Source: an uncultured Gammaproteobacteria bacterium
GTDB taxonomy: Bacteria; Pseudomonadota; Gammaproteobacteria; Arenicellales; Poriferihabitantaceae
NCBI GenBank assembly: GCA_937992195.1
Contig: CALKKV010000011.1
Span: 1 to 64,000, forward strand
Direction of reading: 5' to 3'
Length of the DNA stretch: 64,000 nt
This document shows positions 1 through 64,000 of the stretch, piece by piece (position 1 is the first letter of the stretch; every line of letters begins with the position of its first letter). The notes beneath the pieces are model-generated. The model saw only the letters and a list, made by a program, of their open reading frames with translations. It did not search any database and was not told the DNA's origin. The position numbers and the translations under genes were made by a program.

Positions 1-747
1 ACCGGTTGTGGTGCCTGGTGTTCAGGTCCCGAAGATCTTTCGCCGGAAGAGTATTATTGGGGCTACAACCGTATGACTACTGTCGAAGGTCTGTTCGGTG
101 CAGGTGATGCTGTTGGCGGTACGCCCCATGCGTTCTCGTCAGGTTCTTTCACCGAAGGTCGTTTAGCTGCGAAGGCGGCGTGTCGTTACATCGATGACGG
201 TAAAGCGGAAGGCATTAAGGTTTCTGATGCGCAAATTGAAGGTCGTAAGGAAGAAATCTACAAGCCTTTGGAAACCTATCGTATATATCGCAATGAAATT
301 ACCGCTGGCTCGGTTAATCCGAATTACATCAATCCACGTCAGGCGCTCGATCGCCTGCAGAAGTTGATGGATGAATATGCTGGAGGCGTAACCGTTAGTT
401 ACATGACTAACGAAAAGCTCTTGAACATTGGTTTGAAAAAGTTGAAGTTACTCGAAGAGGATCTCGAGAAAATCGCGGCGGAAGATATTCATGAACTACT
501 TCGTGCGTGGGAGATTAAGCACCGACATTTGACTTCAGAGTCGGTTGTTCAACATACCTTGTTCCGAAAGGAGACGCGTTGGCCTGGATATTACTATCGA
601 GGTGACCACTTAAAAGTGGACGATGAGAATTGGCATGTGTTGACCGTGTCTCGACGAGATCCTAAGACTGGTGAATATACAATGGAGAAAGCGCCTTGCT
701 ATCATCTGGTCGACGTTGATGGCGAGAAGAAGGCCGACGCGGCTTAA
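1..747 (+). CDS. aprA: Adenylylsulfate reductase alpha subunit, C-terminal part (5' end outside window)
   Basis: The frame is open from base 1, so this is the last 248 residues of a longer protein. AprA is the FAD subunit of adenylylsulfate reductase, which interconverts sulfite plus AMP and APS; in aerobic sulfur oxidisers it runs in the oxidative direction in the cytoplasm. The first 24 residues before the internal ATG at 73 belong to the protein and contain GCGAW and YYWGYNRMTTVEGLF, followed by GAGDAVGG and FSSGSFTEGR, the typical FAD-binding end of the flavoprotein domain in this fumarate-reductase-like family. The rest is the helical C-terminal domain. aprB is expected upstream, outside the window. 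Four small co-directional genes follow. The identification rests on recognising these motifs; whether the lineage is oxidative or reductive cannot be read from this fragment alone. Confidence 0.93.
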   Translation, partial: TGCGAWCSGPEDLSPEEYYWGYNRMTTVEGLFGAGDAVGGTPHAFSSGSFTEGRLAAKAACRYIDDGKAEGIKVSDAQIEGRKEEIYKPLETYRIYRNEITAGSVNPNYINPRQALDRLQKLMDEYAGGVTVSYMTNEKLLNIGLKKLKLLEEDLEKIAAEDIHELLRAWEIKHRHLTSESVVQHTLFRKETRWPGYYYRGDHLKVDDENWHVLTVSRRDPKTGEYTMEKAPCYHLVDVDGEKKADAA

Positions 748-759
748 GCGTCAAAATTC

Positions 760-786
760 GGGAGCTACGGTGACTCTGTAGCTCCC
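760..786 (+). terminator. Hairpin after aprA, possible terminator or processing site
   Basis: A perfect 9-bp stem (GGGAGCTAC with GTAGCTCCC, loop 769-777) begins 12 bases after the aprA stop codon. It has no clear T-run behind it, so it may be a weak or Rho-assisted terminator, or a structure that stabilises the apr transcript and lowers expression of the genes after it. Confidence 0.5.
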
Positions 787-800
787 TAACTTCTGTAATC

Positions 801-1154
801 ATGAATATTATTGAATCGTCAGACGACGAAATCTTAGCTGTTGCCCACCCGATGTGGGACGACCTGATTAAGTATTCCAATGCAGGGGAGTACGGGAAAT
901 TTATTGAAAACTTTTCTTATGAGATGTTGTTTGGCCTCAACGAAGTTGAGATAGGTAAGCAATTTGCGAAAAGTGAATTAACCAGAAACCTCGATCCAAA
1001 ATACGACTTCCTTGGATTGATTCGCCGTAACGCGCATGTGTCTGCTCTGTATCGTATGCGAAGCACTAAAAAGGAGGGAGAATGGCTCGGACGTCTCGTG
1101 CTCGGATACAACAAAGAAGGCGAAATCAAAATATATGGAGCTTCCATCTTTTAG
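801..1154 (+). CDS. Hypothetical protein, 117 aa, downstream of aprA
   Basis: Not recognised. The protein is soluble with no signal peptide or membrane segment. Its mix of helices and a strand-rich C-terminal half (WLGRLVLGYNKEGEIKIYGA) resembles small NTF2/SnoaL-like folds, but that is an impression only. The start is ATG at 801, 15 bases after the post-aprA hairpin. The next gene starts 10 bases after its stop codon, so it is likely co-transcribed with the FKBP and TPR genes. Position suggests a role linked to the apr enzyme or its maturation, which is inference from synteny. Confidence 0.7.
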   Translation: MNIIESSDDEILAVAHPMWDDLIKYSNAGEYGKFIENFSYEMLFGLNEVEIGKQFAKSELTRNLDPKYDFLGLIRRNAHVSALYRMRSTKKEGEWLGRLVLGYNKEGEIKIYGASIF

Positions 1155-1164
1155 AGAACAGACT

Positions 1165-1707
1165 ATGGATAATATGATGGAAGACCCCATTGGCGATGGC
1201 AAATTGGTTGAACTGAAATACCAGGTTCTTGACGTCAAAACCAAAAGCGTATTGACCGAAGTCGAGTTTCCGATTGGATACGTGCATGGCGTTAATGAGA
1301 TTCTCGCACCGCAAGTTACTACAGAGCTTGAAGGCAAGCTGCCGGGCGATGTGATTGAAGTACCGATTGACTGTAACAAAGTATTTGGTCCGCGGGATGA
1401 ATCTCTTGTCGTTACCGATCATATTGACAATGTGCCGGAAGAATATCGAAAAGTGGGTACGTCAGTACTGATGGAAAGTGACTCTGGCAAGACCAAAACG
1501 TTTCTTGTAACTCGGGTTGACGCTAACAGCGTGACGATTGATGGTAATAATCCGCTTTGTGGTCGTGAAGTGATATTTAAGTTAGATATTATTAGCGTGC
1601 GCGATGCAACGGAAGAGGAAATCCAGTTGGGTGGTCCGGTTAATGCTGACCCGGATATCAGCGAAATCGTTGGTTCGGATCGGAATGTAAAACCTGTAGG
1701 TGGGTAG
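1165..1707 (+). CDS. FKBP-type peptidyl-prolyl cis-trans isomerase (SlyD-like)
   Basis: Predicted cytoplasmic prolyl isomerase or chaperone of about 180 residues, the usual SlyD-class size. The N-terminal half follows the FKBP pattern (VELKYQVLDV, FPIGYVHGVNEILAPQVTTELEGKLPGD), with an IF-like insert in the middle and a C-terminal strand (GREVIFKLDIISV) that closes the domain. The His-rich metal-binding tail of E. coli SlyD is absent. ATG at 1165 is chosen because it lies just after the upstream stop at 1154; ATG at 1135 and further upstream extensions would overlap that gene. The last 8 bases overlap the GTG of the TPR gene, implying coupled translation. In this setting it could help fold APS reductase, but that is inference. 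Confidence 0.8.
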   Translation: MDNMMEDPIGDGKLVELKYQVLDVKTKSVLTEVEFPIGYVHGVNEILAPQVTTELEGKLPGDVIEVPIDCNKVFGPRDESLVVTDHIDNVPEEYRKVGTSVLMESDSGKTKTFLVTRVDANSVTIDGNNPLCGREVIFKLDIISVRDATEEEIQLGGPVNADPDISEIVGSDRNVKPVGG

Positions 1708-2806
1708 TCTCTACGCAGAAACGCTGTTGGCGCCAGGTTTGGGGGTGTCATTTCAGTGGCGTTATCAACACAACGGCCGCGACCTGCTGGAGATTCTCGA
1801 TCCTGAATCGCCAGCGCGAGCCGCACTTGGGCAGGCAATTGATCGATATGAGAACACTGTTTTTGCGCTGACGCTAGACAAACCAACACTGATCGAGTGG
1901 GCCAACTCACAAGAAGTTTTGCAGGATGCCGCGGACAGAAGAGAATTACGCCTGGGAGGTGCCCATGTTTTTCAGCAGTCCATTGAGCTGCTGCAAAATA
2001 TGCAGATGATGACGGACCGGGAAGAAGACCCAGTCAAACTTTCCGCCATTCACCACAATATCGGTGATGTCATGGGTTTTATTGGTCAACGTAGCGGCAG
2101 CGTGCATTTCCTGGAACAGGCAGCTTTGTCTTACGAGCAGGCATTAGAGATGCGGCCTCAGGATTCTATGCCGTTAGAGTGGGCGCGATCGACATTGAAT
2201 ACTGGTCTCGTGATGCAATCCATTGGTGTGCTCGAAGATGATACCAGCATGTTGAAGCAAGGTTTGGGTCTGTTCAAAGGGGCAGTAAATCAGTTACCAA
2301 AGGATCAGAATGCTGACGAATGGGCGGCTGCAATGTGTAGTGTGGGCACGGTCCTGTATCAGCTCGGCACACACCGCCGTGGTTCCCGTACACTGGAACA
2401 GGCCGTAGTGGCATTGCGAAATGCGTTGGCAGAACGTAGCGCTGATAATCATTCTATGGCATGGGCGATTGCGCAGAATAATCTGGCAGCGACGATGCAG
2501 GCTTTAGGTGAGCATGAAGAAGATATTGGCGCGTTGGAGGCCTCTATTCCTCTATATGACGAGGCGTTAAAAATATTGAGCGGTGATTCGTTGCCGTTAA
2601 TTTCGACAATGGTTGCCGCCAATCGGGCATCTGCCATGATTGCGCTGGCGGTTGAGTCAGACTATCTAGATATGGCCGAGACATCGGTTAGAGAATTTAA
2701 AGAAATTCACGCGCTGTTGAGTGGTACTGATTATTCTGAGTACCAAGCGAAAGCGCTTGAGCGGAGGGAGCAGGCGGAAAAGCTTGTTGCTTCTTTGCAG
2801 TTGTGA
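1700..2806 (+). CDS. TPR-repeat protein, 368 aa
   Basis: Helical protein with tetratricopeptide-like repeats, visible from about residue 110 onward (units around AIHHNIGDVMGFIGQ, FLEQAALSYEQALEM, MAWAIAQNNLAATMQALGE, LEASIPLYDEALKIL). Such repeats serve as protein-binding scaffolds. There is no signal peptide. The start is GTG at 1700, overlapping the FKBP stop by 8 bases; no better ATG lies near the beginning of the frame. An isomerase coupled to a TPR scaffold beside aprA suggests an assembly factor for the reductase or its electron-transfer partner, but no direct evidence is visible. Confidence 0.8.
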   Translation: MGSLYAETLLAPGLGVSFQWRYQHNGRDLLEILDPESPARAALGQAIDRYENTVFALTLDKPTLIEWANSQEVLQDAADRRELRLGGAHVFQQSIELLQNMQMMTDREEDPVKLSAIHHNIGDVMGFIGQRSGSVHFLEQAALSYEQALEMRPQDSMPLEWARSTLNTGLVMQSIGVLEDDTSMLKQGLGLFKGAVNQLPKDQNADEWAAAMCSVGTVLYQLGTHRRGSRTLEQAVVALRNALAERSADNHSMAWAIAQNNLAATMQALGEHEEDIGALEASIPLYDEALKILSGDSLPLISTMVAANRASAMIALAVESDYLDMAETSVREFKEIHALLSGTDYSEYQAKALERREQAEKLVASLQL

Positions 2807-2849
2807 CGGTAATTATTGATTAACTTTTTATTATTCAGAGGACAATTTT

Positions 2850-3011
2850 ATGAGCGAGCCAAGTAAAGAACGACCAGAGGTGCCAGAGGGTAAGACAGAG
2901 TATGTAACAACGCGTCAATTGCCAGCGAATGAAAAAGGCTATATAGGGTATGAGACCGAGTGGGTCTCGTTTCATAAAGAAGTGCCCTATGAGACGCCAA
3001 AAAAGCCTTAG
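2850..3011 (+). CDS. Small protein, 53 aa, end of the apr-linked gene run
   Basis: Short frame starting at ATG 2850 with an AGAGGA ribosome-binding site about 8 bases upstream and ending at TAG 3009-3011. The product is hydrophilic and rich in Glu, Lys and Pro, begins MSEPSKERPEVPEG and ends in VPYETPKKP; no known domain was recognised. The purine-rich site, the small gap (43 bases) after the TPR gene and the same direction support a real gene. It may be the last member of the apr-linked transcription unit. Confidence 0.6.
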   Translation: MSEPSKERPEVPEGKTEYVTTRQLPANEKGYIGYETEWVSFHKEVPYETPKKP

Positions 3012-3289
3012 GCTATTGTCGGGAACAGACTGCGTTATTTCAGCGGACCCGGAGTAGCTATCGGATGATAAGAATAGATCTACCTGCAAATGCGGGCGTA
3101 AATTTAATCTAAACTGCTCCGACGCAAGCTAAGGTTTATCCGCTTGAATTTTGAATGGCCGTTGTGAACAAGTGCGTAACTGTTAGCTTGTAAGTGATAC
3201 AAGCGGTCGGTAGATTTTTTTATATGTAAGTTCACATTGTCTTTGGTTCGAAACAAATAGAGAATTTGTGCGCGGGTGTACGCAGTGTT

Positions 3290-3625
3290 TTATTCATTGC
3301 AATCATTATTTTGTGGTAAATAAGTGCAGGCATTCAGCGTGCGTTGTTTGTTGATCAAACCAGAAATCGGTTCATCTAAGTTAGAGATGGCTTCAATGCA
3401 GTCTTGCCTTTCTTGCTCTCGTATTTGCTTTACCACTTTTTCAGATAGAAACTCCTGATTCTCTTTGAAATAAGCAGGTAGGGATTTACAGATTATTTTC
3501 TTTAGCGCGGCTTTGTCAGCAGGCCGAAGGGTGATATTTGTGATTTCTGTCCAGTCTGAAACAATGTTATGACAAAGTTTTTCAAGACCCGAGAGATCGA
3601 CCGGGGGAATGTTTTCAAATGACAA
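3290..3625 (-). CDS. Hypothetical protein, 111 aa
   Basis: Not recognised. A mostly helical soluble protein with charged segments (LRPADKAALKKIICKSL, EKVVKQIREQERQDCIEA) and three or four Cys spread through it. The start appears to be TTG at 3625, preceded on the minus strand by GTGAGGT at a good Shine-Dalgarno distance; no ATG lies near the N-terminus. It stands alone, convergent to the apr-linked genes. Confidence 0.6.
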   Translation of the reverse strand: MSFENIPPVDLSGLEKLCHNIVSDWTEITNITLRPADKAALKKIICKSLPAYFKENQEFLSEKVVKQIREQERQDCIEAISNLDEPISGLINKQRTLNACTYLPQNNDCNE

Positions 3626-3985
3626 CGTTTTACCTCACGTAGACGTTACAAATTTACGGAAACTTTAGTTTGCGTTACGCAGTGTTCAAGTTAAGAGAGG
3701 TAGAAGCGTCGGCCTAACGTTTATAGTTGTGCTCAATCTGGCGAAGAGCTTATGTAAGTGCCGAAGAAGGCGAATATTATCACTGGATGCCAAGTTCTAG
3801 AAATTTAAATCTACACGCTTTTAAGCTTACTTAGGGAGTATGGTTCAGAGTTGGACCAAAATTTAAGCCAAAAACAGACGTAATAGTGCTTTTGTCTTGT
3901 TTTATATACCGTATATCTAATTTTAATTAGCCTGTAACAAGATGTTTCACTTTAAGTCTATGCGGTGATCAGGGCTGTTTCCTAA
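3626..3985. other. Non-coding stretch between two minus-strand genes
   Basis: About 360 bases without a credible reading frame. It must carry the promoter of the 111-aa gene (right-to-left from about 3650-3750) and the 3' end of the M24 gene. No strong hairpin with a T-run or recognisable operator was seen; several short AT-rich runs around 3880-3920 are the only notable composition change. Confidence 0.5.
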
Positions 3986-5197
3986 TCAATTCATGCCAAA
4001 TCGCTCATCGAATTGGTATTGGCTCAATCTCTCTACACCCGTATCGGTCAGCAACAGCTGTTCTTCTAACTTTACTCCCTGATTTAGGGCTTTTGAGCCG
4101 ATATAGCTTTCAATACAAATGACCATGCCAGATTCGATATGGCCTTCAATGGGATATGCCGTTCCAGAGGTTTTATGCGGAATATTAGGGTATTCCCCGG
4201 ACATACCTAGTCCGTGGCCAATGCAATAGTATCGACTGTCTTGGTGCTGTTCAGGAATTTTCCATGCTTTGTCAGCGATCTCAGCAAAGCTGGCCCCGGC
4301 TCTAATCAGCGCAATATTATGTTCCAGCTGTTCCCTCGCGCACTGATATAGTCTTGACTGCTCTGCCTTGGCGCGTTGATCGCCACATAAGAATGTACGC
4401 GAAAAATCGACGGCATAACCCTCATAACCAATTGCGTCTGTGTCGAGGCATACTAAATCTCCTTTTTTGAGCCGCCTGGAACCGCATTCCTTAAAGTAGG
4501 GGAAGGTGTTTTCCCCGGTTTGCATTAGCCGGGTAGAAATGTATTTTCCACCTCCGCCGATTAAACCTTTGTGAAAATGTGCCCAGACTTCCGTCTCAGT
4601 TTTTCCTGGTTCGATTGCCTGTTCAAACTCTCTAGTCGCTTGTTCTGCTTTGCGTAAGGCTTCTCGCATATAGGGTAGTTCAATAGCGAGTTTGGTGCTG
4701 CGTGCTGAATGCATCACGCTGTCGGCATCAAAAATAATAAATCCTTTATCTCTTAACGCATCAACCACGGGATAGGGGAAGCGACCGATCGCGAGTTTAC
4801 CGATTTCGCCTACCTCTTTTTGCACAAGAGTCTGGATCTCCAACGCAAGGTGTTGTGCGTTCTCCGCGACTTTCTGGTTGGCGCTAACAAAGCAGAGTCC
4901 GGATGCCGGCCGGATTTCATCTATTGTAGGTAAGTCTTGAGAGAGGTGCTCACAACCAAAGTAGTCAAACAAAATGCAAGGACCTTCGGCAAACAGCAAT
5001 AAATATCTGGAGGGCGTGCGCATGGAAAAGATCGTCATATTTGACGCCCCAGTAATATAAAAAATATTGACCGGATCGATAATCAACATAACCTCTATAT
5101 CGTTTTTCCTCATTGCATTGCGCGTTTTCTTAAGCCGAGAAAGGTAGAGCTGATGCAATGCTTTCTCGTCGGGTTGGTCTTTTTTAACTTGAGGCAT
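3986..5197 (-). CDS. M24 metallopeptidase-fold protein, DddP-like subfamily
   Basis: 403 residues, N-terminal creatinase-like domain followed by a pita-bread M24 domain (about 170-403). The metal ligands are all in place: D252, D254 and D264 (in DTDAIGYEGYAVDFSR), H328 (IGHGLG), E363 (CIESYIG) and E378 (KLEEQ). The extra Asp two residues after D252 and the spacing of the whole set agree, with one constant offset, with the iron ligands I recall for the DMSP lyase DddP; Y323 also falls on a DddP active-site Tyr. The proposed DddP catalytic Asp position is Gly334 here, so lyase activity is doubtful. Alternatives are an Xaa-Pro-type peptidase or another C-N/C-S bond-cleaving enzyme. Intact metal ligands argue against creatinase. 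It is divergent from osmC and beside a catabolic locus for methylated compounds. Confidence 0.78.
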   Translation of the reverse strand: MPQVKKDQPDEKALHQLYLSRLKKTRNAMRKNDIEVMLIIDPVNIFYITGASNMTIFSMRTPSRYLLLFAEGPCILFDYFGCEHLSQDLPTIDEIRPASGLCFVSANQKVAENAQHLALEIQTLVQKEVGEIGKLAIGRFPYPVVDALRDKGFIIFDADSVMHSARSTKLAIELPYMREALRKAEQATREFEQAIEPGKTETEVWAHFHKGLIGGGGKYISTRLMQTGENTFPYFKECGSRRLKKGDLVCLDTDAIGYEGYAVDFSRTFLCGDQRAKAEQSRLYQCAREQLEHNIALIRAGASFAEIADKAWKIPEQHQDSRYYCIGHGLGMSGEYPNIPHKTSGTAYPIEGHIESGMVICIESYIGSKALNQGVKLEEQLLLTDTGVERLSQYQFDERFGMN

Positions 5198-5307
5198 TTT
5201 CGAAAGTAAAGAGCAATTGAATAGAGTTGCGTTAATTTTGAACTATTGCTTGGATTTGCGGTTAAATATACGCACATAAACAAGATTCTTATAGAGAGGT
5301 AGCTAAA

Positions 5308-5805
5308 ATGCAGTCAGAAGATCTCCGCGCAATGCAGTCCCCACTAAAATCTCAGTATAAAGATGATCCAGGTAGCGCGATGATTACGCTTTCCGCCGAA
5401 TCAAAGCTTGCTGAGGGCATTACATGCAAAGTCGACACAGGTCGCGCAATGGTGCAGGCAGGATTGCATCCAGCGACAGGAGGAGACGGACTATCTGCTT
5501 GTTCTGGCGATATGTTGCTAGAGGCTCTTGTGGCCTGTGCGGGTGTGACGCTCAACGCGGTGGCGACGGCGTTATCCATCAAACTCGATGATGCCAGCGT
5601 TCATGCCGAAGGGGATCTGGATTTTCGCGGTACTCTTGGTGTTGATAGAGACGCGCCTGTTGGGTTTAAAGAAATCCGTATGCGTTTCGATCTGAAAACA
5701 GATGCTGATGACGAGCAGCTGGCATCGCTGATCAAACTTACAGAGCGATATTGCGTGGTCTATCAGTCCCTCGCAAGTCCGGCGAAGTTAAGCGTTACTT
5801 ACTAG
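5308..5805 (+). CDS. OsmC family protein
   Basis: 165-residue OsmC/Ohr-superfamily protein, expected to reduce organic hydroperoxides with a Cys pair in the cytoplasm. The two family cysteines are visible: C77 in the helix LLEALVACAGVTLNAVA and C149 in ERYCVVYQSL. ATG 5308 has a GAGAGGTAG ribosome-binding site 8 bases upstream. The 3' end overlaps the convergent dehydrogenase gene by 11 bases. OsmC members often sit in catabolic clusters; the link to neighbours is inferred. Confidence 0.88.
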   Translation: MQSEDLRAMQSPLKSQYKDDPGSAMITLSAESKLAEGITCKVDTGRAMVQAGLHPATGGDGLSACSGDMLLEALVACAGVTLNAVATALSIKLDDASVHAEGDLDFRGTLGVDRDAPVGFKEIRMRFDLKTDADDEQLASLIKLTERYCVVYQSLASPAKLSVTY

Positions 5806-6748
5806 TGTTTTTTGAAAATAAACTCCAGCTGGACTCTTTTGATTGAGGTTCTTCGGAATCGACCGTCTCAGCGCTATCGGTTAGCAACTTGGCAACCGCG
5901 ATACCGTCTTCCTGACCTAGTCCATTTTCAGAAGCTCTGGTAAATAACTGATATGCAGCTGATGTTAGTGGCAAGTTTAATCCCGCTTTATTTGCTTCTC
6001 TTTCCGCGATACCAAGATCCTTAGTCACATTGTTGATTGGGGCTCTTGGTTTGAAATCTTTGCGGATTAATTTCTCTCCGCGAACGTCAAATGCCCATGA
6101 GCTTCCAGTGGAGTTGTTGATGACTTTGTACATCGTTCCCAGATCAACACCAATTTCAGTTGCCAGTGTCATCGCTTCGGCTGTTGCTGCGACATGGATA
6201 TCGGTCAGCATCTGATTTAGCATTTTAATTTTTGATGCCTGTCCTGGTTCTTCTCCAATGTGATGTACTCGCGAAGAAATGGCGTGAAATACCGGGTCTG
6301 CTATTTCCAGCGCCGCAGTGGACCCTGAAACAAGTACTGCGAGTTCACCTCTTAGTGCCAATGCAGGACCGCCGGATACCGGTGCATCTAATACCAACAT
6401 GCCTGCTTCAATCAGGCGCTCACTAAATTGCGTGGCGGAGCTTGGTGGAATGGTGCTGGACAAGATAAACAGTGTGCCCTCGCTTGCGGTGGTCAAAGCC
6501 CCCGTTTCGCCAAACAATACCTCTTCGGTTTGCGCGTCGTCGACCACATAGACAGCCGCTATCTTTACGTTTTTTACCGCCTCTGCGGCGGTGGTGCAGG
6601 CTTCTCCTTTCTGTTCTGCAAAGCGTTCGAGTTTTTCCGAATTTTTATCTACGCCATAAACAATGAAGCCTTCTTCGAGCAATGACAAAGCAGCTCCCCA
6701 ACCAATAGCGCCAAGTCCAATTACTGCGATTTCTGAAATTTGTGTCAT
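5795..6748 (-). CDS. NAD(P)-dependent beta-hydroxyacid dehydrogenase (3-hydroxyisobutyrate dehydrogenase family)
   Basis: 317 residues. It has an N-terminal Rossmann motif GLGAIGWGAA, the substrate signature DAPVSGGPALALRG near residue 123, and the catalytic Lys in the segment GQASKIKMLNQML. The family oxidises short beta-hydroxy acids such as 3-hydroxyisobutyrate, L-threonate or tartronate semialdehyde; the specific substrate cannot be read. The C-terminal extension after about residue 290 (SEEPQSKESSW) is low complexity and variable. In this locus it could act on 3-hydroxypropionate-like or other C3-C4 products, which is inference. Confidence 0.85.
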   Translation of the reverse strand: MTQISEIAVIGLGAIGWGAALSLLEEGFIVYGVDKNSEKLERFAEQKGEACTTAAEAVKNVKIAAVYVVDDAQTEEVLFGETGALTTASEGTLFILSSTIPPSSATQFSERLIEAGMLVLDAPVSGGPALALRGELAVLVSGSTAALEIADPVFHAISSRVHHIGEEPGQASKIKMLNQMLTDIHVAATAEAMTLATEIGVDLGTMYKVINNSTGSSWAFDVRGEKLIRKDFKPRAPINNVTKDLGIAEREANKAGLNLPLTSAAYQLFTRASENGLGQEDGIAVAKLLTDSAETVDSEEPQSKESSWSLFSKNTSK

Positions 6749-7035
6749 GTGTTTACTCCCTATAGCGACCTACGCTCAATCATTTTATGATTCTAATGAC
6801 AATTGAAATTAGATGATCCATTAGCAGTCACTATCATACAGAAAATTCTCTAGGTGTTAGTGTTGCCGTGTTGTAATGTGACATCTACGAAGAGGGGAAA
6901 AAGATAAAGGTTATGCACGAGGGGCTACAAGATATCTCAGATAAAACGAACTTAGATGTCTATTAGAAGGTAGCAAACAATCGTTACCAGTTCAGCGAGG
7001 ATCGCACGCAACGATAGAAAATACGCTATGAGTCT

Positions 7036-8691
7036 CTAGTTTCCGGCGGCAATCATTCCACCTTTTTCTTCGCGCTCGGCAATCACCCGATCCATCCAGT
7101 CAGGATCCATCTCGGGAACAGACGATAGAAGCAGTTCAGTGTACTCGTGGTGAGGCGGAGAAAAAATTTCTGTTTTAGGTCCTTGCTCGACAATTTTACC
7201 TTCTAGCATCACGATAACCTCATCAGCGATAGCGCTGACTGTAGCCAGGTCGTGGGTGATAAACATATAGGCGAGATTGAACTCTTGCTGTAATCGGTCC
7301 AGCAAACGTAAGATACCTTCGGCCACTAGCTGGTCCAGTGCCGAGGTGACTTCGTCACAAATAATAAACGCCGGATCCGCAGCCAGTGCTTTGGCAATAC
7401 AGATACGCTGTTTCTGACCACCCGACAATTCACTGGGCAGACGATCGAGAAACAAATCGGGATCCATCTCTATCATTTCCATCAGTTCGCGCAAACGCTT
7501 TTCTTTTTCCTCGCCATGCATATCGAGATAAAAAGACAGTGGCCTGCCAACAATATCACGGATTTTGTGCCGTGGATTTACCGCAGTGTCTGCCATTTGG
7601 TAGATCATTTGGGTCTGCCGTAACTGATCCTTGGTGCGGTTACGGTAGCTGGGCGGCAGCGCATCGCCATCGAAGTAGACCGCTCCTTTTTGTGGCGCTA
7701 ACAAACCGGTGATGACTCTAGCCGTGGTACTTTTGCCGCTACCAGATTCACCTACCACTGCGGTGGTGTGGCCGCGGTGTATTTCAAAATCGACGTCGAT
7801 CAGTACCGGGCTCATACTGCGTGAATAACTGGCGGTTACACTTTCCACGCGCATAATCGGCTTGGCTTCGGGTGCAGGAGCCGCAGTTTCCTTTGCGAAG
7901 GATCGAACCGCCCACAGTGATTTGGTGTAATCCTCTTTGGGGGTTGAGAGCATGGTGCGCGTATCGGCATCTTCAACCGTCTCTCCATAACGAAGCACCT
8001 TGATGTGATCCGCCATCTGCGCTACCACAGCAAGATCATGGGTAATATAAATGGCCGCGGTATTAAACTGCTCCACGATATCCCGGATAGTCATCAACAC
8101 TTCGATCTGGGTGGTGACGTCCAGTGCGGTGGTTGGTTCGTCAAAAATAATGAGGTCGGGGCGGCAAGACAATGCCATTGCCGTCATTGCCCTTTGCAAC
8201 TGTCCGCCGGAGACCTGATGAGGATAGCGGAAGCCGATATCATCGGGGCTGGGCATGCGGATTTTTTTATACAGCTCCTTGGCGTCCTTGTAGGCGTGTT
8301 CCCGGCTATTGATACCGTGTTCGACAACCGTTTCGCTAAATTGATCGATCAAGGTATGGGCAGGATTAAAAGAAGCGGCAGCACTTTGCGCCACATAAGC
8401 GATTCTTGAGCCGCGAAGCTGACGCTTTTGTTCTTCACTGGCGGTGGTCAACTCGATGCCATCAAATAAAATGCTGCCGCCATGAATGCGACAACCGGGT
8501 TTGGCAAATCCCATTGCGGCAATCCCAATGGTCGACTTTCCTGCACCAGACTCACCAATTAATCCAAGAACTTCACCACGGCGCAAGGTAACGTCGACGC
8601 CTTTGACGATCTGATGCCAGCGTTCATCACTAAATCCTTCGATCTGAAGATTAGTGATCTGAAGCAGGGGTTCGTTTGAATTAGTGCTCAT
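7036..8691 (-). CDS. ABC transporter ATPase, fused DppD-DppF type
   Basis: 551 residues with two complete nucleotide-binding domains in one chain. The first has Walker A GESGAGKST at 46-54, signature VSGGQLQRA and Walker B IIFDEPTTAL; the second has Walker A GESGSGKST near residue 312, signature LSGGQKQRICIAKAL and Walker B FIICDEVTSAL. It powers uptake through the two permeases upstream in the same operon; their genes overlap (8681-8691). Oligopeptide/nickel-family transporters carry di- and oligopeptides, but many members import other small compounds. Beside the carnitine-type genes an osmolyte or conjugate is plausible; the substrate is not shown by the sequence. Confidence 0.92.
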   Translation of the reverse strand: MSTNSNEPLLQITNLQIEGFSDERWHQIVKGVDVTLRRGEVLGLIGESGAGKSTIGIAAMGFAKPGCRIHGGSILFDGIELTTASEEQKRQLRGSRIAYVAQSAAASFNPAHTLIDQFSETVVEHGINSREHAYKDAKELYKKIRMPSPDDIGFRYPHQVSGGQLQRAMTAMALSCRPDLIIFDEPTTALDVTTQIEVLMTIRDIVEQFNTAAIYITHDLAVVAQMADHIKVLRYGETVEDADTRTMLSTPKEDYTKSLWAVRSFAKETAAPAPEAKPIMRVESVTASYSRSMSPVLIDVDFEIHRGHTTAVVGESGSGKSTTARVITGLLAPQKGAVYFDGDALPPSYRNRTKDQLRQTQMIYQMADTAVNPRHKIRDIVGRPLSFYLDMHGEEKEKRLRELMEMIEMDPDLFLDRLPSELSGGQKQRICIAKALAADPAFIICDEVTSALDQLVAEGILRLLDRLQQEFNLAYMFITHDLATVSAIADEVIVMLEGKIVEQGPKTEIFSPPHHEYTELLLSSVPEMDPDWMDRVIAEREEKGGMIAAGN

Positions 8692-9586
8692 CTTTTAATC
8701 CGCTGGACTTATGCAAAAACCAATCGACAACAAAGTTTACGCCGATGGTTAACAATGCGATTGCCATGGCTGGGATCAGTGGGGTGTAGTCATCGAATGT
8801 GATGAGATCTGCTGTGTCTCTTACCATTGAGCCCCAATCTGCAGTTGGTGGCTGTATGCCAAGACCAAGAAAGCTCAGCGCGCTGATGGTGAGAAATACG
8901 AAACAAAACCGCAGACCGAATTCGGCGGCGAGCGGCGGCATGATATTCGGCAATATTTCTCGGATAGTGATCCAGCCTAATCCTTCGCCTCGCAAGCGAG
9001 CGGATTCAATAAAATCCATTACCACCACATTGACACTGACTGCACGAGTTATTCGAAACACACGGGTAGAGTCCAATACACCAATAATTAAAACCATATT
9101 GACGACGGACTGACCGAAGATAGTCAGCAGTAACATCGCGAAAATCAGTACCGGAATTGCCATTAACACATCAACAATTCGGCTAAGTATCTGATCGGTC
9201 CAGCCACCAATTGCAGCGGCGAGCAAACCGCATATCCCGCCAAGAAGAAATGCGAGGAGTGTCGTTAAAAATGCAATTCCTACCGTATTTCTTGCGCCAA
9301 AAATAATACGCGTCAGCATATCTCGACCGAGATTGTCGGTTCCCAGAAGGAATTCATCGCTCCATTCTTCAAACTGATTTCCGACAATTTCTGCCTCGCC
9401 ATAGGGTGCGATCCAGGGCGCAAAAAGCGCAACGAAGACATAGGTAACTATAACGAGTAAACCAAACTTCGCACTAAGGGGCGCTTTGCGGAGCTCCCGC
9501 AAAACCACAGTGAGTTTGCTTTCGACTTGCCTAAGAGGGGGCGGGCTGCTGTCGGCAGTGTCGATTGTTTTCGGTTGCTCGCTCAT
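8681..9586 (-). CDS. ABC transporter permease, DppC/OppC type
   Basis: 301-residue inner-membrane permease with an N-terminal helix after a charged tail (GLLVIVTYVFVALFAPWIAP), the family segment LLGTDNLGRDMLTRIIFGAR, and the EAA-type coupling loop ESARLRGEGLGWITIREILPN (21 residues; key residues E-A-G-I-LPN). It pairs with the DppB-type permease; its ATG overlaps the stop codon of that gene by 4 bases (ATGA on the minus strand), and its own 3' end overlaps the ATPase gene by 11 bases, so all three are translationally coupled. Confidence 0.92.
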   Translation of the reverse strand: MSEQPKTIDTADSSPPPLRQVESKLTVVLRELRKAPLSAKFGLLVIVTYVFVALFAPWIAPYGEAEIVGNQFEEWSDEFLLGTDNLGRDMLTRIIFGARNTVGIAFLTTLLAFLLGGICGLLAAAIGGWTDQILSRIVDVLMAIPVLIFAMLLLTIFGQSVVNMVLIIGVLDSTRVFRITRAVSVNVVVMDFIESARLRGEGLGWITIREILPNIMPPLAAEFGLRFCFVFLTISALSFLGLGIQPPTADWGSMVRDTADLITFDDYTPLIPAMAIALLTIGVNFVVDWFLHKSSGLKDEH

Positions 9587-10539
9587 TTTGGATGCAATAG
9601 TCTGGGATTAGTCAGGATCGACAAGATATCCGCAATCAAGTTGAGAAGAATGTAGGTTGCCGCAAAAATAAGGCAGCAGGCTTGTACAACGGGTAAGTCC
9701 CGACGCGACACGGAGTCAACTAATAACTGCCCCAATCCTGGATAAACGAACACCACTTCTACTACAACTACCCCAACAATAAGATATGCCAGGTTAAGGA
9801 CGATGACGTTAATGATTGGAGCCCAGGCATTGGGTAATGCGTGGTGGGTAATAATTCGTCTTCGCGTCATGCCTTTCAACGCCGCCATTTCGATATAGGG
9901 ACTCGCGAGAAGATTGATAATTGCCGCACGGGTCATTCGCATCATGTGCGCGACTACTACCAGTGTGAGCGTGAGTGCTGGAAGAAATGTGCGATACATT
10001 CGCTCAAGTATCGGCGTGTCTAAAGTAACGTTGGCAAGACTGGGGAAAAATCCCCATTTCACCGATACAAACAGCATCAGAATGTATGCAACAAAAAATT
10101 CCGGTGTGGAGATTGAACTCAGGGTAACGACGTTTACCGAGCGGTCGTACCAGGTGTTGCGATACAGGGCAGCCAGAATTCCTAACACCAACGCTAGCGG
10201 TACTGCAATAAATGCTGCATAGAGAGCAAGAAAAAGCGTGTTGGCAAACCGTCCGCCAATCAGTTCGGATATTTCGCGCTTGTTGCCGATGGAGACGCCA
10301 AAGTCTCCCTGCAGGATGCCGCCAAGCCAGCTGAAGTAACGAGTGTGGAGCGGTTGATCGAGCCCCATCTGTTTTCGCAATGCGTTCACCGTGTCTTCGG
10401 TTGCGGATTGACCGAGCATTGCTTGTGCTGCATCTCCAGGAAGCAGGCTGACAGAGAAAAAGATGATGAGGGAGACGACAAACAGGGTAAGAAGTCCCAG
10501 AGATATTCTCTGTATCAGCATTCTTACGATGTCATTCAC
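9583..10539 (-). CDS. ABC transporter permease, DppB/OppB type
   Basis: 318-residue inner-membrane permease. The N-terminal helix MLIQRISLGLLTLFVVSLII and the segment LPGDAAQAMLG are typical of this family, as is the coupling loop around MAALKGMTRRRIITHHALPN. GTG at 10539 is taken as the start because GGAGG lies 9 bases upstream; an ATG at residue 7 is the alternative. It is the first gene of the minus-strand transporter operon, divergent from the binding-protein gene with 343 bases between. Confidence 0.92.
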   Translation of the reverse strand: MNDIVRMLIQRISLGLLTLFVVSLIIFFSVSLLPGDAAQAMLGQSATEDTVNALRKQMGLDQPLHTRYFSWLGGILQGDFGVSIGNKREISELIGGRFANTLFLALYAAFIAVPLALVLGILAALYRNTWYDRSVNVVTLSSISTPEFFVAYILMLFVSVKWGFFPSLANVTLDTPILERMYRTFLPALTLTLVVVAHMMRMTRAAIINLLASPYIEMAALKGMTRRRIITHHALPNAWAPIINVIVLNLAYLIVGVVVVEVVFVYPGLGQLLVDSVSRRDLPVVQACCLIFAATYILLNLIADILSILTNPRLLHPK

Positions 10540-10882
10540 TCTAAGGTTCCTCCGATTTGGGGCAATGGATTAAGCAGCTATTTGGATGAAATTTGGTATA
10601 ACAAACAGATGCTTAGGGCACGGGAGCAGGGATGATTGGTTGTCGATTTTTGATTGTATTTCATAACTCCTCGGTATTATTATGGCAAACATCGCCGGTA
10701 TAGACAAAGCGTTTTTGTGCCGAGTCCGTTTCGCGACGAATGTGAACAAAAAAATATGCACAAAAAAGGGTATAGTTAGGGTAGGAATAGCGCCTCCTTG
10801 ACCTAGATCAGTGTTCTGGAGTGCAATAAGAATTTCCAGGACTTGTTGAAATAGATAACCGATTTATCGAGGAACAAAACGA
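10540..10882. promoter_or_regulatory. Divergent promoter region between transporter operon and its binding protein
   Basis: A 343-base gap separates the minus-strand permease operon from the plus-strand binding-protein gene, so it must contain two promoters and probably a shared operator. A TTGACC hexamer at 10798-10803 is a possible -35 for the binding protein, but no convincing -10 at the usual spacing was seen. A 63-codon frame on the minus strand here is not supported by a ribosome-binding site. Confidence 0.5.
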
Positions 10883-12547
10883 ATGCTAAGAAAATTTAAC
10901 CTATTAAATAAAATAGACCTTTCGCTCGGCATAGCCGACCGAGAAAAGGCGCACCAGGTACAAAGGTTACAAAGTGATTTTGAAACAGGTGGTATTAGCC
11001 GACGTGGGTTTATGACCGGCGCACTAGCGCTGGGTGTGTCCATGACTGCTGCCTCTGCATTATTAAACAGAGCTGAAGCTGCGACACCAAAAAAAGGTGG
11101 CCGTGCAAGAGTGGCTCTGACCGGTGGTGCGACCAGCGATACTTTGGATCCAGGTCAAATTCTCGACCTTTATATGCTGAATCTGCAGTTCGGTCAGCTG
11201 AGAAACGGTTTGACTGAAGTTGCCTCCAATGGAGATCTGATACCTGAGCTTGCCGAGAGCTGGGATTCAAGTGCTGACGCAGCAACCTGGACATTTAAAA
11301 TTCGACAAGGTGTGGAGTTCAGTAATGGTAAATCTCTGACACCGGAAGACGTTGTCGATTCGCTGAACCACCACTTAGGCGAGGAATCTACTTCTGCAGC
11401 CAAAGGTATTTTGAGTGGCGTCGAGTCAGTTAAAGCTGATGGCGACACCGTGGTCGTTAGTTTGAGCGGTGGCGATGCAGATTTTCCATTTTTAATGAGT
11501 GATTACCATTTGAATATTTGCCCATCCAAGGGTGATGGCACGATCGATTGGGAATCCGGAGTTGGAACCGGCGGGTATATGCTCGTTGAGCATGAGCCAG
11601 GTGTGCGGTCGCTAACCAAGCGCAATCCAAACTATTGGAAAGAAGGCATGGCGCATTTCGACGAAGTCGAGATACTACAAATTGCCGATGCTAGCGCGCG
11701 TAGTAATGCACTGCGTACTGGTGAAGTCGATGCCATGAATAACGTCGATGTGAAAACCATTGATCGTTTGAAGAAGATTTCGGGCATCAATATCAAAGAC
11801 ACAACGGGCAACAAGCAAATTACCCTGCCGATGCACACCAATGTGGCGCCGTTCGACGACAATAATGTTCGTCTCGCAATCAAGCACATTGTGGATCGTG
11901 AGCAATGGCTGGACAAAGTGGTCTACGGATACGGTCAGCTGGGTAACGATAACCCAATTGGCCCTGCGAATATTTATCGTGCTACCACTGATGAGCTGCC
12001 ACAACGATCTTATGATCCTGACAAAGCGAAGTTCTATCTTAAGGAAGCTGGATTGGAGAATGTCTCGATTCAATTCCATGCAGCAGAAACCGGTTTTGGT
12101 GGTGCGGTTGATGCCGGTCAGCTAATGCGCGAATCAGCGAAACCTGCTGGGATTGATATCGAAGTTATTCGCGAGCCGGATGATGGCTACTGGTCTAACG
12201 TTTGGCAAAAGAAGCCTTTCTGCGCCTGTTACTGGAGTGGTCGGCCGACTGAGAACTGGATCTTTTCTCAAATTTATGCGGCGGATGCGAGCTGGAACGA
12301 CACCAATTGGAAGCATGAGAAATTTAATAAATTGCTTCTTCAGGGCCGTGCCGAGCTAGATACCACGAAGCGTCGTGAAATCTATGTTGAAATGCAACAA
12401 ATCATTAACGAAGAAGGTGGTGTTTGCTTGCCACTGTTCCAGAGTGACGTGATGGCATTCAACGATAAACTGGCTGTTCCTGAAGTAACTGGTAATAACT
12501 GGGAGCTTGACGGCGGTAAGTTTAACGAGCGCTGGTGGTTCAGCTAA
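10883..12547 (+). CDS. ABC transporter substrate-binding protein, peptide/nickel family (Tat-exported)
   Basis: 554-residue periplasmic binding protein of the DppA/OppA (SBP_bac_5) family: GGRARVALTGGATSDTLDP after the signal, then LAESWDSSADAATWTFKIR and the segment VGTGGYMLVEHEPG are family hallmarks. The leader is a twin-arginine signal with SRRGF at residues 39-43, a hydrophobic core and cleavage near AEA at 64-66; the 38-residue region before the RR motif is unusually long. ATG 10883 has GAGGA 10 bases upstream. It delivers the substrate to the divergent permease-ATPase operon. Tat export suggests folding before transport. The ligand is unknown; position suggests a quaternary ammonium or sulfonium compound or a conjugate of one. 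Confidence 0.9.
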   Translation: MLRKFNLLNKIDLSLGIADREKAHQVQRLQSDFETGGISRRGFMTGALALGVSMTAASALLNRAEAATPKKGGRARVALTGGATSDTLDPGQILDLYMLNLQFGQLRNGLTEVASNGDLIPELAESWDSSADAATWTFKIRQGVEFSNGKSLTPEDVVDSLNHHLGEESTSAAKGILSGVESVKADGDTVVVSLSGGDADFPFLMSDYHLNICPSKGDGTIDWESGVGTGGYMLVEHEPGVRSLTKRNPNYWKEGMAHFDEVEILQIADASARSNALRTGEVDAMNNVDVKTIDRLKKISGINIKDTTGNKQITLPMHTNVAPFDDNNVRLAIKHIVDREQWLDKVVYGYGQLGNDNPIGPANIYRATTDELPQRSYDPDKAKFYLKEAGLENVSIQFHAAETGFGGAVDAGQLMRESAKPAGIDIEVIREPDDGYWSNVWQKKPFCACYWSGRPTENWIFSQIYAADASWNDTNWKHEKFNKLLLQGRAELDTTKRREIYVEMQQIINEEGGVCLPLFQSDVMAFNDKLAVPEVTGNNWELDGGKFNERWWFS

Positions 12548-12568
12548 ACCTCTGTGCTGTTCGAAGAA

Positions 12569-12595
12569 AAGGCCGGTGTAGACCGGCCTTTTTTT
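12569..12595 (+). terminator. Rho-independent terminator of the binding-protein gene
   Basis: Perfect 8-bp stem AAGGCCGG / CCGGCCTT with a 6-base loop (12577-12582), followed by a run of T to 12595. It lies 21 bases after the binding-protein stop. The T-run overlaps the TAA of the convergent acyl-CoA synthetase gene, so the structure probably separates both transcripts. Confidence 0.9.
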
Positions 12596-14708
12596 ATGCC
12601 TGACATAAATCCGCTGTCTTACGAATCATTACGTCGGCGGCTACAGCTCCCTCGGGAGTGAGCATCAATGGGTTGATCTCCATTTCCAGAAGGGTGTCGG
12701 ACAGTGAAATCGCAAATGTCGCAATCGATGCAATACAGTTTGCAAGTTGATTCAAGTCTACTTTTTGCCGACCGCGAAAGCCCTCGAGTAAAGGGAAAGT
12801 TTTCAGGCTTTTTAAAGCTTCAATTATCTGTGCATTAGATACCGGTAGTAGAAGTGTCGCCTTGTCATTGATTAGCTCAACCATTACGCCACCGCTGGCG
12901 ATGACCATCACCATTCCAAACTGTGCGTCGCGCGTAATTCCCACTAGCAATTCAGCAATAATATCGCTCTGCATCGCTTCTACCAGAAACTCGTCGATCT
13001 CGAGGTCAGCCGTGTGGTTATGCACATCCTTTTTCATTGTTTGCACTGACTCGATCAGCTCCTTTTGATTTCGAATATTTAACCTGACGGCGCCGACTTC
13101 CGTCTTATGCGGCAGCTTTTCACTAATTGCTTTCAATACAACAGGGTAGCCGACCGTTGTAGCAGATTTTTCTATGCTTTCTTCTCCCGCTTTCAGACTG
13201 TTCGGCACGTTTACACCGGCGTTCTTTAACGCTTGTTTTCCCTGCCATTCGTCCAAGAGAATAGCTGTAGATGTAGTTGGATTAAGCAACGGTTCAATTA
13301 ATTTTACAGCGCGTTGATCTTCTAAAAGCATCGCTTTTCGAGAGCCATATCGACAGGCATTTGCCAATGCAGCAACACCGTTATCCAATCCCTGTAGTGG
13401 TGTGATTCCGCGCTCGATTAATATAGATCGAATTTTCGCATCGATGTTTTCAGGTAAATCACTGCAAACAGCTGCCGGTATTTTCAGCTGCGAACAAGCG
13501 TCTGCGAATGACAAAGCGTCGTTCATATAAGGCGTTTGGTCTGCATGAATGTGCGCTGGTGGAAAGTCCTGGATGATGCATGCTGCGTCATATCCATCCT
13601 GAACCATCGCGCTAAACACCTTTGGCATCACTTCCCGATTACCCCACAGTGGAGTAGTGTAGTCCAGCGGGTTTGTGACCGTGGCAATTTCCGGTAACAA
13701 TGCATCAAGCGCTTGAGTTGATTTATTCGACGGTGGTGGTAAAAAGAGATCTACCTGATCGCAGGCGTCAGCGAGCATAGCGGCATCACCGCCAGAACAT
13801 GTGAAGCCGGCAATGCGCTTGCCTGATGGCGCCCCTGAAACAGAAAGAAACTTAAGCGTCTCTAGCATCTCCGAAGGTGAGTTACAGCGAATGATGCCTA
13901 AGCGGTCAAATAGCGCTTGGAACGCATCGTCGGAACCAGAAAGTGAACCGGTATGGGTTACCGAAAGTTCCGCCGCAATTTTTGATCGACCCGCTTTAAT
14001 AATAGTGATTGGTTTCGAGAGCGACAGCGCTTTGTAAGCCGCTTTAGAAAACGCGTTTACGTTGTGAATACCTTCGGCATAAATGCCGATAGCGCGGACT
14101 CTTTCATCATCAAGCAATACCTCCATATAATCTTCAATGGCGAGCACAGATTGATTGCCAGCGGAGACGATATGGGTGATTGGAACGGACCGATCGTTCA
14201 TTGTCATGTTTGCCGGAAGCATGCCGCTTTGCATAATCAGCGCAATACCTTGGCTGCAATTGTGCCGACCTGCACCGAAGGGCCATAAAGTCGCGCCGTT
14301 AGTGTAGTTCACTACCCCATAACAATTCGGGCCAACGAATGCCATATCGCCTGCTGCATCGACCAGCTGTCGCTCCAATGTTTGGCCGTCCTCTCCGAGC
14401 TCGGCATAGCCTGCGGTAAAACACACGGCTCCGCCTGCCCCAATCTTGCTGAGTTCTTTGATCACGTCACAAGTAGCAGACCGAGGAGTCGCAATAAAAA
14501 CTGCGTCGGGGGCCTCGGGTAAATCGGCTACCGAGGGAAAACAAGGGACGCCACCAAGCGTTTCCCGGCTGGGATTTACTCCCCACACGGGGCCGGAAAA
14601 AGTCTGCGCGCATTGTTTGGCGCTAAAAGCCGCGTCATCACCTCCGATAAAGGCGATATGCCGCGGGTTGAGCAATCGATCGAGATTGCGTCGCATAGTC
14701 GATTTCAT
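12594..14708 (-). CDS. NDP-forming acyl-CoA synthetase (ACD superfamily, fused alpha-beta)
   Basis: 704 residues combining a CoA-binding Rossmann domain (1-130), succinyl-CoA-ligase-like domains (150-460; GPNCYG at 126-131, phospho-His H252 in SVTHTGSLSG) and an ATP-grasp domain (490-700; YPVVLKAISEKLPHKTEVG, MEINPLML). The family couples acid + CoA + ATP to acyl-CoA + ADP + Pi, reversibly. Members include acetate-CoA ligase, FerA feruloyl-CoA synthetase and DddX, the ATP-dependent DMSP lyase. Divergent to the CaiD-LcdH-BKACE operon with 166 bases between, it could activate crotonobetaine or carnitine, recover ATP from betainyl-CoA, or be DddX-like. A conspicuous Trp355 follows the NPLDYTTPLW segment in the substrate domain, which could suit a cationic ligand; that is inference. 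Confidence 0.85.
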   Translation of the reverse strand: MKSTMRRNLDRLLNPRHIAFIGGDDAAFSAKQCAQTFSGPVWGVNPSRETLGGVPCFPSVADLPEAPDAVFIATPRSATCDVIKELSKIGAGGAVCFTAGYAELGEDGQTLERQLVDAAGDMAFVGPNCYGVVNYTNGATLWPFGAGRHNCSQGIALIMQSGMLPANMTMNDRSVPITHIVSAGNQSVLAIEDYMEVLLDDERVRAIGIYAEGIHNVNAFSKAAYKALSLSKPITIIKAGRSKIAAELSVTHTGSLSGSDDAFQALFDRLGIIRCNSPSEMLETLKFLSVSGAPSGKRIAGFTCSGGDAAMLADACDQVDLFLPPPSNKSTQALDALLPEIATVTNPLDYTTPLWGNREVMPKVFSAMVQDGYDAACIIQDFPPAHIHADQTPYMNDALSFADACSQLKIPAAVCSDLPENIDAKIRSILIERGITPLQGLDNGVAALANACRYGSRKAMLLEDQRAVKLIEPLLNPTTSTAILLDEWQGKQALKNAGVNVPNSLKAGEESIEKSATTVGYPVVLKAISEKLPHKTEVGAVRLNIRNQKELIESVQTMKKDVHNHTADLEIDEFLVEAMQSDIIAELLVGITRDAQFGMVMVIASGGVMVELINDKATLLLPVSNAQIIEALKSLKTFPLLEGFRGRQKVDLNQLANCIASIATFAISLSDTLLEMEINPLMLTPEGAVAADVMIRKTADLCQA

Positions 14709-14874
14709 ATCATCAGTATCGGGAGCTGTCTCAATAATTCAAAAGTAGAATGCGCACTTGATAAGGGTCGTTAGCGGATAGGCTGCGCCGGCATTTAATG
14801 CTCGCACGCTTGTACCAATTTGAGAAGGCTTGATCTACACTTCTTGGCAACAAAATATTTGCAAACGAATCGCT

Positions 14875-15687
14875 ATGTATACCGGAGATCAAGAAGTACA
14901 GGTTAATTGTGAGGGCGCTATCATGTTGATTAAAATCGACCGACCTAAAGCCAACGCGATTGATTTACCTACGAGCCGGAAGTTGGGCGAAGCTTTCGTG
15001 CACTTCCGCGATAACGATGCGTTAAAAGTAGCGATTATTACAGGGGCTGGTGAAAAGATTTTTTCCGCGGGATGGGATCTAAAAGCGCTTGAGCAAGGTG
15101 AAATGCCGCTGGAGAACTGGTGGGAATCAGAAGATGCAAGTCTCGGTGGATTTGCCGGGATTACCGAAATGTGGTCATTAAAAAAACCGGTGATTGCGGC
15201 GCTGAATGGATTGACAATCGGTGGCGGCTTTGAGATCGCACTGGCCTGCGATTTAATCATCGCAGCCGATCATGTTGAGTTTTCATTACCTGAATTACCG
15301 CTGGGCATTATTCCCGATGCTGGAGCGATTCAGCGCTTGCCAAAAAGACTGCCGTATAATATCGCACTGGAGATGCTGTATCTTGGCAGGCGGATGCCTG
15401 CTACAGAAGCCGCGCATTATGGATTGATTAATAAAGTAGTTCCCGCAGATGAGTTGATGAGTTCTGCTATGGAGTGGGCAAACAAATTGTCAAATGTTGC
15501 GCCGCTTGCATTGCAGGCAATTAAAGAAGTGCTAAGTTGTATCGAAAGTGAAACGGTTGAACAGGCGTTTCATAAAATGCGAAATAATGATCTGCCAATG
15601 TATCGTGCGATGCTTTCGTCTTCGGACGCAGAAGAAGGCATCAATGCGTTTGTTGAGAAACGCGAAGCAAAATTTGAAGGTACTTGA
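14875..15687 (+). CDS. Enoyl-CoA hydratase, CaiD-like (crotonobetainyl-CoA hydratase)
   Basis: 270 residues, crotonase fold. Oxyanion-hole segments are GEKIFSAGWDLKAL and GLTIGGGFEIALACDL; the acid/base segment FSLPELPLGIIPDAG is present. It closely resembles E. coli CaiD over the whole length (IDRPKANAID, AIITGAGEK, GWDLKA, GGFAG.TE, KKPVIAALNG), so hydration of crotonobetainyl-CoA to carnitinyl-CoA is the best guess; other short enoyl-CoA substrates are possible. ATG 14875 is preferred over TTG 14830 because it matches the N-terminus of CaiD. The stop codon overlaps the ATG of lcdH (TGATG), so translation is coupled. Confidence 0.82.
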   Translation: MYTGDQEVQVNCEGAIMLIKIDRPKANAIDLPTSRKLGEAFVHFRDNDALKVAIITGAGEKIFSAGWDLKALEQGEMPLENWWESEDASLGGFAGITEMWSLKKPVIAALNGLTIGGGFEIALACDLIIAADHVEFSLPELPLGIIPDAGAIQRLPKRLPYNIALEMLYLGRRMPATEAAHYGLINKVVPADELMSSAMEWANKLSNVAPLALQAIKEVLSCIESETVEQAFHKMRNNDLPMYRAMLSSSDAEEGINAFVEKREAKFEGT

Positions 15688-16646
15688 TGCTAGATCAAAA
15701 ACCAGAATCTGTTAAATATATCACCTGCATTGGCGCTGGACCTATTGGCGGTGGCTGGGCTGCGTACTATTTATCGCGGGGCTATCAAGTAACGAGCTAT
15801 CTTCACGATCCTTCGGAAATTGATCAACTTGAAAAACTTATTTCGAACGCCTGGATCAGTCTCGAGGAAATTGGTTTAGAACCTGGTGCATCATTAGATA
15901 ATTTTTCTTCGACTAGTGATTTAAGCAGCTCGATAGAGCGCGCAGAATTTATTCAAGAGAGTATCCCGGAAGTGCTGGAGCTTAAGCAAAATCTGTACAG
16001 TGAGCTTGGCGACTTGGTAGACCCGCTAGTAGTGATCGCTTCAAGTACTTCAGGTATGTCGATGACGGACATCTCCGCACGTTGTGCGACGCCGGAAAGA
16101 ACCGTCGTTGCGCATCCCTTTAATCCACCGTATCTTTTACCACTTGTTGAGATGATTGGTGGCGAACAAACTACCGCACAGGCATTAGAGTGGGCCAGAC
16201 AATTTTATCTTGTTGCTGGCAAAAGCCCTTTGGTTATGAAAAAGGAAATTCCCGGTTTTATCGCGACGCGACTACAGGAGGCTATTTGGCGTGAGGCGTT
16301 ACATATGGTGGCGAATGACGAAGCTACAGTAGAGCAAATCGATCAGGCCGTTGTAAATGGCCCGGGACCCCGATGGGCCTTAATGGGGCCATGTGAAATA
16401 TTCCATGTCGGTGGCGGTGAAGGAGGTATGGGGTATTGTTTGGATCAATTTGGTCCGGCTTTAAAGCTGCCCTGGACGCGTTTGGTGGCGCCTGAGTTAA
16501 CAGCGGAACTGCGAGAAGCAATGGTTGATGGTTGTGTTGAAATGACCGACGGAAAGGATTTCACGGCGTTAAGTCAAAAGATGAATACAGGTTTGGTTGA
16601 AATCGCCAAATTAAAGAAACAGCAATCTACAGAGAAGAAAAAATGA
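15687..16646 (+). CDS. lcdH: L-carnitine dehydrogenase
   Basis: 319 residues of the 3-hydroxyacyl-CoA dehydrogenase superfamily. It has the NAD motif [13 protein letters not shown], the catalytic segment [16 protein letters not shown] and a C-terminal domain with [11 protein letters not shown] and [21 protein letters not shown], which are features of L-carnitine dehydrogenase rather than of acyl-CoA-specific members. It would oxidise L-carnitine to 3-dehydrocarnitine with NAD. Many homologues carry a fused C-terminal thioesterase that releases betaine from betainyl-CoA; this one ends at residue 319 without it. ATG 15687 shares one base with the upstream stop, and its own stop overlaps the next ATG by 4 bases. 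Confidence 0.85.
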
Positions 16647-17521
16647 ATCATGATGTCATTATTACCTGTGCGGTTACGGGAGCCGGCGCTACTACCGATA
16701 AGAGCGAACATGTACCAGTGACGCCAGAGCAAATCGCAGCCTCATCTATTGAGGCTGCTAAGGCGGGCGCTGCCGTTGTCCATGTTCATGTCAGAGATCC
16801 AGAAACCGGAGAGGGCTCTCGCGATGTTGGATTGTTTAAAGAAACAGTGAAACTGATTCGTGAGAGCGGCACTGATGTGATTTTAAATCTGACCGCAGGG
16901 ATGGGCGGCGACTGGGTGCCCGGTGATGAGGATCCTGCAATGCCTGGGGCCGGTACGGATATGATCGGTCCTGAAGAGCGATTGGCGCATGTTGTTGAGT
17001 GCAAGCCTGATATCTGTAGTTTGGATTGTGGGACTATGAATTTTGGTAATGGCAATTACACCTATATCAACACCGCGCCATTTCTCAGAAAGATGGCGAA
17101 AATGGTGCAAGACTTAGGCGTGAAGCCCGAGCTGGAAGTTTTTGATTTGGGACAGATTCGTCTCGCTCGAGCTTTAATTGACGAAGGCTTAATCGATGCG
17201 CCACCGTTATTTCAGATTTGCCTGGGGATACCCTGGGGAGCGGGAGCAGATACCGAAACTATGGCGGCAATGAAGCAAGCGTTACCGGCTGATGCGTTGT
17301 GGGCGGGGTTTGGCATTTCAAGAATGCAAATGCCTATGGTCGCACAGGCGGTGTTGTTGGGCGGGAACGTGCGTGTTGGGCTGGAAGATAATATTTATCT
17401 TGATCGCGGTGTATTAGCGACAAATGCAATGTTGGTGGAACGAGCTAGCGAGATTATTGAGCGGATGGGAGCAAGAATTTTAGGACCGGATGAGGCCAGA
17501 GCAAAAATTGGTTTGTCTTGA
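16643..17521 (+). CDS. Beta-keto acid cleavage enzyme (BKACE, DUF849), probable 3-dehydrocarnitine:acetyl-CoA type
   Basis: 292-residue TIM-barrel enzyme. The metal-binding [10 protein letters not shown] segment follows strand 2, and the barrel continues with [20 protein letters not shown] and [15 protein letters not shown] enzymes condense a beta-keto acid with acetyl-CoA and split it to a new acyl-CoA and acetoacetate. Directly after L-carnitine dehydrogenase with an ATGA overlap, 3-dehydrocarnitine is the natural substrate, giving betainyl-CoA and acetoacetate. Substrate assignment depends on context; other beta-keto acids remain possible. It ends the three-gene coupled operon. Confidence 0.87.
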
Positions 17522-17742
17522 ATTATGGCCTTCAAGAATCTTGTTAAGAAACCTACAAAATTGTATAAGTTGTTGATTTTTATGGTTATTATAGATTAAT
17601 TGGTTGGTTGGCTTTTTAAAAAACCTTGAATTTCAGTAATTTAGCGCCATATGGCAAACAGGACGACGAATCACCAATGTGTAACATTTTGTAATCATTT
17701 GTGACTTTGACACTATTTTACCACTTAAAGGAGTATTCTATA

Positions 17743-17775
17743 ATGACTAAGGCTAATACTCCCGCACACATATGA
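17743..17775 (+). CDS. Ten-codon leader frame ahead of the 197-aa gene
   Basis: The only good Shine-Dalgarno sequence here (AAAGGAG, 17727-17733) precedes ATG 17743, which opens a 10-codon frame (MTKANTPAHI) whose TGA (17773-17775) overlaps the ATG of the next gene in an ATGA. The downstream gene has no ribosome-binding site of its own, so it seems to depend on translational coupling to this leader. A TATAAT at 17739-17744 overlaps the leader start and could be a competing -10 giving a shorter transcript. Confidence 0.45.
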   Translation: MTKANTPAHI

Positions 17776-18365
17776 AAGCCACAGGTAATCTTAAGATAAA
17801 ACAACCTATTGACCCAGTCGCCATAGCAGGTACCAGAGTGGATGTGAACCAATTTGCTCACCTTATCGTAGCGATCAACCGCTGGGATAAATTTCTTGAT
17901 CGAGTATTCCTTGTACCGATCAATGGAAAACTCACGGAAGAAGTTTTAGAAAAACTCTCGCTTGAAGATTCTCAATACTATCTTGATTTACAGATTCATC
18001 TTTCTCAGTGTTTAAACACAGTGGAAGATGACAAGCTGATAGGTTCGCTTGAAGAAATTTGCCGCTCGATTAAAAAGGAGTCGTACAAACTTATCTCTAC
18101 CACACTGAAAAATCTGGTGGATAACAAGCATAGTCTTGTTGAGCTAGGACATAAAGATGAGCATTTGACACCATCCGGTACGAACTCCCCGAGCAAAACT
18201 TTGGTGGGTCAGCCCGATCTTGAGGTGAGTGTTGAATACAAGGATTGCCTTCTGGAACAGCGAAAACAATTAAAAGCGGAAATGGCCGGTCAAAAGAGCG
18301 CGATCAAATCTCAGATTACGCGATTGAAAACTGCACTAAGGACTAACTTTTACCCTGCTTCGTAA
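17772..18365 (+). CDS. Hypothetical protein, 197 aa
   Basis: Not recognised. Soluble, mostly helical, with no signal or membrane segment; the C-terminal third is a Lys-rich helical stretch (LLEQRKQLKAEMAGQKSAIK) likely to form a coiled coil. Start ATG 17772 overlaps the stop of a 10-codon leader frame. It is convergent with the HEPN-like gene 68 bases away. No conserved neighbours give it a function. Confidence 0.65.
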   Translation: MKATGNLKIKQPIDPVAIAGTRVDVNQFAHLIVAINRWDKFLDRVFLVPINGKLTEEVLEKLSLEDSQYYLDLQIHLSQCLNTVEDDKLIGSLEEICRSIKKESYKLISTTLKNLVDNKHSLVELGHKDEHLTPSGTNSPSKTLVGQPDLEVSVEYKDCLLEQRKQLKAEMAGQKSAIKSQITRLKTALRTNFYPAS

Positions 18366-18433
18366 CTGACTCTGCGCGTTTACTTATAGAACGAGTAATA
18401 CTTCTGGCCAGACTAGCAGTAGCAAGATTGGGT

Positions 18434-18964
18434 TTAGATTGAAGTTTTTCTTTTTGAAGAAAGACGGATTACGCTATCGTCAAGTTCAAGATAAATTGGA
18501 TGGAGATAGTCTCTCTCTTGCTCGTAGAGCTTGTTCAAGTCTGACAGCATGGCAAGAAACTCTGTTCTCAAAGTTTCTCGTTCTTCCCAGTCAATGGACT
18601 TCGCTTTAGTCAGAAATAAGCCGATGCTACCTAACTTTCGGGTGGTTCTGGCTTCGAAAGCTTTTATCTCCGGCGCTCGGACATCGTGGGCGAATTCATT
18701 ACGGATAGACACGTAAAGCTTTGCGCTAATTCGCTTTAGGTGAACTTTGAGCGCAAGCTTAAAATGCTTCAGTCTCTGTGCGTATTCAATTGGATTATCG
18801 CCCTCTAACGCTTTCGCTGCGGCTAAACCATAATTTTGAACAACATCATATTCTGCATCTACCTTTGGCAGGAAATTCTTGTCGTATCGAAACAAGTATC
18901 TGGTCCCCGTCCGAGAGGATCTTTCATTCGCTTCTTTGATCAAACTGTCTGCAACTTGGTTCAT
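18434..18964 (-). CDS. Hypothetical helical protein with HEPN-like R-x4-H motif, 176 aa
   Basis: All-helical soluble protein. The segment YVSIRNEFAHDVR near residue 105 matches the R-N-x3-H signature of HEPN-domain ribonucleases and of MtlR-like regulators (RNDFAH type). HEPN proteins are RNases in toxin-antitoxin and anti-phage systems, or regulators. No cognate nucleotidyltransferase or antitoxin lies beside it; the nearest gene is the convergent 197-aa unknown. ATG 18964 is the natural start. The family call is tentative. Confidence 0.6.
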   Translation of the reverse strand: MNQVADSLIKEANERSSRTGTRYLFRYDKNFLPKVDAEYDVVQNYGLAAAKALEGDNPIEYAQRLKHFKLALKVHLKRISAKLYVSIRNEFAHDVRAPEIKAFEARTTRKLGSIGLFLTKAKSIDWEERETLRTEFLAMLSDLNKLYEQERDYLHPIYLELDDSVIRLSSKRKTSI

Positions 18965-19405
18965 TATTAAATATGTTGTTTGTGTGTTTGTTTAGTGCTT
19001 TTAGTGTCTCTATGGTTCCTCTAAATGCCTTTGGATTCAATAACAAAAGTAAAGAAATCAATATGTTTCAGACGTTCGGTATCGAGCATTCGATAGGAGG
19101 TCGAAATGCGTTTTCCTTTGAAATATAGGCGGTGGAGATGGCTAGATGAATGGTATGCGGCTATTTAATTTTTTATAGAGAAACGCGCACATGGGGCGAT
19201 ATAAAATGAAATTGAACTTGCTTTGAGATCACCGAGAATAGGTGATTGGGTCAACATATCGGGTCGATGATAAGATAGAACTAACCGGAACTTTCAGTTT
19301 CGTATTTGCCATACGCGTTGGACTGATTTGGCTGGATTTGTAGCTTTCTACTGATTTTATAGGAATGAAACTGTGTTTAGACACCGCCAAAAGTAAGAGA
19401 TAACC
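18965..19405. other. Non-coding gap, 441 bases
   Basis: Lies between the divergent HEPN-like and glycosyltransferase genes and should contain both promoters. No credible frame, hairpin or repeat was found. Confidence 0.5.
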
Positions 19406-20359
19406 ATGGCCTCTGCCGCAATTGTTACGACCTTAAAATCACAAGGCCCCTCGCTTCTGACGTTTGTCCGTTATCATTTAGGCATAGGCTTTTCAAAGAT
19501 ATATTTGATGTTTGATGATCCGACGGATCCTGATCAGCAACTGGTACAAGGAATTCCGGGAGTAGAGGTTATTGCTTGTGATCAGGCATTGCGCGAGAAG
19601 TGGAGGTCGCTATATAAGTTTCGCCAGTATAGTGAGTATATCGATACAGAAGTAAGAGCGAGGCAGGCTCTGAATGCCGAGCTTGCAATGCAAAAAGCGT
19701 TGAATGAGGGAATCGAATGGTTGCTACATATCGACTCGGACGAGCTGTACTGGGTCCCTGAAAAAAGCATTGATCCGCATCTAAAGAGACTAGAGGAAAT
19801 GGAGATTGTTTCCGCAAGGTATTTGAACTTCGAAGCGATTCCAAATACCGAAGAGGTTGATGACTATTTTCTTGAGGTCACAAAGTTCAAGAAGCCGAAG
19901 AAAATGTTGACTAAGCAGGGCATTGATATTGCAACCCTTTGGCCACGTGATCGAAAGTACTTCAATTTTTATACCAATGGAAAAAGTATGGGAAGGGTAC
20001 GCCATGATATGGTTCCGAATGATGTACACAAATGGAGTAGCAAGACAGAATATATTTCTGTGTCCAGTTTTTATCAGCCGTGCATTCTTCATTATTCTTG
20101 TTGCGGTTATAAATATTTCGAGAGCAAGTTCAAAAAGTTAGTTGAAAACGGCAGCGTGGGAATCGAGTTTGGTGTCGCGGTTAAAGACAAAGGTTTTTCT
20201 CTTGACTATGATTCGTTGTCCGCTTACTTGAACAAAGACGAAGAAACAGCGCGCCAAATTTATCGCAACAGAGTGATGATGGCGGAAAAGGACGTTGCGC
20301 TTTTAGAGCAGCAAGGAGTGGTGATGCACTGTGATATTAGAACTAAATTCGAGTATTAA
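19406..20359 (+). CDS. Glycosyltransferase, GT92/GT2-like (DUF23-type)
   Basis: 317-residue soluble GT-A-fold protein. The N-terminus (AAIVTTLKSQGPSLLTFVRYHLGIGF) and following strand (KIYLMFDDPTDP) match the family that starts with expanded acceptor-directed loops, and the metal-binding DxD is D110-S-D112 in LLHIDSDELYW. A Cys/Tyr-rich stretch near residue 230 (FYQPCILHYSCCGYKYF) contains the conserved HY segment of such enzymes. The sugar and acceptor are unknown. It lies alone, far from the main polysaccharide locus. Confidence 0.75.
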   Translation: MASAAIVTTLKSQGPSLLTFVRYHLGIGFSKIYLMFDDPTDPDQQLVQGIPGVEVIACDQALREKWRSLYKFRQYSEYIDTEVRARQALNAELAMQKALNEGIEWLLHIDSDELYWVPEKSIDPHLKRLEEMEIVSARYLNFEAIPNTEEVDDYFLEVTKFKKPKKMLTKQGIDIATLWPRDRKYFNFYTNGKSMGRVRHDMVPNDVHKWSSKTEYISVSSFYQPCILHYSCCGYKYFESKFKKLVENGSVGIEFGVAVKDKGFSLDYDSLSAYLNKDEETARQIYRNRVMMAEKDVALLEQQGVVMHCDIRTKFEY

Positions 20360-20438
20360 TTGCCACTAGATGTAGCGCTCTGACTCGCATATCAATGTAT
20401 TTCAGACTGTTGCGAACTACCTGAAATCGAGCTGGTTG

Positions 20439-20816
20439 TTAATTACCCTGATTCACCGCACTTTGAATCAGTGTGAGTGCATCGTCAAAATCCCAAGGTT
20501 TTTCGATGGAGGCAAAGATTTTATTGTCCTCGATCAACGAGTCAAAGTCATAGTTTGATAGGTCGCCGGTAGAAGCAATAATAGGGATATCGGGGTATAA
20601 GACATGGATTTCATTGATTAAATCTCCGCCATTCATATCATCCATCTGCATATCGGTAATTATCACGTCGATTTCATCTTTCTGTGTTTCAAGCACCTTA
20701 AGCGCTGATTTCCCGCCTTCAGCTTCGAAAACATCGCAATGCCTGCTCAGTAAGCGCGCAGTAACGCGCCTAGTTAGGGGCTCATCATCGACAAAAAGTA
20801 CTGAAAACTCAGACAT
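20439..20816 (-). CDS. Stand-alone response regulator receiver (CheY-like)
   Basis: 125 residues, one receiver domain and no output domain. The acidic pair is in VLFVDDEP, the phospho-acceptor Asp in DVIITDMQMDDMNGG, the Thr/Ser position in IIASTGD, and the conserved Lys in SIEKPWD. Single-domain receivers act as phosphate carriers or bind partner proteins. The PAS protein, sensor-less kinase and Hpt protein 2-5 kb to the right could form a phosphorelay with it. It is convergent with the glycosyltransferase gene and divergent from the PhyH gene. Confidence 0.9.
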   Translation of the reverse strand: MSEFSVLFVDDEPLTRRVTARLLSRHCDVFEAEGGKSALKVLETQKDEIDVIITDMQMDDMNGGDLINEIHVLYPDIPIIASTGDLSNYDFDSLIEDNKIFASIEKPWDFDDALTLIQSAVNQGN

Positions 20817-20937
20817 TTATTAGAAACTCAGAAAAATGGGTGGTATATTAACTGAATAATTATATTAATACCGGTGAGATTCGAGAAATTTAAATCGAAC
20901 CTCCAACACTTCAGACCTCAAATGATAATCTTCAACA

Positions 20938-21840
20938 ATGCTAAATTCAAAGCAAGTGAGTTCTTTTCAAGAGAAGGGCTATGTGCTGATTGACGATGCA
21001 GTCGACCAGCAAGAAATTCTAAATATTAATTCACAAATTGATAAATGGGTTCATCAAAGCAGGCAGTACGATGCCAACTATGGTGCTTTGATTGATGGTC
21101 AACCAAGATTCGACCTCGAGCCTGGACACTGTAAGTCTTCACCAAAGCTTCGACGGGTAACAAATCCTCAAGAAGTATCTGAAGCAATCAAGCATACTCT
21201 GCTAAAAGATAGCATTGCGAAATATATGGTGCCGATTCTAGGCCCAGATATTAAATTCGATCATAGCAAGATTAACGCGAAACACCCGGGAATGAAGTCT
21301 GATATTAAATATCATCAGGATCATATCTTTGAACCGCAAACTAATGATTCCGTTATCGTGGCGTTACTGATGCTGAATGACTCTACTGAAGAAAACGGCT
21401 GTCTCAAAGTTGTACCTGGCTCCCACGAATATCGATACCCGCATACTAGAGATGGAAAGTTTACCGGAACGATTGATGACGCGTATACCGAGCACTTTAA
21501 TAGTAATGCTGATTTGATTGAAGCAAAGGCCGGTAGCCTTTGTCTGATGCATACTTGGGCCGTACACGGCTCTGAACCTAACCGATCTAGTGATCCACGC
21601 AGGCTGCTGATCACTGAGTATAAAGCTGCGGATGCATTTCCGTTGACCCCGCATAAATTACCCTCCAGATTTATGGATGCGGTGGTTTTAGGGTGTGAAG
21701 CCAGGGCTGCACGTCACCGGGAAGTGCTTGATTTCGAGCTGCCGGATTTTTATGAAGGCGATTCTTTATTTGACCTGCAGGAAACAGCGGCAGCCGAGAC
21801 GGGACAATCTGATCTAGGTTTCGCTGTCGGCGCGGTTTAA
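20938..21840 (+). CDS. Phytanoyl-CoA dioxygenase (PhyH) family Fe(II)/2-oxoglutarate oxygenase
   Basis: 300-residue double-stranded beta-helix oxygenase. Iron ligands are H126 and D128 in YHQDHIF and the distal His near 210 in WAVHGSEPN; the 2-oxoglutarate-binding Arg follows in RRLLITEYKA. The GCLKVVPGSH segment is a PhyH hallmark. The family hydroxylates small molecules (ectoine, phytanoyl-CoA, natural products); this substrate is not apparent. ATG 20938. The 3' end overlaps the convergent EamA gene by 27 bases. Confidence 0.87.
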   Translation: MLNSKQVSSFQEKGYVLIDDAVDQQEILNINSQIDKWVHQSRQYDANYGALIDGQPRFDLEPGHCKSSPKLRRVTNPQEVSEAIKHTLLKDSIAKYMVPILGPDIKFDHSKINAKHPGMKSDIKYHQDHIFEPQTNDSVIVALLMLNDSTEENGCLKVVPGSHEYRYPHTRDGKFTGTIDDAYTEHFNSNADLIEAKAGSLCLMHTWAVHGSEPNRSSDPRRLLITEYKAADAFPLTPHKLPSRFMDAVVLGCEARAARHREVLDFELPDFYEGDSLFDLQETAAAETGQSDLGFAVGAV

Positions 21841-22713
21841 TTTCGCCGAAGCGACTCTTGCATAAATAATACCACTGGTAATTAAAAGAACTATTGCGAT
21901 AACCGAGGTTAGGTTAAGTCGGTCTCCAAACAGTATATAACCAACCGCACTGGCAAATATAATCTCTGAAAAAGCATAGGGCGATACAACGGAGGCTGGT
22001 GCAAATCGCATAGAGAGATACATTGAATAATGCCCTATAGCCGCACAAAGCCCCATAAACGCTGCGAGATAGAGATGAGGGCCGCTTAGCTGAATGAATT
22101 CAAAACCGGGGAAAAAGGGGATCAATATGATGCCAACAACCCCGGTATATAGAGAAGCCATATTTGGCGACGCTTTTTCAGCAGATACCTTGGTTAAGGT
22201 CATATATATGCCCATAAATATCCCGGCCAGGAGTGCAAAAATAGCGGGCTCTAATGATATACTGGCCCTAGGCTGAAGAATTAACACCACCCCGATAAAT
22301 GCGGTGACAACAATGACTGCCTGTATTTTGGTAAAAGCTTCTTTCATAATTAAAACGGAAAGAATGACAGTGACCAGGGGAAAGATGTAAAGCAGTGCGA
22401 GCGCTTCGGCCAGAGGCATTCTCGCGATACTGTGAAAGAAGAACAAAGTGGAGACAACAAGTGTGACTCCACGTAGCAGCTGAAAAGGATGGTTATCTAC
22501 AAACTCCTTTTCGCGAAATTTGCAGTAATGGAAACAAGCAATGAGTACTAAACTGATTGTATGGAAAAAATAGCGATACCAAACAATTACCGCGACCTGG
22601 TGATATCCGCTTAATTTTTTCGCGGAAGCGTCACAGAAAACCATAAACAGAGCATAGCTCACCATTAATAAGATGCCGATGATCCTGTTAGTATTTTTCG
22701 ATTTTCTTTCCAT
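21814..22713 (-). CDS. EamA/DMT-family transporter
   Basis: 299 residues with about ten membrane helices in the two five-helix EamA repeats, for example IIGILLMVSYALFMVFCDA, the RYFFHTISLVLIACF helix and LPLAEALALLYIFPLVTVIL-like segments. The family exports metabolites such as amino acids or purines, or works as uptake permeases. ATG 22713 is preferred over TTG 22743, as the protein then begins with a short charged tail right before helix 1. Substrate unknown. Confidence 0.85.
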   Translation of the reverse strand: MERKSKNTNRIIGILLMVSYALFMVFCDASAKKLSGYHQVAVIVWYRYFFHTISLVLIACFHYCKFREKEFVDNHPFQLLRGVTLVVSTLFFFHSIARMPLAEALALLYIFPLVTVILSVLIMKEAFTKIQAVIVVTAFIGVVLILQPRASISLEPAIFALLAGIFMGIYMTLTKVSAEKASPNMASLYTGVVGIILIPFFPGFEFIQLSGPHLYLAAFMGLCAAIGHYSMYLSMRFAPASVVSPYAFSEIIFASAVGYILFGDRLNLTSVIAIVLLITSGIIYARVASAKLNRADSET

Positions 22714-22844
22714 CCCCACCCAATAGATTTTTATTCTAGCCAAGGTTTCTAAGCGCGGAATCAGAAACCGGAGCCCAGATTATAAGGCGGATTGCGAGAA
22801 TAAATAACACAATTGAAAACATAGACAGATACTTAGTTCAAAAA

Positions 22845-23984
22845 ATGCCAAAACAACCTAAACTGGTAGAGCAGACATCGAAAAGCCACGGTGTCGAGTC
22901 GTCTGATTTTTTTGCGACGGGTGTCGTCCACGTTAAACTGAGCAGTGAAATCGTCAGTGCGAATGATATTGCGATTAGTCTTTTGGGCTTTCCTGAAGAC
23001 TTTAATTTTCGGGGTAAGTGTTTTCTTGAGCTGTGTCCGTCCATTGGCACTGAATCTTGGGCGATATTGCTGGAAAATCTGGAAGAGTACCAATCATGTG
23101 AGTTTGGGGCGGTGTTTCAGAATTATATTGGTGATTATCAAGAGCTAGGATGCTTAGCTGTGTTTGAGGTGGGTGCCTCGGTAATTGATATTTATCTATC
23201 GAATCAGCAAGAAGATGATGAGAAGTATTCTGCGCTAGTAAAGAAACTAGAAATCTGTGAGAGTTTTTTTCAGACAGACCTGATGGATATTAATATTAAA
23301 AATACCCATTCTGAATATGAAATAACCAGCGGACTTTTCGAGAAAACCTTTAGTTTGGACAAGGGGCAAGGTATTGGAAAGACGCCCTATGATATCTATC
23401 CGCCAAAATTTGCTGACCATGTTGCCAGTCATGACAAGATGGTGTTGGAACGAAAGCAGGTGGTAACACAGATGGACGTCGTGCCTTATTCGGGCAAGCA
23501 TCTTTTGGTTCAAAAATTTCCTTTATTTCACAACAACATAGTCAGTGGTATTGGGGTTTTTGCTGTTGATGTGACGTCTCTAAAAGATTCTGAGCGCAGA
23601 TTAATAGATACAAAAAATAAATTTTCAGATTATTTTGATCTAAGTGAAGATATTTTGTGGGAAGCAGACGGCAACTGGCGTCTTCGCGAATCAAATATTG
23701 TCGAGGTGGCAAATATTTCAGGTATCGAGCTTAAGAATGGAGAGGACTTTCTGGGTTCACTGAAAAGTTATCTTGTGGAACCTTGGGAGCTCGATCTATT
23801 TATTGAATCGCTGGAGCGCAGTCGAATTCAAAAACAGATTTTTGAACTATCCAATGGCATAAGAATACGGTTGGGAATCAAAGTCTGTATCTTAGATTCC
23901 GATGTCGATAGTACTGAGACTGCTGTTAAAACGGATGAGTTGCGGTTCTATCGTGGAATTATCACAGTATTGAGAGAGAACTAG
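22845..23984 (+). CDS. PAS-domain protein without output domain
   Basis: 379 residues that appear to hold three PAS domains (about 15-125, 130-250, 258-375). The second ends in a typical PAC strand (VSGIGVFAVDVTSLKDSERRL), which normally leads into a kinase or cyclase, yet only another PAS domain follows and the protein ends. No GGDEF, HisKA or membrane segment is present. It is convergent with a kinase gene that lacks a sensor, so the two may form a split sensor kinase; that is inference. Confidence 0.78.
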   Translation: MPKQPKLVEQTSKSHGVESSDFFATGVVHVKLSSEIVSANDIAISLLGFPEDFNFRGKCFLELCPSIGTESWAILLENLEEYQSCEFGAVFQNYIGDYQELGCLAVFEVGASVIDIYLSNQQEDDEKYSALVKKLEICESFFQTDLMDINIKNTHSEYEITSGLFEKTFSLDKGQGIGKTPYDIYPPKFADHVASHDKMVLERKQVVTQMDVVPYSGKHLLVQKFPLFHNNIVSGIGVFAVDVTSLKDSERRLIDTKNKFSDYFDLSEDILWEADGNWRLRESNIVEVANISGIELKNGEDFLGSLKSYLVEPWELDLFIESLERSRIQKQIFELSNGIRIRLGIKVCILDSDVDSTETAVKTDELRFYRGIITVLREN

Positions 23985-24075
23985 TTTTAACAGACTAACC
24001 TTGGGGCTCTTTGCTAGTGATAGCTTAGAAGGCAAGTACCAGGAGCTTTGCTCTTAACCTGTTGTCGGCTAGGTC

Positions 24076-24870
24076 TTAATGATTGGGAGCCATCGGCAGA
24101 CTAAAAGTGACCGCAGTCCAGGCACCAACTTTGCTGTCGATATCAATTTGACCTTTATGATTTTCGATAATCTCCCGACAGATACCCATTCCGAGTCCGG
24201 TTCCTTTATTGGCACCTTTGGTGGTGAAGAACGGGGTGAACATCTTGCGGATGGTTTCACCATCGACGCCTTCTCCATTATCTACCACTTCGATTTCGTA
24301 CCAATCTCCAGATTGTTTGCCAATAATGTCGATTTTCCCAGGTTGAGATGCGTTTTTTCTATTAATCGAGTCAACGGAGTTCGTCAATAGATTGAGAACC
24401 ACCTGAATAATGCTCGATGGATCGCCCTTTACGCGGTAGGGAGTATCTAATGTCGTAATTATCTGGATATTATGCGAACTGGCGGAAATAAGACGAATCG
24501 AAGCTGCTATCACATCGGATACCATAAATTCCTCTTTTTCACCGGATTCAGGCTGCTTTCGCGAATAGACTTTTAAATCCTGAACAATATGCTTGATTCG
24601 AAGGAGTCCGTCCTCGACATCAGAAAGCACGCCTTCAAATTCAGAAGCGAGCATCTCACGACCTTCCTGTTTGAGCAACTCAAGTCCGAGCAGTGAGTAA
24701 TTCAGCGGGTTGTTAATTTCATGGGCAAGACTCGCCGACATAATCCCCAGCGCCTGCAATTTTTCTTTATGAATCGTTTCAGCATGGCGAAAGGTATTTT
24801 CTGAGTCTTCTTCTACTTCAGGATCTGACTTGGGTTCTATATCCAATTTGGTTTTCTTTGCTGCACTCAA
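24076..24870 (-). CDS. Histidine kinase (HisKA-HATPase) without sensor domain
   Basis: 264 residues. HisKA has the phospho-acceptor in SASLAHEINNPLNYSL; the ATPase domain shows the N box (VVLNLLTNSVDSI), G1 (VVDNGEGVDGE) and G2 (FFTTKGANKGTGLGMGIC). Before HisKA there is only a short charged stretch, so signal input must come from a partner. The apparent start is TTG 24870 with GGAG about 10 bases upstream. It is 52 bases downstream of the Hpt gene on the same strand, suggesting one unit with the Chp genes or a separate phosphorelay. Confidence 0.88.
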   Translation of the reverse strand: MSAAKKTKLDIEPKSDPEVEEDSENTFRHAETIHKEKLQALGIMSASLAHEINNPLNYSLLGLELLKQEGREMLASEFEGVLSDVEDGLLRIKHIVQDLKVYSRKQPESGEKEEFMVSDVIAASIRLISASSHNIQIITTLDTPYRVKGDPSSIIQVVLNLLTNSVDSINRKNASQPGKIDIIGKQSGDWYEIEVVDNGEGVDGETIRKMFTPFFTTKGANKGTGLGMGICREIIENHKGQIDIDSKVGAWTAVTFSLPMAPNH

Positions 24871-24922
24871 TCTACAGGTACTCCGATTTATGTGACTGAT
24901 TTTGCGTATGCATTTTTACTTA

Positions 24923-25249
24923 CTATAAGCCTTCTAAAACTTCGACACTTTGATCGATAAATAGTTTGATTTCTTGGGAAATTTCTATCAAAGTTTTGCG
25001 GTCAGGTTGTGTCTGTTCAATAAACTGTAAACGTTCTGCGACCGCAGAAAACTCCACAGACTTCATCGCGGAGTTCAAGCGATGGCTGTGATCATAAATT
25101 TTCTCCGCATCTTCGGTTTCGATCGCAGACGCGAGAGATTCAAAATATCGCGGCACATGACGTTTGTAAAGGCTTAGAATTTCTTTACTTTGCATACGAA
25201 AGATCGCTGCGATTTCTTGTTGGTTTTCTAGTCGCGAAAACTTTGGCAT
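24923..25249 (-). CDS. Hpt-domain-like protein, 108 aa
   Basis: A four-helix protein with HSHRLNSAMKSVEFSAVAERLQ, an Hpt-like phosphotransfer helix in which a His would relay phosphate between kinase and receiver. The usual HxxKG is degenerate (HRLNSA), so activity is not certain. ATG 25249 has GAGGAG 6 bases upstream. It sits between the kinase and chpA in the same direction. Confidence 0.7.
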   Translation of the reverse strand: MPKFSRLENQQEIAAIFRMQSKEILSLYKRHVPRYFESLASAIETEDAEKIYDHSHRLNSAMKSVEFSAVAERLQFIEQTQPDRKTLIEISQEIKLFIDQSVEVLEGL

Positions 25250-25581
25250 AACCGACTCCTCTCTCCGATTATTGTCTATATGCTCGGTAACTTTACCACC
25301 GCAACATTGGAATCGCTACTGAAAATGCAGAAAATAAGGGGCTTCGATCGATTTTCTCGATTCTTTTAGGTATTTGCGCTCAATATAGAAAATGAGAGCT
25401 AGCGCCACTCTCCCGCCGTAAAAGAAATTGATCCGGAAAAGTAAAATGCACAGTATCAATCAGATTCCTGAGTACCGCAGAAGCACTAAGGTGTTTCTGA
25501 ATGCAACATGTGAGAGTAGTTAGAATGAATGGGATGATGCGCTGCAATTCTCAGCGCATCACACTTTCCTTTACCACACGA
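25250..25581. other. Gap between chpA and the Hpt gene, 332 bases
   Basis: No credible frame. A perfect 10-bp inverted repeat lies at 25535-25561, just after the chpA stop codon; the rest should hold the promoter of the Hpt-kinase pair. No other structure was seen. Confidence 0.5.
25535..25561 (-). terminator. Hairpin after chpA
   Basis: Perfect 10-bp stem TGATGCGCTG / CAGCGCATCA with a 7-base loop, about 20 bases beyond the chpA stop on the minus strand. There is no U-tract, so it may be a Rho-type end or an mRNA-stabilising structure rather than an intrinsic terminator. Confidence 0.5.
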
Positions 25582-28500
25582 TTAAGTAATAAACTGGTTA
25601 ACCAAGTCCAGGATTTGGTTTTCAGAGAACGGCTTCGTTATGTACTCAGTTACCCCAACTTCAGCAGCTAGCTGCTTGTGTTTTTCCATGGTTCGCGATG
25701 TGATCATCAGAACGGGTAGCTCCTTATGAGCGTCGCTTGATCGAATCTGTCTGGTGAGCTCAAGGCCGTCCATTCTAGGCATTTCCAAGTCAGTCAGTAC
25801 GATACCAATATTCTCGGATCTGATGAGGTCAAGCGCCTGCAGTCCGTCTTTTGCGAGTACACGACTATAGCCTGCGTCTTCCACAATATCAGAAAGCGCG
25901 TTTCGTACGCTGAGTGAGTCTTCAACAATCAATACGCTACCTTGGCCAACCGCAGCTGCGGGATCTTCAAAAGTATCGAGATTTAAGGATTGTGCACTGG
26001 CTGCTCTTTGAATTAACAGAGAAGGTAGATTCAATACGGTGATCAATTGTCCATCACCGAGTGTCGCAACACCGGAAATATAATCGAAAGCACCAGATAG
26101 ATATCTACCAAGGGACTTCACAACAACCTCGTGATTACCGATAACTGTATCTACGATCACCGCAATGCTTTCAGAACCAGATCGTGTGATCAAGACAGCT
26201 GAGTTATCGCTATCTCTGTTCTTCGAAGGAGGCATGTTCAGCTTGTCCGATAGGTAGGCTACTGGATAGGCCTGATTACCGTAGAAAAAGGTCATCTCTT
26301 TGCCGACTTGCTCTAAATTACCCATCGACAGGATAATAATTTGATCAACAAAGCCAGATGGGATAGAAAATTCCTGTGTGCCAACGCCGACATGGAGTGC
26401 GTGCGAGGTTACCAACTTCACAGGAACACGAATAATGACCCGGCAACCGCCTTTGTCATTTTCGAGCATCTCCAGCTCACCATCCATGTCCCTAACGGCT
26501 TCACTCACAATATCCATACCAAATCCACGCCCTGACAGCTGTGTGGCATGGGTCTTAGTGGTGACGCCTGGCTGGAATAGATAGTTAACCAGTTGGGCGT
26601 TATCAGGCTCTTCCGAGGCTTCAATAACACCATTATTAATCATTTTCTCGCGAATCGCCGGGAAATTAATACCAGCGCCATCGTCATCACAGATGATCGA
26701 GATCGTCTTACCATCGCTGTTAAAACTCAGATCAATCTGGCCCTCAGCATCCTTTCCAGCGCTGAGCCGATCGGCTTCACTATCAATACCGTGGTCAACC
26801 GCATTGCGTAGGATATGGATCAACGGGTTCACCAGCTGATTCAATGTTTCACTATCAACCAGTGTCTCTGTACCAGATAGTGACAGATTCACCTTTTTAC
26901 CTGTGGAACGCGAGGCTTGACGCACACAACGTTCCATTCGTGCATTCAGCGTAGACGAGCTCACCAGACGTGTGCTGGTAACAAGCTCTTCCAGCTGTTT
27001 GTTCAGCTGGTTCTGCGCACTGACAAGGTTACGTAGGGCAGTTGATTCAGTTTCAACGCTTCGTACCATCGCCTGCATATCTGCAACGGTTTCGATATAA
27101 GCGTTAGAACTGGTATGTAATTCGTTGTATTGGTCGAATTCGAGGGTGTCGAGATCTGAATTGGATTCTTTTGCGATTAAATCAGAAAGTCCTTTCGCCG
27201 CTTGCGCGGTTTGCACGTCGATCACATTTTCTAATTCAAACTGACGCTGGCCAACAACCCGGTGATGTTTACGAATATCGGTACTCTCATTTAACACCCG
27301 ATTAACCTGCACCTGCATCTGTCCAATGATTACCGACATTTCTCCCACAGAGCGGAACAGGTTATCGATAATAGAAACAGGCACGTTCAGATTGCCAGTA
27401 TCGGCTCGGCTCTCAGATTCAGCGTCTTCAACGTTCTCTGCCACGCGCCGCAGAATCGGCACTGAAGCCACTTCTAATGCCGCTTGTTGCGCCATTGCTG
27501 CGTTTTGCACGCCCAGTGACGTATTGGGCTTCGATGTCGCAGTTGCCGCAACCGCGCCTAAACCAGCCCCAGTAACAAGCGCTGCAGTGGCCGCCGCTGC
27601 TGCTGTAGCAGGTGGTTGCTCTGGTATAGAGGAGGGTAGGGGAATACCGAGATCTGAAGGTGGTGTCGTCACCACAGGTTCTTCCGCTTCAGTCTCCTCG
27701 CTTGCTCGTTCTTCAAGTGCTTCCAGAGATGTCTCGTCAATCTCCGTATCTTTGCTACTTTCTTCTTCAGCAACCTCAGCTGCCTCAAGCTCATCTACGT
27801 CAAGTTCATCACTTTCTTCAGCAGCATGATCTTCGACCACAAATTCTTCAGTCAGTGGCGCATCGGCTTCCAGCGTGTCAACTGAAGATGTGTCATTGTC
27901 GAGTTCTGACGATACCAATGACGGTTCTTGCTCAATATCCCCAGGCTCATCGCTGTGCATTGGTTGCGCAAACGCATCGTGATCGCCAGATGTTGCAGTC
28001 TGCGTATCTTCCAGAACTTCCGCCAGCATTTCCGGGGAGAAGTTCTCTACCTGGTTGTTATCACAAAGCTTAGCCCAGGCTAGGATTTGGGTCAGAACAT
28101 CTTCAGAATTGTCCGGGAATGATCCGGTTCCAGACAAATAGTCCAGCATTGATTCAAGAGTGTCCGCACTTTCTCCAAGCAGGTCACTGAGTTCTGCTGG
28201 TGGTGTAATCTTCGCAGACATCAGGTGATCCAGAATGTCTTCGATATTGTGAGACAGGTTGGTAATGCCCTCTACGGCTACCAAAGTGGAAAGACCTTTT
28301 ACCGTGTGAATCGTACGCTGGCCGTCTCGCAAAGTTTCCTGCACGTCTTCAGCGTGCGGCAGCGCCAGCATCGTATGGGTAAACTGCGCTGCTAAGTCTG
28401 GCGCTTCCTGGAGGAAAGATTGTACGACGTTGTCGCTAACTTCCGGGTCGATAGTGAGATCAACGTCCGCAGCGGTAACAACTTCCAGTCTTTCTTCCGT

Positions 28501-29916
28501 GCTTTGCTTGGTGGCGGCAAAATTAAAGTCTTCCAGCAACGCTAGATAAAGTGAATCACCCGCTTGCTCTGAGATAGGCTTTGGCCAGCCTTGCGACTGA
28601 AATAAAACTAACAGCTCCAGGGCTTGTGGTTCTCTGTCGCTAACGCCCAAGTAGGTTTCAAATTGCTTTGACCATTGAGAGAACACTGTTTTTGCGGCTT
28701 CAATTTCGTCATTTCCTGTGATGGTGTAGGCGATTCGCGCATTGTCTTGCACAAAAGACGAAGCGACCTGCAATCCATTACAGCCCATTGTTCCATAGGC
28801 TTCGGATAATTTACCCAACTCTTCCGCATATTCTCTGGAGGCTTCCTGGCGCAACTCTTCCATCTGCTCTCCGTCGAGCATCTGGATTTCAATTTCTTCT
28901 AGATCTTCGTAGAGCTCGGTGAGCTCTTCGGTCAGAATTTCGACAACCTCTTGCTCGATCGCCGAATTAAATTTTTGCTCCGGTGCTGCAGATGATGCAG
29001 CGATAGGGGAGGGCTCGACTTCTGTTCTTTCTGCTTCTTCGGAAATCACATCTTCGATTGTTTCCTCCTCTGCTGTATCTTCAGATGCAAGGTTTTCGAT
29101 AACGTCGTTTTCGGTATCAGCGTCGTCACCAATGGTTTCATCTTCCGTATCGAGTTCCTTTGCAAACTCCTGTTCGAGTTCTTCAACACTCACTTCCGCT
29201 TCGACTTCGTCATCAGGGTCTGGCACATAAGCGCCGACAGGAGGCACGCCATTCATAAATTCGAATTCGGCGGGCTTGTCGGTTTCCTTAACTGTGTCAA
29301 TGGTATCGACAAGTTTTTCTGGAGTAGTATCTTCAAACGCTTCAACTACTTGTTCTTCTGAGTCATCAGTCGCTATCACTGATTCCTCGTCAGAACTATC
29401 CACAACTGTTTCAGATGGTTCTGCTGTATCTAGTTGTGTTGTTTGTTCAACTGATTCAGCTTGCGAACTATCAAGCGCACCGTTCGAAGCGCCAGTCGGT
29501 GAACCATTGAGCAGGGATTTATACTTTCCCTGATTGACATGACCAAACGGCGCAAGCAACGATTGCATATTGTCCGCATCGTTGTTGCTATCCAGATGTT
29601 GTTCCAGCGCAAGTAACCAATCAGAAAAGGCTTGTCCCTGATCCGGCGAAATCAGCTCTTCCTGATTGGGTTTGAATTCAAAAAAGTCCGTAGATAAATC
29701 TTCGCAGAAAGAGGTGACAATGTCGCATTCGGTAAACTCAGCCGTCATCTTCAATGTTTCGAAGATGCCGACTGATACCTGATGCAATTCAGCTTCATTG
29801 TCGTCATCAAAAAGCGAGTCAGGATCCGCCTCCGCGGCGCTGGCGATAACGTCTGCCAATGACTCCCTAGCCATTGTCACGGTCTCCAGCATCATTTCGA
29901 TAGATTCAGTATCCAC
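25582..29916 (-). CDS. chpA: ChpA-type chemosensory hybrid histidine kinase
   Basis: 1444 residues, CheA-like core of the Pil-Chp system that controls type IV pili and surface sensing. Order: a degenerate helical region (1-140), an acidic linker (150-330), a second helical region (330-470), a clear Hpt domain (490-600, H537 in RTIHTVKGLS), another acidic linker with a poly-Ala run near 770 (650-830), dimerisation region (845-990), HATPase (1010-1165; HILRNAVDHGID, DDDGAGI, SGRGFGMDI), CheW-like domain (1165-1305) and a receiver (1325-1444, D1376 in VLTDLEMPRMDG). P. aeruginosa ChpA has eight phosphotransfer modules in about 2470 residues; this one is far smaller with only one canonical Hpt. 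Start is GTG 29916 with AGGA 9 bases upstream. Confidence 0.93.
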   Translation of the reverse strand: MDTESIEMMLETVTMARESLADVIASAAEADPDSLFDDDNEAELHQVSVGIFETLKMTAEFTECDIVTSFCEDLSTDFFEFKPNQEELISPDQGQAFSDWLLALEQHLDSNNDADNMQSLLAPFGHVNQGKYKSLLNGSPTGASNGALDSSQAESVEQTTQLDTAEPSETVVDSSDEESVIATDDSEEQVVEAFEDTTPEKLVDTIDTVKETDKPAEFEFMNGVPPVGAYVPDPDDEVEAEVSVEELEQEFAKELDTEDETIGDDADTENDVIENLASEDTAEEETIEDVISEEAERTEVEPSPIAASSAAPEQKFNSAIEQEVVEILTEELTELYEDLEEIEIQMLDGEQMEELRQEASREYAEELGKLSEAYGTMGCNGLQVASSFVQDNARIAYTITGNDEIEAAKTVFSQWSKQFETYLGVSDREPQALELLVLFQSQGWPKPISEQAGDSLYLALLEDFNFAATKQSTEERLEVVTAADVDLTIDPEVSDNVVQSFLQEAPDLAAQFTHTMLALPHAEDVQETLRDGQRTIHTVKGLSTLVAVEGITNLSHNIEDILDHLMSAKITPPAELSDLLGESADTLESMLDYLSGTGSFPDNSEDVLTQILAWAKLCDNNQVENFSPEMLAEVLEDTQTATSGDHDAFAQPMHSDEPGDIEQEPSLVSSELDNDTSSVDTLEADAPLTEEFVVEDHAAEESDELDVDELEAAEVAEEESSKDTEIDETSLEALEERASEETEAEEPVVTTPPSDLGIPLPSSIPEQPPATAAAAATAALVTGAGLGAVAATATSKPNTSLGVQNAAMAQQAALEVASVPILRRVAENVEDAESESRADTGNLNVPVSIIDNLFRSVGEMSVIIGQMQVQVNRVLNESTDIRKHHRVVGQRQFELENVIDVQTAQAAKGLSDLIAKESNSDLDTLEFDQYNELHTSSNAYIETVADMQAMVRSVETESTALRNLVSAQNQLNKQLEELVTSTRLVSSSTLNARMERCVRQASRSTGKKVNLSLSGTETLVDSETLNQLVNPLIHILRNAVDHGIDSEADRLSAGKDAEGQIDLSFNSDGKTISIICDDDGAGINFPAIREKMINNGVIEASEEPDNAQLVNYLFQPGVTTKTHATQLSGRGFGMDIVSEAVRDMDGELEMLENDKGGCRVIIRVPVKLVTSHALHVGVGTQEFSIPSGFVDQIIILSMGNLEQVGKEMTFFYGNQAYPVAYLSDKLNMPPSKNRDSDNSAVLITRSGSESIAVIVDTVIGNHEVVVKSLGRYLSGAFDYISGVATLGDGQLITVLNLPSLLIQRAASAQSLNLDTFEDPAAAVGQGSVLIVEDSLSVRNALSDIVEDAGYSRVLAKDGLQALDLIRSENIGIVLTDLEMPRMDGLELTRQIRSSDAHKELPVLMITSRTMEKHKQLAAEVGVTEYITKPFSENQILDLVNQFIT

Positions 29917-29976
29917 TTTGAATTTTCCTGAATGTTGACTTGCTGTTAAACACTATAAAACAAATTGCTTTGACGA

Positions 29977-32493
29977 TTATGCAGGTAGTTTAAATGAACT
30001 TACCGCAGCACGTAGTTTTTCCGCAAATGTTACTAGATTCGACGTTTGTACCGACTGCTGCTCCAACGCAGTTGACGTTTTCTCAGTGGATTCAAGTACC
30101 GTGTTTGCTTGCTCCATTAGGGTCGCGTTTGCCTCGGTCTGCGCTGCTGACTCGGTCGAGATGCGTTTGATTGCTTCGGCCAGTTGCGTTGCATCAGACT
30201 GCGTTTGGGTCATCTGAGTACCCGCTTGACCTGCAAGCTCGGTACCTTCAACAACTCGCGCGATGGTCGCGTTCATGGTTGCCATCGCTTCGGAGGTCTC
30301 AAGCTGGATACTGTCTACAAGAGTCGAGATTTCCAGCGTAGATTCTTTTGAACTCTCAGAAAGACGCTGTACCTCGTCTGCAACTACCGCAAAGCCTTTA
30401 CCTGCTTCACCGGCACTTGCTGCCTGCATACTGGCGTTCAGTGCAAGAACGTGGGTTCTTTCAGAAAGCGTGTTGATGATCTCAACGATGTTTCCGATTT
30501 CCTGCGAACGTTCGCCCAGTCGCTTGATACGTTTTTCTGTCTCAGATACTGTTTCTCTGATCTGGTCCATACCCTCGATGTTCTTGTTTACCGTATCTGC
30601 TGTAGTGGTCGAAGAGCTTTGTACATTGGACGCCAGATTGTTAACGGTTTGTACCAGTTCGCCGATATTATTGATTGACAGCGATACCTTCTCAAGCTGG
30701 TCGATCGTATTCTGAACGATTACCTTCTCGTTATCCGCAGCGCCTTTTACCGCATTGGTTTGCGCCTGTACCAGATTAACCGAGTCTTCTACCTGCTTCG
30801 ATACATTATTAATTTGCGATAGTACGTCAGAGGTTTCTTCTACCATCATGTTCAGCGCGTCACTTACGGAACCGGTCACGTCTTCCGCCACCGGTACTTC
30901 TACGGTGAGGTCTCTATCTGCCAGCTGCGCGGTAGCGGTCATCAAGCCCACCACCGATTCGTTTAACTGTTTGTTCTGAATCGCTGCTTCTTCCATTGTT
31001 GCAATACGATCGTCCAACATACCGTCGAAGGCATTACCCAATACTTCCAGCTCGTCATTGGAGTCGAGTTTCGCTCGAGCAGTCAGATCACCTTTTGCAA
31101 CTTCACCGATAGTTGAGGTGAGTTTGTTCAGCGGTTTAGTGATAGAGCGAATCAAAAAGAATGCGCCTAAACCAACCAGCAGTAATGTGCCCAATGCAAC
31201 CAAAAGGGTATTTTTAAGAATGGTGTCACGAATCGTTGCGATCGGAGCAAACGCTTCCGCTTCGTCAATTTCCGCCATTAACGCCCAGTTCAAACCTTCT
31301 ACCTCTATGGGGGTATAGGCTGAGAGTACAGGAACGTTACGATAGTCCGGGAAGATAGCAAAACCTGCATTACCCGCGAGTGCCTCTTTGGTTCCTGGCG
31401 TATCCGCACCCTGTAGACCGATACTGGTGTTCTTTGCAGTGATGCCGGTGAGGTTTGGCTCGCCTGCAATACGCAATGCTTCAAGATACGCAGCGCGGTC
31501 TTCGATCAGGAATCGGCTGTCGTTTCGTAGCGTGTTGTCTCCGGCAACGATATAGGTCTCTCCAGACTCTCCTAAACCTACGTCGCGCCATTCTTGCTCA
31601 CTGGTCATCAGGTCGTTTAACCTGTCAACCGGCGCTTGCATAATCAATACACCGAGCTTTCTGTTGCCGTCGTAGATTGGCGAGGAGAAGAATGCTGCCG
31701 CACCGTTGTAAGAAGGATAGTATTCGTCAAAGTCGATAATTTTTACATCATCTGGGGCAACACTGTTCGGTGCAGCTTCTCGGAAAGCATTTCCGAGACC
31801 GGAGCTCGCAAAAGAACCCGAGGTCAAATTTGTCGCGTAGTCGATTTCTTTAAATACACTGTAAACAAGATCGCCATCGTTATTGACCAAAAAGATATCG
31901 TAGTAACCAAACTCCTGTAGAAAGGCACGAATAAACGGGTGGTAACGCTTGTGTATTTGGGAGTATCGCGAACCATCGGTCGCTGCATCCAATACTTCTT
32001 TTGCACCCAGTGGATTCGGGTTCTCAGCAATATATAAATTCTGAAGGATTTTTGCTTTGTCTTCGAGACGATCAAAAAATGCGGTCGCGCCCGGATCTTC
32101 ACCGTTGTTCAACTCTTTAAACTGATCACTAAATGGGCCGTTATAGTAGTCCTGCAAGGCGCGATAATCCCTTGGACTGCTTGAAGTATCGGTTTGATCG
32201 AGAGAACTGCTGCTTTGACCGATGGCATTAAATGCGCTGTTGAATTCAGCCATTGCCTCGATGATCATCGAATTGTTTGAATAGGTTTTTAGCTGACCAG
32301 TAATAGTGGAAAACAGTTGTTCTACCGCGAACTTTTTTTCGTTTCTTACCGAAACCAGAGAATTTCTCGCCGATTCAGTCAGCGCTTCAGCCGCCGATTT
32401 CTCCGCGATTGTTGCTACCAGATAGCCTACACCCGCGACGGATAACAACGCACCCAGTGCGGAGCCAAGTATGATTTTGGTTCGAATATTCAT
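29977..32493 (-). CDS. pilJ: Methyl-accepting chemotaxis protein, PilJ-type with Cache sensor
   Basis: 838 residues: TM1 at about 8-28, a large periplasmic region (30-425) of dCache type (YYDIFLVNNDGDLVYSVFKEI and GLGESGETYIVAGDN), TM2 at about 428-449, two HAMP-like regions and the signalling domain. The tip reads ALNASMQAASAGEAGKGFAV, the PilJ variant of the MCP hairpin, so it should couple to PilI-ChpA. The periplasmic domain differs from the PilJ_N domains of P. aeruginosa PilJ (about 680 residues), suggesting a small-molecule ligand. The C-terminus (SSFKLPA) has no CheR-docking pentapeptide. It is downstream of pilI and 60 bases before chpA. Confidence 0.92.
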   Translation of the reverse strand: MNIRTKIILGSALGALLSVAGVGYLVATIAEKSAAEALTESARNSLVSVRNEKKFAVEQLFSTITGQLKTYSNNSMIIEAMAEFNSAFNAIGQSSSSLDQTDTSSSPRDYRALQDYYNGPFSDQFKELNNGEDPGATAFFDRLEDKAKILQNLYIAENPNPLGAKEVLDAATDGSRYSQIHKRYHPFIRAFLQEFGYYDIFLVNNDGDLVYSVFKEIDYATNLTSGSFASSGLGNAFREAAPNSVAPDDVKIIDFDEYYPSYNGAAAFFSSPIYDGNRKLGVLIMQAPVDRLNDLMTSEQEWRDVGLGESGETYIVAGDNTLRNDSRFLIEDRAAYLEALRIAGEPNLTGITAKNTSIGLQGADTPGTKEALAGNAGFAIFPDYRNVPVLSAYTPIEVEGLNWALMAEIDEAEAFAPIATIRDTILKNTLLVALGTLLLVGLGAFFLIRSITKPLNKLTSTIGEVAKGDLTARAKLDSNDELEVLGNAFDGMLDDRIATMEEAAIQNKQLNESVVGLMTATAQLADRDLTVEVPVAEDVTGSVSDALNMMVEETSDVLSQINNVSKQVEDSVNLVQAQTNAVKGAADNEKVIVQNTIDQLEKVSLSINNIGELVQTVNNLASNVQSSSTTTADTVNKNIEGMDQIRETVSETEKRIKRLGERSQEIGNIVEIINTLSERTHVLALNASMQAASAGEAGKGFAVVADEVQRLSESSKESTLEISTLVDSIQLETSEAMATMNATIARVVEGTELAGQAGTQMTQTQSDATQLAEAIKRISTESAAQTEANATLMEQANTVLESTEKTSTALEQQSVQTSNLVTFAEKLRAAVSSFKLPA

Positions 32494-32612
32494 TTATAGA
32501 TTCCTAAAACAGCCCTTTACCCAGGGCAAAATGTTAATTTATATTGACGTAACTTAATGAGCGGTTTTGCTCAAAACTCTTGTGTTTTGTTAAAGTTGTT
32601 CAGTAAAGCGAC

Positions 32613-33212
32613 TTATGAATGTTTGCTTAGATCAGCGACAGCGCTGAAAAACCCTGCAATATCCCAATCCAGCCACAAACCTTCTGAATTTCGGTAGCAT
32701 GCCCTGGCAAACGGCTGAATCGACGCTGGAAGGGGAGGGAAGTTGTTTAACTTCTCGTCCTCAGATAGCGTCACTCGGCCCGGAACTTCATCGATCTCAA
32801 ATCCGGCCATGGAGTCGCCCAGCTGGAATACGATAGTGGTACGCTTACCACGTTCGTAAGTATAGTGATCGAAAAACGGGTCCACCCTGAAAATCGGCGC
32901 GGCGATACCACGCACTGTCGTTACCCCGCGCACCCATTGCGGCGAGCCGGGTAACACACATAATGTTGGCGTAAGCTGCACTTCAGTTGGCACTTCATCC
33001 GGCAAAATCAGGCCGATAGTACCGATCCTGAGGCCGTGTTTGATGGATTGTGCTCCTGTAACCCTATTCACTCGGGCGAATGAATCTGCACTCTCAGTGC
33101 TCGGCGCATTCTGGCTGTCTTCCAGTGATCTTACTGCGGTTGCCTGGTTCTCTCTAACTTCAGAAACCGCTTCTTCAAATACAGGCTTTTGAGAATCATC
33201 AAAACTATCCAT
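32613..33212 (-). CDS. pilI: CheW-like coupling protein PilI
   Basis: 199 residues with one CheW domain in the C-terminal two thirds (IGTIGLILPDEVPTEVQLTPT, LPGSPQWVRGVTTVRG, AGFEIDEVPGRVTLSE), preceded by a 60-residue charged tail. It links PilJ to ChpA. ATG 33212 is preferred to TTG 33218 because AGAGGG lies 6 bases upstream of it. Confidence 0.9.
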   Translation of the reverse strand: MDSFDDSQKPVFEEAVSEVRENQATAVRSLEDSQNAPSTESADSFARVNRVTGAQSIKHGLRIGTIGLILPDEVPTEVQLTPTLCVLPGSPQWVRGVTTVRGIAAPIFRVDPFFDHYTYERGKRTTIVFQLGDSMAGFEIDEVPGRVTLSEDEKLNNFPPLPASIQPFARACYRNSEGLWLDWDIAGFFSAVADLSKHS

Positions 33213-33299
33213 CGACAACCCTCTGACTTGATTGATACATACTTACCCCCAGAAATTGAAAAAGGCAATAAACCCCAAGTTATTGCCTGCTTTAAACGT

Positions 33300-33662
33300 T
33301 TAGAATCGTTTGATTTGCTCGAAAATTTGATCTTTGGTGTATGGCTTAGAAATCAAAGCACGACCACCCAGCTTTTCCGCCCAAATGCGATCAGCATCTT
33401 CGTTTTTGGTGGTCACAAAGACAATCGGAATGTCTTTGTTCTCCTCTTCTCGTAGAATTTTGCGACAGGCTTTGAACCCATCCATATCGTCCATCACGAC
33501 ATCCATAAACACAAGGTCAGGTCTCTCTTTACCTACCATTTCAATCGCTTCCTTACCAGAAGACGCTACATTCACATAGCAACCGGCTTCCATTACGATT
33601 TCCTTTAGTTGCATACTTTGTGTACTTGAATCCTCAACAATCAGTACCTTATTTACAGTCAT
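33300..33662 (-). CDS. pilH: Response regulator PilH
   Basis: 120-residue single receiver with VLIVEDSS, the phospho-Asp in DLVFMDVVMDDMDGF, Thr in VFVTTK and the Lys in LISKPYTKD. It resembles PilH, which counteracts PilG output and sets retraction of type IV pili. ATG 33662 has a GAGGGG site 5 bases upstream. It is between pilG and pilI in the order conserved in Pseudomonas. Confidence 0.88.
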   Translation of the reverse strand: MTVNKVLIVEDSSTQSMQLKEIVMEAGCYVNVASSGKEAIEMVGKERPDLVFMDVVMDDMDGFKACRKILREEENKDIPIVFVTTKNEDADRIWAEKLGGRALISKPYTKDQIFEQIKRF

Positions 33663-33705
33663 TTCATCCCCTCGGAGTGGTTACTACATTGAAAAATGGA
33701 GCTGC

Positions 33706-34539
33706 TTAGAGTTGCTCCAGTAAAACTTGCTTCAAAAGCGGCACTTTTACCGGCTTGGTGAGATAGGCATCACAGCCAGCCAGTATTCCACGCGCTTTGT
33801 TAAAAGTCGACGACTTGCTGGTGAGCATCACCACAGGTGTTTCACCACAATGCTTCGACTTTTTGATTTTCTTACAGGCTTTGTAGCCATCCATTTCCGG
33901 CATCACAATATCAAGGAATATGATGTCATAAGTTCTTTCATCTGCTTTTTGCAGCGCTTCAGACGCGGAAGAAGCCTCTTCAACGTTGAGATTACGTCGC
34001 TTGAGAAATTCGCTTAACTGTCTGCGAACCGACGCACTGTCATCAACGATCAACGCACGTTTTTGTGTAGCAGCCGCCGCTTTCGCAATTTTCTTGGCGA
34101 CACTTATTTCAGCAACCTTTTGATCTACCTTCTCTGGGGTAGTAAATGCATTTTGCGCTTTATCATCTTTTGCTTCGGGTGCAGGAGCAAGTTTCGCAAT
34201 TGCTTCCTTACGTGTGTTGACGATCGCATCAAGCAGATGCAGGAATTTCATACCTAAACTTTCTCTGGCAACAGAGTAAGTGGTTACATTGTCATGTAGA
34301 TCGTCATTATTAATGACCACAGCGGTAAGCTGCGGATCACTCGTTTTGAGCTCTTCCCATCGACGCACGCTGTGCTCATCTTCTCCATTAATGATCAGCA
34401 CACTGTCAGATTCAGACGATTCACTCTCGCTGTCAGTCAGTGAGTATTTGATCGGCCTTTTGGTGGAAATACGACACAATCCGCTCAAAATAAGACGGAC
34501 ATCGGTCGTTAGATTCAGTGCTTGTAACTCAATATTCAT
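33706..34539 (-). CDS. pilG: PilG-like response regulator with extra N-terminal domain
   Basis: 277 residues. The C-terminal half (about 160-277) is a PilG-like receiver: RALIVDDSASVRRQLSEFL, the Asp in DIIFLDIVMPEMDGY, VVMLTSKSS and YLTKPVK. PilG is normally about 135 residues; here an additional 110-residue alpha/beta domain precedes it (LIINGEDEHSVRRWEELK, LTAVVINNDDL), reminiscent of a degenerate receiver without the acidic pocket, followed by an Ala/Lys-rich linker. It is the first gene of the operon. Confidence 0.82.
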   Translation of the reverse strand: MNIELQALNLTTDVRLILSGLCRISTKRPIKYSLTDSESESSESDSVLIINGEDEHSVRRWEELKTSDPQLTAVVINNDDLHDNVTTYSVARESLGMKFLHLLDAIVNTRKEAIAKLAPAPEAKDDKAQNAFTTPEKVDQKVAEISVAKKIAKAAAATQKRALIVDDSASVRRQLSEFLKRRNLNVEEASSASEALQKADERTYDIIFLDIVMPEMDGYKACKKIKKSKHCGETPVVMLTSKSSTFNKARGILAGCDAYLTKPVKVPLLKQVLLEQL

Positions 34540-35227
34540 AATGTAAATTCTGATTCAACAGCAAAATATTCCGTTGCTAATGCAGAAACCACGCCTTCAC
34601 ACGTAATTTCACTGCAGCGTCCGTGTATTTTAATCGTCACGGCTGAATCGGCGCTTAAATCATGCTTAATCAGCCCTTAACCCCATAGAAAATCGAGCGG
34701 TAAACCTTCACATAGAATTGATACAGCACAATGTTCGCCTCTGTACCAATCAATATCACTTAAGAGATTGCCCGTTTTCTTATTTTCTCGACCCGGAACT
34801 TATCCCAAAAAAGGAACACACAGGTCAGAATATGCAACTGGGTTATCAACAAAAGCAAATCTTTGCGACGAACGGTATCGTTTGGTCGCTGAGGCAGAAG
34901 TGTATGTGAAAGTAATGTGAAAACGCAAGGAACTCTTTGTTCGCCAATAACCGCTTGTTCCACTTTACTATATTAACCTAATTATTATATAAGTTCTATA
35001 AATTGCTGATATATATAAAAATATTACATATTTTTATATATCTTTTGAGATGCAGTATTAAACAGGATGATTGATTTAGATTGTGACTTCCATAAAAAAC
35101 TGTGCCTTGATACGTTACTGATCCGTACAGCAGGACGATATTCCTTCGCTTTCGGAAACCCTCGCATAGGAACTTTGTAGTAAGAAAACGATCGGCATTT
35201 ATATCGAGCTAACAATGAGTAAAGAGT
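34540..35227. other. Non-coding region upstream of the Pil-Chp operon, 688 bases
   Basis: Contains the promoter of the minus-strand Chp operon and, toward 35200, that of the membrane-protein gene. Composition turns strongly AT-rich from about 34965 to 35045, where a long palindrome occurs. Small frames here (for example 63 codons from 34718) have no ribosome-binding site or family resemblance. A 6-codon frame starts at 35215 just before the GTG of the next gene. Confidence 0.5.
35011..35041. repeat. Perfect 14-bp A/T-only inverted repeat
   Basis: Arms at 35011-35024 and 35028-35041 are exact reverse complements made only of A and T, with the loop TAC between. It lies in an 80-base AT-rich patch between the two divergent units. 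It may act as a protein-binding palindrome, a DNA-bending upstream element, or a weak terminator. Confidence 0.7.
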
Positions 35228-35863
35228 GTGAGTAAGCGCAAAAATCAGCAACCAAACCCGGTCGTCTTCGGTATTGATTCCCCGCCTTTGGATTCGGATC
35301 AGCTGACAACGATGCGTTCGTGGCTACGCGCAAAGTACTTTACTTATCTAAATGGCGTGATTGCGTTAACCGTTTTGGCAGTGGGAATTACGGTTCGGGT
35401 AATGTCTCTTAACTTTGAGCAAGATAGAGAGCTGCTGCATATCAGTCTGTATATTGGCGGCTGGATTGGCTTGTTCGCCGGTATTTCAATCAAAGGCGAT
35501 GCGATAACGCGGGTTCAGATGACAGCAATTGGCATAGTCGTCTGCACAGCAGCGGGTCTTGGTTCTGCGATGTTGATGACGTTATTTATTGGCTACGCTC
35601 CCTCCTGGATATCGAGTATTAATATTTTAGCGAGTGCGCTTGGGGGGATGTGGTTGCTAACATATTATGATGACATCGTTAAGGCGATTTCGTTAATGAA
35701 AAACGTCAGTTCCGCTCAACTAGACTACATTATCAAGGCGGCCAACCATTTTGATTCATTAATGGGCTATGCAAAGAGCATTCACCAGCAGGGAAGGAAG
35801 CCGGTGATGGGCGAGTATTGGGTGATTCGAGACTGGGTTAGCGCTAAAGCGAAATCTTCCTAA
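35228..35863 (+). CDS. Hypothetical membrane protein, 211 aa
   Basis: Four predicted helices at about 37-60, 70-90, 96-121 and 127-147, with a Lys/Arg-rich N-terminus and a soluble helical C-terminus of about 60 residues. No family was recognised. The GTG start at 35228 is inside a 6-codon frame (35215-35235), so translation may be coupled. Nothing in the neighbourhood gives a function. Confidence 0.65.
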   Translation: MSKRKNQQPNPVVFGIDSPPLDSDQLTTMRSWLRAKYFTYLNGVIALTVLAVGITVRVMSLNFEQDRELLHISLYIGGWIGLFAGISIKGDAITRVQMTAIGIVVCTAAGLGSAMLMTLFIGYAPSWISSINILASALGGMWLLTYYDDIVKAISLMKNVSSAQLDYIIKAANHFDSLMGYAKSIHQQGRKPVMGEYWVIRDWVSAKAKSS

Positions 35864-35925
35864 CGCTATTTTTTAGCCGTTCCAGCAGGGTTGTTGTCAA
35901 TAGCTAACGCGTATTTTTGACTATA

Positions 35926-35943
35926 TTCAACCGTATGGTTGAC
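35926..35943. promoter_or_regulatory. Upstream ArsR-type operator
   Basis: Inverted repeat TTCAAC-N6-GTTGAC overlapping the -35 hexamer of the arsR promoter. It is the near-copy of the downstream palindrome that starts 40 bases later, about four helical turns away, so both should lie on one DNA face. Confidence 0.75.
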
Positions 35944-35967
35944 AATTAATTTTGCTGCATATATATT
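35939..35967 (+). promoter_or_regulatory. Sigma-70 promoter of the arsR-AHSA1 operon
   Basis: TTGACA at 35939-35944 and TATATT at 35962-35967 with the ideal 17-base spacer. The expected transcript start (about 35974) falls directly before the ATG at 35975, so the mRNA would be leaderless. Both hexamers overlap the operator palindromes. Confidence 0.75.
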
Positions 35968-35983
35968 CAACTATATGGTTGAA
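35966..35983. promoter_or_regulatory. Downstream ArsR-type operator covering the start codon
   Basis: Perfect palindrome TTCAAC-TATATG-GTTGAA that includes the last bases of the -10 element and the arsR start codon (ATG 35975). Binding of the repressor here would block transcription start directly, a layout that fits autoregulation by the adjacent ArsR protein. Confidence 0.78.
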
Positions 35984-36319
35984 CATTTAAGCGAAGAAGA
36001 ACTAACGGATCTTTTTAAATGTGTTTCTGATGAAACACGCCGATCGCTGTTGGTAAAGCTGTGTCAGGAGGGTCCGTGTCGGGTCACCGAATTAGCCAGC
36101 CACTATGACATGTCTTTAAATGCGATCTCTAAGCATTTAAAAGTGTTAGAAAAATGTTCTCTGATATCGAGAAGCACGGAAGGGCGTACGCATTGGCTTA
36201 AAGCCAATCTTTCTGAAATACACAAAATCGAAGCTTGGTTAGACGGGCTGAGATCAATATGGGAGATACGTTTGGATCGGCTTGCTAAATTAATTGAAAC
36301 CGAGGAACGAGATGACTGA
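35975..36319 (+). CDS. ArsR-family transcriptional repressor
   Basis: 114-residue winged-helix protein: RVTELASHYDMSLNAISKHL is the recognition helix-turn-helix, followed by the wing (LISRSTEGRTHWL). No Cys pair of the ArsB/SmtB metal-sensing motif lies in alpha-3 (sequence CVSDETRR), so a non-metal effector is likely, as in the subgroup paired with AHSA1/SRPBCC genes. ATG 35975 is chosen from the promoter position; the longer frame from TTG 35939 would start inside the -35. The 3' end overlaps the AHSA1 gene by 8 bases. Confidence 0.88.
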   Translation: MVEHLSEEELTDLFKCVSDETRRSLLVKLCQEGPCRVTELASHYDMSLNAISKHLKVLEKCSLISRSTEGRTHWLKANLSEIHKIEAWLDGLRSIWEIRLDRLAKLIETEERDD

Positions 36320-36737
36320 CTTAACAGTAAAAATTAAAAAAGAAATTCATGCGCCAATTGAGCAGGTGTTTGATGCGTGGCTAGATTCAGAAATGTTGAC
36401 GAAATTTATGATGCCTATGCCCAATATGGAATTTCCCGAAGTTCAGTGTGATTCGAAGCAGGGAGGTGAGTTTGAAATTCTAATGAAGGTTGGTGAAAGT
36501 GCGATTCCCCATACTGGGAAGTATGTAATTTTGGATAGGCCAAACAAGCTTGCTTTTACCTGGGTGTCTCCAGCATCACCAGAGGACAGCGTCGTAACGT
36601 TGGATTTTTTCAGGATTTCTGAGAGCGTGACTAAGGTCGAGCTAACCCAAGTCAATTTTATCGATGAGCAGCATCGTTCTAATCATGAGGGTGGCTGGGG
36701 CAATATATTGTCTAATCTTAGTGCGCTAATGAGTTAG
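36312..36737 (+). CDS. SRPBCC/AHSA1-domain protein
   Basis: 141-residue START-like (AHSA1) domain: KIKKEIHAPIEQVFDAWLDSE opening, GGEFEILM strand and HEGGWGNILSNLSALM end helix are typical. The family binds small hydrophobic ligands and commonly pairs with an ArsR repressor as ligand sink or effector enzyme. ATG 36312 overlaps the arsR stop (ATGACTGA) and has a GAGGA site 6-10 bases upstream. Confidence 0.87.
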   Translation: MTDLTVKIKKEIHAPIEQVFDAWLDSEMLTKFMMPMPNMEFPEVQCDSKQGGEFEILMKVGESAIPHTGKYVILDRPNKLAFTWVSPASPEDSVVTLDFFRISESVTKVELTQVNFIDEQHRSNHEGGWGNILSNLSALMS

Positions 36738-36815
36738 TCACTTTATAGGTTGGAATCGCATACGCTTTAGTTTGGTAACTTCTATGCCAGACGTTTTAGA
36801 AATTTCTTGCGACAC

Positions 36816-36846
36816 AAAAAAAACCGGCTGGTAAGACACCAGCCGG
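36816..36846 (-). terminator. Rho-independent terminator of the symporter gene
   Basis: Perfect 9-bp stem (36824-36832 with 36838-36846, CCGGCTGGT/ACCAGCCGG) and a 5-base loop. On the minus strand it is followed by eight T residues (36816-36823). It lies 68 bases after the symporter stop codon. Confidence 0.92.
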
Positions 36847-36913
36847 GCAACTACATCAGATCAATTTAACTAGACAAATTACTTATCGCTGCAATTGGCT
36901 AGCGATGATTTCG

Positions 36914-38269
36914 TTATTTATCATGGGTTGACTGCACCGCTCTGGCGAGCTCCGCTTCGGCAGCTGAATCAATATGAATCGCTTCGTCAGTATCCAGCAT
37001 ACCCGCATCAGGGTCGTTGTATACAGCGGTGTCTAACTTGCCTTCGCTTTTTGCAACAACACATGAAACGGTGGCGTCGCCAGAAACGTTCACTGCGGTT
37101 CGGATCATATCCATCAAGCGGTCAACACCGAGCACAAGACCAATACCTTCAACCGGCAGGCCAACCTGGGTGAATACCATTGATAGCATAATCAAACCAA
37201 CGCCCGGAACACCCGCTGTACCAATTGAAGCAAGTACCGACATCAGGATAACCGTGAGATAACCAGCCACGCCAAGTTCAACGCCGTACACGTTTGCGAT
37301 AAACACTGTCGCAACACCTTGCATGATTGCGGTACCGTCCATATTAATGGTGGCGCCAAACGGAACGGTGAAAGAAGCCACTGAGTTGTTTACACCAAAT
37401 CGCTCGGTAACTGTACGCATGGTGACCGGGATTGTGGCGTTAGAGCTGGCAGTACTAAATGCAAATACCTGTACGTTGCGGATCTTCTTTAAAAACATCG
37501 CCGGATTTAATCCAGAGAATACTTTTAATACGATCATCAACGTAACGAACAGGTGGATCATCAAGGCACCAACCAGCACGCTGACATAACCGGCGAGCGA
37601 CGCTAATAATCCGAGACCGAGGGTTGCCACGGCTTTGGCAATTAGTGCAAACACCGCATAGGGCGCGACCGACATAACGATATTAACCATCTTCATCATT
37701 ATCTCGTTGGCTACTTCCGCACCTTCAACAAAGCCTCTTGCCTTGGTACCAACCAGTAACATACTGATTCCAACCAGGATAGCGAAAAAGATAATTGGCA
37801 ACATGTCGCCATTCGCCATAGCGTTGATGGGGTTGGTAGGAATGATATCGATCAAAACTTGAGTCAAAGGTGGAGACTCTTTTCCAGAAAACGCAGAATC
37901 TGAAACCTGGTCCATACCTTTACCAATTCCAAAGCTAGCAGCAATTAAAATAGCAGTTGCGATAGCGATAGCAGTTGTCATCATATACAGCGCGAATGAC
38001 TTTCCGCCAACACGGCCCAACATTCTAATATCGCCAATTCCGCATACGCCGCAAATCAGTGAAAAGAATACCAGTGGTACAACCAACATCTTTAATGCGT
38101 TAACAAACATCTTTCCGATCACGTGGAAAAGACCGTTCACTATATAGGTATCAATGAATCCACCCGGTGAATTCATACCCGTTAGGTTAATGACTAAACC
38201 AACAATGATGCCCAATACCATCCCAAGTAAAACTTTGACGGTGAGGCTCATTTTTTTTTCTTCGCTCAT
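36914..38269 (-). CDS. Dicarboxylate/amino acid:cation symporter (DAACS family)
   Basis: 451-residue secondary transporter of the GltP/DctA fold with eight helices and two re-entrant loops. HP1 has FAFSTASSNATIPVTMRT and TM7 has the cation motif NMDGTAIMQG; the HP2 segment IGTAGVPGVGLIM and TM8 DRLMDMIRTAVNVSGDA follow. It imports glutamate, aspartate or C4-dicarboxylates with Na+ or H+. The C-terminal 40 residues are acidic and disordered. It stands alone with its own terminator. Confidence 0.92.
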   Translation of the reverse strand: MSEEKKMSLTVKVLLGMVLGIIVGLVINLTGMNSPGGFIDTYIVNGLFHVIGKMFVNALKMLVVPLVFFSLICGVCGIGDIRMLGRVGGKSFALYMMTTAIAIATAILIAASFGIGKGMDQVSDSAFSGKESPPLTQVLIDIIPTNPINAMANGDMLPIIFFAILVGISMLLVGTKARGFVEGAEVANEIMMKMVNIVMSVAPYAVFALIAKAVATLGLGLLASLAGYVSVLVGALMIHLFVTLMIVLKVFSGLNPAMFLKKIRNVQVFAFSTASSNATIPVTMRTVTERFGVNNSVASFTVPFGATINMDGTAIMQGVATVFIANVYGVELGVAGYLTVILMSVLASIGTAGVPGVGLIMLSMVFTQVGLPVEGIGLVLGVDRLMDMIRTAVNVSGDATVSCVVAKSEGKLDTAVYNDPDAGMLDTDEAIHIDSAAEAELARAVQSTHDK

Positions 38270-38731
38270 CTTATAAATCTCCTTTGGTGTTGTGGTGTAG
38301 GTACAAATCGAGTTGCACCATACTTAAACTGTAGCATTTTGGCGTTAAGTTGTTGCTTTGAATGCATCTTTGAAGCGCATTCTGTTTCTGCGAATTGCTT
38401 GTTTTTACCGCTGAACTGCATTCCCGCGATTTATTCTATGTGTTCAGTGTCCTCTGATTTTTGTCAGAATCCTTGATAGTGGAGTAAATATTCCAATGCG
38501 TTGAACGGTAAATCGCCTGTCACTATGCTGAATATCGGACGATTTTTGCTGTTAATTCGCGCAAAAAAATAGTCTAGACGACGACTATATCGAGGTTTAG
38601 GAGTGAATTATCCGCAAAAAATTAAGAACGGTCGTGATGCAAGAACGTTGTTCAACGATCACAGTTTTAGTTAAGTTAATTGCTTTTTTACCCTATAGTC
38701 ACGCGTATTCTATAGTTTAAGAAATTACGAT
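38270..38731. other. Divergent non-coding region, 462 bases
   Basis: Separates the symporter from the MttB-BetC-flavoprotein operon and must hold both promoters. No palindrome or riboswitch-like structure was recognised. The last 60 bases before the MttB gene are AT-rich with TATAG-type hexamers (around 38694 and 38711), but no matching -35 stands out. Confidence 0.5.
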
Positions 38732-40291
38732 ATGAGCGGAGAAGAAAGTACTGTCCCACGCCGCCCAAGACGGGGTGCGCGGGATGCCTTACGTAAGATA
38801 AGAAGTCAACGCGATAGCAAAATGCTCCCAGCACTGAAAAGAAATTTACCGCTGGTTGAGCCAATGAATCAGGAACAGATTGAGAGAATCGATGCTGCTT
38901 CGATGGACATACTTGAAGAAGTGGGCGTGGTGTTTCGTGACCCTGTCGCTCTGGAGGATTGGAAATTAGCTGGTGCCGACGTTCGAGGGGAGCGGGTGCA
39001 TCTCGATCGAGGGTTGGTGAAAGAGCTAATCAAGACTATCCCGTCCTCGTTCACCTATCACGCGAGAAACCCCAACAATAATTTACCGTTTGGCGAAAAC
39101 CATTCTATCTTCGTACCGATGACCGGTGCGCCGTATATTGTCGACTTGGAAAACAAACGGCGTTGGCCAACGCTCGTTGACTTAGCCAATTTTCATAAGC
39201 TTAGCCATATGTCTCCCGTGCTGCATTCCTCGGCGCATCATATTGTTGAACCGATGGACCACGTGGTCGCCCATCGCCATCTTCGTATTACCTACTCTTC
39301 GATGAAGTATTCGGATAAAACGTTTATGGGAATGACCACGAGCCCAAAAAATGCCGAAGATGTTATGGAGATGTGTGCCATTTTATTTGGTAAGGAGTTT
39401 ATGGAAACCCATCCGGTGGTTACAGGAAATTGCAATGGCAATTCACCGCTGGTTTGGGATAGCACGATGTTGGGTGCAATGCGGGCGTTTTGTAAAGTAA
39501 ATCAGCCCGTACTTTGTTCTCCTTTTGTGCTTGGTGGCGCAAATACACCTGCGTCCACTGCGCCAGCGGTTGCGCAGTTAAATGCTGAGGCATTGTCAGC
39601 ACTCGCATACACTCAGGTGATTCGAAAAGGCTGTCCTGCAATCTACGGACACTATCTTTCGACTGTTTCCATGCAGTCAGGCGCACCCATGGCGGGGACG
39701 CCAGAGATTAGCCTAATGAATTTTATGATTGGTCAAATGGCGCGTTACTACGATGTGCCCTGGAGAACTTCGAATACGCTCGGTGGTGCAAAAACATTTG
39801 ACGCTCAGGCCGGCTATGAAAGCGCCACCACTTTAATGGCGATCATGATGGCTGGTGCAAACTATTGCTGGCACTCGGCTGGTTGGAACGAAGCGGGTAT
39901 GCATTGCTCGATGGCGAAGTTTGTTGTAGATGCAGAGCAATGCGCAATGGCATATCGAATGGCCGAAGGAATTCGATGGGATGATTTTGAAGAAGCGCTT
40001 GCTGCGGTTCGGGACATTGGGCCGGGAGGCCACTACCTTGGTCATCAACATACGCAAGATAATTTCCAGAGAGCTTTTTTTATGCCAAAACTGTTTGACA
40101 ATAATTCGGTTGAACAGTGGCAGGCAGAAGGATCGAAGGAGATCAACGAGCGCGCGCTGAATGAGGCGAAGTCAATGTTAAACGACTATCAGGAGCCCAA
40201 ACTTGATCCGGCTGTGGATGAAGCGTTACGCGATTATATCGCCCGACGCGAAACAGAGATTCCGGCTGTTGATGCATTAAACAATGAATAG
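38732..40291 (+). CDS. MttB-superfamily methyltransferase (non-pyrrolysine), trimethylamine/betaine methyltransferase family
   Basis: 519-residue TIM-barrel protein of the MttB family (COG5598), with the conserved openings ILEEVGVVFRDP, GADVRGERV and the segments THPVVTGNCNGNSPLVWD, PVLCSPFVLGGA and GPGGHYLGHQHTQDNFQ. It reads through with ordinary sense codons and has no in-frame TAG, so it lacks the pyrrolysine of the archaeal trimethylamine enzymes. Characterised non-Pyl members transfer methyl from glycine betaine, carnitine or proline betaine to a corrinoid protein. No corrinoid protein or activase lies nearby. It is the first gene of a run with BetC and a demethylase-like flavoprotein, 46 bases before betC. 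Confidence 0.9.
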   Translation: MSGEESTVPRRPRRGARDALRKIRSQRDSKMLPALKRNLPLVEPMNQEQIERIDAASMDILEEVGVVFRDPVALEDWKLAGADVRGERVHLDRGLVKELIKTIPSSFTYHARNPNNNLPFGENHSIFVPMTGAPYIVDLENKRRWPTLVDLANFHKLSHMSPVLHSSAHHIVEPMDHVVAHRHLRITYSSMKYSDKTFMGMTTSPKNAEDVMEMCAILFGKEFMETHPVVTGNCNGNSPLVWDSTMLGAMRAFCKVNQPVLCSPFVLGGANTPASTAPAVAQLNAEALSALAYTQVIRKGCPAIYGHYLSTVSMQSGAPMAGTPEISLMNFMIGQMARYYDVPWRTSNTLGGAKTFDAQAGYESATTLMAIMMAGANYCWHSAGWNEAGMHCSMAKFVVDAEQCAMAYRMAEGIRWDDFEEALAAVRDIGPGGHYLGHQHTQDNFQRAFFMPKLFDNNSVEQWQAEGSKEINERALNEAKSMLNDYQEPKLDPAVDEALRDYIARRETEIPAVDALNNE

Positions 40292-40337
40292 CATAGCGGT
40301 TATTGCTGATCGCAAATCATGACAAAGTGGGCACCAT

Positions 40338-41885
40338 ATGAAATTATATAACCAACGACCCAATATTTTGATTATCCAAGCTGACCAGTTAGCAGCGAAT
40401 TTCCTCGGGGCATACAACAACCCAATTTCTGTAACGCCGCATATTGATGCAATGGCAAATTCAGGGGCGGTGTTTGATTCTGCTTATTGTAATTTTCCGC
40501 TTTGCGCACCTTCACGGTTTTCAATGATGTCTGGTCAGCTGGCGTCGACTGTAGGTGCCTACGATAATGGTGCAGAGTTTCCATCTTCCATTCCAACCTT
40601 TGCGCATTATTTACGTGCAATGGATTATCAGACGACTCTGGTCGGAAAAATGCACTTCGTCGGTGCGGATCAACTACATGGATTCGAACAACGCTTAACG
40701 ACGGACATTTATCCAGCGGACTTTAACTGGACCGGTGATTGGACTGAGACGCAGTCCAATCATTCAAATGACAAAGTCACCTTTACCGGCGCCGGTGTGT
40801 GCTTGAGAAACGTGCAAATGGAGTACGACGAAGAAGTTTGTCATCGCGCTGAACGTAAGCTCTATGATTATGCACGTAACAAGGATGAACGACCTTTTTT
40901 TCTCTTTACTTCGATTTCCCATCCCCATGATCCCTATCAATGTTTGCAGGAACACTGGGATCTGTATCGTCATGATGAAGTAGATATGCCGAAGGTAGGC
41001 AATATTCCAGATGCTGAATTGGATCCGTATAGCAAACGTCTGCGCACGCAGTATGGCCTGGATGACTTTGATCCCAGTGAAGAACAAATTCGAGTGGCCA
41101 GACATGCTTACTATGGGTCGGTAAGCTATGTGGACAATATGGTAGGGCGGTTGTTTGATATTTTGCGCAAGACCGGTTTGGATAAAGATACTGTTGTTAT
41201 TCTGACTAGCGATCATGGAGATATGATGGGCGAGAGAGGGCTATGGTATAAAAAGTCGTTTTTCGAAGCTTCTTGTCGGGTGCCGTTAATACTTAGCGGA
41301 CCAGGGGTGACGACTCGTCGTATTGATGCAAATGTTTCGCTGGTTGATTTGTTACCAACGCTGGTTGAAATCGGCAAGAGGGATGATGACTCACCTGTTG
41401 TTGAGAAAATTGAAGGACAAAGTCTATGGGGGTTGGCTACAGGGAGTGAAACGCAAAGAGATTCTGCGGTGTTCGGCGAAAACCTCGCTGAAGGATCTCA
41501 AGCGCCCATCTTGATGGTTAGAAAGAACCGTCTTAAGTACATCGTCAGCGGAGTCGATCCGGAGCAATTATTTGATCTTGAAGCAGACCCGGATGAGCGT
41601 ATTAACCTCGCGGGAAATTCGCAATATCATCAGCAACAACAGCATTTATCTGATCTTGCGAAACAAAAATGGGATATGGGGGGATTAACTGAGCAGGTGA
41701 AACTAAGCCAATCACGGCGGCTGTTTTTAAGACAGGCGCTGCGAAAAGGAGTGTCTGCGGATTGGGACTATGCCGCACCAGATCAGCTTGTCGAGCACTG
41801 TTTGCGTGGTACCAAAATCTATAACCAATGGGCCTACGATGGCGCAATTGGTTTGCAAGTTCCCAAAGATAAAAAGCAAGATTAA
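40338..41885 (+). CDS. betC: Choline-sulfatase
   Basis: 515-residue type I sulfatase that hydrolyses choline-O-sulfate to choline and sulfate in the cytoplasm. Metal Asp D16 is in IQADQLAANFLGAY; the formylglycine signature is CAPSR with C56. The segments GAYDNGAEF, VGKMHFVGADQLHGFE and RLTTDIYPADFNWT match BetC and distinguish it from aryl- and glycosaminoglycan sulfatases. SDHGDMMGERGLWYKKSFFE supplies further metal and substrate residues, and the C-terminal tail that closes the BetC tetramer is present. No signal peptide. It follows the MttB gene and is 21 bases before the flavoprotein gene. Confidence 0.92.
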   Translation: MKLYNQRPNILIIQADQLAANFLGAYNNPISVTPHIDAMANSGAVFDSAYCNFPLCAPSRFSMMSGQLASTVGAYDNGAEFPSSIPTFAHYLRAMDYQTTLVGKMHFVGADQLHGFEQRLTTDIYPADFNWTGDWTETQSNHSNDKVTFTGAGVCLRNVQMEYDEEVCHRAERKLYDYARNKDERPFFLFTSISHPHDPYQCLQEHWDLYRHDEVDMPKVGNIPDAELDPYSKRLRTQYGLDDFDPSEEQIRVARHAYYGSVSYVDNMVGRLFDILRKTGLDKDTVVILTSDHGDMMGERGLWYKKSFFEASCRVPLILSGPGVTTRRIDANVSLVDLLPTLVEIGKRDDDSPVVEKIEGQSLWGLATGSETQRDSAVFGENLAEGSQAPILMVRKNRLKYIVSGVDPEQLFDLEADPDERINLAGNSQYHQQQQHLSDLAKQKWDMGGLTEQVKLSQSRRLFLRQALRKGVSADWDYAAPDQLVEHCLRGTKIYNQWAYDGAIGLQVPKDKKQD

Positions 41886-41906
41886 ATTCAGCGAAAATAT
41901 TAAATC

Positions 41907-43946
41907 ATGGTGAGTAATGATCCGCTATTGCAGTCATTTCAGCTGCGCCACTTAAGTTTGCGTAATCGCATACTGAGCACGTCCCATGCGCCTGCGTTTG
42001 CCGAGAGTGGTCACCCTAGGGATCGATATCGGTTATATCATGAAGAAAAAGCCAGAGGTGGCGTTGCCTTAACCATGATTGGCGGATCAACCAATATTTC
42101 TCCGGACAGTCCTTCGGTTTTTGGACAACTTTATGGTGGTGATGACAGTATTATTCCATGGTTTCGTCAGTTAACCGACGGAGTTAAACAGCATGGAGCC
42201 GCCATCATGTGCCAGATCACGCATATGGGGCGCCGCACATTAAGCGACTGTGGTGATTGGTTGCCTGTAATCAGTGCGTCTGAAAAACGCGAAAGAGCAC
42301 ATAGATCGTTTCCTAAGCCCATGGAGAAACACGACCTTCGCCGGGTAGTACGTCACTTTGCCGATGCTGCTGCACGTTGCCAGCAGGGTGGATTCGATGG
42401 CATTGAACTGCTGTCCCATGCGCATTTGCTGGGCCAATTTCTCTCGCCATTGATCAATGACAGAACAGATGATTACGGTGGTAGCTTATCCAATAGATTG
42501 CGGCTTACTTTTGAAGTGCTAGAGGCGATACGCGATCGTGTCGGCAGTGAATTTGTGATTGGACTGCGACTCACCGGTGATGAGCTGCTAGCTGACGGGT
42601 TGACCCAGGACGAAGCTATTGAATCAGCAAAACTTCTTGAAGCTAGTGGTATGGTCGATTTTCTAAACATATTGGTGGGCGCTCCTTACGATGATCTGGG
42701 GCTGGCAGGGTGGGTCGCGCCAATGGGTAATCCATTACCTAACGATTTGACGATAGCCGGACATATGCGTGCAGCGGTCTCCCTGCCGGTTTTTCATGCA
42801 GGCGGAATTGCTGATATCAGTACAGCGCGCCAAGCTGTGGTAAATGGGAAAGTAGATATGGTGGGAATGACCCGTGCACAGATTGCGGATCCGTATCTAG
42901 TTCAAAAGTTAATAGATTCGAGAGAGGAAGAGATACGGCCTTGCGTCGGATTAGGTTACTGCGTTGACCGCGTTAATCAAGGTAAGGACGCGGTATGTGG
43001 TCATAACGCTGCCACTGGGCGTGAAGCGCAGTTTAACCATGTCTTTCACCGTGATATCTCTGCGGATAAAAAAGCAGTGGTGGTTGGTGGTGGCCCGGCA
43101 GGGATGGAAATATCTCGTGTCTTAAGCGAGCGCGGAATGCAGGTTGTTTTATTTGAAGCGCGTAGCGATTTAGGCGGGCAGCTGGCATTGGCTGCCAAAG
43201 GCAATTTGCGAAGACAAATTTGGGGCATCGCACACTGGTTACAGTCCGAACTCGAGAGACTGTCGGTTGATATCAGGTATAACAGTTATGCCGAGGAAGA
43301 CGACGTGTTAGCTGAGCAGCCGGACCTGGTAATTATCGCAACAGGGGGTATGCCGCCATCGATTGCAATTGAGGGTGGTGAATACGCTATTTCTACTTGG
43401 GATGTGTTGGCCGGCAAAAAATGTAAAGGCCAGGTTCTCTTGTTTGATGATCTTGGCGATCACCAGTCTGCGGTGACAGCCGATGTGTTAGCTAGCAACG
43501 ATGCGGAGGTGCTACATATAACACCAGATCGAACATCGCTTATGGAATTGGGCCCTACCAATAGCGCGGTCGTTCTACGAGATCTTTATCAAAAAGGGGT
43601 CAAGTTTGATGTGTTCTGCGATCTGGTAAAAATTAACAAAAGAGAGGGTCAAACTGTTGCCACAATTCGACATGTGCTCTCTGGAGAAATTATAGAGAAG
43701 ATGGTCGATCATGTGGTGGTTGAGCAGGGAATCAGTGCTGTAACAGATATTTATCAGGCACTTATCCCTTTTTCAAGAAACGCAGGGGTCGTTGAGTTAG
43801 ATGCGTTGGCTGCAGGCACGCTTGATTTACCAAAAGTTGATCCAAACCGACACTTTAATTTGATCCGCGTCGGAGATGCAGTTTCCGGCAGAAATTTGCA
43901 TGCGGCAATATATGATGCATTAAGAATTGGCTCGTTGTACCAATAG
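41907..43946 (+). CDS. FMN/FAD/Fe-S oxidoreductase of the trimethylamine dehydrogenase/DgcA family
   Basis: 679 residues: an old-yellow-enzyme TIM barrel (1-335; GGFDGIELLSHAHLLGQFLSP and FHAGGI), a cysteine region (346-364), and an FAD/NAD domain (390-679; VVVGGGPAGMEISR). Relatives include trimethylamine and dimethylamine dehydrogenases, dimethylglycine demethylase DgcA and N-methylproline demethylase. In place of the usual four-cysteine set it shows C346, C352 and C364 with Leu at 349. Given the adjacent MttB homologue and BetC, demethylation of dimethylglycine or a related N-methyl compound is the likely role. Exact substrate uncertain. Confidence 0.85.
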   Translation: MVSNDPLLQSFQLRHLSLRNRILSTSHAPAFAESGHPRDRYRLYHEEKARGGVALTMIGGSTNISPDSPSVFGQLYGGDDSIIPWFRQLTDGVKQHGAAIMCQITHMGRRTLSDCGDWLPVISASEKRERAHRSFPKPMEKHDLRRVVRHFADAAARCQQGGFDGIELLSHAHLLGQFLSPLINDRTDDYGGSLSNRLRLTFEVLEAIRDRVGSEFVIGLRLTGDELLADGLTQDEAIESAKLLEASGMVDFLNILVGAPYDDLGLAGWVAPMGNPLPNDLTIAGHMRAAVSLPVFHAGGIADISTARQAVVNGKVDMVGMTRAQIADPYLVQKLIDSREEEIRPCVGLGYCVDRVNQGKDAVCGHNAATGREAQFNHVFHRDISADKKAVVVGGGPAGMEISRVLSERGMQVVLFEARSDLGGQLALAAKGNLRRQIWGIAHWLQSELERLSVDIRYNSYAEEDDVLAEQPDLVIIATGGMPPSIAIEGGEYAISTWDVLAGKKCKGQVLLFDDLGDHQSAVTADVLASNDAEVLHITPDRTSLMELGPTNSAVVLRDLYQKGVKFDVFCDLVKINKREGQTVATIRHVLSGEIIEKMVDHVVVEQGISAVTDIYQALIPFSRNAGVVELDALAAGTLDLPKVDPNRHFNLIRVGDAVSGRNLHAAIYDALRIGSLYQ

Positions 43947-44031
43947 GTCATTAACCGGCACGGAATTTATCTGCAGTTTGCGGTAATGTGCTGGTAAGAC
44001 AGAGGCAAGGAATCAGAATGAACATCGTCAT

Positions 44032-45150
44032 TTAGCGGTTGGTAAATACGTCACGAATAGTCTCTTTATACTTTTTAATCACTATCCTCTCGTCAAACTC
44101 TCTGACTACCTTTTCCCTTCCTTTAACGCCCATTTCTACCCGTTGCGCTTGCTCAAGCATAATGAGTTTCTCCATTTGGATTGCCAGGTCTTCTGCATCC
44201 TTAACTTTACACAAAAAACCGTTCACTCCGTCGTCTACTACATCCCTGCAACCGGGCACGTTTGTCGTCACAATGGGAATTGCCATGCTTGCCGCCTCGA
44301 GTAAAACCCGTGACAATCCTTCTCGATAGGAAGGTAACACTACGCAGTCGGCTTGGGCGAGAAGAGCAGGCACATCCTCGCTGGTTCCTAGAAACGTAAT
44401 AACTCCCTCGCGCTCCCAGGCCAACATTTCATCAGGAGAAATTGCGGTTGGGTTGCCTGGGTAAAATGCCCCCAACACATTGAACACTGCGTCCGGGTAT
44501 TTCGCTTTGACAATCCGGGCTGCATCAACATATTCGATTAGACCTTTGTCTTTTAAGAGTCTTGCTATAAACAGGAAAGTGTCAGCTGAATCTACTTTAG
44601 CCAAGTTGCTCGGTGAATATTTAATCGTATCAATACCGGAACCCGGCAATAAATCTGTTGCGGTGTCTTTGACCAGCTTACTTTCAACAAAAAGTGCTCT
44701 GTCTTCGGCATTTTGAAAAAACACTTTCGACGGAAACCTTAATGTGGCTTTATAGAGTAGCTTGGCAACTCTTGAAGAAATTCCTTGGTTCAGAAACACT
44801 GTTCCTAAACCCGAAATATTGCTGATAGCAGGAATTCCAGCCAAACGCGCGGCAATTGTTCCATAAATGTTGGGCTTAATTGTATAGTGCAACAACACAT
44901 CCGGTTTTAGACGCTTGTATAACTTGTATAGAGCCCAGATCAATTTCATGTCTTCAAGAGGATTGGTGCCCTTGTTATTTATTTGAATGTCGTGAAATTC
45001 AAAGCCCAAAGCTTCTAGTTGTTCAGAAAAATCGTCGCGCGGTGCTATAGTAATAATGCTGTATCCATCTTCTTGTAGCGCTTTCAGTAATCCAGTTCGG
45101 AAATTATAAATATTCCAGGAGGTGTTGATAACGATTGCAACTATTTTCAA
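44032..45150 (-). CDS. Glycosyltransferase family 4
   Basis: 372-residue GT-B enzyme. N-terminal half begins KIVAIVINTSWNIYNFR and includes LHYTIKPNIYG and NISGLGTVF, typical of the PglA/CapM-type group that adds sugars to undecaprenyl-linked intermediates; the C-terminal nucleotide-sugar site has LPSYREGLSRVLLEAASM. Start is TTG 45150. It opens the polysaccharide region on its left side and is divergent from the next glycosyltransferase gene. Confidence 0.87.
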   Translation of the reverse strand: MKIVAIVINTSWNIYNFRTGLLKALQEDGYSIITIAPRDDFSEQLEALGFEFHDIQINNKGTNPLEDMKLIWALYKLYKRLKPDVLLHYTIKPNIYGTIAARLAGIPAISNISGLGTVFLNQGISSRVAKLLYKATLRFPSKVFFQNAEDRALFVESKLVKDTATDLLPGSGIDTIKYSPSNLAKVDSADTFLFIARLLKDKGLIEYVDAARIVKAKYPDAVFNVLGAFYPGNPTAISPDEMLAWEREGVITFLGTSEDVPALLAQADCVVLPSYREGLSRVLLEAASMAIPIVTTNVPGCRDVVDDGVNGFLCKVKDAEDLAIQMEKLIMLEQAQRVEMGVKGREKVVREFDERIVIKKYKETIRDVFTNR

Positions 45151-45370
45151 GGTTTAGCTCGTTTATAAAATATCAGGTCAGTGATGATTAGGAAAAGATG
45201 ATTACAATCGCACTTACGCAATGCTCTGCACAGTGAGTATATTTTTTGGATATTAAATGCTCTTAGATTCCCATAGTATAATAACGAAATGTATGCGCGC
45301 GATATTTTTCTGATCCAGGACATAACTATCTTAGCTAGCATGGCTGTCAGAGCTGAATTTGTCTCTTAGT

Positions 45371-46483
45371 ATGAAAAATCAAAATATCAACGTATTGTTC
45401 CTCACCCGGTATCCTGTGGAGGGGGCAAGTAGTAGATACCGCGTCTACCAATACCTTCCCTATTTGAAGGCGAATGGCGTGCGCTTTCAGGTTAGCAGTT
45501 TTATGTCCGAAAAGATGTATAAAAAGAGTTTTGTTTCGGGTAAATATTTTTCAAAAGTAGTTCTATCTATTCTGGCTACGTTTAAAAGACTTTGGGTGCT
45601 TCGGAAATATTATCAATATGATGTCATCTACATGCAGCGTGAGCTGCTACCTTTTGGACCACCCATTCTTGAAAGGTTATTGAAGAAATCTAAAACAAAA
45701 ATTATTTTTGACTACGACGACGCCTTGTTTATTCACAAGAGAAGCACGTATAACAAAGCAGCTTCTTTTTTTCGTTCAGCGGATAAAACCATCAAAATAT
45801 TTAAAACCGTTGATTGCGTGGTAGCTGGAAATCGCTACCTAAAGGAAAAAGCGAAAGAATATTGTGACCAGGTGGTGATCCTGGAAGTTGCCGAAGATTC
45901 CAAAAGGATTCAGCAGCGTTCCAATCATACAAACAAAGAAGAGGTGACGATCGGATGGCTTGGTTCAACTTCAACAATTAAATATACCCGCTTAATTTCT
46001 AACGCTCTCATCAGAATACACAAAAAATATCCTAAAGTGCAATTTGTGTTTATGGGCGGTGACCCTGACTTTCAGATACCAAACCTACCTATCAAACATA
46101 TGACATGGTCACTGGACAATGAACTAAAAGCGTTGGAGCTGTTTGATATTGGGATTATGCCTCTGCCAGATGAAGAGTGGTCTAAAGGGAAATCTGGTGG
46201 TAAAGCGCGTACATACATGACTGCAGGCGTAGTAGCAGTATGTACAGGAGTAGGGTACAACCGCGAACTGATCAAACATGGCGCTACCGGCTTTTTGTGC
46301 AATGATGAACAGCAGTGGTATAACGCGCTAACTCTTGCTATTGAGGATAGTGAATTGCGACAAAGAATCGCAAACAACGCGCGAGCCTACGTGATAGATC
46401 ATTTTGACTTAGAAAAACAAGCGCAAAAGCTGGTGAACATTCTTAATGCGATTGTGAACGCTCCGGATAGAGCGATTCAATGA
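45371..46483 (+). CDS. Glycosyltransferase family 4-like protein
   Basis: 370 residues, GT-B fold, beginning NINVLFLTRYPVEGASSRYR (the RY start typical of this group) with the C-terminal donor region IGWLGSTSTIKYTR and LFDIGIMPLPDEEWSKGKSGG. Acceptor unknown. ATG 45371 is chosen over TTG 45359. Its stop codon overlaps the ATP-grasp start by 4 bases (ATGA), so the three plus-strand genes 45371-48653 form one coupled unit. Confidence 0.85.
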   Translation: MKNQNINVLFLTRYPVEGASSRYRVYQYLPYLKANGVRFQVSSFMSEKMYKKSFVSGKYFSKVVLSILATFKRLWVLRKYYQYDVIYMQRELLPFGPPILERLLKKSKTKIIFDYDDALFIHKRSTYNKAASFFRSADKTIKIFKTVDCVVAGNRYLKEKAKEYCDQVVILEVAEDSKRIQQRSNHTNKEEVTIGWLGSTSTIKYTRLISNALIRIHKKYPKVQFVFMGGDPDFQIPNLPIKHMTWSLDNELKALELFDIGIMPLPDEEWSKGKSGGKARTYMTAGVVAVCTGVGYNRELIKHGATGFLCNDEQQWYNALTLAIEDSELRQRIANNARAYVIDHFDLEKQAQKLVNILNAIVNAPDRAIQ

Positions 46484-47679
46484 AAACAGCATTGCCGCCA
46501 TGCGTCGTACTTGGCAGATCACCAACCGCCCTGTACGCTATTAGAGAGCTTGGCCGCGCCGGTGTGCCTGTTTGCAGCGAAGGAAAGAATTCCTATACCG
46601 CAAATTGGTCTAAATACTTAACGCACAACCCATCAACGATAAGCAGCGCCACGGACGCAGAACGGTTAAAACTATTGCTGGATTCTGTTCGTTCAAGCAG
46701 TCGTCAAAAAGCGTATCTTATTGCAAGTTCGGATCAGGATATTGCCTTTATTACTAGAAATTCAGACGAGCTATCAAAGCGTTTTCATCTGCAACATTCA
46801 TATTTAACCGGATTAGCAGAAGAGCTAATGGACAAGGGGCGTTTATACACGCTATGTCTTCAACACACTGTCCCAATACCCAACACCTGGATAAGGAAAA
46901 GGACTGAACTTAAAGAAATCAACAACGAATTGCATTATCCATGCATCATAAAGCCAAGCCTTATACATGAGGTTAAGGGATCTATGGCAGGAAAAAAGTT
47001 GTGGGTCGCCGAAACGATGAAGGATTACGATACCGTAGTAGCAGGATTGCCGACGGGAAACACCGACTGGATTGTTCAAGAAATCATAGCTGGCCCAGAA
47101 TCAGAAATTTGGTTATATGCGGCATACCTTGATTTCAATTCTGAGCCGCACGAGTCCTGCACTGCAAGAAAATTAAGACAATTTCCCCCGGGATTTGGTT
47201 CTGCGTCATTAGTTTCTAGTGAGGAAAATCGGGAAGTGAAAACACTGTGTGAGTCGTTTTTTAAAAAATTATCCTATCAGGGAATTGTCACCGCAGAATT
47301 AAAAAGAGACGCACTGGATGGAAAATTAAAATTGATCGAGATCAATCCGCGACCTTCACTTTGGTTTGGGGTGACCACATCGGCAGATCGATTAATTTCC
47401 CTAGCAGCTTACCGAGACGCGATTGGAGAGGGTTTCAGGAACGAAAATGTTCAATTAAATAGAGTGCAGTGGCGCTATCTGTTTAAAGACTTGTACTCAA
47501 TATTGTTTTATCGTAGAAACGAGCAGTTCATTTTGCCTCCGCCAGCACTCCACTTATTTGAAAGGCCGCTCAAGAAAACATGGGCTGTGTTTGCTTATGA
47601 CGACATCAAGCCCGTTTTTGGAGAAATCATTTACTATATTAAAAAGGCAATCGCCCGAATAATTTTAAAGGAAAAATAA
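46480..47679 (+). CDS. ATP-grasp ligase
   Basis: 399 residues: N-terminal preATP-grasp domain (CVVLGRSPTALYAIRELGRAG), ATP-binding loop (YPCIIKPSLIHEVKG) and metal site (KLKLIEINPRPSLWFG). Such ligases form amide or ester bonds between a carboxylate and an amine or hydroxyl. Between a glycosyltransferase and a deacetylase it could attach an amino acid to a sugar amine freed by the deacetylase. That is inference. Confidence 0.85.
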   Translation: MKTALPPCVVLGRSPTALYAIRELGRAGVPVCSEGKNSYTANWSKYLTHNPSTISSATDAERLKLLLDSVRSSSRQKAYLIASSDQDIAFITRNSDELSKRFHLQHSYLTGLAEELMDKGRLYTLCLQHTVPIPNTWIRKRTELKEINNELHYPCIIKPSLIHEVKGSMAGKKLWVAETMKDYDTVVAGLPTGNTDWIVQEIIAGPESEIWLYAAYLDFNSEPHESCTARKLRQFPPGFGSASLVSSEENREVKTLCESFFKKLSYQGIVTAELKRDALDGKLKLIEINPRPSLWFGVTTSADRLISLAAYRDAIGEGFRNENVQLNRVQWRYLFKDLYSILFYRRNEQFILPPPALHLFERPLKKTWAVFAYDDIKPVFGEIIYYIKKAIARIILKEK

Positions 47680-47681
47680 TA

Positions 47682-48653
47682 GTGAGCTCGTCATTTATCA
47701 TATCTTTGGATTTCGAACTTATGTGGGGGGTAAGAGGAAAAAGAAACATTGCTTCATACGCAGACAACATTCTCGGTGGCAGAACCGCTATATCTAGAAT
47801 TCTAAAGCTCTTCCATGAGCATGATATACAAGCTACCTGGGCAACAGTGGGTATGATTTTAGCGAGGAACAAAGAAGAACTTCTCGAACACATTCCTGCA
47901 GTATTGCCGGAGTATGCGAATCAATCATTGTCTCCTTATCAGGACATCTATAGCGAGATAGGGAATGACGAAAAAGAAGACCCCTGGCACTACGGGGCGT
48001 CTCTCGTTGACCAAATAAAAGATACTTCGGGGCAAGAAATCGCATCCCATACATTTTCGCATTTCTATTGCCAGGAAGAAGGGCAGAATATAGGCGCGTT
48101 TAAAGCAGACATACAGTCATCTATCTCTATTGCCAGAGCAGCAAATATAGATATAGAGAGTATTGTTTTTCCAAGGAATCAAATGACAAAGGAGCACATT
48201 GATTGCTGCTTTGAACAGGGAATCAAAAATTACCGTGGAAATACGGAAACATATTCTTATCGCCCGAGAAAAGTGAGCGACATAACGCCAATAATTAGGG
48301 GTATCCGTTTTATTGATAGCATGATTCCAATAGAGGGAGATCATAGTTATTCAGTTTCAAAACAACACTCCGGTATTCAAAATGTACCGGCAAGTCGGAT
48401 ATTTCGACCCGCACAAACAGGGGCAAAGTCTATTGTTAGCATTCTGCAACTTAATCGAATAAAGCGCGAGATGACGAAAGCGGCGATTGCAGGGAAGATG
48501 TACCATCTTTGGTGGCACCCCCATAATTTTGGACGCAACCTTGAAGAAAATCTAGATAACTTGAAAAGTATCTTGCTGCACTATCAGATCATGCAGTGCC
48601 AATACGGAATGAAAAGTCAAAGTATGGCCTCCTTTGCCAAGTCATGCATTTAG
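47682..48653 (+). CDS. Polysaccharide deacetylase (NodB-like)
   Basis: 323-residue carbohydrate esterase 4-like enzyme. The catalytic/metal motifs are SLDFELMWG (Asp), IASHTFSHFY (His-x3-His), the Arg segment IVFPRNQM and the late His in HLWWHPHNFG. No signal peptide is visible, so it probably acts in the cytoplasm on lipid-linked or nucleotide-linked sugar. GTG 47682 has AAGGA about 10 bases upstream. It follows the ATP-grasp gene by 2 bases. Confidence 0.88.
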   Translation: MSSSFIISLDFELMWGVRGKRNIASYADNILGGRTAISRILKLFHEHDIQATWATVGMILARNKEELLEHIPAVLPEYANQSLSPYQDIYSEIGNDEKEDPWHYGASLVDQIKDTSGQEIASHTFSHFYCQEEGQNIGAFKADIQSSISIARAANIDIESIVFPRNQMTKEHIDCCFEQGIKNYRGNTETYSYRPRKVSDITPIIRGIRFIDSMIPIEGDHSYSVSKQHSGIQNVPASRIFRPAQTGAKSIVSILQLNRIKREMTKAAIAGKMYHLWWHPHNFGRNLEENLDNLKSILLHYQIMQCQYGMKSQSMASFAKSCI

Positions 48654-49706
48654 CTAAAAGAGATAACTATTGTAAGGTGAGTAGCAGACGTTCGCATGAC
48701 GAGAAAAGGTAAACCAAACGAGTATATACATGCCGTACAGTCCAATCACAGACAGTTGATACTTATTGAGAGTTTTTTTAGTGTCACTTAGGACGTATGG
48801 TAAAAGTGCTAATGTAAACAGTTGTACTGGCAAAATGTAAAAACTGAATCGATGAAGCGCTACCGTTGATATCAAAGCAACGGGAATTAGCGCAAAGGTA
48901 ATGAGTGAAAATAGCCTTATCACGGGATAGAAGTTTGGAAACAGATTTTTAACTTCGGCTTTGTTAAATTCGAAAAACAGGAAGGTAATGAGCATTAATC
49001 CTAATCGTAACAGTGCACCAGCTGATTCCTGTGTGCCATAGATCTGTTCGATGTATCTGTCACTGTATATAGTCAAACGTTCTAACAGTAAAAACGCAGA
49101 TATTGGGCCAACAATTAGCAACCCTGCTCCGATTTTAACTGTAGAAATGCTTCTACCTACCATCAGCGCCAAAGGTAGAAAAACGATAATCGATTGATGA
49201 AATGTTGCGCCTACCAAAATATAGATTCCTACCAGTACGCGACTTCCTTTAACAAACGATATTACCGCAAGCATAAAAAACCCTACAGCTAGTGCTTGCC
49301 TGATACCAGACATAGACAACTGCACTATTAGAATTGGAAACATTATCGTTAGTAGCAAAATCGGGCTTGGATGGTAGCTAATAAATATTCTTACTAGAAG
49401 GAAAAACCCTATTGCACAGAGAACATTAAACCAAACATAGCTAAACCCGTTCGACTTAACTAGATAGGTGATCAATTGAAATCCAGGCTCAATGTTAGTG
49501 ATTATTTGTCTAATAGTCGCAGAAACATTGAAAAAATTATAGCGATGTACATACGCACCAAAATCACAACCAGTCTCTAAGCGAGTGCCTACGAAAACTA
49601 TTAAAAACAGGATCCAAATACTAACCAATACTGTATGGTCTTTTCTGCTATGCGAAAGAAACATGCTGGCTGCCAACAGCATATATATGCCTAGATAGAC
49701 GATCAT
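48654..49706 (-). CDS. EpsG-family polysaccharide polymerase (Wzy-like)
   Basis: 350-residue membrane protein with about ten helices. The periplasmic loop FVGTRLETGCDFGAYVHRY and the IEPGFQLI and MSGIRQALAVGFFM motifs are hallmarks of the EpsG family, which polymerises repeat units exported by Wzx. The stop codon lies directly beside that of the convergent deacetylase gene; the start overlaps the stop of the upstream glycosyltransferase by 4 bases. Confidence 0.88.
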   Translation of the reverse strand: MIVYLGIYMLLAASMFLSHSRKDHTVLVSIWILFLIVFVGTRLETGCDFGAYVHRYNFFNVSATIRQIITNIEPGFQLITYLVKSNGFSYVWFNVLCAIGFFLLVRIFISYHPSPILLLTIMFPILIVQLSMSGIRQALAVGFFMLAVISFVKGSRVLVGIYILVGATFHQSIIVFLPLALMVGRSISTVKIGAGLLIVGPISAFLLLERLTIYSDRYIEQIYGTQESAGALLRLGLMLITFLFFEFNKAEVKNLFPNFYPVIRLFSLITFALIPVALISTVALHRFSFYILPVQLFTLALLPYVLSDTKKTLNKYQLSVIGLYGMYILVWFTFSRHANVCYSPYNSYLF

Positions 49707-50923
49707 ATTTTGTTCACGGAATCGTAGATGTTCTGGTACTTGGTGATCGAAGTATGTTTCCCCAAATATTGATCAAATAATGTCTCAAAGTCCCTATGAG
49801 AAAACCCCGTATCGAAAACTTTGGTTAATATCGATTCGGCAACTGTATTTGCATTCGTATCTATCTTAGCTAGCTCAACAGCGTATCCGACATCGTATTG
49901 TTGTAAATAGAAATCCATATCTCCTATTCCGATATTCGTGATCGATGGAAGTAAGCAGGCAACGTTTTCAGCAAACTTTGTGGGGAAAGATGCTTTTTTG
50001 GAATAGGAGGGTTTTATAAAAAAAAGTGAAAAGTCGGCGATATTCAGATATTTATACACGTCTTCGAATGGTACGGATCTCAATTTTACGCGATCTGATG
50101 GAAGGTCATATTTGCGAACTAATTCTTGGATATAAGGCTGATCATTTTTATTTAGTACAAGAAAATGAATGGTTTCATCTTGCTGCATCATCTCTCCGAC
50201 CAGCTTCACTTCGCTTTCGAAATCGTACCATCCAGTTACTGTCCCAGTATGAATCACGAGTCTGTCGTTTGGGGCGTATTGCATACTAGCCTTAAACGAC
50301 AATTTTTTCGATCGGCTTATTGTTCTGAAAGTTTCTCTGCTAGCGCATGTAGGGATCACGCTAATTATGTTTTTCTGAATAACTTTGTCTTGCGCTAAGA
50401 TTTCTTTTGCAGAATGCGTTAAGGTCACAATATGATCAGCGGATTTATACAAATGACTCTCTATTCGCTTTAGTATATTGAATAGATAGGATTCTTTTTT
50501 TAAACGTCCGCGATCCACTTTCTCTTCAATAGAAAATCCCCGAATATCGAATACCAACTTTACGCCGTATATCGTTTTTAAAATAAATCCTACCACAGCG
50601 GGAATTAGACTACGTGCGTGAACGATTTCGAATTGATGTTTTTTGAACAAACCTGAAGCGAACCAAGAAGCCTTTAAAACCTGCATCATCGTTGAAGCAA
50701 TACCAAATCGATTGGAGTACTGGAAAAAGCGCCATTCTATGCCAGCGTCTTTGACTAGTTCTTTAATTTCATTTTCTTGTCCGCTCTGGATTGCGTTCTT
50801 ACGCTCGAATGATATTAGGTAAATACGGTTCGAATGACTGAGAGAACTTAGATATTCCAACACCTGAGAGCGCCCCAGGGGTTCAGTCATTCCGGTAAGA
50901 GAGATATACAGTATGGTGTTCAA
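49703..50923 (-). CDS. Glycosyltransferase family 4
   Basis: 406 residues, GT-B fold. The N-terminus ISLTGMTEPLGRSQVLEYL is the signature of a polysaccharide-associated GT4 subgroup; HARSLIPAVVGF and the donor-site segment LNIADFSLFFIKPSYSKKAS follow. The start appears to be TTG 50923, since no ATG lies before the conserved first strand; no strong ribosome-binding site is visible. Sugar specificity unknown. Confidence 0.86.
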   Translation of the reverse strand: MNTILYISLTGMTEPLGRSQVLEYLSSLSHSNRIYLISFERKNAIQSGQENEIKELVKDAGIEWRFFQYSNRFGIASTMMQVLKASWFASGLFKKHQFEIVHARSLIPAVVGFILKTIYGVKLVFDIRGFSIEEKVDRGRLKKESYLFNILKRIESHLYKSADHIVTLTHSAKEILAQDKVIQKNIISVIPTCASRETFRTISRSKKLSFKASMQYAPNDRLVIHTGTVTGWYDFESEVKLVGEMMQQDETIHFLVLNKNDQPYIQELVRKYDLPSDRVKLRSVPFEDVYKYLNIADFSLFFIKPSYSKKASFPTKFAENVACLLPSITNIGIGDMDFYLQQYDVGYAVELAKIDTNANTVAESILTKVFDTGFSHRDFETLFDQYLGKHTSITKYQNIYDSVNKI

Positions 50924-50973
50924 ACCGAGATTACTAAATGACGATGTTCGAAAATTCAGAAGTAGAGCTCATG

Positions 50974-52110
50974 TCACGACTTCAACATTAACTGATAGTA
51001 AGCTATCCACTGTTTTGCAACCTGAGATACGTCAAACTGTTTGATTTTTTGGGATGCGTTTTTTGTTAGCTCGCTTCGTAGACTCTTGTCCAGACAGAGT
51101 TTTTCTATCGCATTCGCCAAAGCCCGACTATCACTGGCAGGCACTAATATCGCTTCTTTCTGATCCTCTACAAGGTCCAGAATTCCACCCACTTTGGTTG
51201 CAATCACTGGTTTTTCTAACGCCATTGCTTCACCGACTACCATTCCAAAACCTTCTGATATGGATGGCACAACCACTAAATCGCATGCTGAAATCAATTC
51301 AAATAACTCTTGCTGCTTGATACCTGAAACTAAAAATACATTTGCAAGACTTTTTGTCTGTATGCTTTCCCGTATCTGATCCGCTAACGGGCCACTGCCA
51401 ACAATAATATGACATAGCTCCGACTTCGATTTATTAAGTAATTGTAGAGCTTCGATTAGAATCATATGCCCCTTTTCTCGAACGAGTCTTCCAGGAGTGA
51501 TGGAGAAGTATTTATAGCGATTACTGTCGCTCAGATATCGCCTTAGGATTTCGGGTCTGGAGAGGTTTAATCGAGTTCGGATAGATTCTAACGGAAAGGA
51601 ATTCGGTACGATATCAATCTCTTTTTGGGAGAAATGATAACTATAGTGCTCTTTTACAGCCTGGCTAACGGCCACTCTTCTGTCTATTAGCTTAGATGTG
51701 ACGAAAGCGCCTGTTTTCTTTTTTATCTTCTTTTTTACTGTATTAGCCGGAAAAGTGGTATAGCCAAGATTGTGAAAAGTTGTCAGCGTTGGAATATTAC
51801 GATGAAATAATCCTGCGATCCCTGTGTAGAGGCAGGAGAAATAAAGGTGGGCGTGAATAATGTCATATTTATTTTTAGAAACCAGTTTGGTTAACTTATA
51901 AGCTCCTTCGAAAACTCTCCATTTTGAGGATAGATTTAAGAAGTGAACTTCAATACCCAAATTCTTTAACTGTTCTGCTAGGGCATCTCCTTGAAAAAGG
52001 GTCGCTACACTGCACTCCACCCCCGATTTTTGTAATTCCGCCAGGTTATTAATCAGAGCCTGTTCTGCTCCTCCCCTGGAAAGAGTTTCGATAACTGACA
52101 GTAACCGCAT
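50974..52110 (-). CDS. Glycosyltransferase family 4
   Basis: 378 residues with LSRGGAEQALINNLAEL near the N-terminus, HAHLYFSCLYTGIAG, and the donor loop PSISEGFGMVVGEAMALEKP, standard for GT4 (WcaC/EpsD-like). It is 51 bases upstream of the previous glycosyltransferase gene on the same strand, separated from the acetyltransferase gene by an unusual 285-base gap with a tandem repeat. Confidence 0.88.
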   Translation of the reverse strand: MRLLSVIETLSRGGAEQALINNLAELQKSGVECSVATLFQGDALAEQLKNLGIEVHFLNLSSKWRVFEGAYKLTKLVSKNKYDIIHAHLYFSCLYTGIAGLFHRNIPTLTTFHNLGYTTFPANTVKKKIKKKTGAFVTSKLIDRRVAVSQAVKEHYSYHFSQKEIDIVPNSFPLESIRTRLNLSRPEILRRYLSDSNRYKYFSITPGRLVREKGHMILIEALQLLNKSKSELCHIIVGSGPLADQIRESIQTKSLANVFLVSGIKQQELFELISACDLVVVPSISEGFGMVVGEAMALEKPVIATKVGGILDLVEDQKEAILVPASDSRALANAIEKLCLDKSLRSELTKNASQKIKQFDVSQVAKQWIAYYQLMLKS

Positions 52111-52150
52111 AATCTTTAAAAATTAGCTAAGGAGCCTCTGGAAAGTCTGG

Positions 52151-52192
52151 GTGCGGCCGGCGAGGTGCGGCCGGCGAGGTGCGGCCGGCGAG
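52151..52192. repeat. Three tandem copies of a 14-bp GC-rich unit
   Basis: The unit GTGCGGCCGGCGAG is repeated three times without mismatch (52151, 52165, 52179) in a non-coding gap whose surroundings are AT-rich. Each unit contains CGGCCG and GCCGGC palindromes. The block lies about 40 bases upstream of the minus-strand glycosyltransferase start, in its expected promoter or leader. Confidence 0.9.
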
Positions 52193-52395
52193 GCGTGGAA
52201 GATAGAGATGAAAAATATTCAAGGTCAAGGCGTAAAATACACATAATAGCAGGAGCAGGAGTCGGGTGCCGCGCACTATTGCGAAGTGTTACACCGCGGA
52301 TACTGGATATTTTTCGCCCAAGCTTTCCGATCATGGCTATTGCAGAGGTTCCCTAATTTAAATTATGTGGCTGTTGAACGTATCCAGTAATGCGC

Positions 52396-52980
52396 TCAAG
52401 GTTTATCTTTCTTAACACTCAGTGGTTTGATGTATTTCGCAGGTATTCCAGCGTATAAACCACTGGTCAGATCCGTGTTTACAAGGCTGTGCGCTCCCAC
52501 AACTGTATTACTGGCAATATTGGTTCCTGCTAGAACCGTTACTTTCGCGCCCAACCAAACATTTTGTCCAATAACTATGGGAGACATTTCTATACCCTGT
52601 TCTGAAATTGCTATCGTGGAATCTGTGAATTTGTGATTTTGATCTCTGATAACCGTCATCTCTGCTATGAGACTGTTTTCACCAATCAGAATTTTCTCAC
52701 ATCCTGCAATTACACAATTACGACCAATAAAGCTGGATTGGATATCTACTATTCCATTCTTACCTGCGTAAATTAAACTGCCATCTCCAAGACTGCTGTT
52801 GTTAACTGTGAGAAAAGCGCCATCAGTGCATACTATGGTGACTCCGCGCCCAAACTTGACGCCTTTAAATTTACAGCCAGGATATTTGAGTTCAAAATAC
52901 CTGCTTAATAGGCTGTTTCGACTGGCATTATAAAGTCGAGTGATAAATCTGATTACTTTTGCGGTCGAGGGTTTAAGCAT
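52396..52980 (-). CDS. Acyltransferase with left-handed beta-helix (hexapeptide repeat)
   Basis: 194 residues with hexapeptide turns (IGRNCVIAGCEKILIGEN, SPIVIGQNVWLGAKVTVL, NTVVGAHSLVNTDL) and the closing segment YAGIPAKYI, typical of sugar O-acetyltransferases acting in the cytoplasm on polysaccharide precursors. ATG 52980. Acetyl-CoA is the likely donor. Confidence 0.88.
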   Translation of the reverse strand: MLKPSTAKVIRFITRLYNASRNSLLSRYFELKYPGCKFKGVKFGRGVTIVCTDGAFLTVNNSSLGDGSLIYAGKNGIVDIQSSFIGRNCVIAGCEKILIGENSLIAEMTVIRDQNHKFTDSTIAISEQGIEMSPIVIGQNVWLGAKVTVLAGTNIASNTVVGAHSLVNTDLTSGLYAGIPAKYIKPLSVKKDKP

Positions 52981-53013
52981 GACTCGACTTAAGCTATAGG
53001 TTTGATCATGCTT

Positions 53014-53940
53014 TTAAGAAGTGCGATTAATTGAAAACTTTGATAATGCTGGGTTATTGACTAACTCTTCAACTTTGTTATCAGGGCATAGTAAATAGTT
53101 AAAGTCGTCACTTTTTTCAATTTGTCTCGAGCGGCGAATCTTTCTATTAGCGTCATCAATGTTGAAATATTGGTAGTTTGCGCCCAACAACAGAGTATTC
53201 AATTTATCTGCTGATTCGTGAGTCAATACTTCTACCAAGATTACAGGAGTATAGATATTTATAAAACCCTGAAACCCTTCGATCACCTCAGGTTCATAGC
53301 TTTCTACATCAATCTTGATCAGATTGAGTTGGCTGATTTGATTTTCTTCGACAAAGCTATCCAGTTTTATTGAATCTATAGGTACTGCGATCAAGTCATC
53401 GTCAGAAAGGAAGCTTCTGTTGAGGCTCGCGCTATAAGCGTGCTCGGTTGGTAGGTCATATATAATTTCTCTGGCATCTTTGTTAGAAACGGCTTTTTGT
53501 ACACAAGTCACTTCAAATTCATTGAGCTGACTGTTTAGTTCTAATTTTTCATGAATTCTGGAAATAGGCTCGAAGGCATAAACTGTCGCTTTCGGGTTGA
53601 CTGTTTTTGTGACCAAAGAATACACACCTGTATTCGCGCCAATATCAAAAACACATTGAGCGGTTTTAGATAGCTCTATCCAAATAAGTAGCGATACATA
53701 TTCTCTGAAACCCTCTATACCCGCCCAAAACAACTCGTTCTCAAGCGCGTTTCCATAATGCATCATTTTAAAATACTTGGTTTTCTCAACTTGAATCGTG
53801 AAAACGCCAATAAAGTGTAGGTGGCGATATATCTTCGGAGCAGGGCGCCATCCAATGGTCTTCATGAGTTTAAATACTTTATTTTTATATGGGATTGACC
53901 CATATAAAGTTCGTAAAATATTTTTAGAAATACTAGGCAT
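53014..53940 (-). CDS. FkbM-family methyltransferase
   Basis: 308 residues. S-adenosylmethionine motif FDIGANTGVYSLV, followed by YAFEPISR and NLIKIDVESYEPEVIEG, the FkbM signature. It likely O-methylates a sugar of the repeat unit. ATG 53940; next to the acetyltransferase and the sulfotransferase. Confidence 0.88.
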   Translation of the reverse strand: MPSISKNILRTLYGSIPYKNKVFKLMKTIGWRPAPKIYRHLHFIGVFTIQVEKTKYFKMMHYGNALENELFWAGIEGFREYVSLLIWIELSKTAQCVFDIGANTGVYSLVTKTVNPKATVYAFEPISRIHEKLELNSQLNEFEVTCVQKAVSNKDAREIIYDLPTEHAYSASLNRSFLSDDDLIAVPIDSIKLDSFVEENQISQLNLIKIDVESYEPEVIEGFQGFINIYTPVILVEVLTHESADKLNTLLLGANYQYFNIDDANRKIRRSRQIEKSDDFNYLLCPDNKVEELVNNPALSKFSINRTS

Positions 53941-54153
53941 TAGGCGGTCTAATAACTTCTATTTGTGTAAAGAATGAGAGATTGCTGTTCAAAATAAAAA
54001 GATGGAAAGATCAGAAGTAGATTAGTAGATGGTGATATTTAACAGCTTTGACGGCATTGTCCAATATTCAATACAAGGCGTCAGAATCCCGATGGGAAGG
54101 AAAGTTTTTCTGCAGTATTTTATTTAGCACTCACTCCCGGTTATACAATCGAG

Positions 54154-55035
54154 TCATATTTTTCTATCATTCAAGGAGTCAAAATAACGAAGGTCAGAAC
54201 GATAGTAGTGATCGATTTCCTGTTGAATTGAACTGTTTAATTCAGGAGATAGGTATCCCTGACGGGTATTTAAGCTCTGAAGAAAACTCGAGATATGAAG
54301 ACGTCTTCCTCCAAGCAGTCTAGTGAGAGCACTTGAAATATTTAACGCCCAAGCTGGCGGTCTCTGTGTAAATTTCGAAACGAAATTAATTTTATTATGT
54401 TTCGCGTCATGGGCGACAGGGAATAACATGCGTCCATCGTCCTCTAACCCTAAAAATTCTAGCAGCTCTAAATGGGTTTGCTTGGGATTTAACGTCCAAT
54501 CCTCGAACCACACAATTTTAATTTTCGAAGAAGGGAAAAAATTAAAGTACCTCGCAACTTGTTCAGAAAACTGACCAACTTTTTTATAATCAAGAAACTC
54601 AGGCTCTCTGCAAGTTTCAGGGATTTGCGCTGTAGCACGTTGACCCGATAGAGCCCAGGCTTGTGAAAAATCTTGAATGTCTTCATCAAGGTTTTTAAGG
54701 AGCTGATTGTGGTATGAGCGCAAAAAAGTCGTATGATTTCTCAGAAATATAATTATTCTCGCGTTTGGACAAAACTCGGAGATATTCTGAGCAGCCACTT
54801 TAGAGTATAGGTACTGTACTGACGCTTCCCCAATACATGTTTCATGTTGAACATGTTTGAAATTAGCCAGATATTCTTCTTCATTGGAAGCCCAGCGAAA
54901 ATCCGGGAAATCTGTACTAAAATAGTGGGGCTCCTTTCGAATTGAAAAAATGATCTCTGGGTGTGTTGACAAGTATTGAACCCATGCTGTTGTTCCGCAT
55001 TTAGGAGCTCCGACGATAAAAAAATTTGGTTTCAT
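54154..55035 (-). CDS. Sulfotransferase (PAPS-dependent)
   Basis: 293-residue cytosolic-type sulfotransferase. The 5'-phosphosulfate loop is GAPKCGTTAWVQYL at residues 9-22, followed by RKEPHYF and the 3'-phosphate motif RIIIFLRNHTTFLRSYHNQ. It should transfer sulfate from PAPS to a hydroxyl of the polysaccharide. Its ATG shares one base with the stop codon of the flippase gene (TGATG), linking its expression to export of the unit. Confidence 0.88.
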   Translation of the reverse strand: MKPNFFIVGAPKCGTTAWVQYLSTHPEIIFSIRKEPHYFSTDFPDFRWASNEEEYLANFKHVQHETCIGEASVQYLYSKVAAQNISEFCPNARIIIFLRNHTTFLRSYHNQLLKNLDEDIQDFSQAWALSGQRATAQIPETCREPEFLDYKKVGQFSEQVARYFNFFPSSKIKIVWFEDWTLNPKQTHLELLEFLGLEDDGRMLFPVAHDAKHNKINFVSKFTQRPPAWALNISSALTRLLGGRRLHISSFLQSLNTRQGYLSPELNSSIQQEIDHYYRSDLRYFDSLNDRKI

Positions 55036-56387
55036 CAGTCTGTTCTAAGCATTCTGAAAATCGACAATGCAGAGGTGTCAATTCCTAGTGTGCTCTTAAC
55101 CCTGTTCCATGTATATATATTCAAAACAGAGGTTGAAATCATGGTTGCGATCGCCGCACCTATCATTCCGTATATTGGAATTAATATAGCATTCAGAATC
55201 ACATTTACTCCAGCAGATAGTAATACACCTCTCAGACTATCTCTTTCAAAGCCCGACATATTCAGGATTAATTGGTTAATCCCAAAAAAAGCACTTATTA
55301 ACTGAGCGATAATTAAAACAAGCAACGGAGAGTAGGAGGCGGAAAACTCTTCACCATAGACAAGAACCAGTATATCCTCGCCCCAAAAAGCTAAACCCAA
55401 CACTACCGGAACTGTGATCGCCAAAGAAAAAATTGCACATGAGCTCGACAATCGCGCCAGCTCACTATTTTTCCCATTGGATATGTATTGAATAACCTGG
55501 TGGCCAACAGTTAATCCGACGACACGTAAGCCAAAGAGAGCCATCGCCCCTATCGAAACGGCAATTTTATAAAACCCAACCTGTTCTACTGGAAGCCAAT
55601 ACCCGATCATAATTAGATCAGTCCGTTGTAAAATAATTTCAAATCCTGCGATCAGGGTAAAGGGCCACAACGCTGCCCACCAGGCGCGTCCGTCGGTTTC
55701 AACTGATTTGGTTTCAACGAATTGCTTCGGTTTGAATTGAATCAATAGAACTGCACCGAATACAAATGCGAGACACACAGATAGCAGTTGTGCAACCATT
55801 GCTTCACTGGGCAATAGCTGGCGGTCAAGGACTAAGAAAGCAAATCCAACTAAAATCAGCAAAAATATCGGCTTTACAACAGTTTCTGGAAGTAGACCCT
55901 GAATTATAAATCCCAGCCCTCGAAGGGCAGCTGCACGCGCACTACCCAGTGCCATCAAAGGAATAAGTCCCAGTGAAATAGCCATCGTAATGGATGCTTG
56001 ATAGCTAAATTTACTTTGGGTTAGCCAGAGGAGGAGGAGTCCTAAAACTGCAATGACGAATGACGCAACCGAAACGCGCACAGTGCTCCAGAACCATAAC
56101 CCTTTCATTCGGGCCCAATTACTTTGAGTTACTGCTTTCGCGGTTTCCCTGAAAATTAGAGTGGGCATACCCATCTGAACGGGAACGGCTAACAGCGTTG
56201 CAATGGCGAAAGTGTAACTATAGACGCCAAAGCCCTTTGGGCCTAATATTCTCGCAAGTACTATTGAGCACGCAAATGTCAGTAAAATTGCACTTATGCG
56301 TAGGGATGCCGTACCGGCACCAATTTTCAATAGCTGACGATACGGTTCTAACTGCGTTTTAAGTTTTTCGGTAATTGTTGTCACCAC
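55035..56387 (-). CDS. Polysaccharide flippase (Wzx, MOP superfamily)
   Basis: 450 residues with about twelve to fourteen helices (ISAILLTFACSIVLARILGP at the start; LIMIGYWLPVEQVGFYKIAV; FFGINQLILNMSG), the pattern of the PST/Wzx group that flips undecaprenyl-linked repeat units across the inner membrane. ATG 56387. It works with the WecA-type initiator downstream of it in the sequence and the EpsG polymerase. Confidence 0.9.
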   Translation of the reverse strand: MVTTITEKLKTQLEPYRQLLKIGAGTASLRISAILLTFACSIVLARILGPKGFGVYSYTFAIATLLAVPVQMGMPTLIFRETAKAVTQSNWARMKGLWFWSTVRVSVASFVIAVLGLLLLWLTQSKFSYQASITMAISLGLIPLMALGSARAAALRGLGFIIQGLLPETVVKPIFLLILVGFAFLVLDRQLLPSEAMVAQLLSVCLAFVFGAVLLIQFKPKQFVETKSVETDGRAWWAALWPFTLIAGFEIILQRTDLIMIGYWLPVEQVGFYKIAVSIGAMALFGLRVVGLTVGHQVIQYISNGKNSELARLSSSCAIFSLAITVPVVLGLAFWGEDILVLVYGEEFSASYSPLLVLIIAQLISAFFGINQLILNMSGFERDSLRGVLLSAGVNVILNAILIPIYGMIGAAIATMISTSVLNIYTWNRVKSTLGIDTSALSIFRMLRTD

Positions 56388-56435
56388 TCATAAACTTTTG
56401 TCTGAATACTTAATTGACTTGACCGGATGACTGGT

Positions 56436-57467
56436 TCAAAGTTTGTCGTGTTCCGCGTACCACTGCATCGCAAGATGTAAACCGTCCCAAATACGGTGCG
56501 TCGGTGAATATCCCAATAACTTTTGTGCTTTGGTGATATCAGCTACAGAATGGCGAACATCACCAGGTCGAAAATCTCTGTGCTTGACACAAGCCTCTGG
56601 CAAAGATCGAATGGATTCAAGTGATTGTCTAATCTGGGCATAGAGCTGGTTCAATGAAGTTTGCTCGCCTACAGCGACATTAAAAACTTGATTTGTCGCG
56701 GTCAAGTTATCTGTCGTAGCAGCCAATAAGTTAGCCTGAATAGCATTATCTATGTAGCAAAAATCCCTACTGGTTTCACCGTCACCATTTATGAAAATTT
56801 CATCTCCAGAAAGCATAGCGTTAACCCACTTAGGAATAACCGCCGCATACGCACCGTTTGGATCCTGACGTTTCCCAAAAACGTTAAAGTATCTAAGACC
56901 GATAGTGTTGAAATCGTAGGACTTTGCAAATACCTCAGCGTAGAGTTCGTTGACCATTTTGGTAACTGCATAGGGCGAAAGCAGCTTGCCAACCTTGTCT
57001 TCTACTTTCGGCAGAGTAGGGTGATCGCCATAGACGGAGCTTGATGTCGCATAAACCATACGCTTTACACTCGCGTCTCGGGCTGCGACTAGCATATTTA
57101 GAAAGCCGTTAATATTGGTTTGATTCGTTGTTATGGGCGCTTCGATTGAACGAGGAACCGATCCTAGCGCAGCGTGATGCAAAACGTAATCTACGCCTTT
57201 ACACGCTTTAGAACAGTCTTCGAGATTGCGGGTGTCACCCTCGATTAGCTTAAAATTACCAGCTGTTTGTGAATCTGCAGATGACTTGAGAGCATCATCA
57301 ATATTTTTTTGGTACCCAGTGGAGAAGTTGTCGAGACCAATTACATTCTGGTTGAGTTCAAGAAGGGACTCCATTAGGTTAGAGCCTATAAAACCAGCAA
57401 CACCCGTAATCAACCAGGTAGATTTCTCTTTTTCTAACTTGGTTTTGAGTTGTTCAAATACGTTCAT
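56436..57467 (-). CDS. wbpP: UDP-N-acetylglucosamine/glucosaminuronate 4-epimerase (WbpP/TviC type)
   Basis: 343 residues, extended SDR. NAD motif [15 protein letters not shown], catalytic YAVTK (in [17 protein letters not shown]) and the substrate segment [16 protein letters not shown] match WbpP nearly throughout, including [14 protein letters not shown]. It interconverts UDP-GlcNAc with UDP-GalNAc (or the uronic acids), supplying a precursor for the repeat unit. ATG 57467 gives the family length; the longer frame from 57533 adds 22 residues with no resemblance. Confidence 0.9.
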
Positions 57468-57551
57468 TAACAATTTACCATCGAAATTTTTATATCTAGA
57501 GATTTTCTCTTTCGAATGCAGTGCTGAGCACAATAACTTTTTGTTTCGGAC

Positions 57552-58607
57552 TTATTGCGTTTGGATTTTATGCTTTTGAAGGTGCGACATCACATGATAA
57601 TAGATAGCAAAAATTATCAGAAAAATAGATAGCATTGTAGATTGTGATACTTCGTTGACCTCAGTCAGTATTCCAATGACTGCGAAAGCTAATCCCAGAA
57701 ACCCGATGGAAATCAAGGCGTGACGATCGCTAAATCCACGGTCCAAAAACAGATGGTGAAGATGGTTTCGATCGGCGCTGAGTGGAGATTTTCGATTTAC
57801 CGCGCGCCGGATAACTACAGTCAACATATCCATCAAAGGTATCGCAATGATCCAGAGAGCAGTCACAGGAGAAAACACCTCACTGTTGCCTTGCTGTGTG
57901 TAGTTTATGAGTAACCACGCTACAGTGAGACCGAGTAACATACTTCCAGCATCACCGAGAAACACACGATAATTGCTGCCCAGAAGGCCAAGATTAAAAG
58001 CCATATACGGGATAATGGCGACAAAAAATACTAATGGAATAAGATAGTTGTTTATGCTAATACCGTTTTCTAGCATACATAGAGCGATCATGGCGAACAT
58101 CGCGATCATAAAAAGCAGGCCTGATAAGCCATCAATTCCATCGATGAAATTAAATGCGTTCATTGCAACCATAATTGAAAACACGGTGAAAGGTATGCTG
58201 AAAACACCGAGCTGCACACTACCCAGCGAACCAAACTCACCCAATGATTCTATGCTCATGACCCCGCCAATAATGACGGCTAATGATGCAAGGCATTGTA
58301 TGGCTAACCGGTAACTGATTTTCAGATCGAATCGATCATCCATAAGACCAACTGTCACAATTAAAAAACCGGCAATCAAGTAAGCAACTATTTCTCTGCC
58401 TAAATTTGGAAAAATCATAAATGCCGCAGCCACCCCTATAAAAATTGTCATGCCTCCTATCAAGGGTATTCGGCCAACATGCATTTTTCTATCATCAGGT
58501 GTATCAACCAAATCTATTTTCATCGCTAATTTTCTTAATACGAAACCTGAAGCAAGGCTGGCACTAAAGCAAACGATAAGAGTGAATGTGATATTTAATG
58601 AATCCAT
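57552..58607 (-). CDS. wecA: Undecaprenyl-phosphate sugar-1-phosphate transferase (WecA/MraY-like)
   Basis: 351-residue membrane enzyme with eleven helices. Conserved cytoplasmic motifs are DTPDDRKMH, GLMDDRFDL, NAFNFIDGIDGL, FLGDAGSMLLG and the HH motif RNHLHH. It starts repeat-unit synthesis by moving HexNAc-1-phosphate from UDP-sugar to undecaprenyl phosphate. The specific sugar is not determined by sequence; N-acetylglucosamine or N-acetylgalactosamine would fit the WbpP neighbour. Confidence 0.9.
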   Translation of the reverse strand: MDSLNITFTLIVCFSASLASGFVLRKLAMKIDLVDTPDDRKMHVGRIPLIGGMTIFIGVAAAFMIFPNLGREIVAYLIAGFLIVTVGLMDDRFDLKISYRLAIQCLASLAVIIGGVMSIESLGEFGSLGSVQLGVFSIPFTVFSIMVAMNAFNFIDGIDGLSGLLFMIAMFAMIALCMLENGISINNYLIPLVFFVAIIPYMAFNLGLLGSNYRVFLGDAGSMLLGLTVAWLLINYTQQGNSEVFSPVTALWIIAIPLMDMLTVVIRRAVNRKSPLSADRNHLHHLFLDRGFSDRHALISIGFLGLAFAVIGILTEVNEVSQSTMLSIFLIIFAIYYHVMSHLQKHKIQTQ

Positions 58608-58929
58608 TTTATAATGATGAGATCGACTATACTGCCTCGCCTACGAGCTCTACTTTGCAATACCCCTTTGTTGGATTAAAAATGAAATTAAGCGGGTTAT
58701 AGTGGTTCTGTAAGACAACAGAAATCTCTGTAGCTTTCTACGGCAGCTCCAATTTGTTTGAACGTGATAGTGAATCTACGTGTTGTACTATACCATGGGG
58801 ATCTTAGGGACTAATCCTAACAATTGCGTCGCTAAGCGGTACATTTTTAGCGGGCATCGCATTGAGATTCTTGATTGCGAACTTTTGAAGAGAATCTCAT
58901 AGTTAAATTCTGGAAGTGACCAAGATTTA
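58608..58929. other. Non-coding gap, 322 bases
   Basis: Holds the promoter for the wecA-led minus-strand run and the 3' end of the nucleotidyltransferase gene. No terminator with a T-run, repeat or credible frame was seen. Confidence 0.5.
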
Positions 58930-60075
58930 CTATGACATAAAATATTTTGCCAATAATCTAAATGGACGAATAATAGGATAAAGAAATAGGAGATGTCTTG
59001 GTAGCTTTATAAAAATAAAGTCGTCAAACTTGGGTGCAAACATAGCCCGGTAGGCGAAGCGAATCCGATCAGAGCGATTTTCACGCATACGCCAAAGCAA
59101 GAAGAAGGATCTATAGGATCGTCCCTGCCCATCAGAAGTATTGAAATTCATGTCAATCAAACGCTGCCCTAAATCTTTGACAGCAGCATCATTCATGACT
59201 TCAGTTTTGATATTCTCCGGTAATGGCAAGGATAGCAATTTGTGACTCAGGTAAAGTCCCAATCGCAGAATACGTTCAATACGTCGTTCTTTTGCTTCCT
59301 CGAACAGACTTTGCCAATTAAGATCAGGTGTAACTCTGATCATACGATCGATGTCGCATACCCATTCGAGTCGCTCAAATAAGTGTTTCGCGCCGTGGGC
59401 ACAGAGATAAAGCAGGTGGGTGTTGTATGCGGGTATTGGTATTGATATGCCATCAATAGTAGTCGTATCGGTATTCCCCCATAGCGAATTTTCCGGCCAA
59501 TGAATAGCATAGTTAATGGATAAGAGGTCCCAGTGGATTTCGATGCGTTCGAGCTTTCGAAAACCAATGACATTGACCCAGCCAACGTATGCATCCGCGA
59601 TGTCTTCTGCAAGCGAGAATTCGGATATATATTTATCCTCTGTTAGCAGAACTGCCACTCTTCTTGCGTCTTGCCGTTTAATCAGAATATCCAGATCATG
59701 AAATTCCCTTGATGTAATGTCTCCATAGGCAAGCTGAGAAAGTGAGGGTCCTTTAAATGCTAATGCCTGAATGTCATTTTCGTTCAGCAGTCTTATTAAA
59801 CGAATCATTTCAGCCGTCATACGACTATTTTTCGCGACAGTAATTATGTAGCTTTTCTTCAGTGGGGCTATACTTTTCTCTGAGATGTGACCGGCGGCGT
59901 GTGTTTGTACAGCGTGAAAGACAAGCGGTAAGACGCCATGAGTATGGGCGAGGGCAGTTATGTCTGCTAGCTCTGTAATATCGAATCGTGAAATTTTAGC
60001 GCTGATTTGCTCAATATCTGCTCTTGTCGGCTTTGATTTACAGCAGTTAATCAAGAATTGGAGTTTTTGTGTCAT
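58930..60075 (-). CDS. Nucleotidyltransferase-family protein (PF14907 type)
   Basis: 381 residues. The NTase core has FKGPSLSQLAYGD and EFHDLDILIKR, in which the paired Asp residues would bind metal and nucleotide; helices with LCAHGAKHLFERLEWVCDIDR follow and are typical of this uncharacterised family found in polysaccharide and lasso-peptide loci. Substrate unknown. Confidence 0.82.
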   Translation of the reverse strand: MTQKLQFLINCCKSKPTRADIEQISAKISRFDITELADITALAHTHGVLPLVFHAVQTHAAGHISEKSIAPLKKSYIITVAKNSRMTAEMIRLIRLLNENDIQALAFKGPSLSQLAYGDITSREFHDLDILIKRQDARRVAVLLTEDKYISEFSLAEDIADAYVGWVNVIGFRKLERIEIHWDLLSINYAIHWPENSLWGNTDTTTIDGISIPIPAYNTHLLYLCAHGAKHLFERLEWVCDIDRMIRVTPDLNWQSLFEEAKERRIERILRLGLYLSHKLLSLPLPENIKTEVMNDAAVKDLGQRLIDMNFNTSDGQGRSYRSFFLLWRMRENRSDRIRFAYRAMFAPKFDDFIFIKLPRHLLFLYPIIRPFRLLAKYFMS

Positions 60076-60195
60076 GGCACTAAGGTCACAGCTTTCGGGT
60101 ATTTTCCTTCGAACAATCGGATTATGACAGAGCAGTAATATTCTATTGGTGCGAATTGGTCAGGCGATGAACCTGCTTGCTTTGAGCTCACATCA

Positions 60196-61605
60196 TCACT
60201 GCTTACTCCTGCTGGATGTCGAATAGGACTGGCCTATCGCTAAACCCATGATGGCGCTATAGGTGATGGCAATGCTCGGTATTTGCAAACTAAAGTCAAT
60301 TAGACTGTGACTTGCCACCAGGGTTGTTGCTGCCACTCCGGTAGCTGGATATATCCAGTTTCGCTGACGCCGAATTACTCCCCTTAGCGAAAGAAACATC
60401 AACCCAAGCACAGTTAAGAATAACGAGATGGCAGCAGGAATACCTAGTTCAAAGCTATTTTCAAGATAGCTATTATGAGTTTTGTCGTAACTATATTTGA
60501 CATCTTCCGTACGATACATTTTAAATCCATGATTAAAGCTACCATAACCAAACCCTATCCACGGGTTATCCCGTGTGGCGTCTATGGTCAAATCAAACAC
60601 CGTGATTCTCTCGGAATCGGTCAATTGAAATTGTTGCATACGTTTTAACAATGGTTCGCTACTGATCGTAGAGGCTAGAAGTATGATTAGGCAAATTCCT
60701 CCAAAGCTAGATAATAAGTACTTAGGCGTTAGGTTGCTGCGGACTAAAATAACTAGTAGCAGCACGACAATCGCGATAGCTCCGCATACCACTCCACCGC
60801 GAGACTGTGTGCCGATCAAGGCCGTTGTAATCAACATAATACCCAGCAAGGGTTTCCAGCTTTTAAAAATATAAGTTTCGATTGGATGCTGCTGATTCTC
60901 AGGTGAAGTGTAAGGCGATCGCGATTTCTGTTTCAAAATTATCTGCATTAACGCGATAAGACAAACAAGCCCCAGGGTGGCGTAGATGGCGTAATGGTTT
61001 CTATTGATAAAAGTGCTCGTGACTTTATTAACATCGCCAGTCTGGCCAGTCCAAAAGAGGATATTGATATTTCCCCAGTAAACTATGAGTCCGAATAAGG
61101 CGTAGAAGATGCTCGCAATGGACAGCCATTTAAGGACTGTATATGCCCTGTTGGGATTTCGACAAAACTGAAAGAACAGAAAGAACACCAAGCCATAGCT
61201 TATAAGACGCATAAGAGCAACAAGACTGTCATCTGGAGAAACGCTGACTGTGGACTGTATTGTGATATCCAGTGATTTCTCAGTTAATTTCCAAAGCGGG
61301 TGGGACCACGTGTCGGGTACGAAGGCAGAAAACTGAAGCACCGTCCAAATACAAGGTATGAGAAATAAAAAGGGGATAAAGGAGGGTAACGAGAGAGAAA
61401 CAACTTGTTTATTCCAAATACTGTTGCCTATCCAGACCAGGGTCAGTATCGAAACTATCAAGGCAACAAGACTCCAGGACCAGGGACGATTGCTGCCAAT
61501 AGGAATTGGAGAGAGTACGACTAGTGAAAGAAGTAGGTAAAAAATAGTGGCATTAATTTTTTTTCCAGAGCCCGACGGTTTGCGAACTTTATCCGTCTCA
61601 GGCAT
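60196..61605 (-). CDS. O-antigen ligase-like membrane protein (WaaL/Wzy_C family)
   Basis: 469 residues with about twelve helices and a large periplasmic loop containing STFINRNHYAIYATLG and NPWIGFGYGSFNHGFKMYR followed by DKTHNSYLENSFELGIP; the RNH and H-N-YLE motifs are the ligase/polymerase hallmark. It transfers or polymerises lipid-linked glycans in the periplasm. The 3' neighbour overlaps by 8 bases. Confidence 0.9.
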   Translation of the reverse strand: MPETDKVRKPSGSGKKINATIFYLLLSLVVLSPIPIGSNRPWSWSLVALIVSILTLVWIGNSIWNKQVVSLSLPSFIPFLFLIPCIWTVLQFSAFVPDTWSHPLWKLTEKSLDITIQSTVSVSPDDSLVALMRLISYGLVFFLFFQFCRNPNRAYTVLKWLSIASIFYALFGLIVYWGNINILFWTGQTGDVNKVTSTFINRNHYAIYATLGLVCLIALMQIILKQKSRSPYTSPENQQHPIETYIFKSWKPLLGIMLITTALIGTQSRGGVVCGAIAIVVLLLVILVRSNLTPKYLLSSFGGICLIILLASTISSEPLLKRMQQFQLTDSERITVFDLTIDATRDNPWIGFGYGSFNHGFKMYRTEDVKYSYDKTHNSYLENSFELGIPAAISLFLTVLGLMFLSLRGVIRRQRNWIYPATGVAATTLVASHSLIDFSLQIPSIAITYSAIMGLAIGQSYSTSSRSKQ

Positions 61606-62422
61606 TGGTTTGAATGATTCGCTGGGTATCGTTTTCCAGCACCAGACAGCTTAGCTTTCCTGATTGATAAGCACCGGTGTCAAGGCCAATACGATTGTGA
61701 TGGAAATCTGGCTCATCGGTAATGGTGTGACCGTGGACGATGATTTTATTATACGCCTTCGTATGACGTATAAAATCTTCGCGTATCCACAGTTGATCGT
61801 CGGGGTGTTGTTGTTCCAATGATAAACGCGGATTAACCCCCGCATGGACGAAATAGTAACTTCCAAAAGAATGAAAAAACAGAGTTTTTTTGAAGAACTC
61901 TAAATGACTGGCTGGGAGTCGTTCTTTTAGCTCCGTTTGTAGTACCTGCAGATCGTTTGAGCTCGTCGGAATTTTATTGTATCGAACACCGTAGCTAACA
62001 AGTGTTTGCAAGCCGCCGTAACTAAACCATGTCTGACCTATGTCGGGTTCTATAAGGAAATCGAGTAAAGATTGTTCATGATTACCGCGCAGATGGATGC
62101 TGTCGAAGTCTGGTAGTGGATTGGTTAGCAGAAGTTCGATGACTTCTTTGGAACGTTCGCCTCGATCTATGTAGTCGCCGAGATAGATGACTATTTTTCT
62201 TCCAGTGTGGTCGGAAGAATCAGTCAAGATATTAGAGTGAATCTGTTGGAGCAGATCTTCGCGACCATGGACATCACCGATACAGTAGATTCTCAAATCG
62301 GAAGGACAAAAAGGCTTAATCGAACTGTCTCGTTTTGAGGGAAGCAGGTGTTTGAACATGCTCTTCATATATTTTTTTATGTTTCTACCTGCCCATATAG
62401 AAAACGCGGTCTCACGATTCAT
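61598..62422 (-). CDS. PPP-family metallophosphatase
   Basis: 274 residues with the calcineurin-like metal motifs in order: YCIGDVHGRED, YLGDYIDRGE, LRGNHEQSL, FVHAGVNP and IVHGHTI. Relatives are Ser/Thr phosphatases and diadenosine tetraphosphatases. Its position in the polysaccharide locus near a BY-kinase suggests regulation of phosphorylation or of nucleotide pools; substrate unknown. The start may be at MKSMF (residue 19) instead of the first ATG at 62422. Confidence 0.85.
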   Translation of the reverse strand: MNRETAFSIWAGRNIKKYMKSMFKHLLPSKRDSSIKPFCPSDLRIYCIGDVHGREDLLQQIHSNILTDSSDHTGRKIVIYLGDYIDRGERSKEVIELLLTNPLPDFDSIHLRGNHEQSLLDFLIEPDIGQTWFSYGGLQTLVSYGVRYNKIPTSSNDLQVLQTELKERLPASHLEFFKKTLFFHSFGSYYFVHAGVNPRLSLEQQHPDDQLWIREDFIRHTKAYNKIIVHGHTITDEPDFHHNRIGLDTGAYQSGKLSCLVLENDTQRIIQTNA

Positions 62423-63095
62423 CCTGCAATTCTATCGCCAACTCAGGATGTGAATCTGCCATTAATCGGAGCAGGGTTTTCTTATCAAAAGCACCTGATC
62501 TGATTAATTCAAGCATGGGTGCTTGAAACAAATGCCAGGCCAATTGTACCTGATCACGCACTATTGGCAGATCTTCTTGTTCAAAGTAACTGGTATATCG
62601 TAGAGCCAGATCGAGGCGATTAAGAATAAGAAGGCGTTCCGCCCGGCCGGTATAAAAAGACATGCTGAGTGTTTTGACGACCAAACTGTAGTCATGATTT
62701 AATAATGCGTGTATCCAAGCCAGACGAAGCCATGCTGCCGGATCTGCCGGTGATTTTTTGAGAGAGGTTTCGAATGCTATTTGTGCCTCCGATAATAATT
62801 GTTTTCCTTCTTGAGTCTTATAATTTGAAGAATTCACTTGCAGAAAATATAGCCAACCCAACCCTTGCCAATAGTGGGCGCGATCGAGCACTTGATTGGC
62901 ATTTTTCGCAATTCCAATGAGCGCAGGAAACCGGTCTTTTTTGATTGGATAATCTTCCCAGTGCCGTTTCAAGGCTGCATCCACCGGTAGGTAGCTGAGA
63001 CTAGATACGAGACGAGGATATGACAGTAAAATGGTAACGACAGCAAAGCTTGCTGCCAGAGAAAGATGAAGTATAAGTTTGATCCGAATAGTCAT
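62412..63095 (-). CDS. Membrane-anchored TPR-like protein, 227 aa
   Basis: One N-terminal membrane helix (residues 7-30, LILHLSLAASFAVVTILLSY) then helical TPR-like repeats in the periplasm (YWQGLGWLYFLQV, EAQIAFETSLKKSPADPAAWLRLAWIHAL). No named family was recognised. It overlaps the phosphatase gene by 11 bases, so phosphatase, TPR protein and O-antigen ligase form one unit, perhaps a ligation or length-control module. Confidence 0.75.
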   Translation of the reverse strand: MTIRIKLILHLSLAASFAVVTILLSYPRLVSSLSYLPVDAALKRHWEDYPIKKDRFPALIGIAKNANQVLDRAHYWQGLGWLYFLQVNSSNYKTQEGKQLLSEAQIAFETSLKKSPADPAAWLRLAWIHALLNHDYSLVVKTLSMSFYTGRAERLLILNRLDLALRYTSYFEQEDLPIVRDQVQLAWHLFQAPMLELIRSGAFDKKTLLRLMADSHPELAIELQDES

Positions 63096-63309
63096 AAACG
63101 AAACACTGGCTATGGGGGCAAGGCGATGCTATTTTTGTTTTCGAATCTTCGTATTGTACTACGGTGGCGTTGCGCTTCCGGAAATTACCGTAGCTAATTC
63201 GGGAGTCTTTGTAAAGCATTGCACCTTTTTAACGCTGGTATACGCTGCTTTTTATTCAAGCAATTACTGCACGTTTTGACAGGGTTCCCTGAAGTTCAGA
63301 CTGAAACGA

Positions 63310-64000
63310 TTACCCCGAATAGTACTGACCGTATTTACTATGTTGGTAGTAGTAACCTGAATCTCCATAGCCATAAGACCCATATCGCTTTAAATTCACT
63401 TGCTGTAAGACGCATCCAGCAATATCCACCTCATGCGAGATCAGTTGCTGTACAGCTGCCTTAATCACTTTTTTCGGTGTTTTATACCAATGTATAACGA
63501 ATACGGTTTTATCAACCATTCGGCCCAGTATTTTCGCATCACTCACAGCCATGACTGGTGGTGTATCAAAAATCACGTAATCAAAGTGTTTTCTCAAGAA
63601 GGTGATAATTTTTTCCATTCGATATGAAGCAAAAATATCACTAGCGTTAACGTATTTCGCATTCCCTTTAGGCATGATTAATAATGAGCTTTTCTGATCC
63701 TCAACAACAAATTCTGAAAACTCCACCTCTGTCTCCAACATTAAATCTGTCAAACCTTTGCTGTTGGCTGGCAAGCTTAATTTTTTTTCCAGCGTGGCTC
63801 TGCGTAGATCACAATCGATCAGAATCGTCTTTTTCCCAGATTGTGCTAGAAGACGTGCTAGCGAAATCGCGAGAGTGGATTTACCCTCTTCAGGCACAGA
63901 TGAAGTGATTTGGATAGTTTTTACAGCATCATCAGGGGCTGAGAGGATCAAGGATGTCCTTAGTGAGTTGAGTGCTTCAGCGTAACTGGAGTGCGGCTTT
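63310..64000 (-). CDS. Bacterial tyrosine kinase (BY-kinase, Wzc C-terminal domain), 5' end outside window
   Basis: The frame runs open from the right edge (...SSYAEALNSLRTSLILS) to its stop at 63310. It contains Walker A SSVPEEGKSTLAISL, Walker A' TILIDCDLRRATL and Walker B YVIFDTPPVMAVSD, the set of BY-kinases, and ends in a Tyr-rich tail with nine Tyr in the last 24 residues, the autophosphorylation cluster. The conserved EALNSLRT segment upstream indicates fusion to a Wzz-type membrane domain outside the window. It controls polysaccharide chain length and export. Confidence 0.92.
   Translation of the reverse strand, partial: KPHSSYAEALNSLRTSLILSAPDDAVKTIQITSSVPEEGKSTLAISLARLLAQSGKKTILIDCDLRRATLEKKLSLPANSKGLTDLMLETEVEFSEFVVEDQKSSLLIMPKGNAKYVNASDIFASYRMEKIITFLRKHFDYVIFDTPPVMAVSDAKILGRMVDKTVFVIHWYKTPKKVIKAAVQQLISHEVDIAGCVLQQVNLKRYGSYGYGDSGYYYQHSKYGQYYSG

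Follow-up and report, generated by a model that had tools for sequence, protein, structure and literature searches.

Three genes follow one another on the plus strand at positions 38732-43946 of the window (the whole 64,000-nucleotide stretch of DNA that was analyzed), with intergenic gaps of 46 and 21 bases, and the coordinates given in an earlier note on this DNA are confirmed. The first gene (38732..40291) encodes a 519 aa MttB protein of the non-pyrrolysine superfamily, the second (40338..41885) a 515 aa choline-sulfatase-like formylglycine sulfatase, and the third (41907..43946) a 679 aa flavoprotein of the OYE/trimethylamine-dehydrogenase type, which belongs to the DgcA/HpbA/StcD family. 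Their joint function in this uncultured, marine-type bacterium is probably to remove methyl groups, and perhaps also a sulfate, from an osmolyte of the betaine type.

The genes on either side, an SDF-type symporter gene lying divergently upstream of MttB (36914-38269) and a glycosyltransferase-like gene downstream of the flavoprotein, have no clear relation to the three-gene run. Promoter and terminator scans gave results at or below the chance level and are hence uninformative. No DgcB gene adjoins the window flavoprotein, and no epimerase, DAO or DHDPS gene is present in the window. The window also holds carnitine-dehydrogenase-like genes, a potential source of glycine betaine. The genome (G000) amounts to 3.76 Mb in 95 contigs and is 86% complete; genes beyond the window were called as simple ORFs on this incomplete assembly, and the genome samples used for comparison are subsets.

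The window MttB matches PF06253 with 725 bits over positions 1-500 of the 500-position profile and is one of nine PF06253 paralogues in the genome. As previously noted, it has no internal TAG codon, its own stop codon being TAG. In a tree whose bootstrap is not fully settled, which has some long branches and whose rows do not include MtpB, MtcB or MtyB, the protein falls inside a 22-row clade (100/99) and does not group with the glycine-betaine-type MtgB. The paralogue encoded on contig C3 groups with 4yyc, a protein of S. meliloti, apart from the window clade, and the D. hafniense MtgB lies further out. By its clade, the window MttB is set apart from the glycine-betaine-type MtgB; its predicted activity is that of a betaine:corrinoid methyltransferase. 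The C3 paralogue is a putative MtgB of the glycine-betaine type and a better candidate for glycine betaine than the window protein. A literature search for the substrate-binding residues of MtgB returned nothing.

Orthologues of the window MttB with 73-86% identity occur in gamma- and alphaproteobacteria, and their surroundings were compared in 100 loci, namely the top 80 named loci plus 20 relatives, of which L146-L148 are more distant (about 50% identity). Counted at a loose limit of 35% identity and with many loci cut by contig ends, the genes found beside the orthologue encode a DAO-type flavoprotein (71 of the 100 loci), an aldehyde dehydrogenase (69), a DHDPS-family enzyme (66), a GntR regulator (57), an SDR (26), an epimerase-type, HpbD-like enolase (only 7) and ProX (5). 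Choline-oxidation genes, as a rule, do not adjoin the orthologues in these loci. The enolase of L145 matches 4e8g/4izg/4j1o with 531 bits and 4h2h with 448 bits, which are presumably hydroxyproline/proline betaine epimerases (HpbD). Immediately 3' of each plasmid orthologue, in Cereibacter sphaeroides, Alisedimentitalea and Mesorhizobium, lies an enolase-family gene, the C. sphaeroides locus carrying a glycine betaine/proline transporter gene as well, and in L141 the order is ProX, the MttB orthologue, mtgC, mtgD and ramA. The DAO, DHDPS and aldehyde dehydrogenase superfamilies are those of the hydroxyproline pathway (PMC4113996). Homarine was also weighed as a possible substrate for this operon of the orthologues; the literature search was unhelpful, and the enolase match points to proline betaine instead.

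Because of these neighborhoods and the tree placement, the substrate of the window MttB would be a betaine, most likely a cyclic, proline-type one. In the genome, at 86% completeness, neither the DAO nor the DHDPS enzyme linked to the orthologues has a close homologue, which counts against such a reading, although neither would be required for plain proline betaine.

The earlier note had reported no corrinoid protein, reductive activase or Rieske oxygenase nearby. This holds for the window contig, on which no B12-binding_2 protein, RACo/RamA protein or Rieske alpha subunit is found, but not for the genome as a whole, where searches find 19 Rieske alpha subunits and, both on contig C3, one B12-binding_2 protein (by profile search) and one RACo/RamA-type activase. 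The C3 cluster (L009) comprises an MtgC homologue (1653-2351), which carries the DxHxxG motif and is the single MtgC-like corrinoid protein that came out of the genome check proposed in the earlier note, a DUF1638 protein (2392-3060), a pterin-binding methyltransferase homologous to MtgD (3444-4349), a RamA-type activase (4768-6789), an AraC/GlxA-type regulator and the MttB paralogue mentioned above (8984-10519). A corrinoid partner, a pterin methyltransferase and a reductive activase are thus all encoded in the genome.

Since homologues of MtgC, MtgD, DUF1638 and RamA are present on C3, and the methyl route from the corrinoid to tetrahydrofolate has already been published for aerobic marine bacteria (PMC12478193), the methyl acceptor, left open in the earlier note, need no longer be regarded as open: as judged from these homologies, a ready vitamin-B12 acceptor is encoded elsewhere in the same genome. 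In Ruegeria pomeroyi, MtgC and MtgD are needed both for growth on glycine betaine and for methionine synthesis, and the up to seven PF06253 genes per genome have been proposed to serve other methylated compounds (PMC12478193). Several MttB members are likewise served in Eubacterium limosum by one corrinoid protein encoded elsewhere (PMC8604678). As one corrinoid protein is common to several MttB members in the known systems, the absence of a local corrinoid gene is expected rather than puzzling.

The sulfatase scores 619 bits against the NCBIfam choline-sulfatase model TIGR03417 (cut-off 433), contains the formylglycine motif CAPSR, and conserves the entire catalytic set of the choline sulfatase SmCS (D14, Q15, C54, R58, N75, K102, H104, H201, D296, H297 and K309) together with Y123, W129 and E386. 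In SmCS, Trp129 and His145 sandwich the ammonium group of choline, and Asn498, Leu499 and Asp500 of the neighboring subunit gate the active site (PMC9063841). Among the clamp residues compared (Trp129/His145, Trp143 and Asn146), Trp129 alone is conserved in the window protein. Its hairpin is 3 residues shorter, leaving Trp142, Trp143, Tyr144 and His145 without a counterpart, and the C-terminal gate Asn498-Leu499-Asp500 is absent, the tail reading YNxWAY. The choline sulfatase identity given in the earlier note is accordingly borne out by the model score, the formylglycine motif and the catalytic residues, but not by most of the choline clamp or by the gate. The same hairpin change is seen in relatives of 59-66% identity and, more broadly, in a set to which the C6 sulfatase of the same genome belongs, and such clamp-less relatives also score above the TIGR03417 cut-off. 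Another sulfatase of this genome, on C25, has the canonical hairpin and tail and reaches 711 bits on the same model, more than the window copy; by these features it is the canonical choline sulfatase of the genome. None of the 100 other MttB loci has this sulfatase gene adjoining MttB, the linkage being seen only at the window locus, and a part for the window sulfatase in the same pathway is possible but unproven.

The flavoprotein consists of an Oxidored_FMN domain (PF00724) and a pyridine nucleotide-disulphide oxidoreductase domain (Pyr_redox_2) and contains the motif CVGLGYC-x11-CGHNAATGRE. Proteins annotated as N-methyl-L-proline demethylase HpbA share 46-48% identity with it, and a pSymB protein that we take to be StcD shares 47%. 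In a tree whose rows do not include a characterized DgcA sequence, the window flavoprotein forms a three-row clade (100/100) with proteins of Nioella and G014, outside the HpbA/StcD clade, in which the C44 protein of the same genome is found. It is predicted to be an N-demethylase of a tertiary amine, in a clade of its own within the DgcA/HpbA/StcD family. The idea of two candidate successive N-demethylation steps, by the non-pyrrolysine MttB homologue and the DgcA-family flavoprotein, is supported.

Homologues of the flavoprotein at 58-65% identity are present in 13 of the 394 genomes of the family of G378, a genome that carries the same locus as the Nioella record L124. In the alphaproteobacteria G378, G988 and G1113, the flavoprotein gene follows closely behind the MttB orthologue, with order and strand as in the window (loci L252, L280 and L281); the two are 4 and 25 bases apart in two of the genomes and separated by a single small ORF in the third, and in the other genomes of the 13 it lies apart from MttB. 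Counting G988 and G1113, which share their surroundings, as one event, the chance of two independent linkages in 13 genomes is of the order of 1e-4 or less by a rough calculation that assumes about 4,000 genes in each genome. The linkage between MttB and the flavoprotein is more than chance. Related flavoproteins adjoin glycine-betaine-type MttB and DMGDH-like genes in L227, and similar clusters are found elsewhere.

The explanation that we consider best, at about an even chance of being correct, is that the run forms a demethylation module that depends on a corrinoid protein and acts on a betaine, most likely a cyclic one of the proline type, the second N-methyl group being removed by a dedicated flavoprotein. 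We infer the substrate, the methyl transfer, the order of the steps and any role of the sulfatase as follows. The sulfatase may act first on a sulfate ester, probably not, or not only, choline-O-sulfate, to set free the betaine or one of its precursors. MttB would then take one methyl group off the quaternary betaine and pass it to the single corrinoid protein encoded in the genome, MtgC, from which MtgD would transfer it to tetrahydrofolate, the RamA and DUF1638 proteins holding the cobalamin in its reduced state. Finally, oxidation by the flavoprotein would rid the tertiary product of a remaining N-methyl group. The single C3 cluster, the L141 arrangement, the DAO, aldehyde dehydrogenase, DHDPS and epimerase neighbors, the separation in the tree, and the linkage of the flavoprotein together with its identity to HpbA all point to such a module. 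Against it stand the low count of the epimerase, the lack of DAO and DHDPS homologues in G000, the sulfatase being unlinked elsewhere, and the position of the flavoprotein outside the HpbA/StcD clade.

The route from choline sulfate to dimethylglycine suggested in the earlier note is not favored. In this route, choline-O-sulfate would be hydrolyzed, the choline converted to glycine betaine by enzymes encoded elsewhere, the glycine betaine demethylated to dimethylglycine by MttB with MtgC as acceptor, and the dimethylglycine demethylated by the flavoprotein. The sulfatase does exceed the choline-sulfatase cut-off and retains Trp129, Tyr123 and Glu386, but the choline clamp is largely gone and the canonical choline sulfatase is on C25. 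Similarly, the clusters of the L227 type and the carnitine-dehydrogenase-like genes of the window, which could feed glycine betaine, fit this route, but glycine betaine is more readily assigned to the C3 paralogue, which lies in the mtgC/mtgD/ramA cluster, and the MttB orthologues are usually not beside choline-oxidation genes, the neighbors in their clade being of the proline/hydroxyproline-betaine type. With the flavoprotein also outside the HpbA/StcD clade, we consider the choline-sulfate route possible but rather unlikely, and less likely than the cyclic-betaine route. It is a good deal more doubtful still that the run degrades an O-sulfated hydroxy-betaine (e.g., a sulfated hydroxyproline-type one), which is not known as a bacterial substrate; the sulfatase would then remove the sulfate, MttB the first N-methyl group via cobalamin, and the flavoprotein the second.

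The place of the sulfatase can also be questioned separately. MttB and the flavoprotein may act jointly on a betaine, the sulfatase being an unrelated inserted gene that is co-transcribed by happenstance, as suggested by G378 and G988, where the flavoprotein comes straight after MttB and no sulfatase lies between them, and by its absence from the 100 other MttB loci. However, the conserved cation-binding Trp129 and Glu386, and a clamp-less relative that follows ProX-ProV-ProW in an operon of G004, would fit a betaine-like sulfate ester, and we hold the insertion to be a serious prospect that falls a little short of even. It bears on a single part and could hold under either the cyclic-betaine or the choline-sulfate route. 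Direct methylation of tetrahydrofolate by MttB without a corrinoid protein, to which the lack of a corrinoid gene on the window contig might point, was dropped after the discovery of the C3 cluster. With a full corrinoid system in the genome and adjoining the orthologue in L141, and with all characterized relatives being corrinoid-dependent, we consider it very improbable.

The locus represents a variant of the aerobic MttB-cobalamin system already published, set apart by its distinct MttB clade, by the flavoprotein clade that partners it and by the unusual sulfatase. It was not until 2025 that betaine demethylation dependent on cobalamin was shown in aerobic marine bacteria, for glycine betaine, and additional MttB homologues were suggested to act on other methylated osmolytes (PMC12478193). 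The cyclic-betaine module proposed here provides a concrete candidate for such a protein. The protein belongs to a widespread clade found in both alpha- and gammaproteobacteria, its predicted substrate is a cyclic betaine, it has a flavoprotein as partner, and culturable hosts are available in Roseovarius, Nioella and Cereibacter. The locus also serves as a warning that sulfatases above the choline-sulfatase model cut-off may be devoid of the choline-binding clamp.

Several known systems resemble parts of the locus. The flavoprotein shares with the DgcA/HpbA/StcD demethylases the domain architecture and a C-x5-C-x11-C pattern followed by HN-A-TGRE, and differs from HpbA and StcD in its separate clade and in having CGHN rather than CIHN/CLHN. 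The sulfatase is of the same sequence family as SmCS/BetC of Sinorhizobium meliloti (6fny, 6g60, 7pth; PMC9063841, PMC5870055), with the same CAPSR motif, catalytic residues, Tyr123, Trp129 and Glu386, and is set apart by the shorter hairpin and the YNxWAY tail in place of the gate. The proline betaine/hydroxyproline betaine pathway with HpbD and HpbA (Zhao et al. 2013 and Kumar et al. 2014, cited in PMC4113996) is a further one. Its likeness lies in the HpbD-like epimerase, DAO, DHDPS and aldehyde dehydrogenase genes beside the MttB orthologues and in the identity of the flavoprotein to annotated HpbA, whereas genes for an epimerase, DAO or DHDPS are absent from the window. The first demethylation of the pathway is generally described as the work of a Rieske enzyme, not of MttB. 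The MtpB, MtcB and MtyB proteins of Eubacterium limosum, acting with MtqC and MtqA (PMC8604678), are substrate-specific MttB proteins similarly encoded away from one shared corrinoid protein and activase, but they belong to an anaerobic acetogen, and the likeness is drawn from their published description. Finally, the MtgBCD(E) glycine betaine demethylase/split methionine synthase of Ruegeria pomeroyi (PMC12478193) has in common with the present genome several non-pyrrolysine MttB paralogues sharing one MtgC-type corrinoid protein, as well as MtgD, RamA and DUF1638, in an aerobic proteobacterium; the window MttB differs in belonging to another clade than the MtgB-like C3 paralogue and in its neighbors, which encode a sulfatase and a flavoprotein and take the place of glycine betaine genes.

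The source genome of the window encodes, within an assembly of 3.76 Mb, 19 Rieske oxygenase alpha subunits (PF00848) and nine paralogues of the non-pyrrolysine MttB superfamily. At the loci L013, L014, L015 and L011, the MttB paralogues of contigs C57 and C6 adjoin DMGDH-like fusions, which combine DAO and GCV_T domains, and on contig C69 a GCV_T gene overlaps at its end with the paralogue. Another paralogue, at positions 4985-6502 of locus L010, is surrounded by apparent cobalamin biosynthesis genes.

In another genome (locus L219, G017:C431), an MttB gene is followed by an enolase-like gene, a flavoprotein gene of the HpbA/StcD clade, and a second MttB gene, after which come apparent serine dehydratase and homocysteine methyltransferase genes.

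A choline-sulfatase-like gene of the clamp-less type is located after ProX-ProV-ProW in a further genome (locus L283, G004:C117), and this arrangement may represent an operon that pairs a transporter with a sulfatase and serves a betaine-like sulfate ester. Phytanoyl-CoA-dioxygenase-like genes, assigned by eye only, are found in the window at 20938-21840, at positions 8101-8988 of locus L012, and at loci L285 and L286, in two cases with either a paralogue of MttB or a sulfatase gene of the clamp-less type alongside.

The window also contains, at 12594-17521, a cluster that combines a beta-keto acid cleavage enzyme gene with a crotonobetainyl-CoA-hydratase-like and an L-carnitine-dehydrogenase-like gene; the product of the last scores 284 bits against a model cut-off of 414. 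Upstream of the cluster are peptide-type ABC transporter genes (7036-12547). The cluster possibly serves carnitine catabolism as a supply of glycine betaine.
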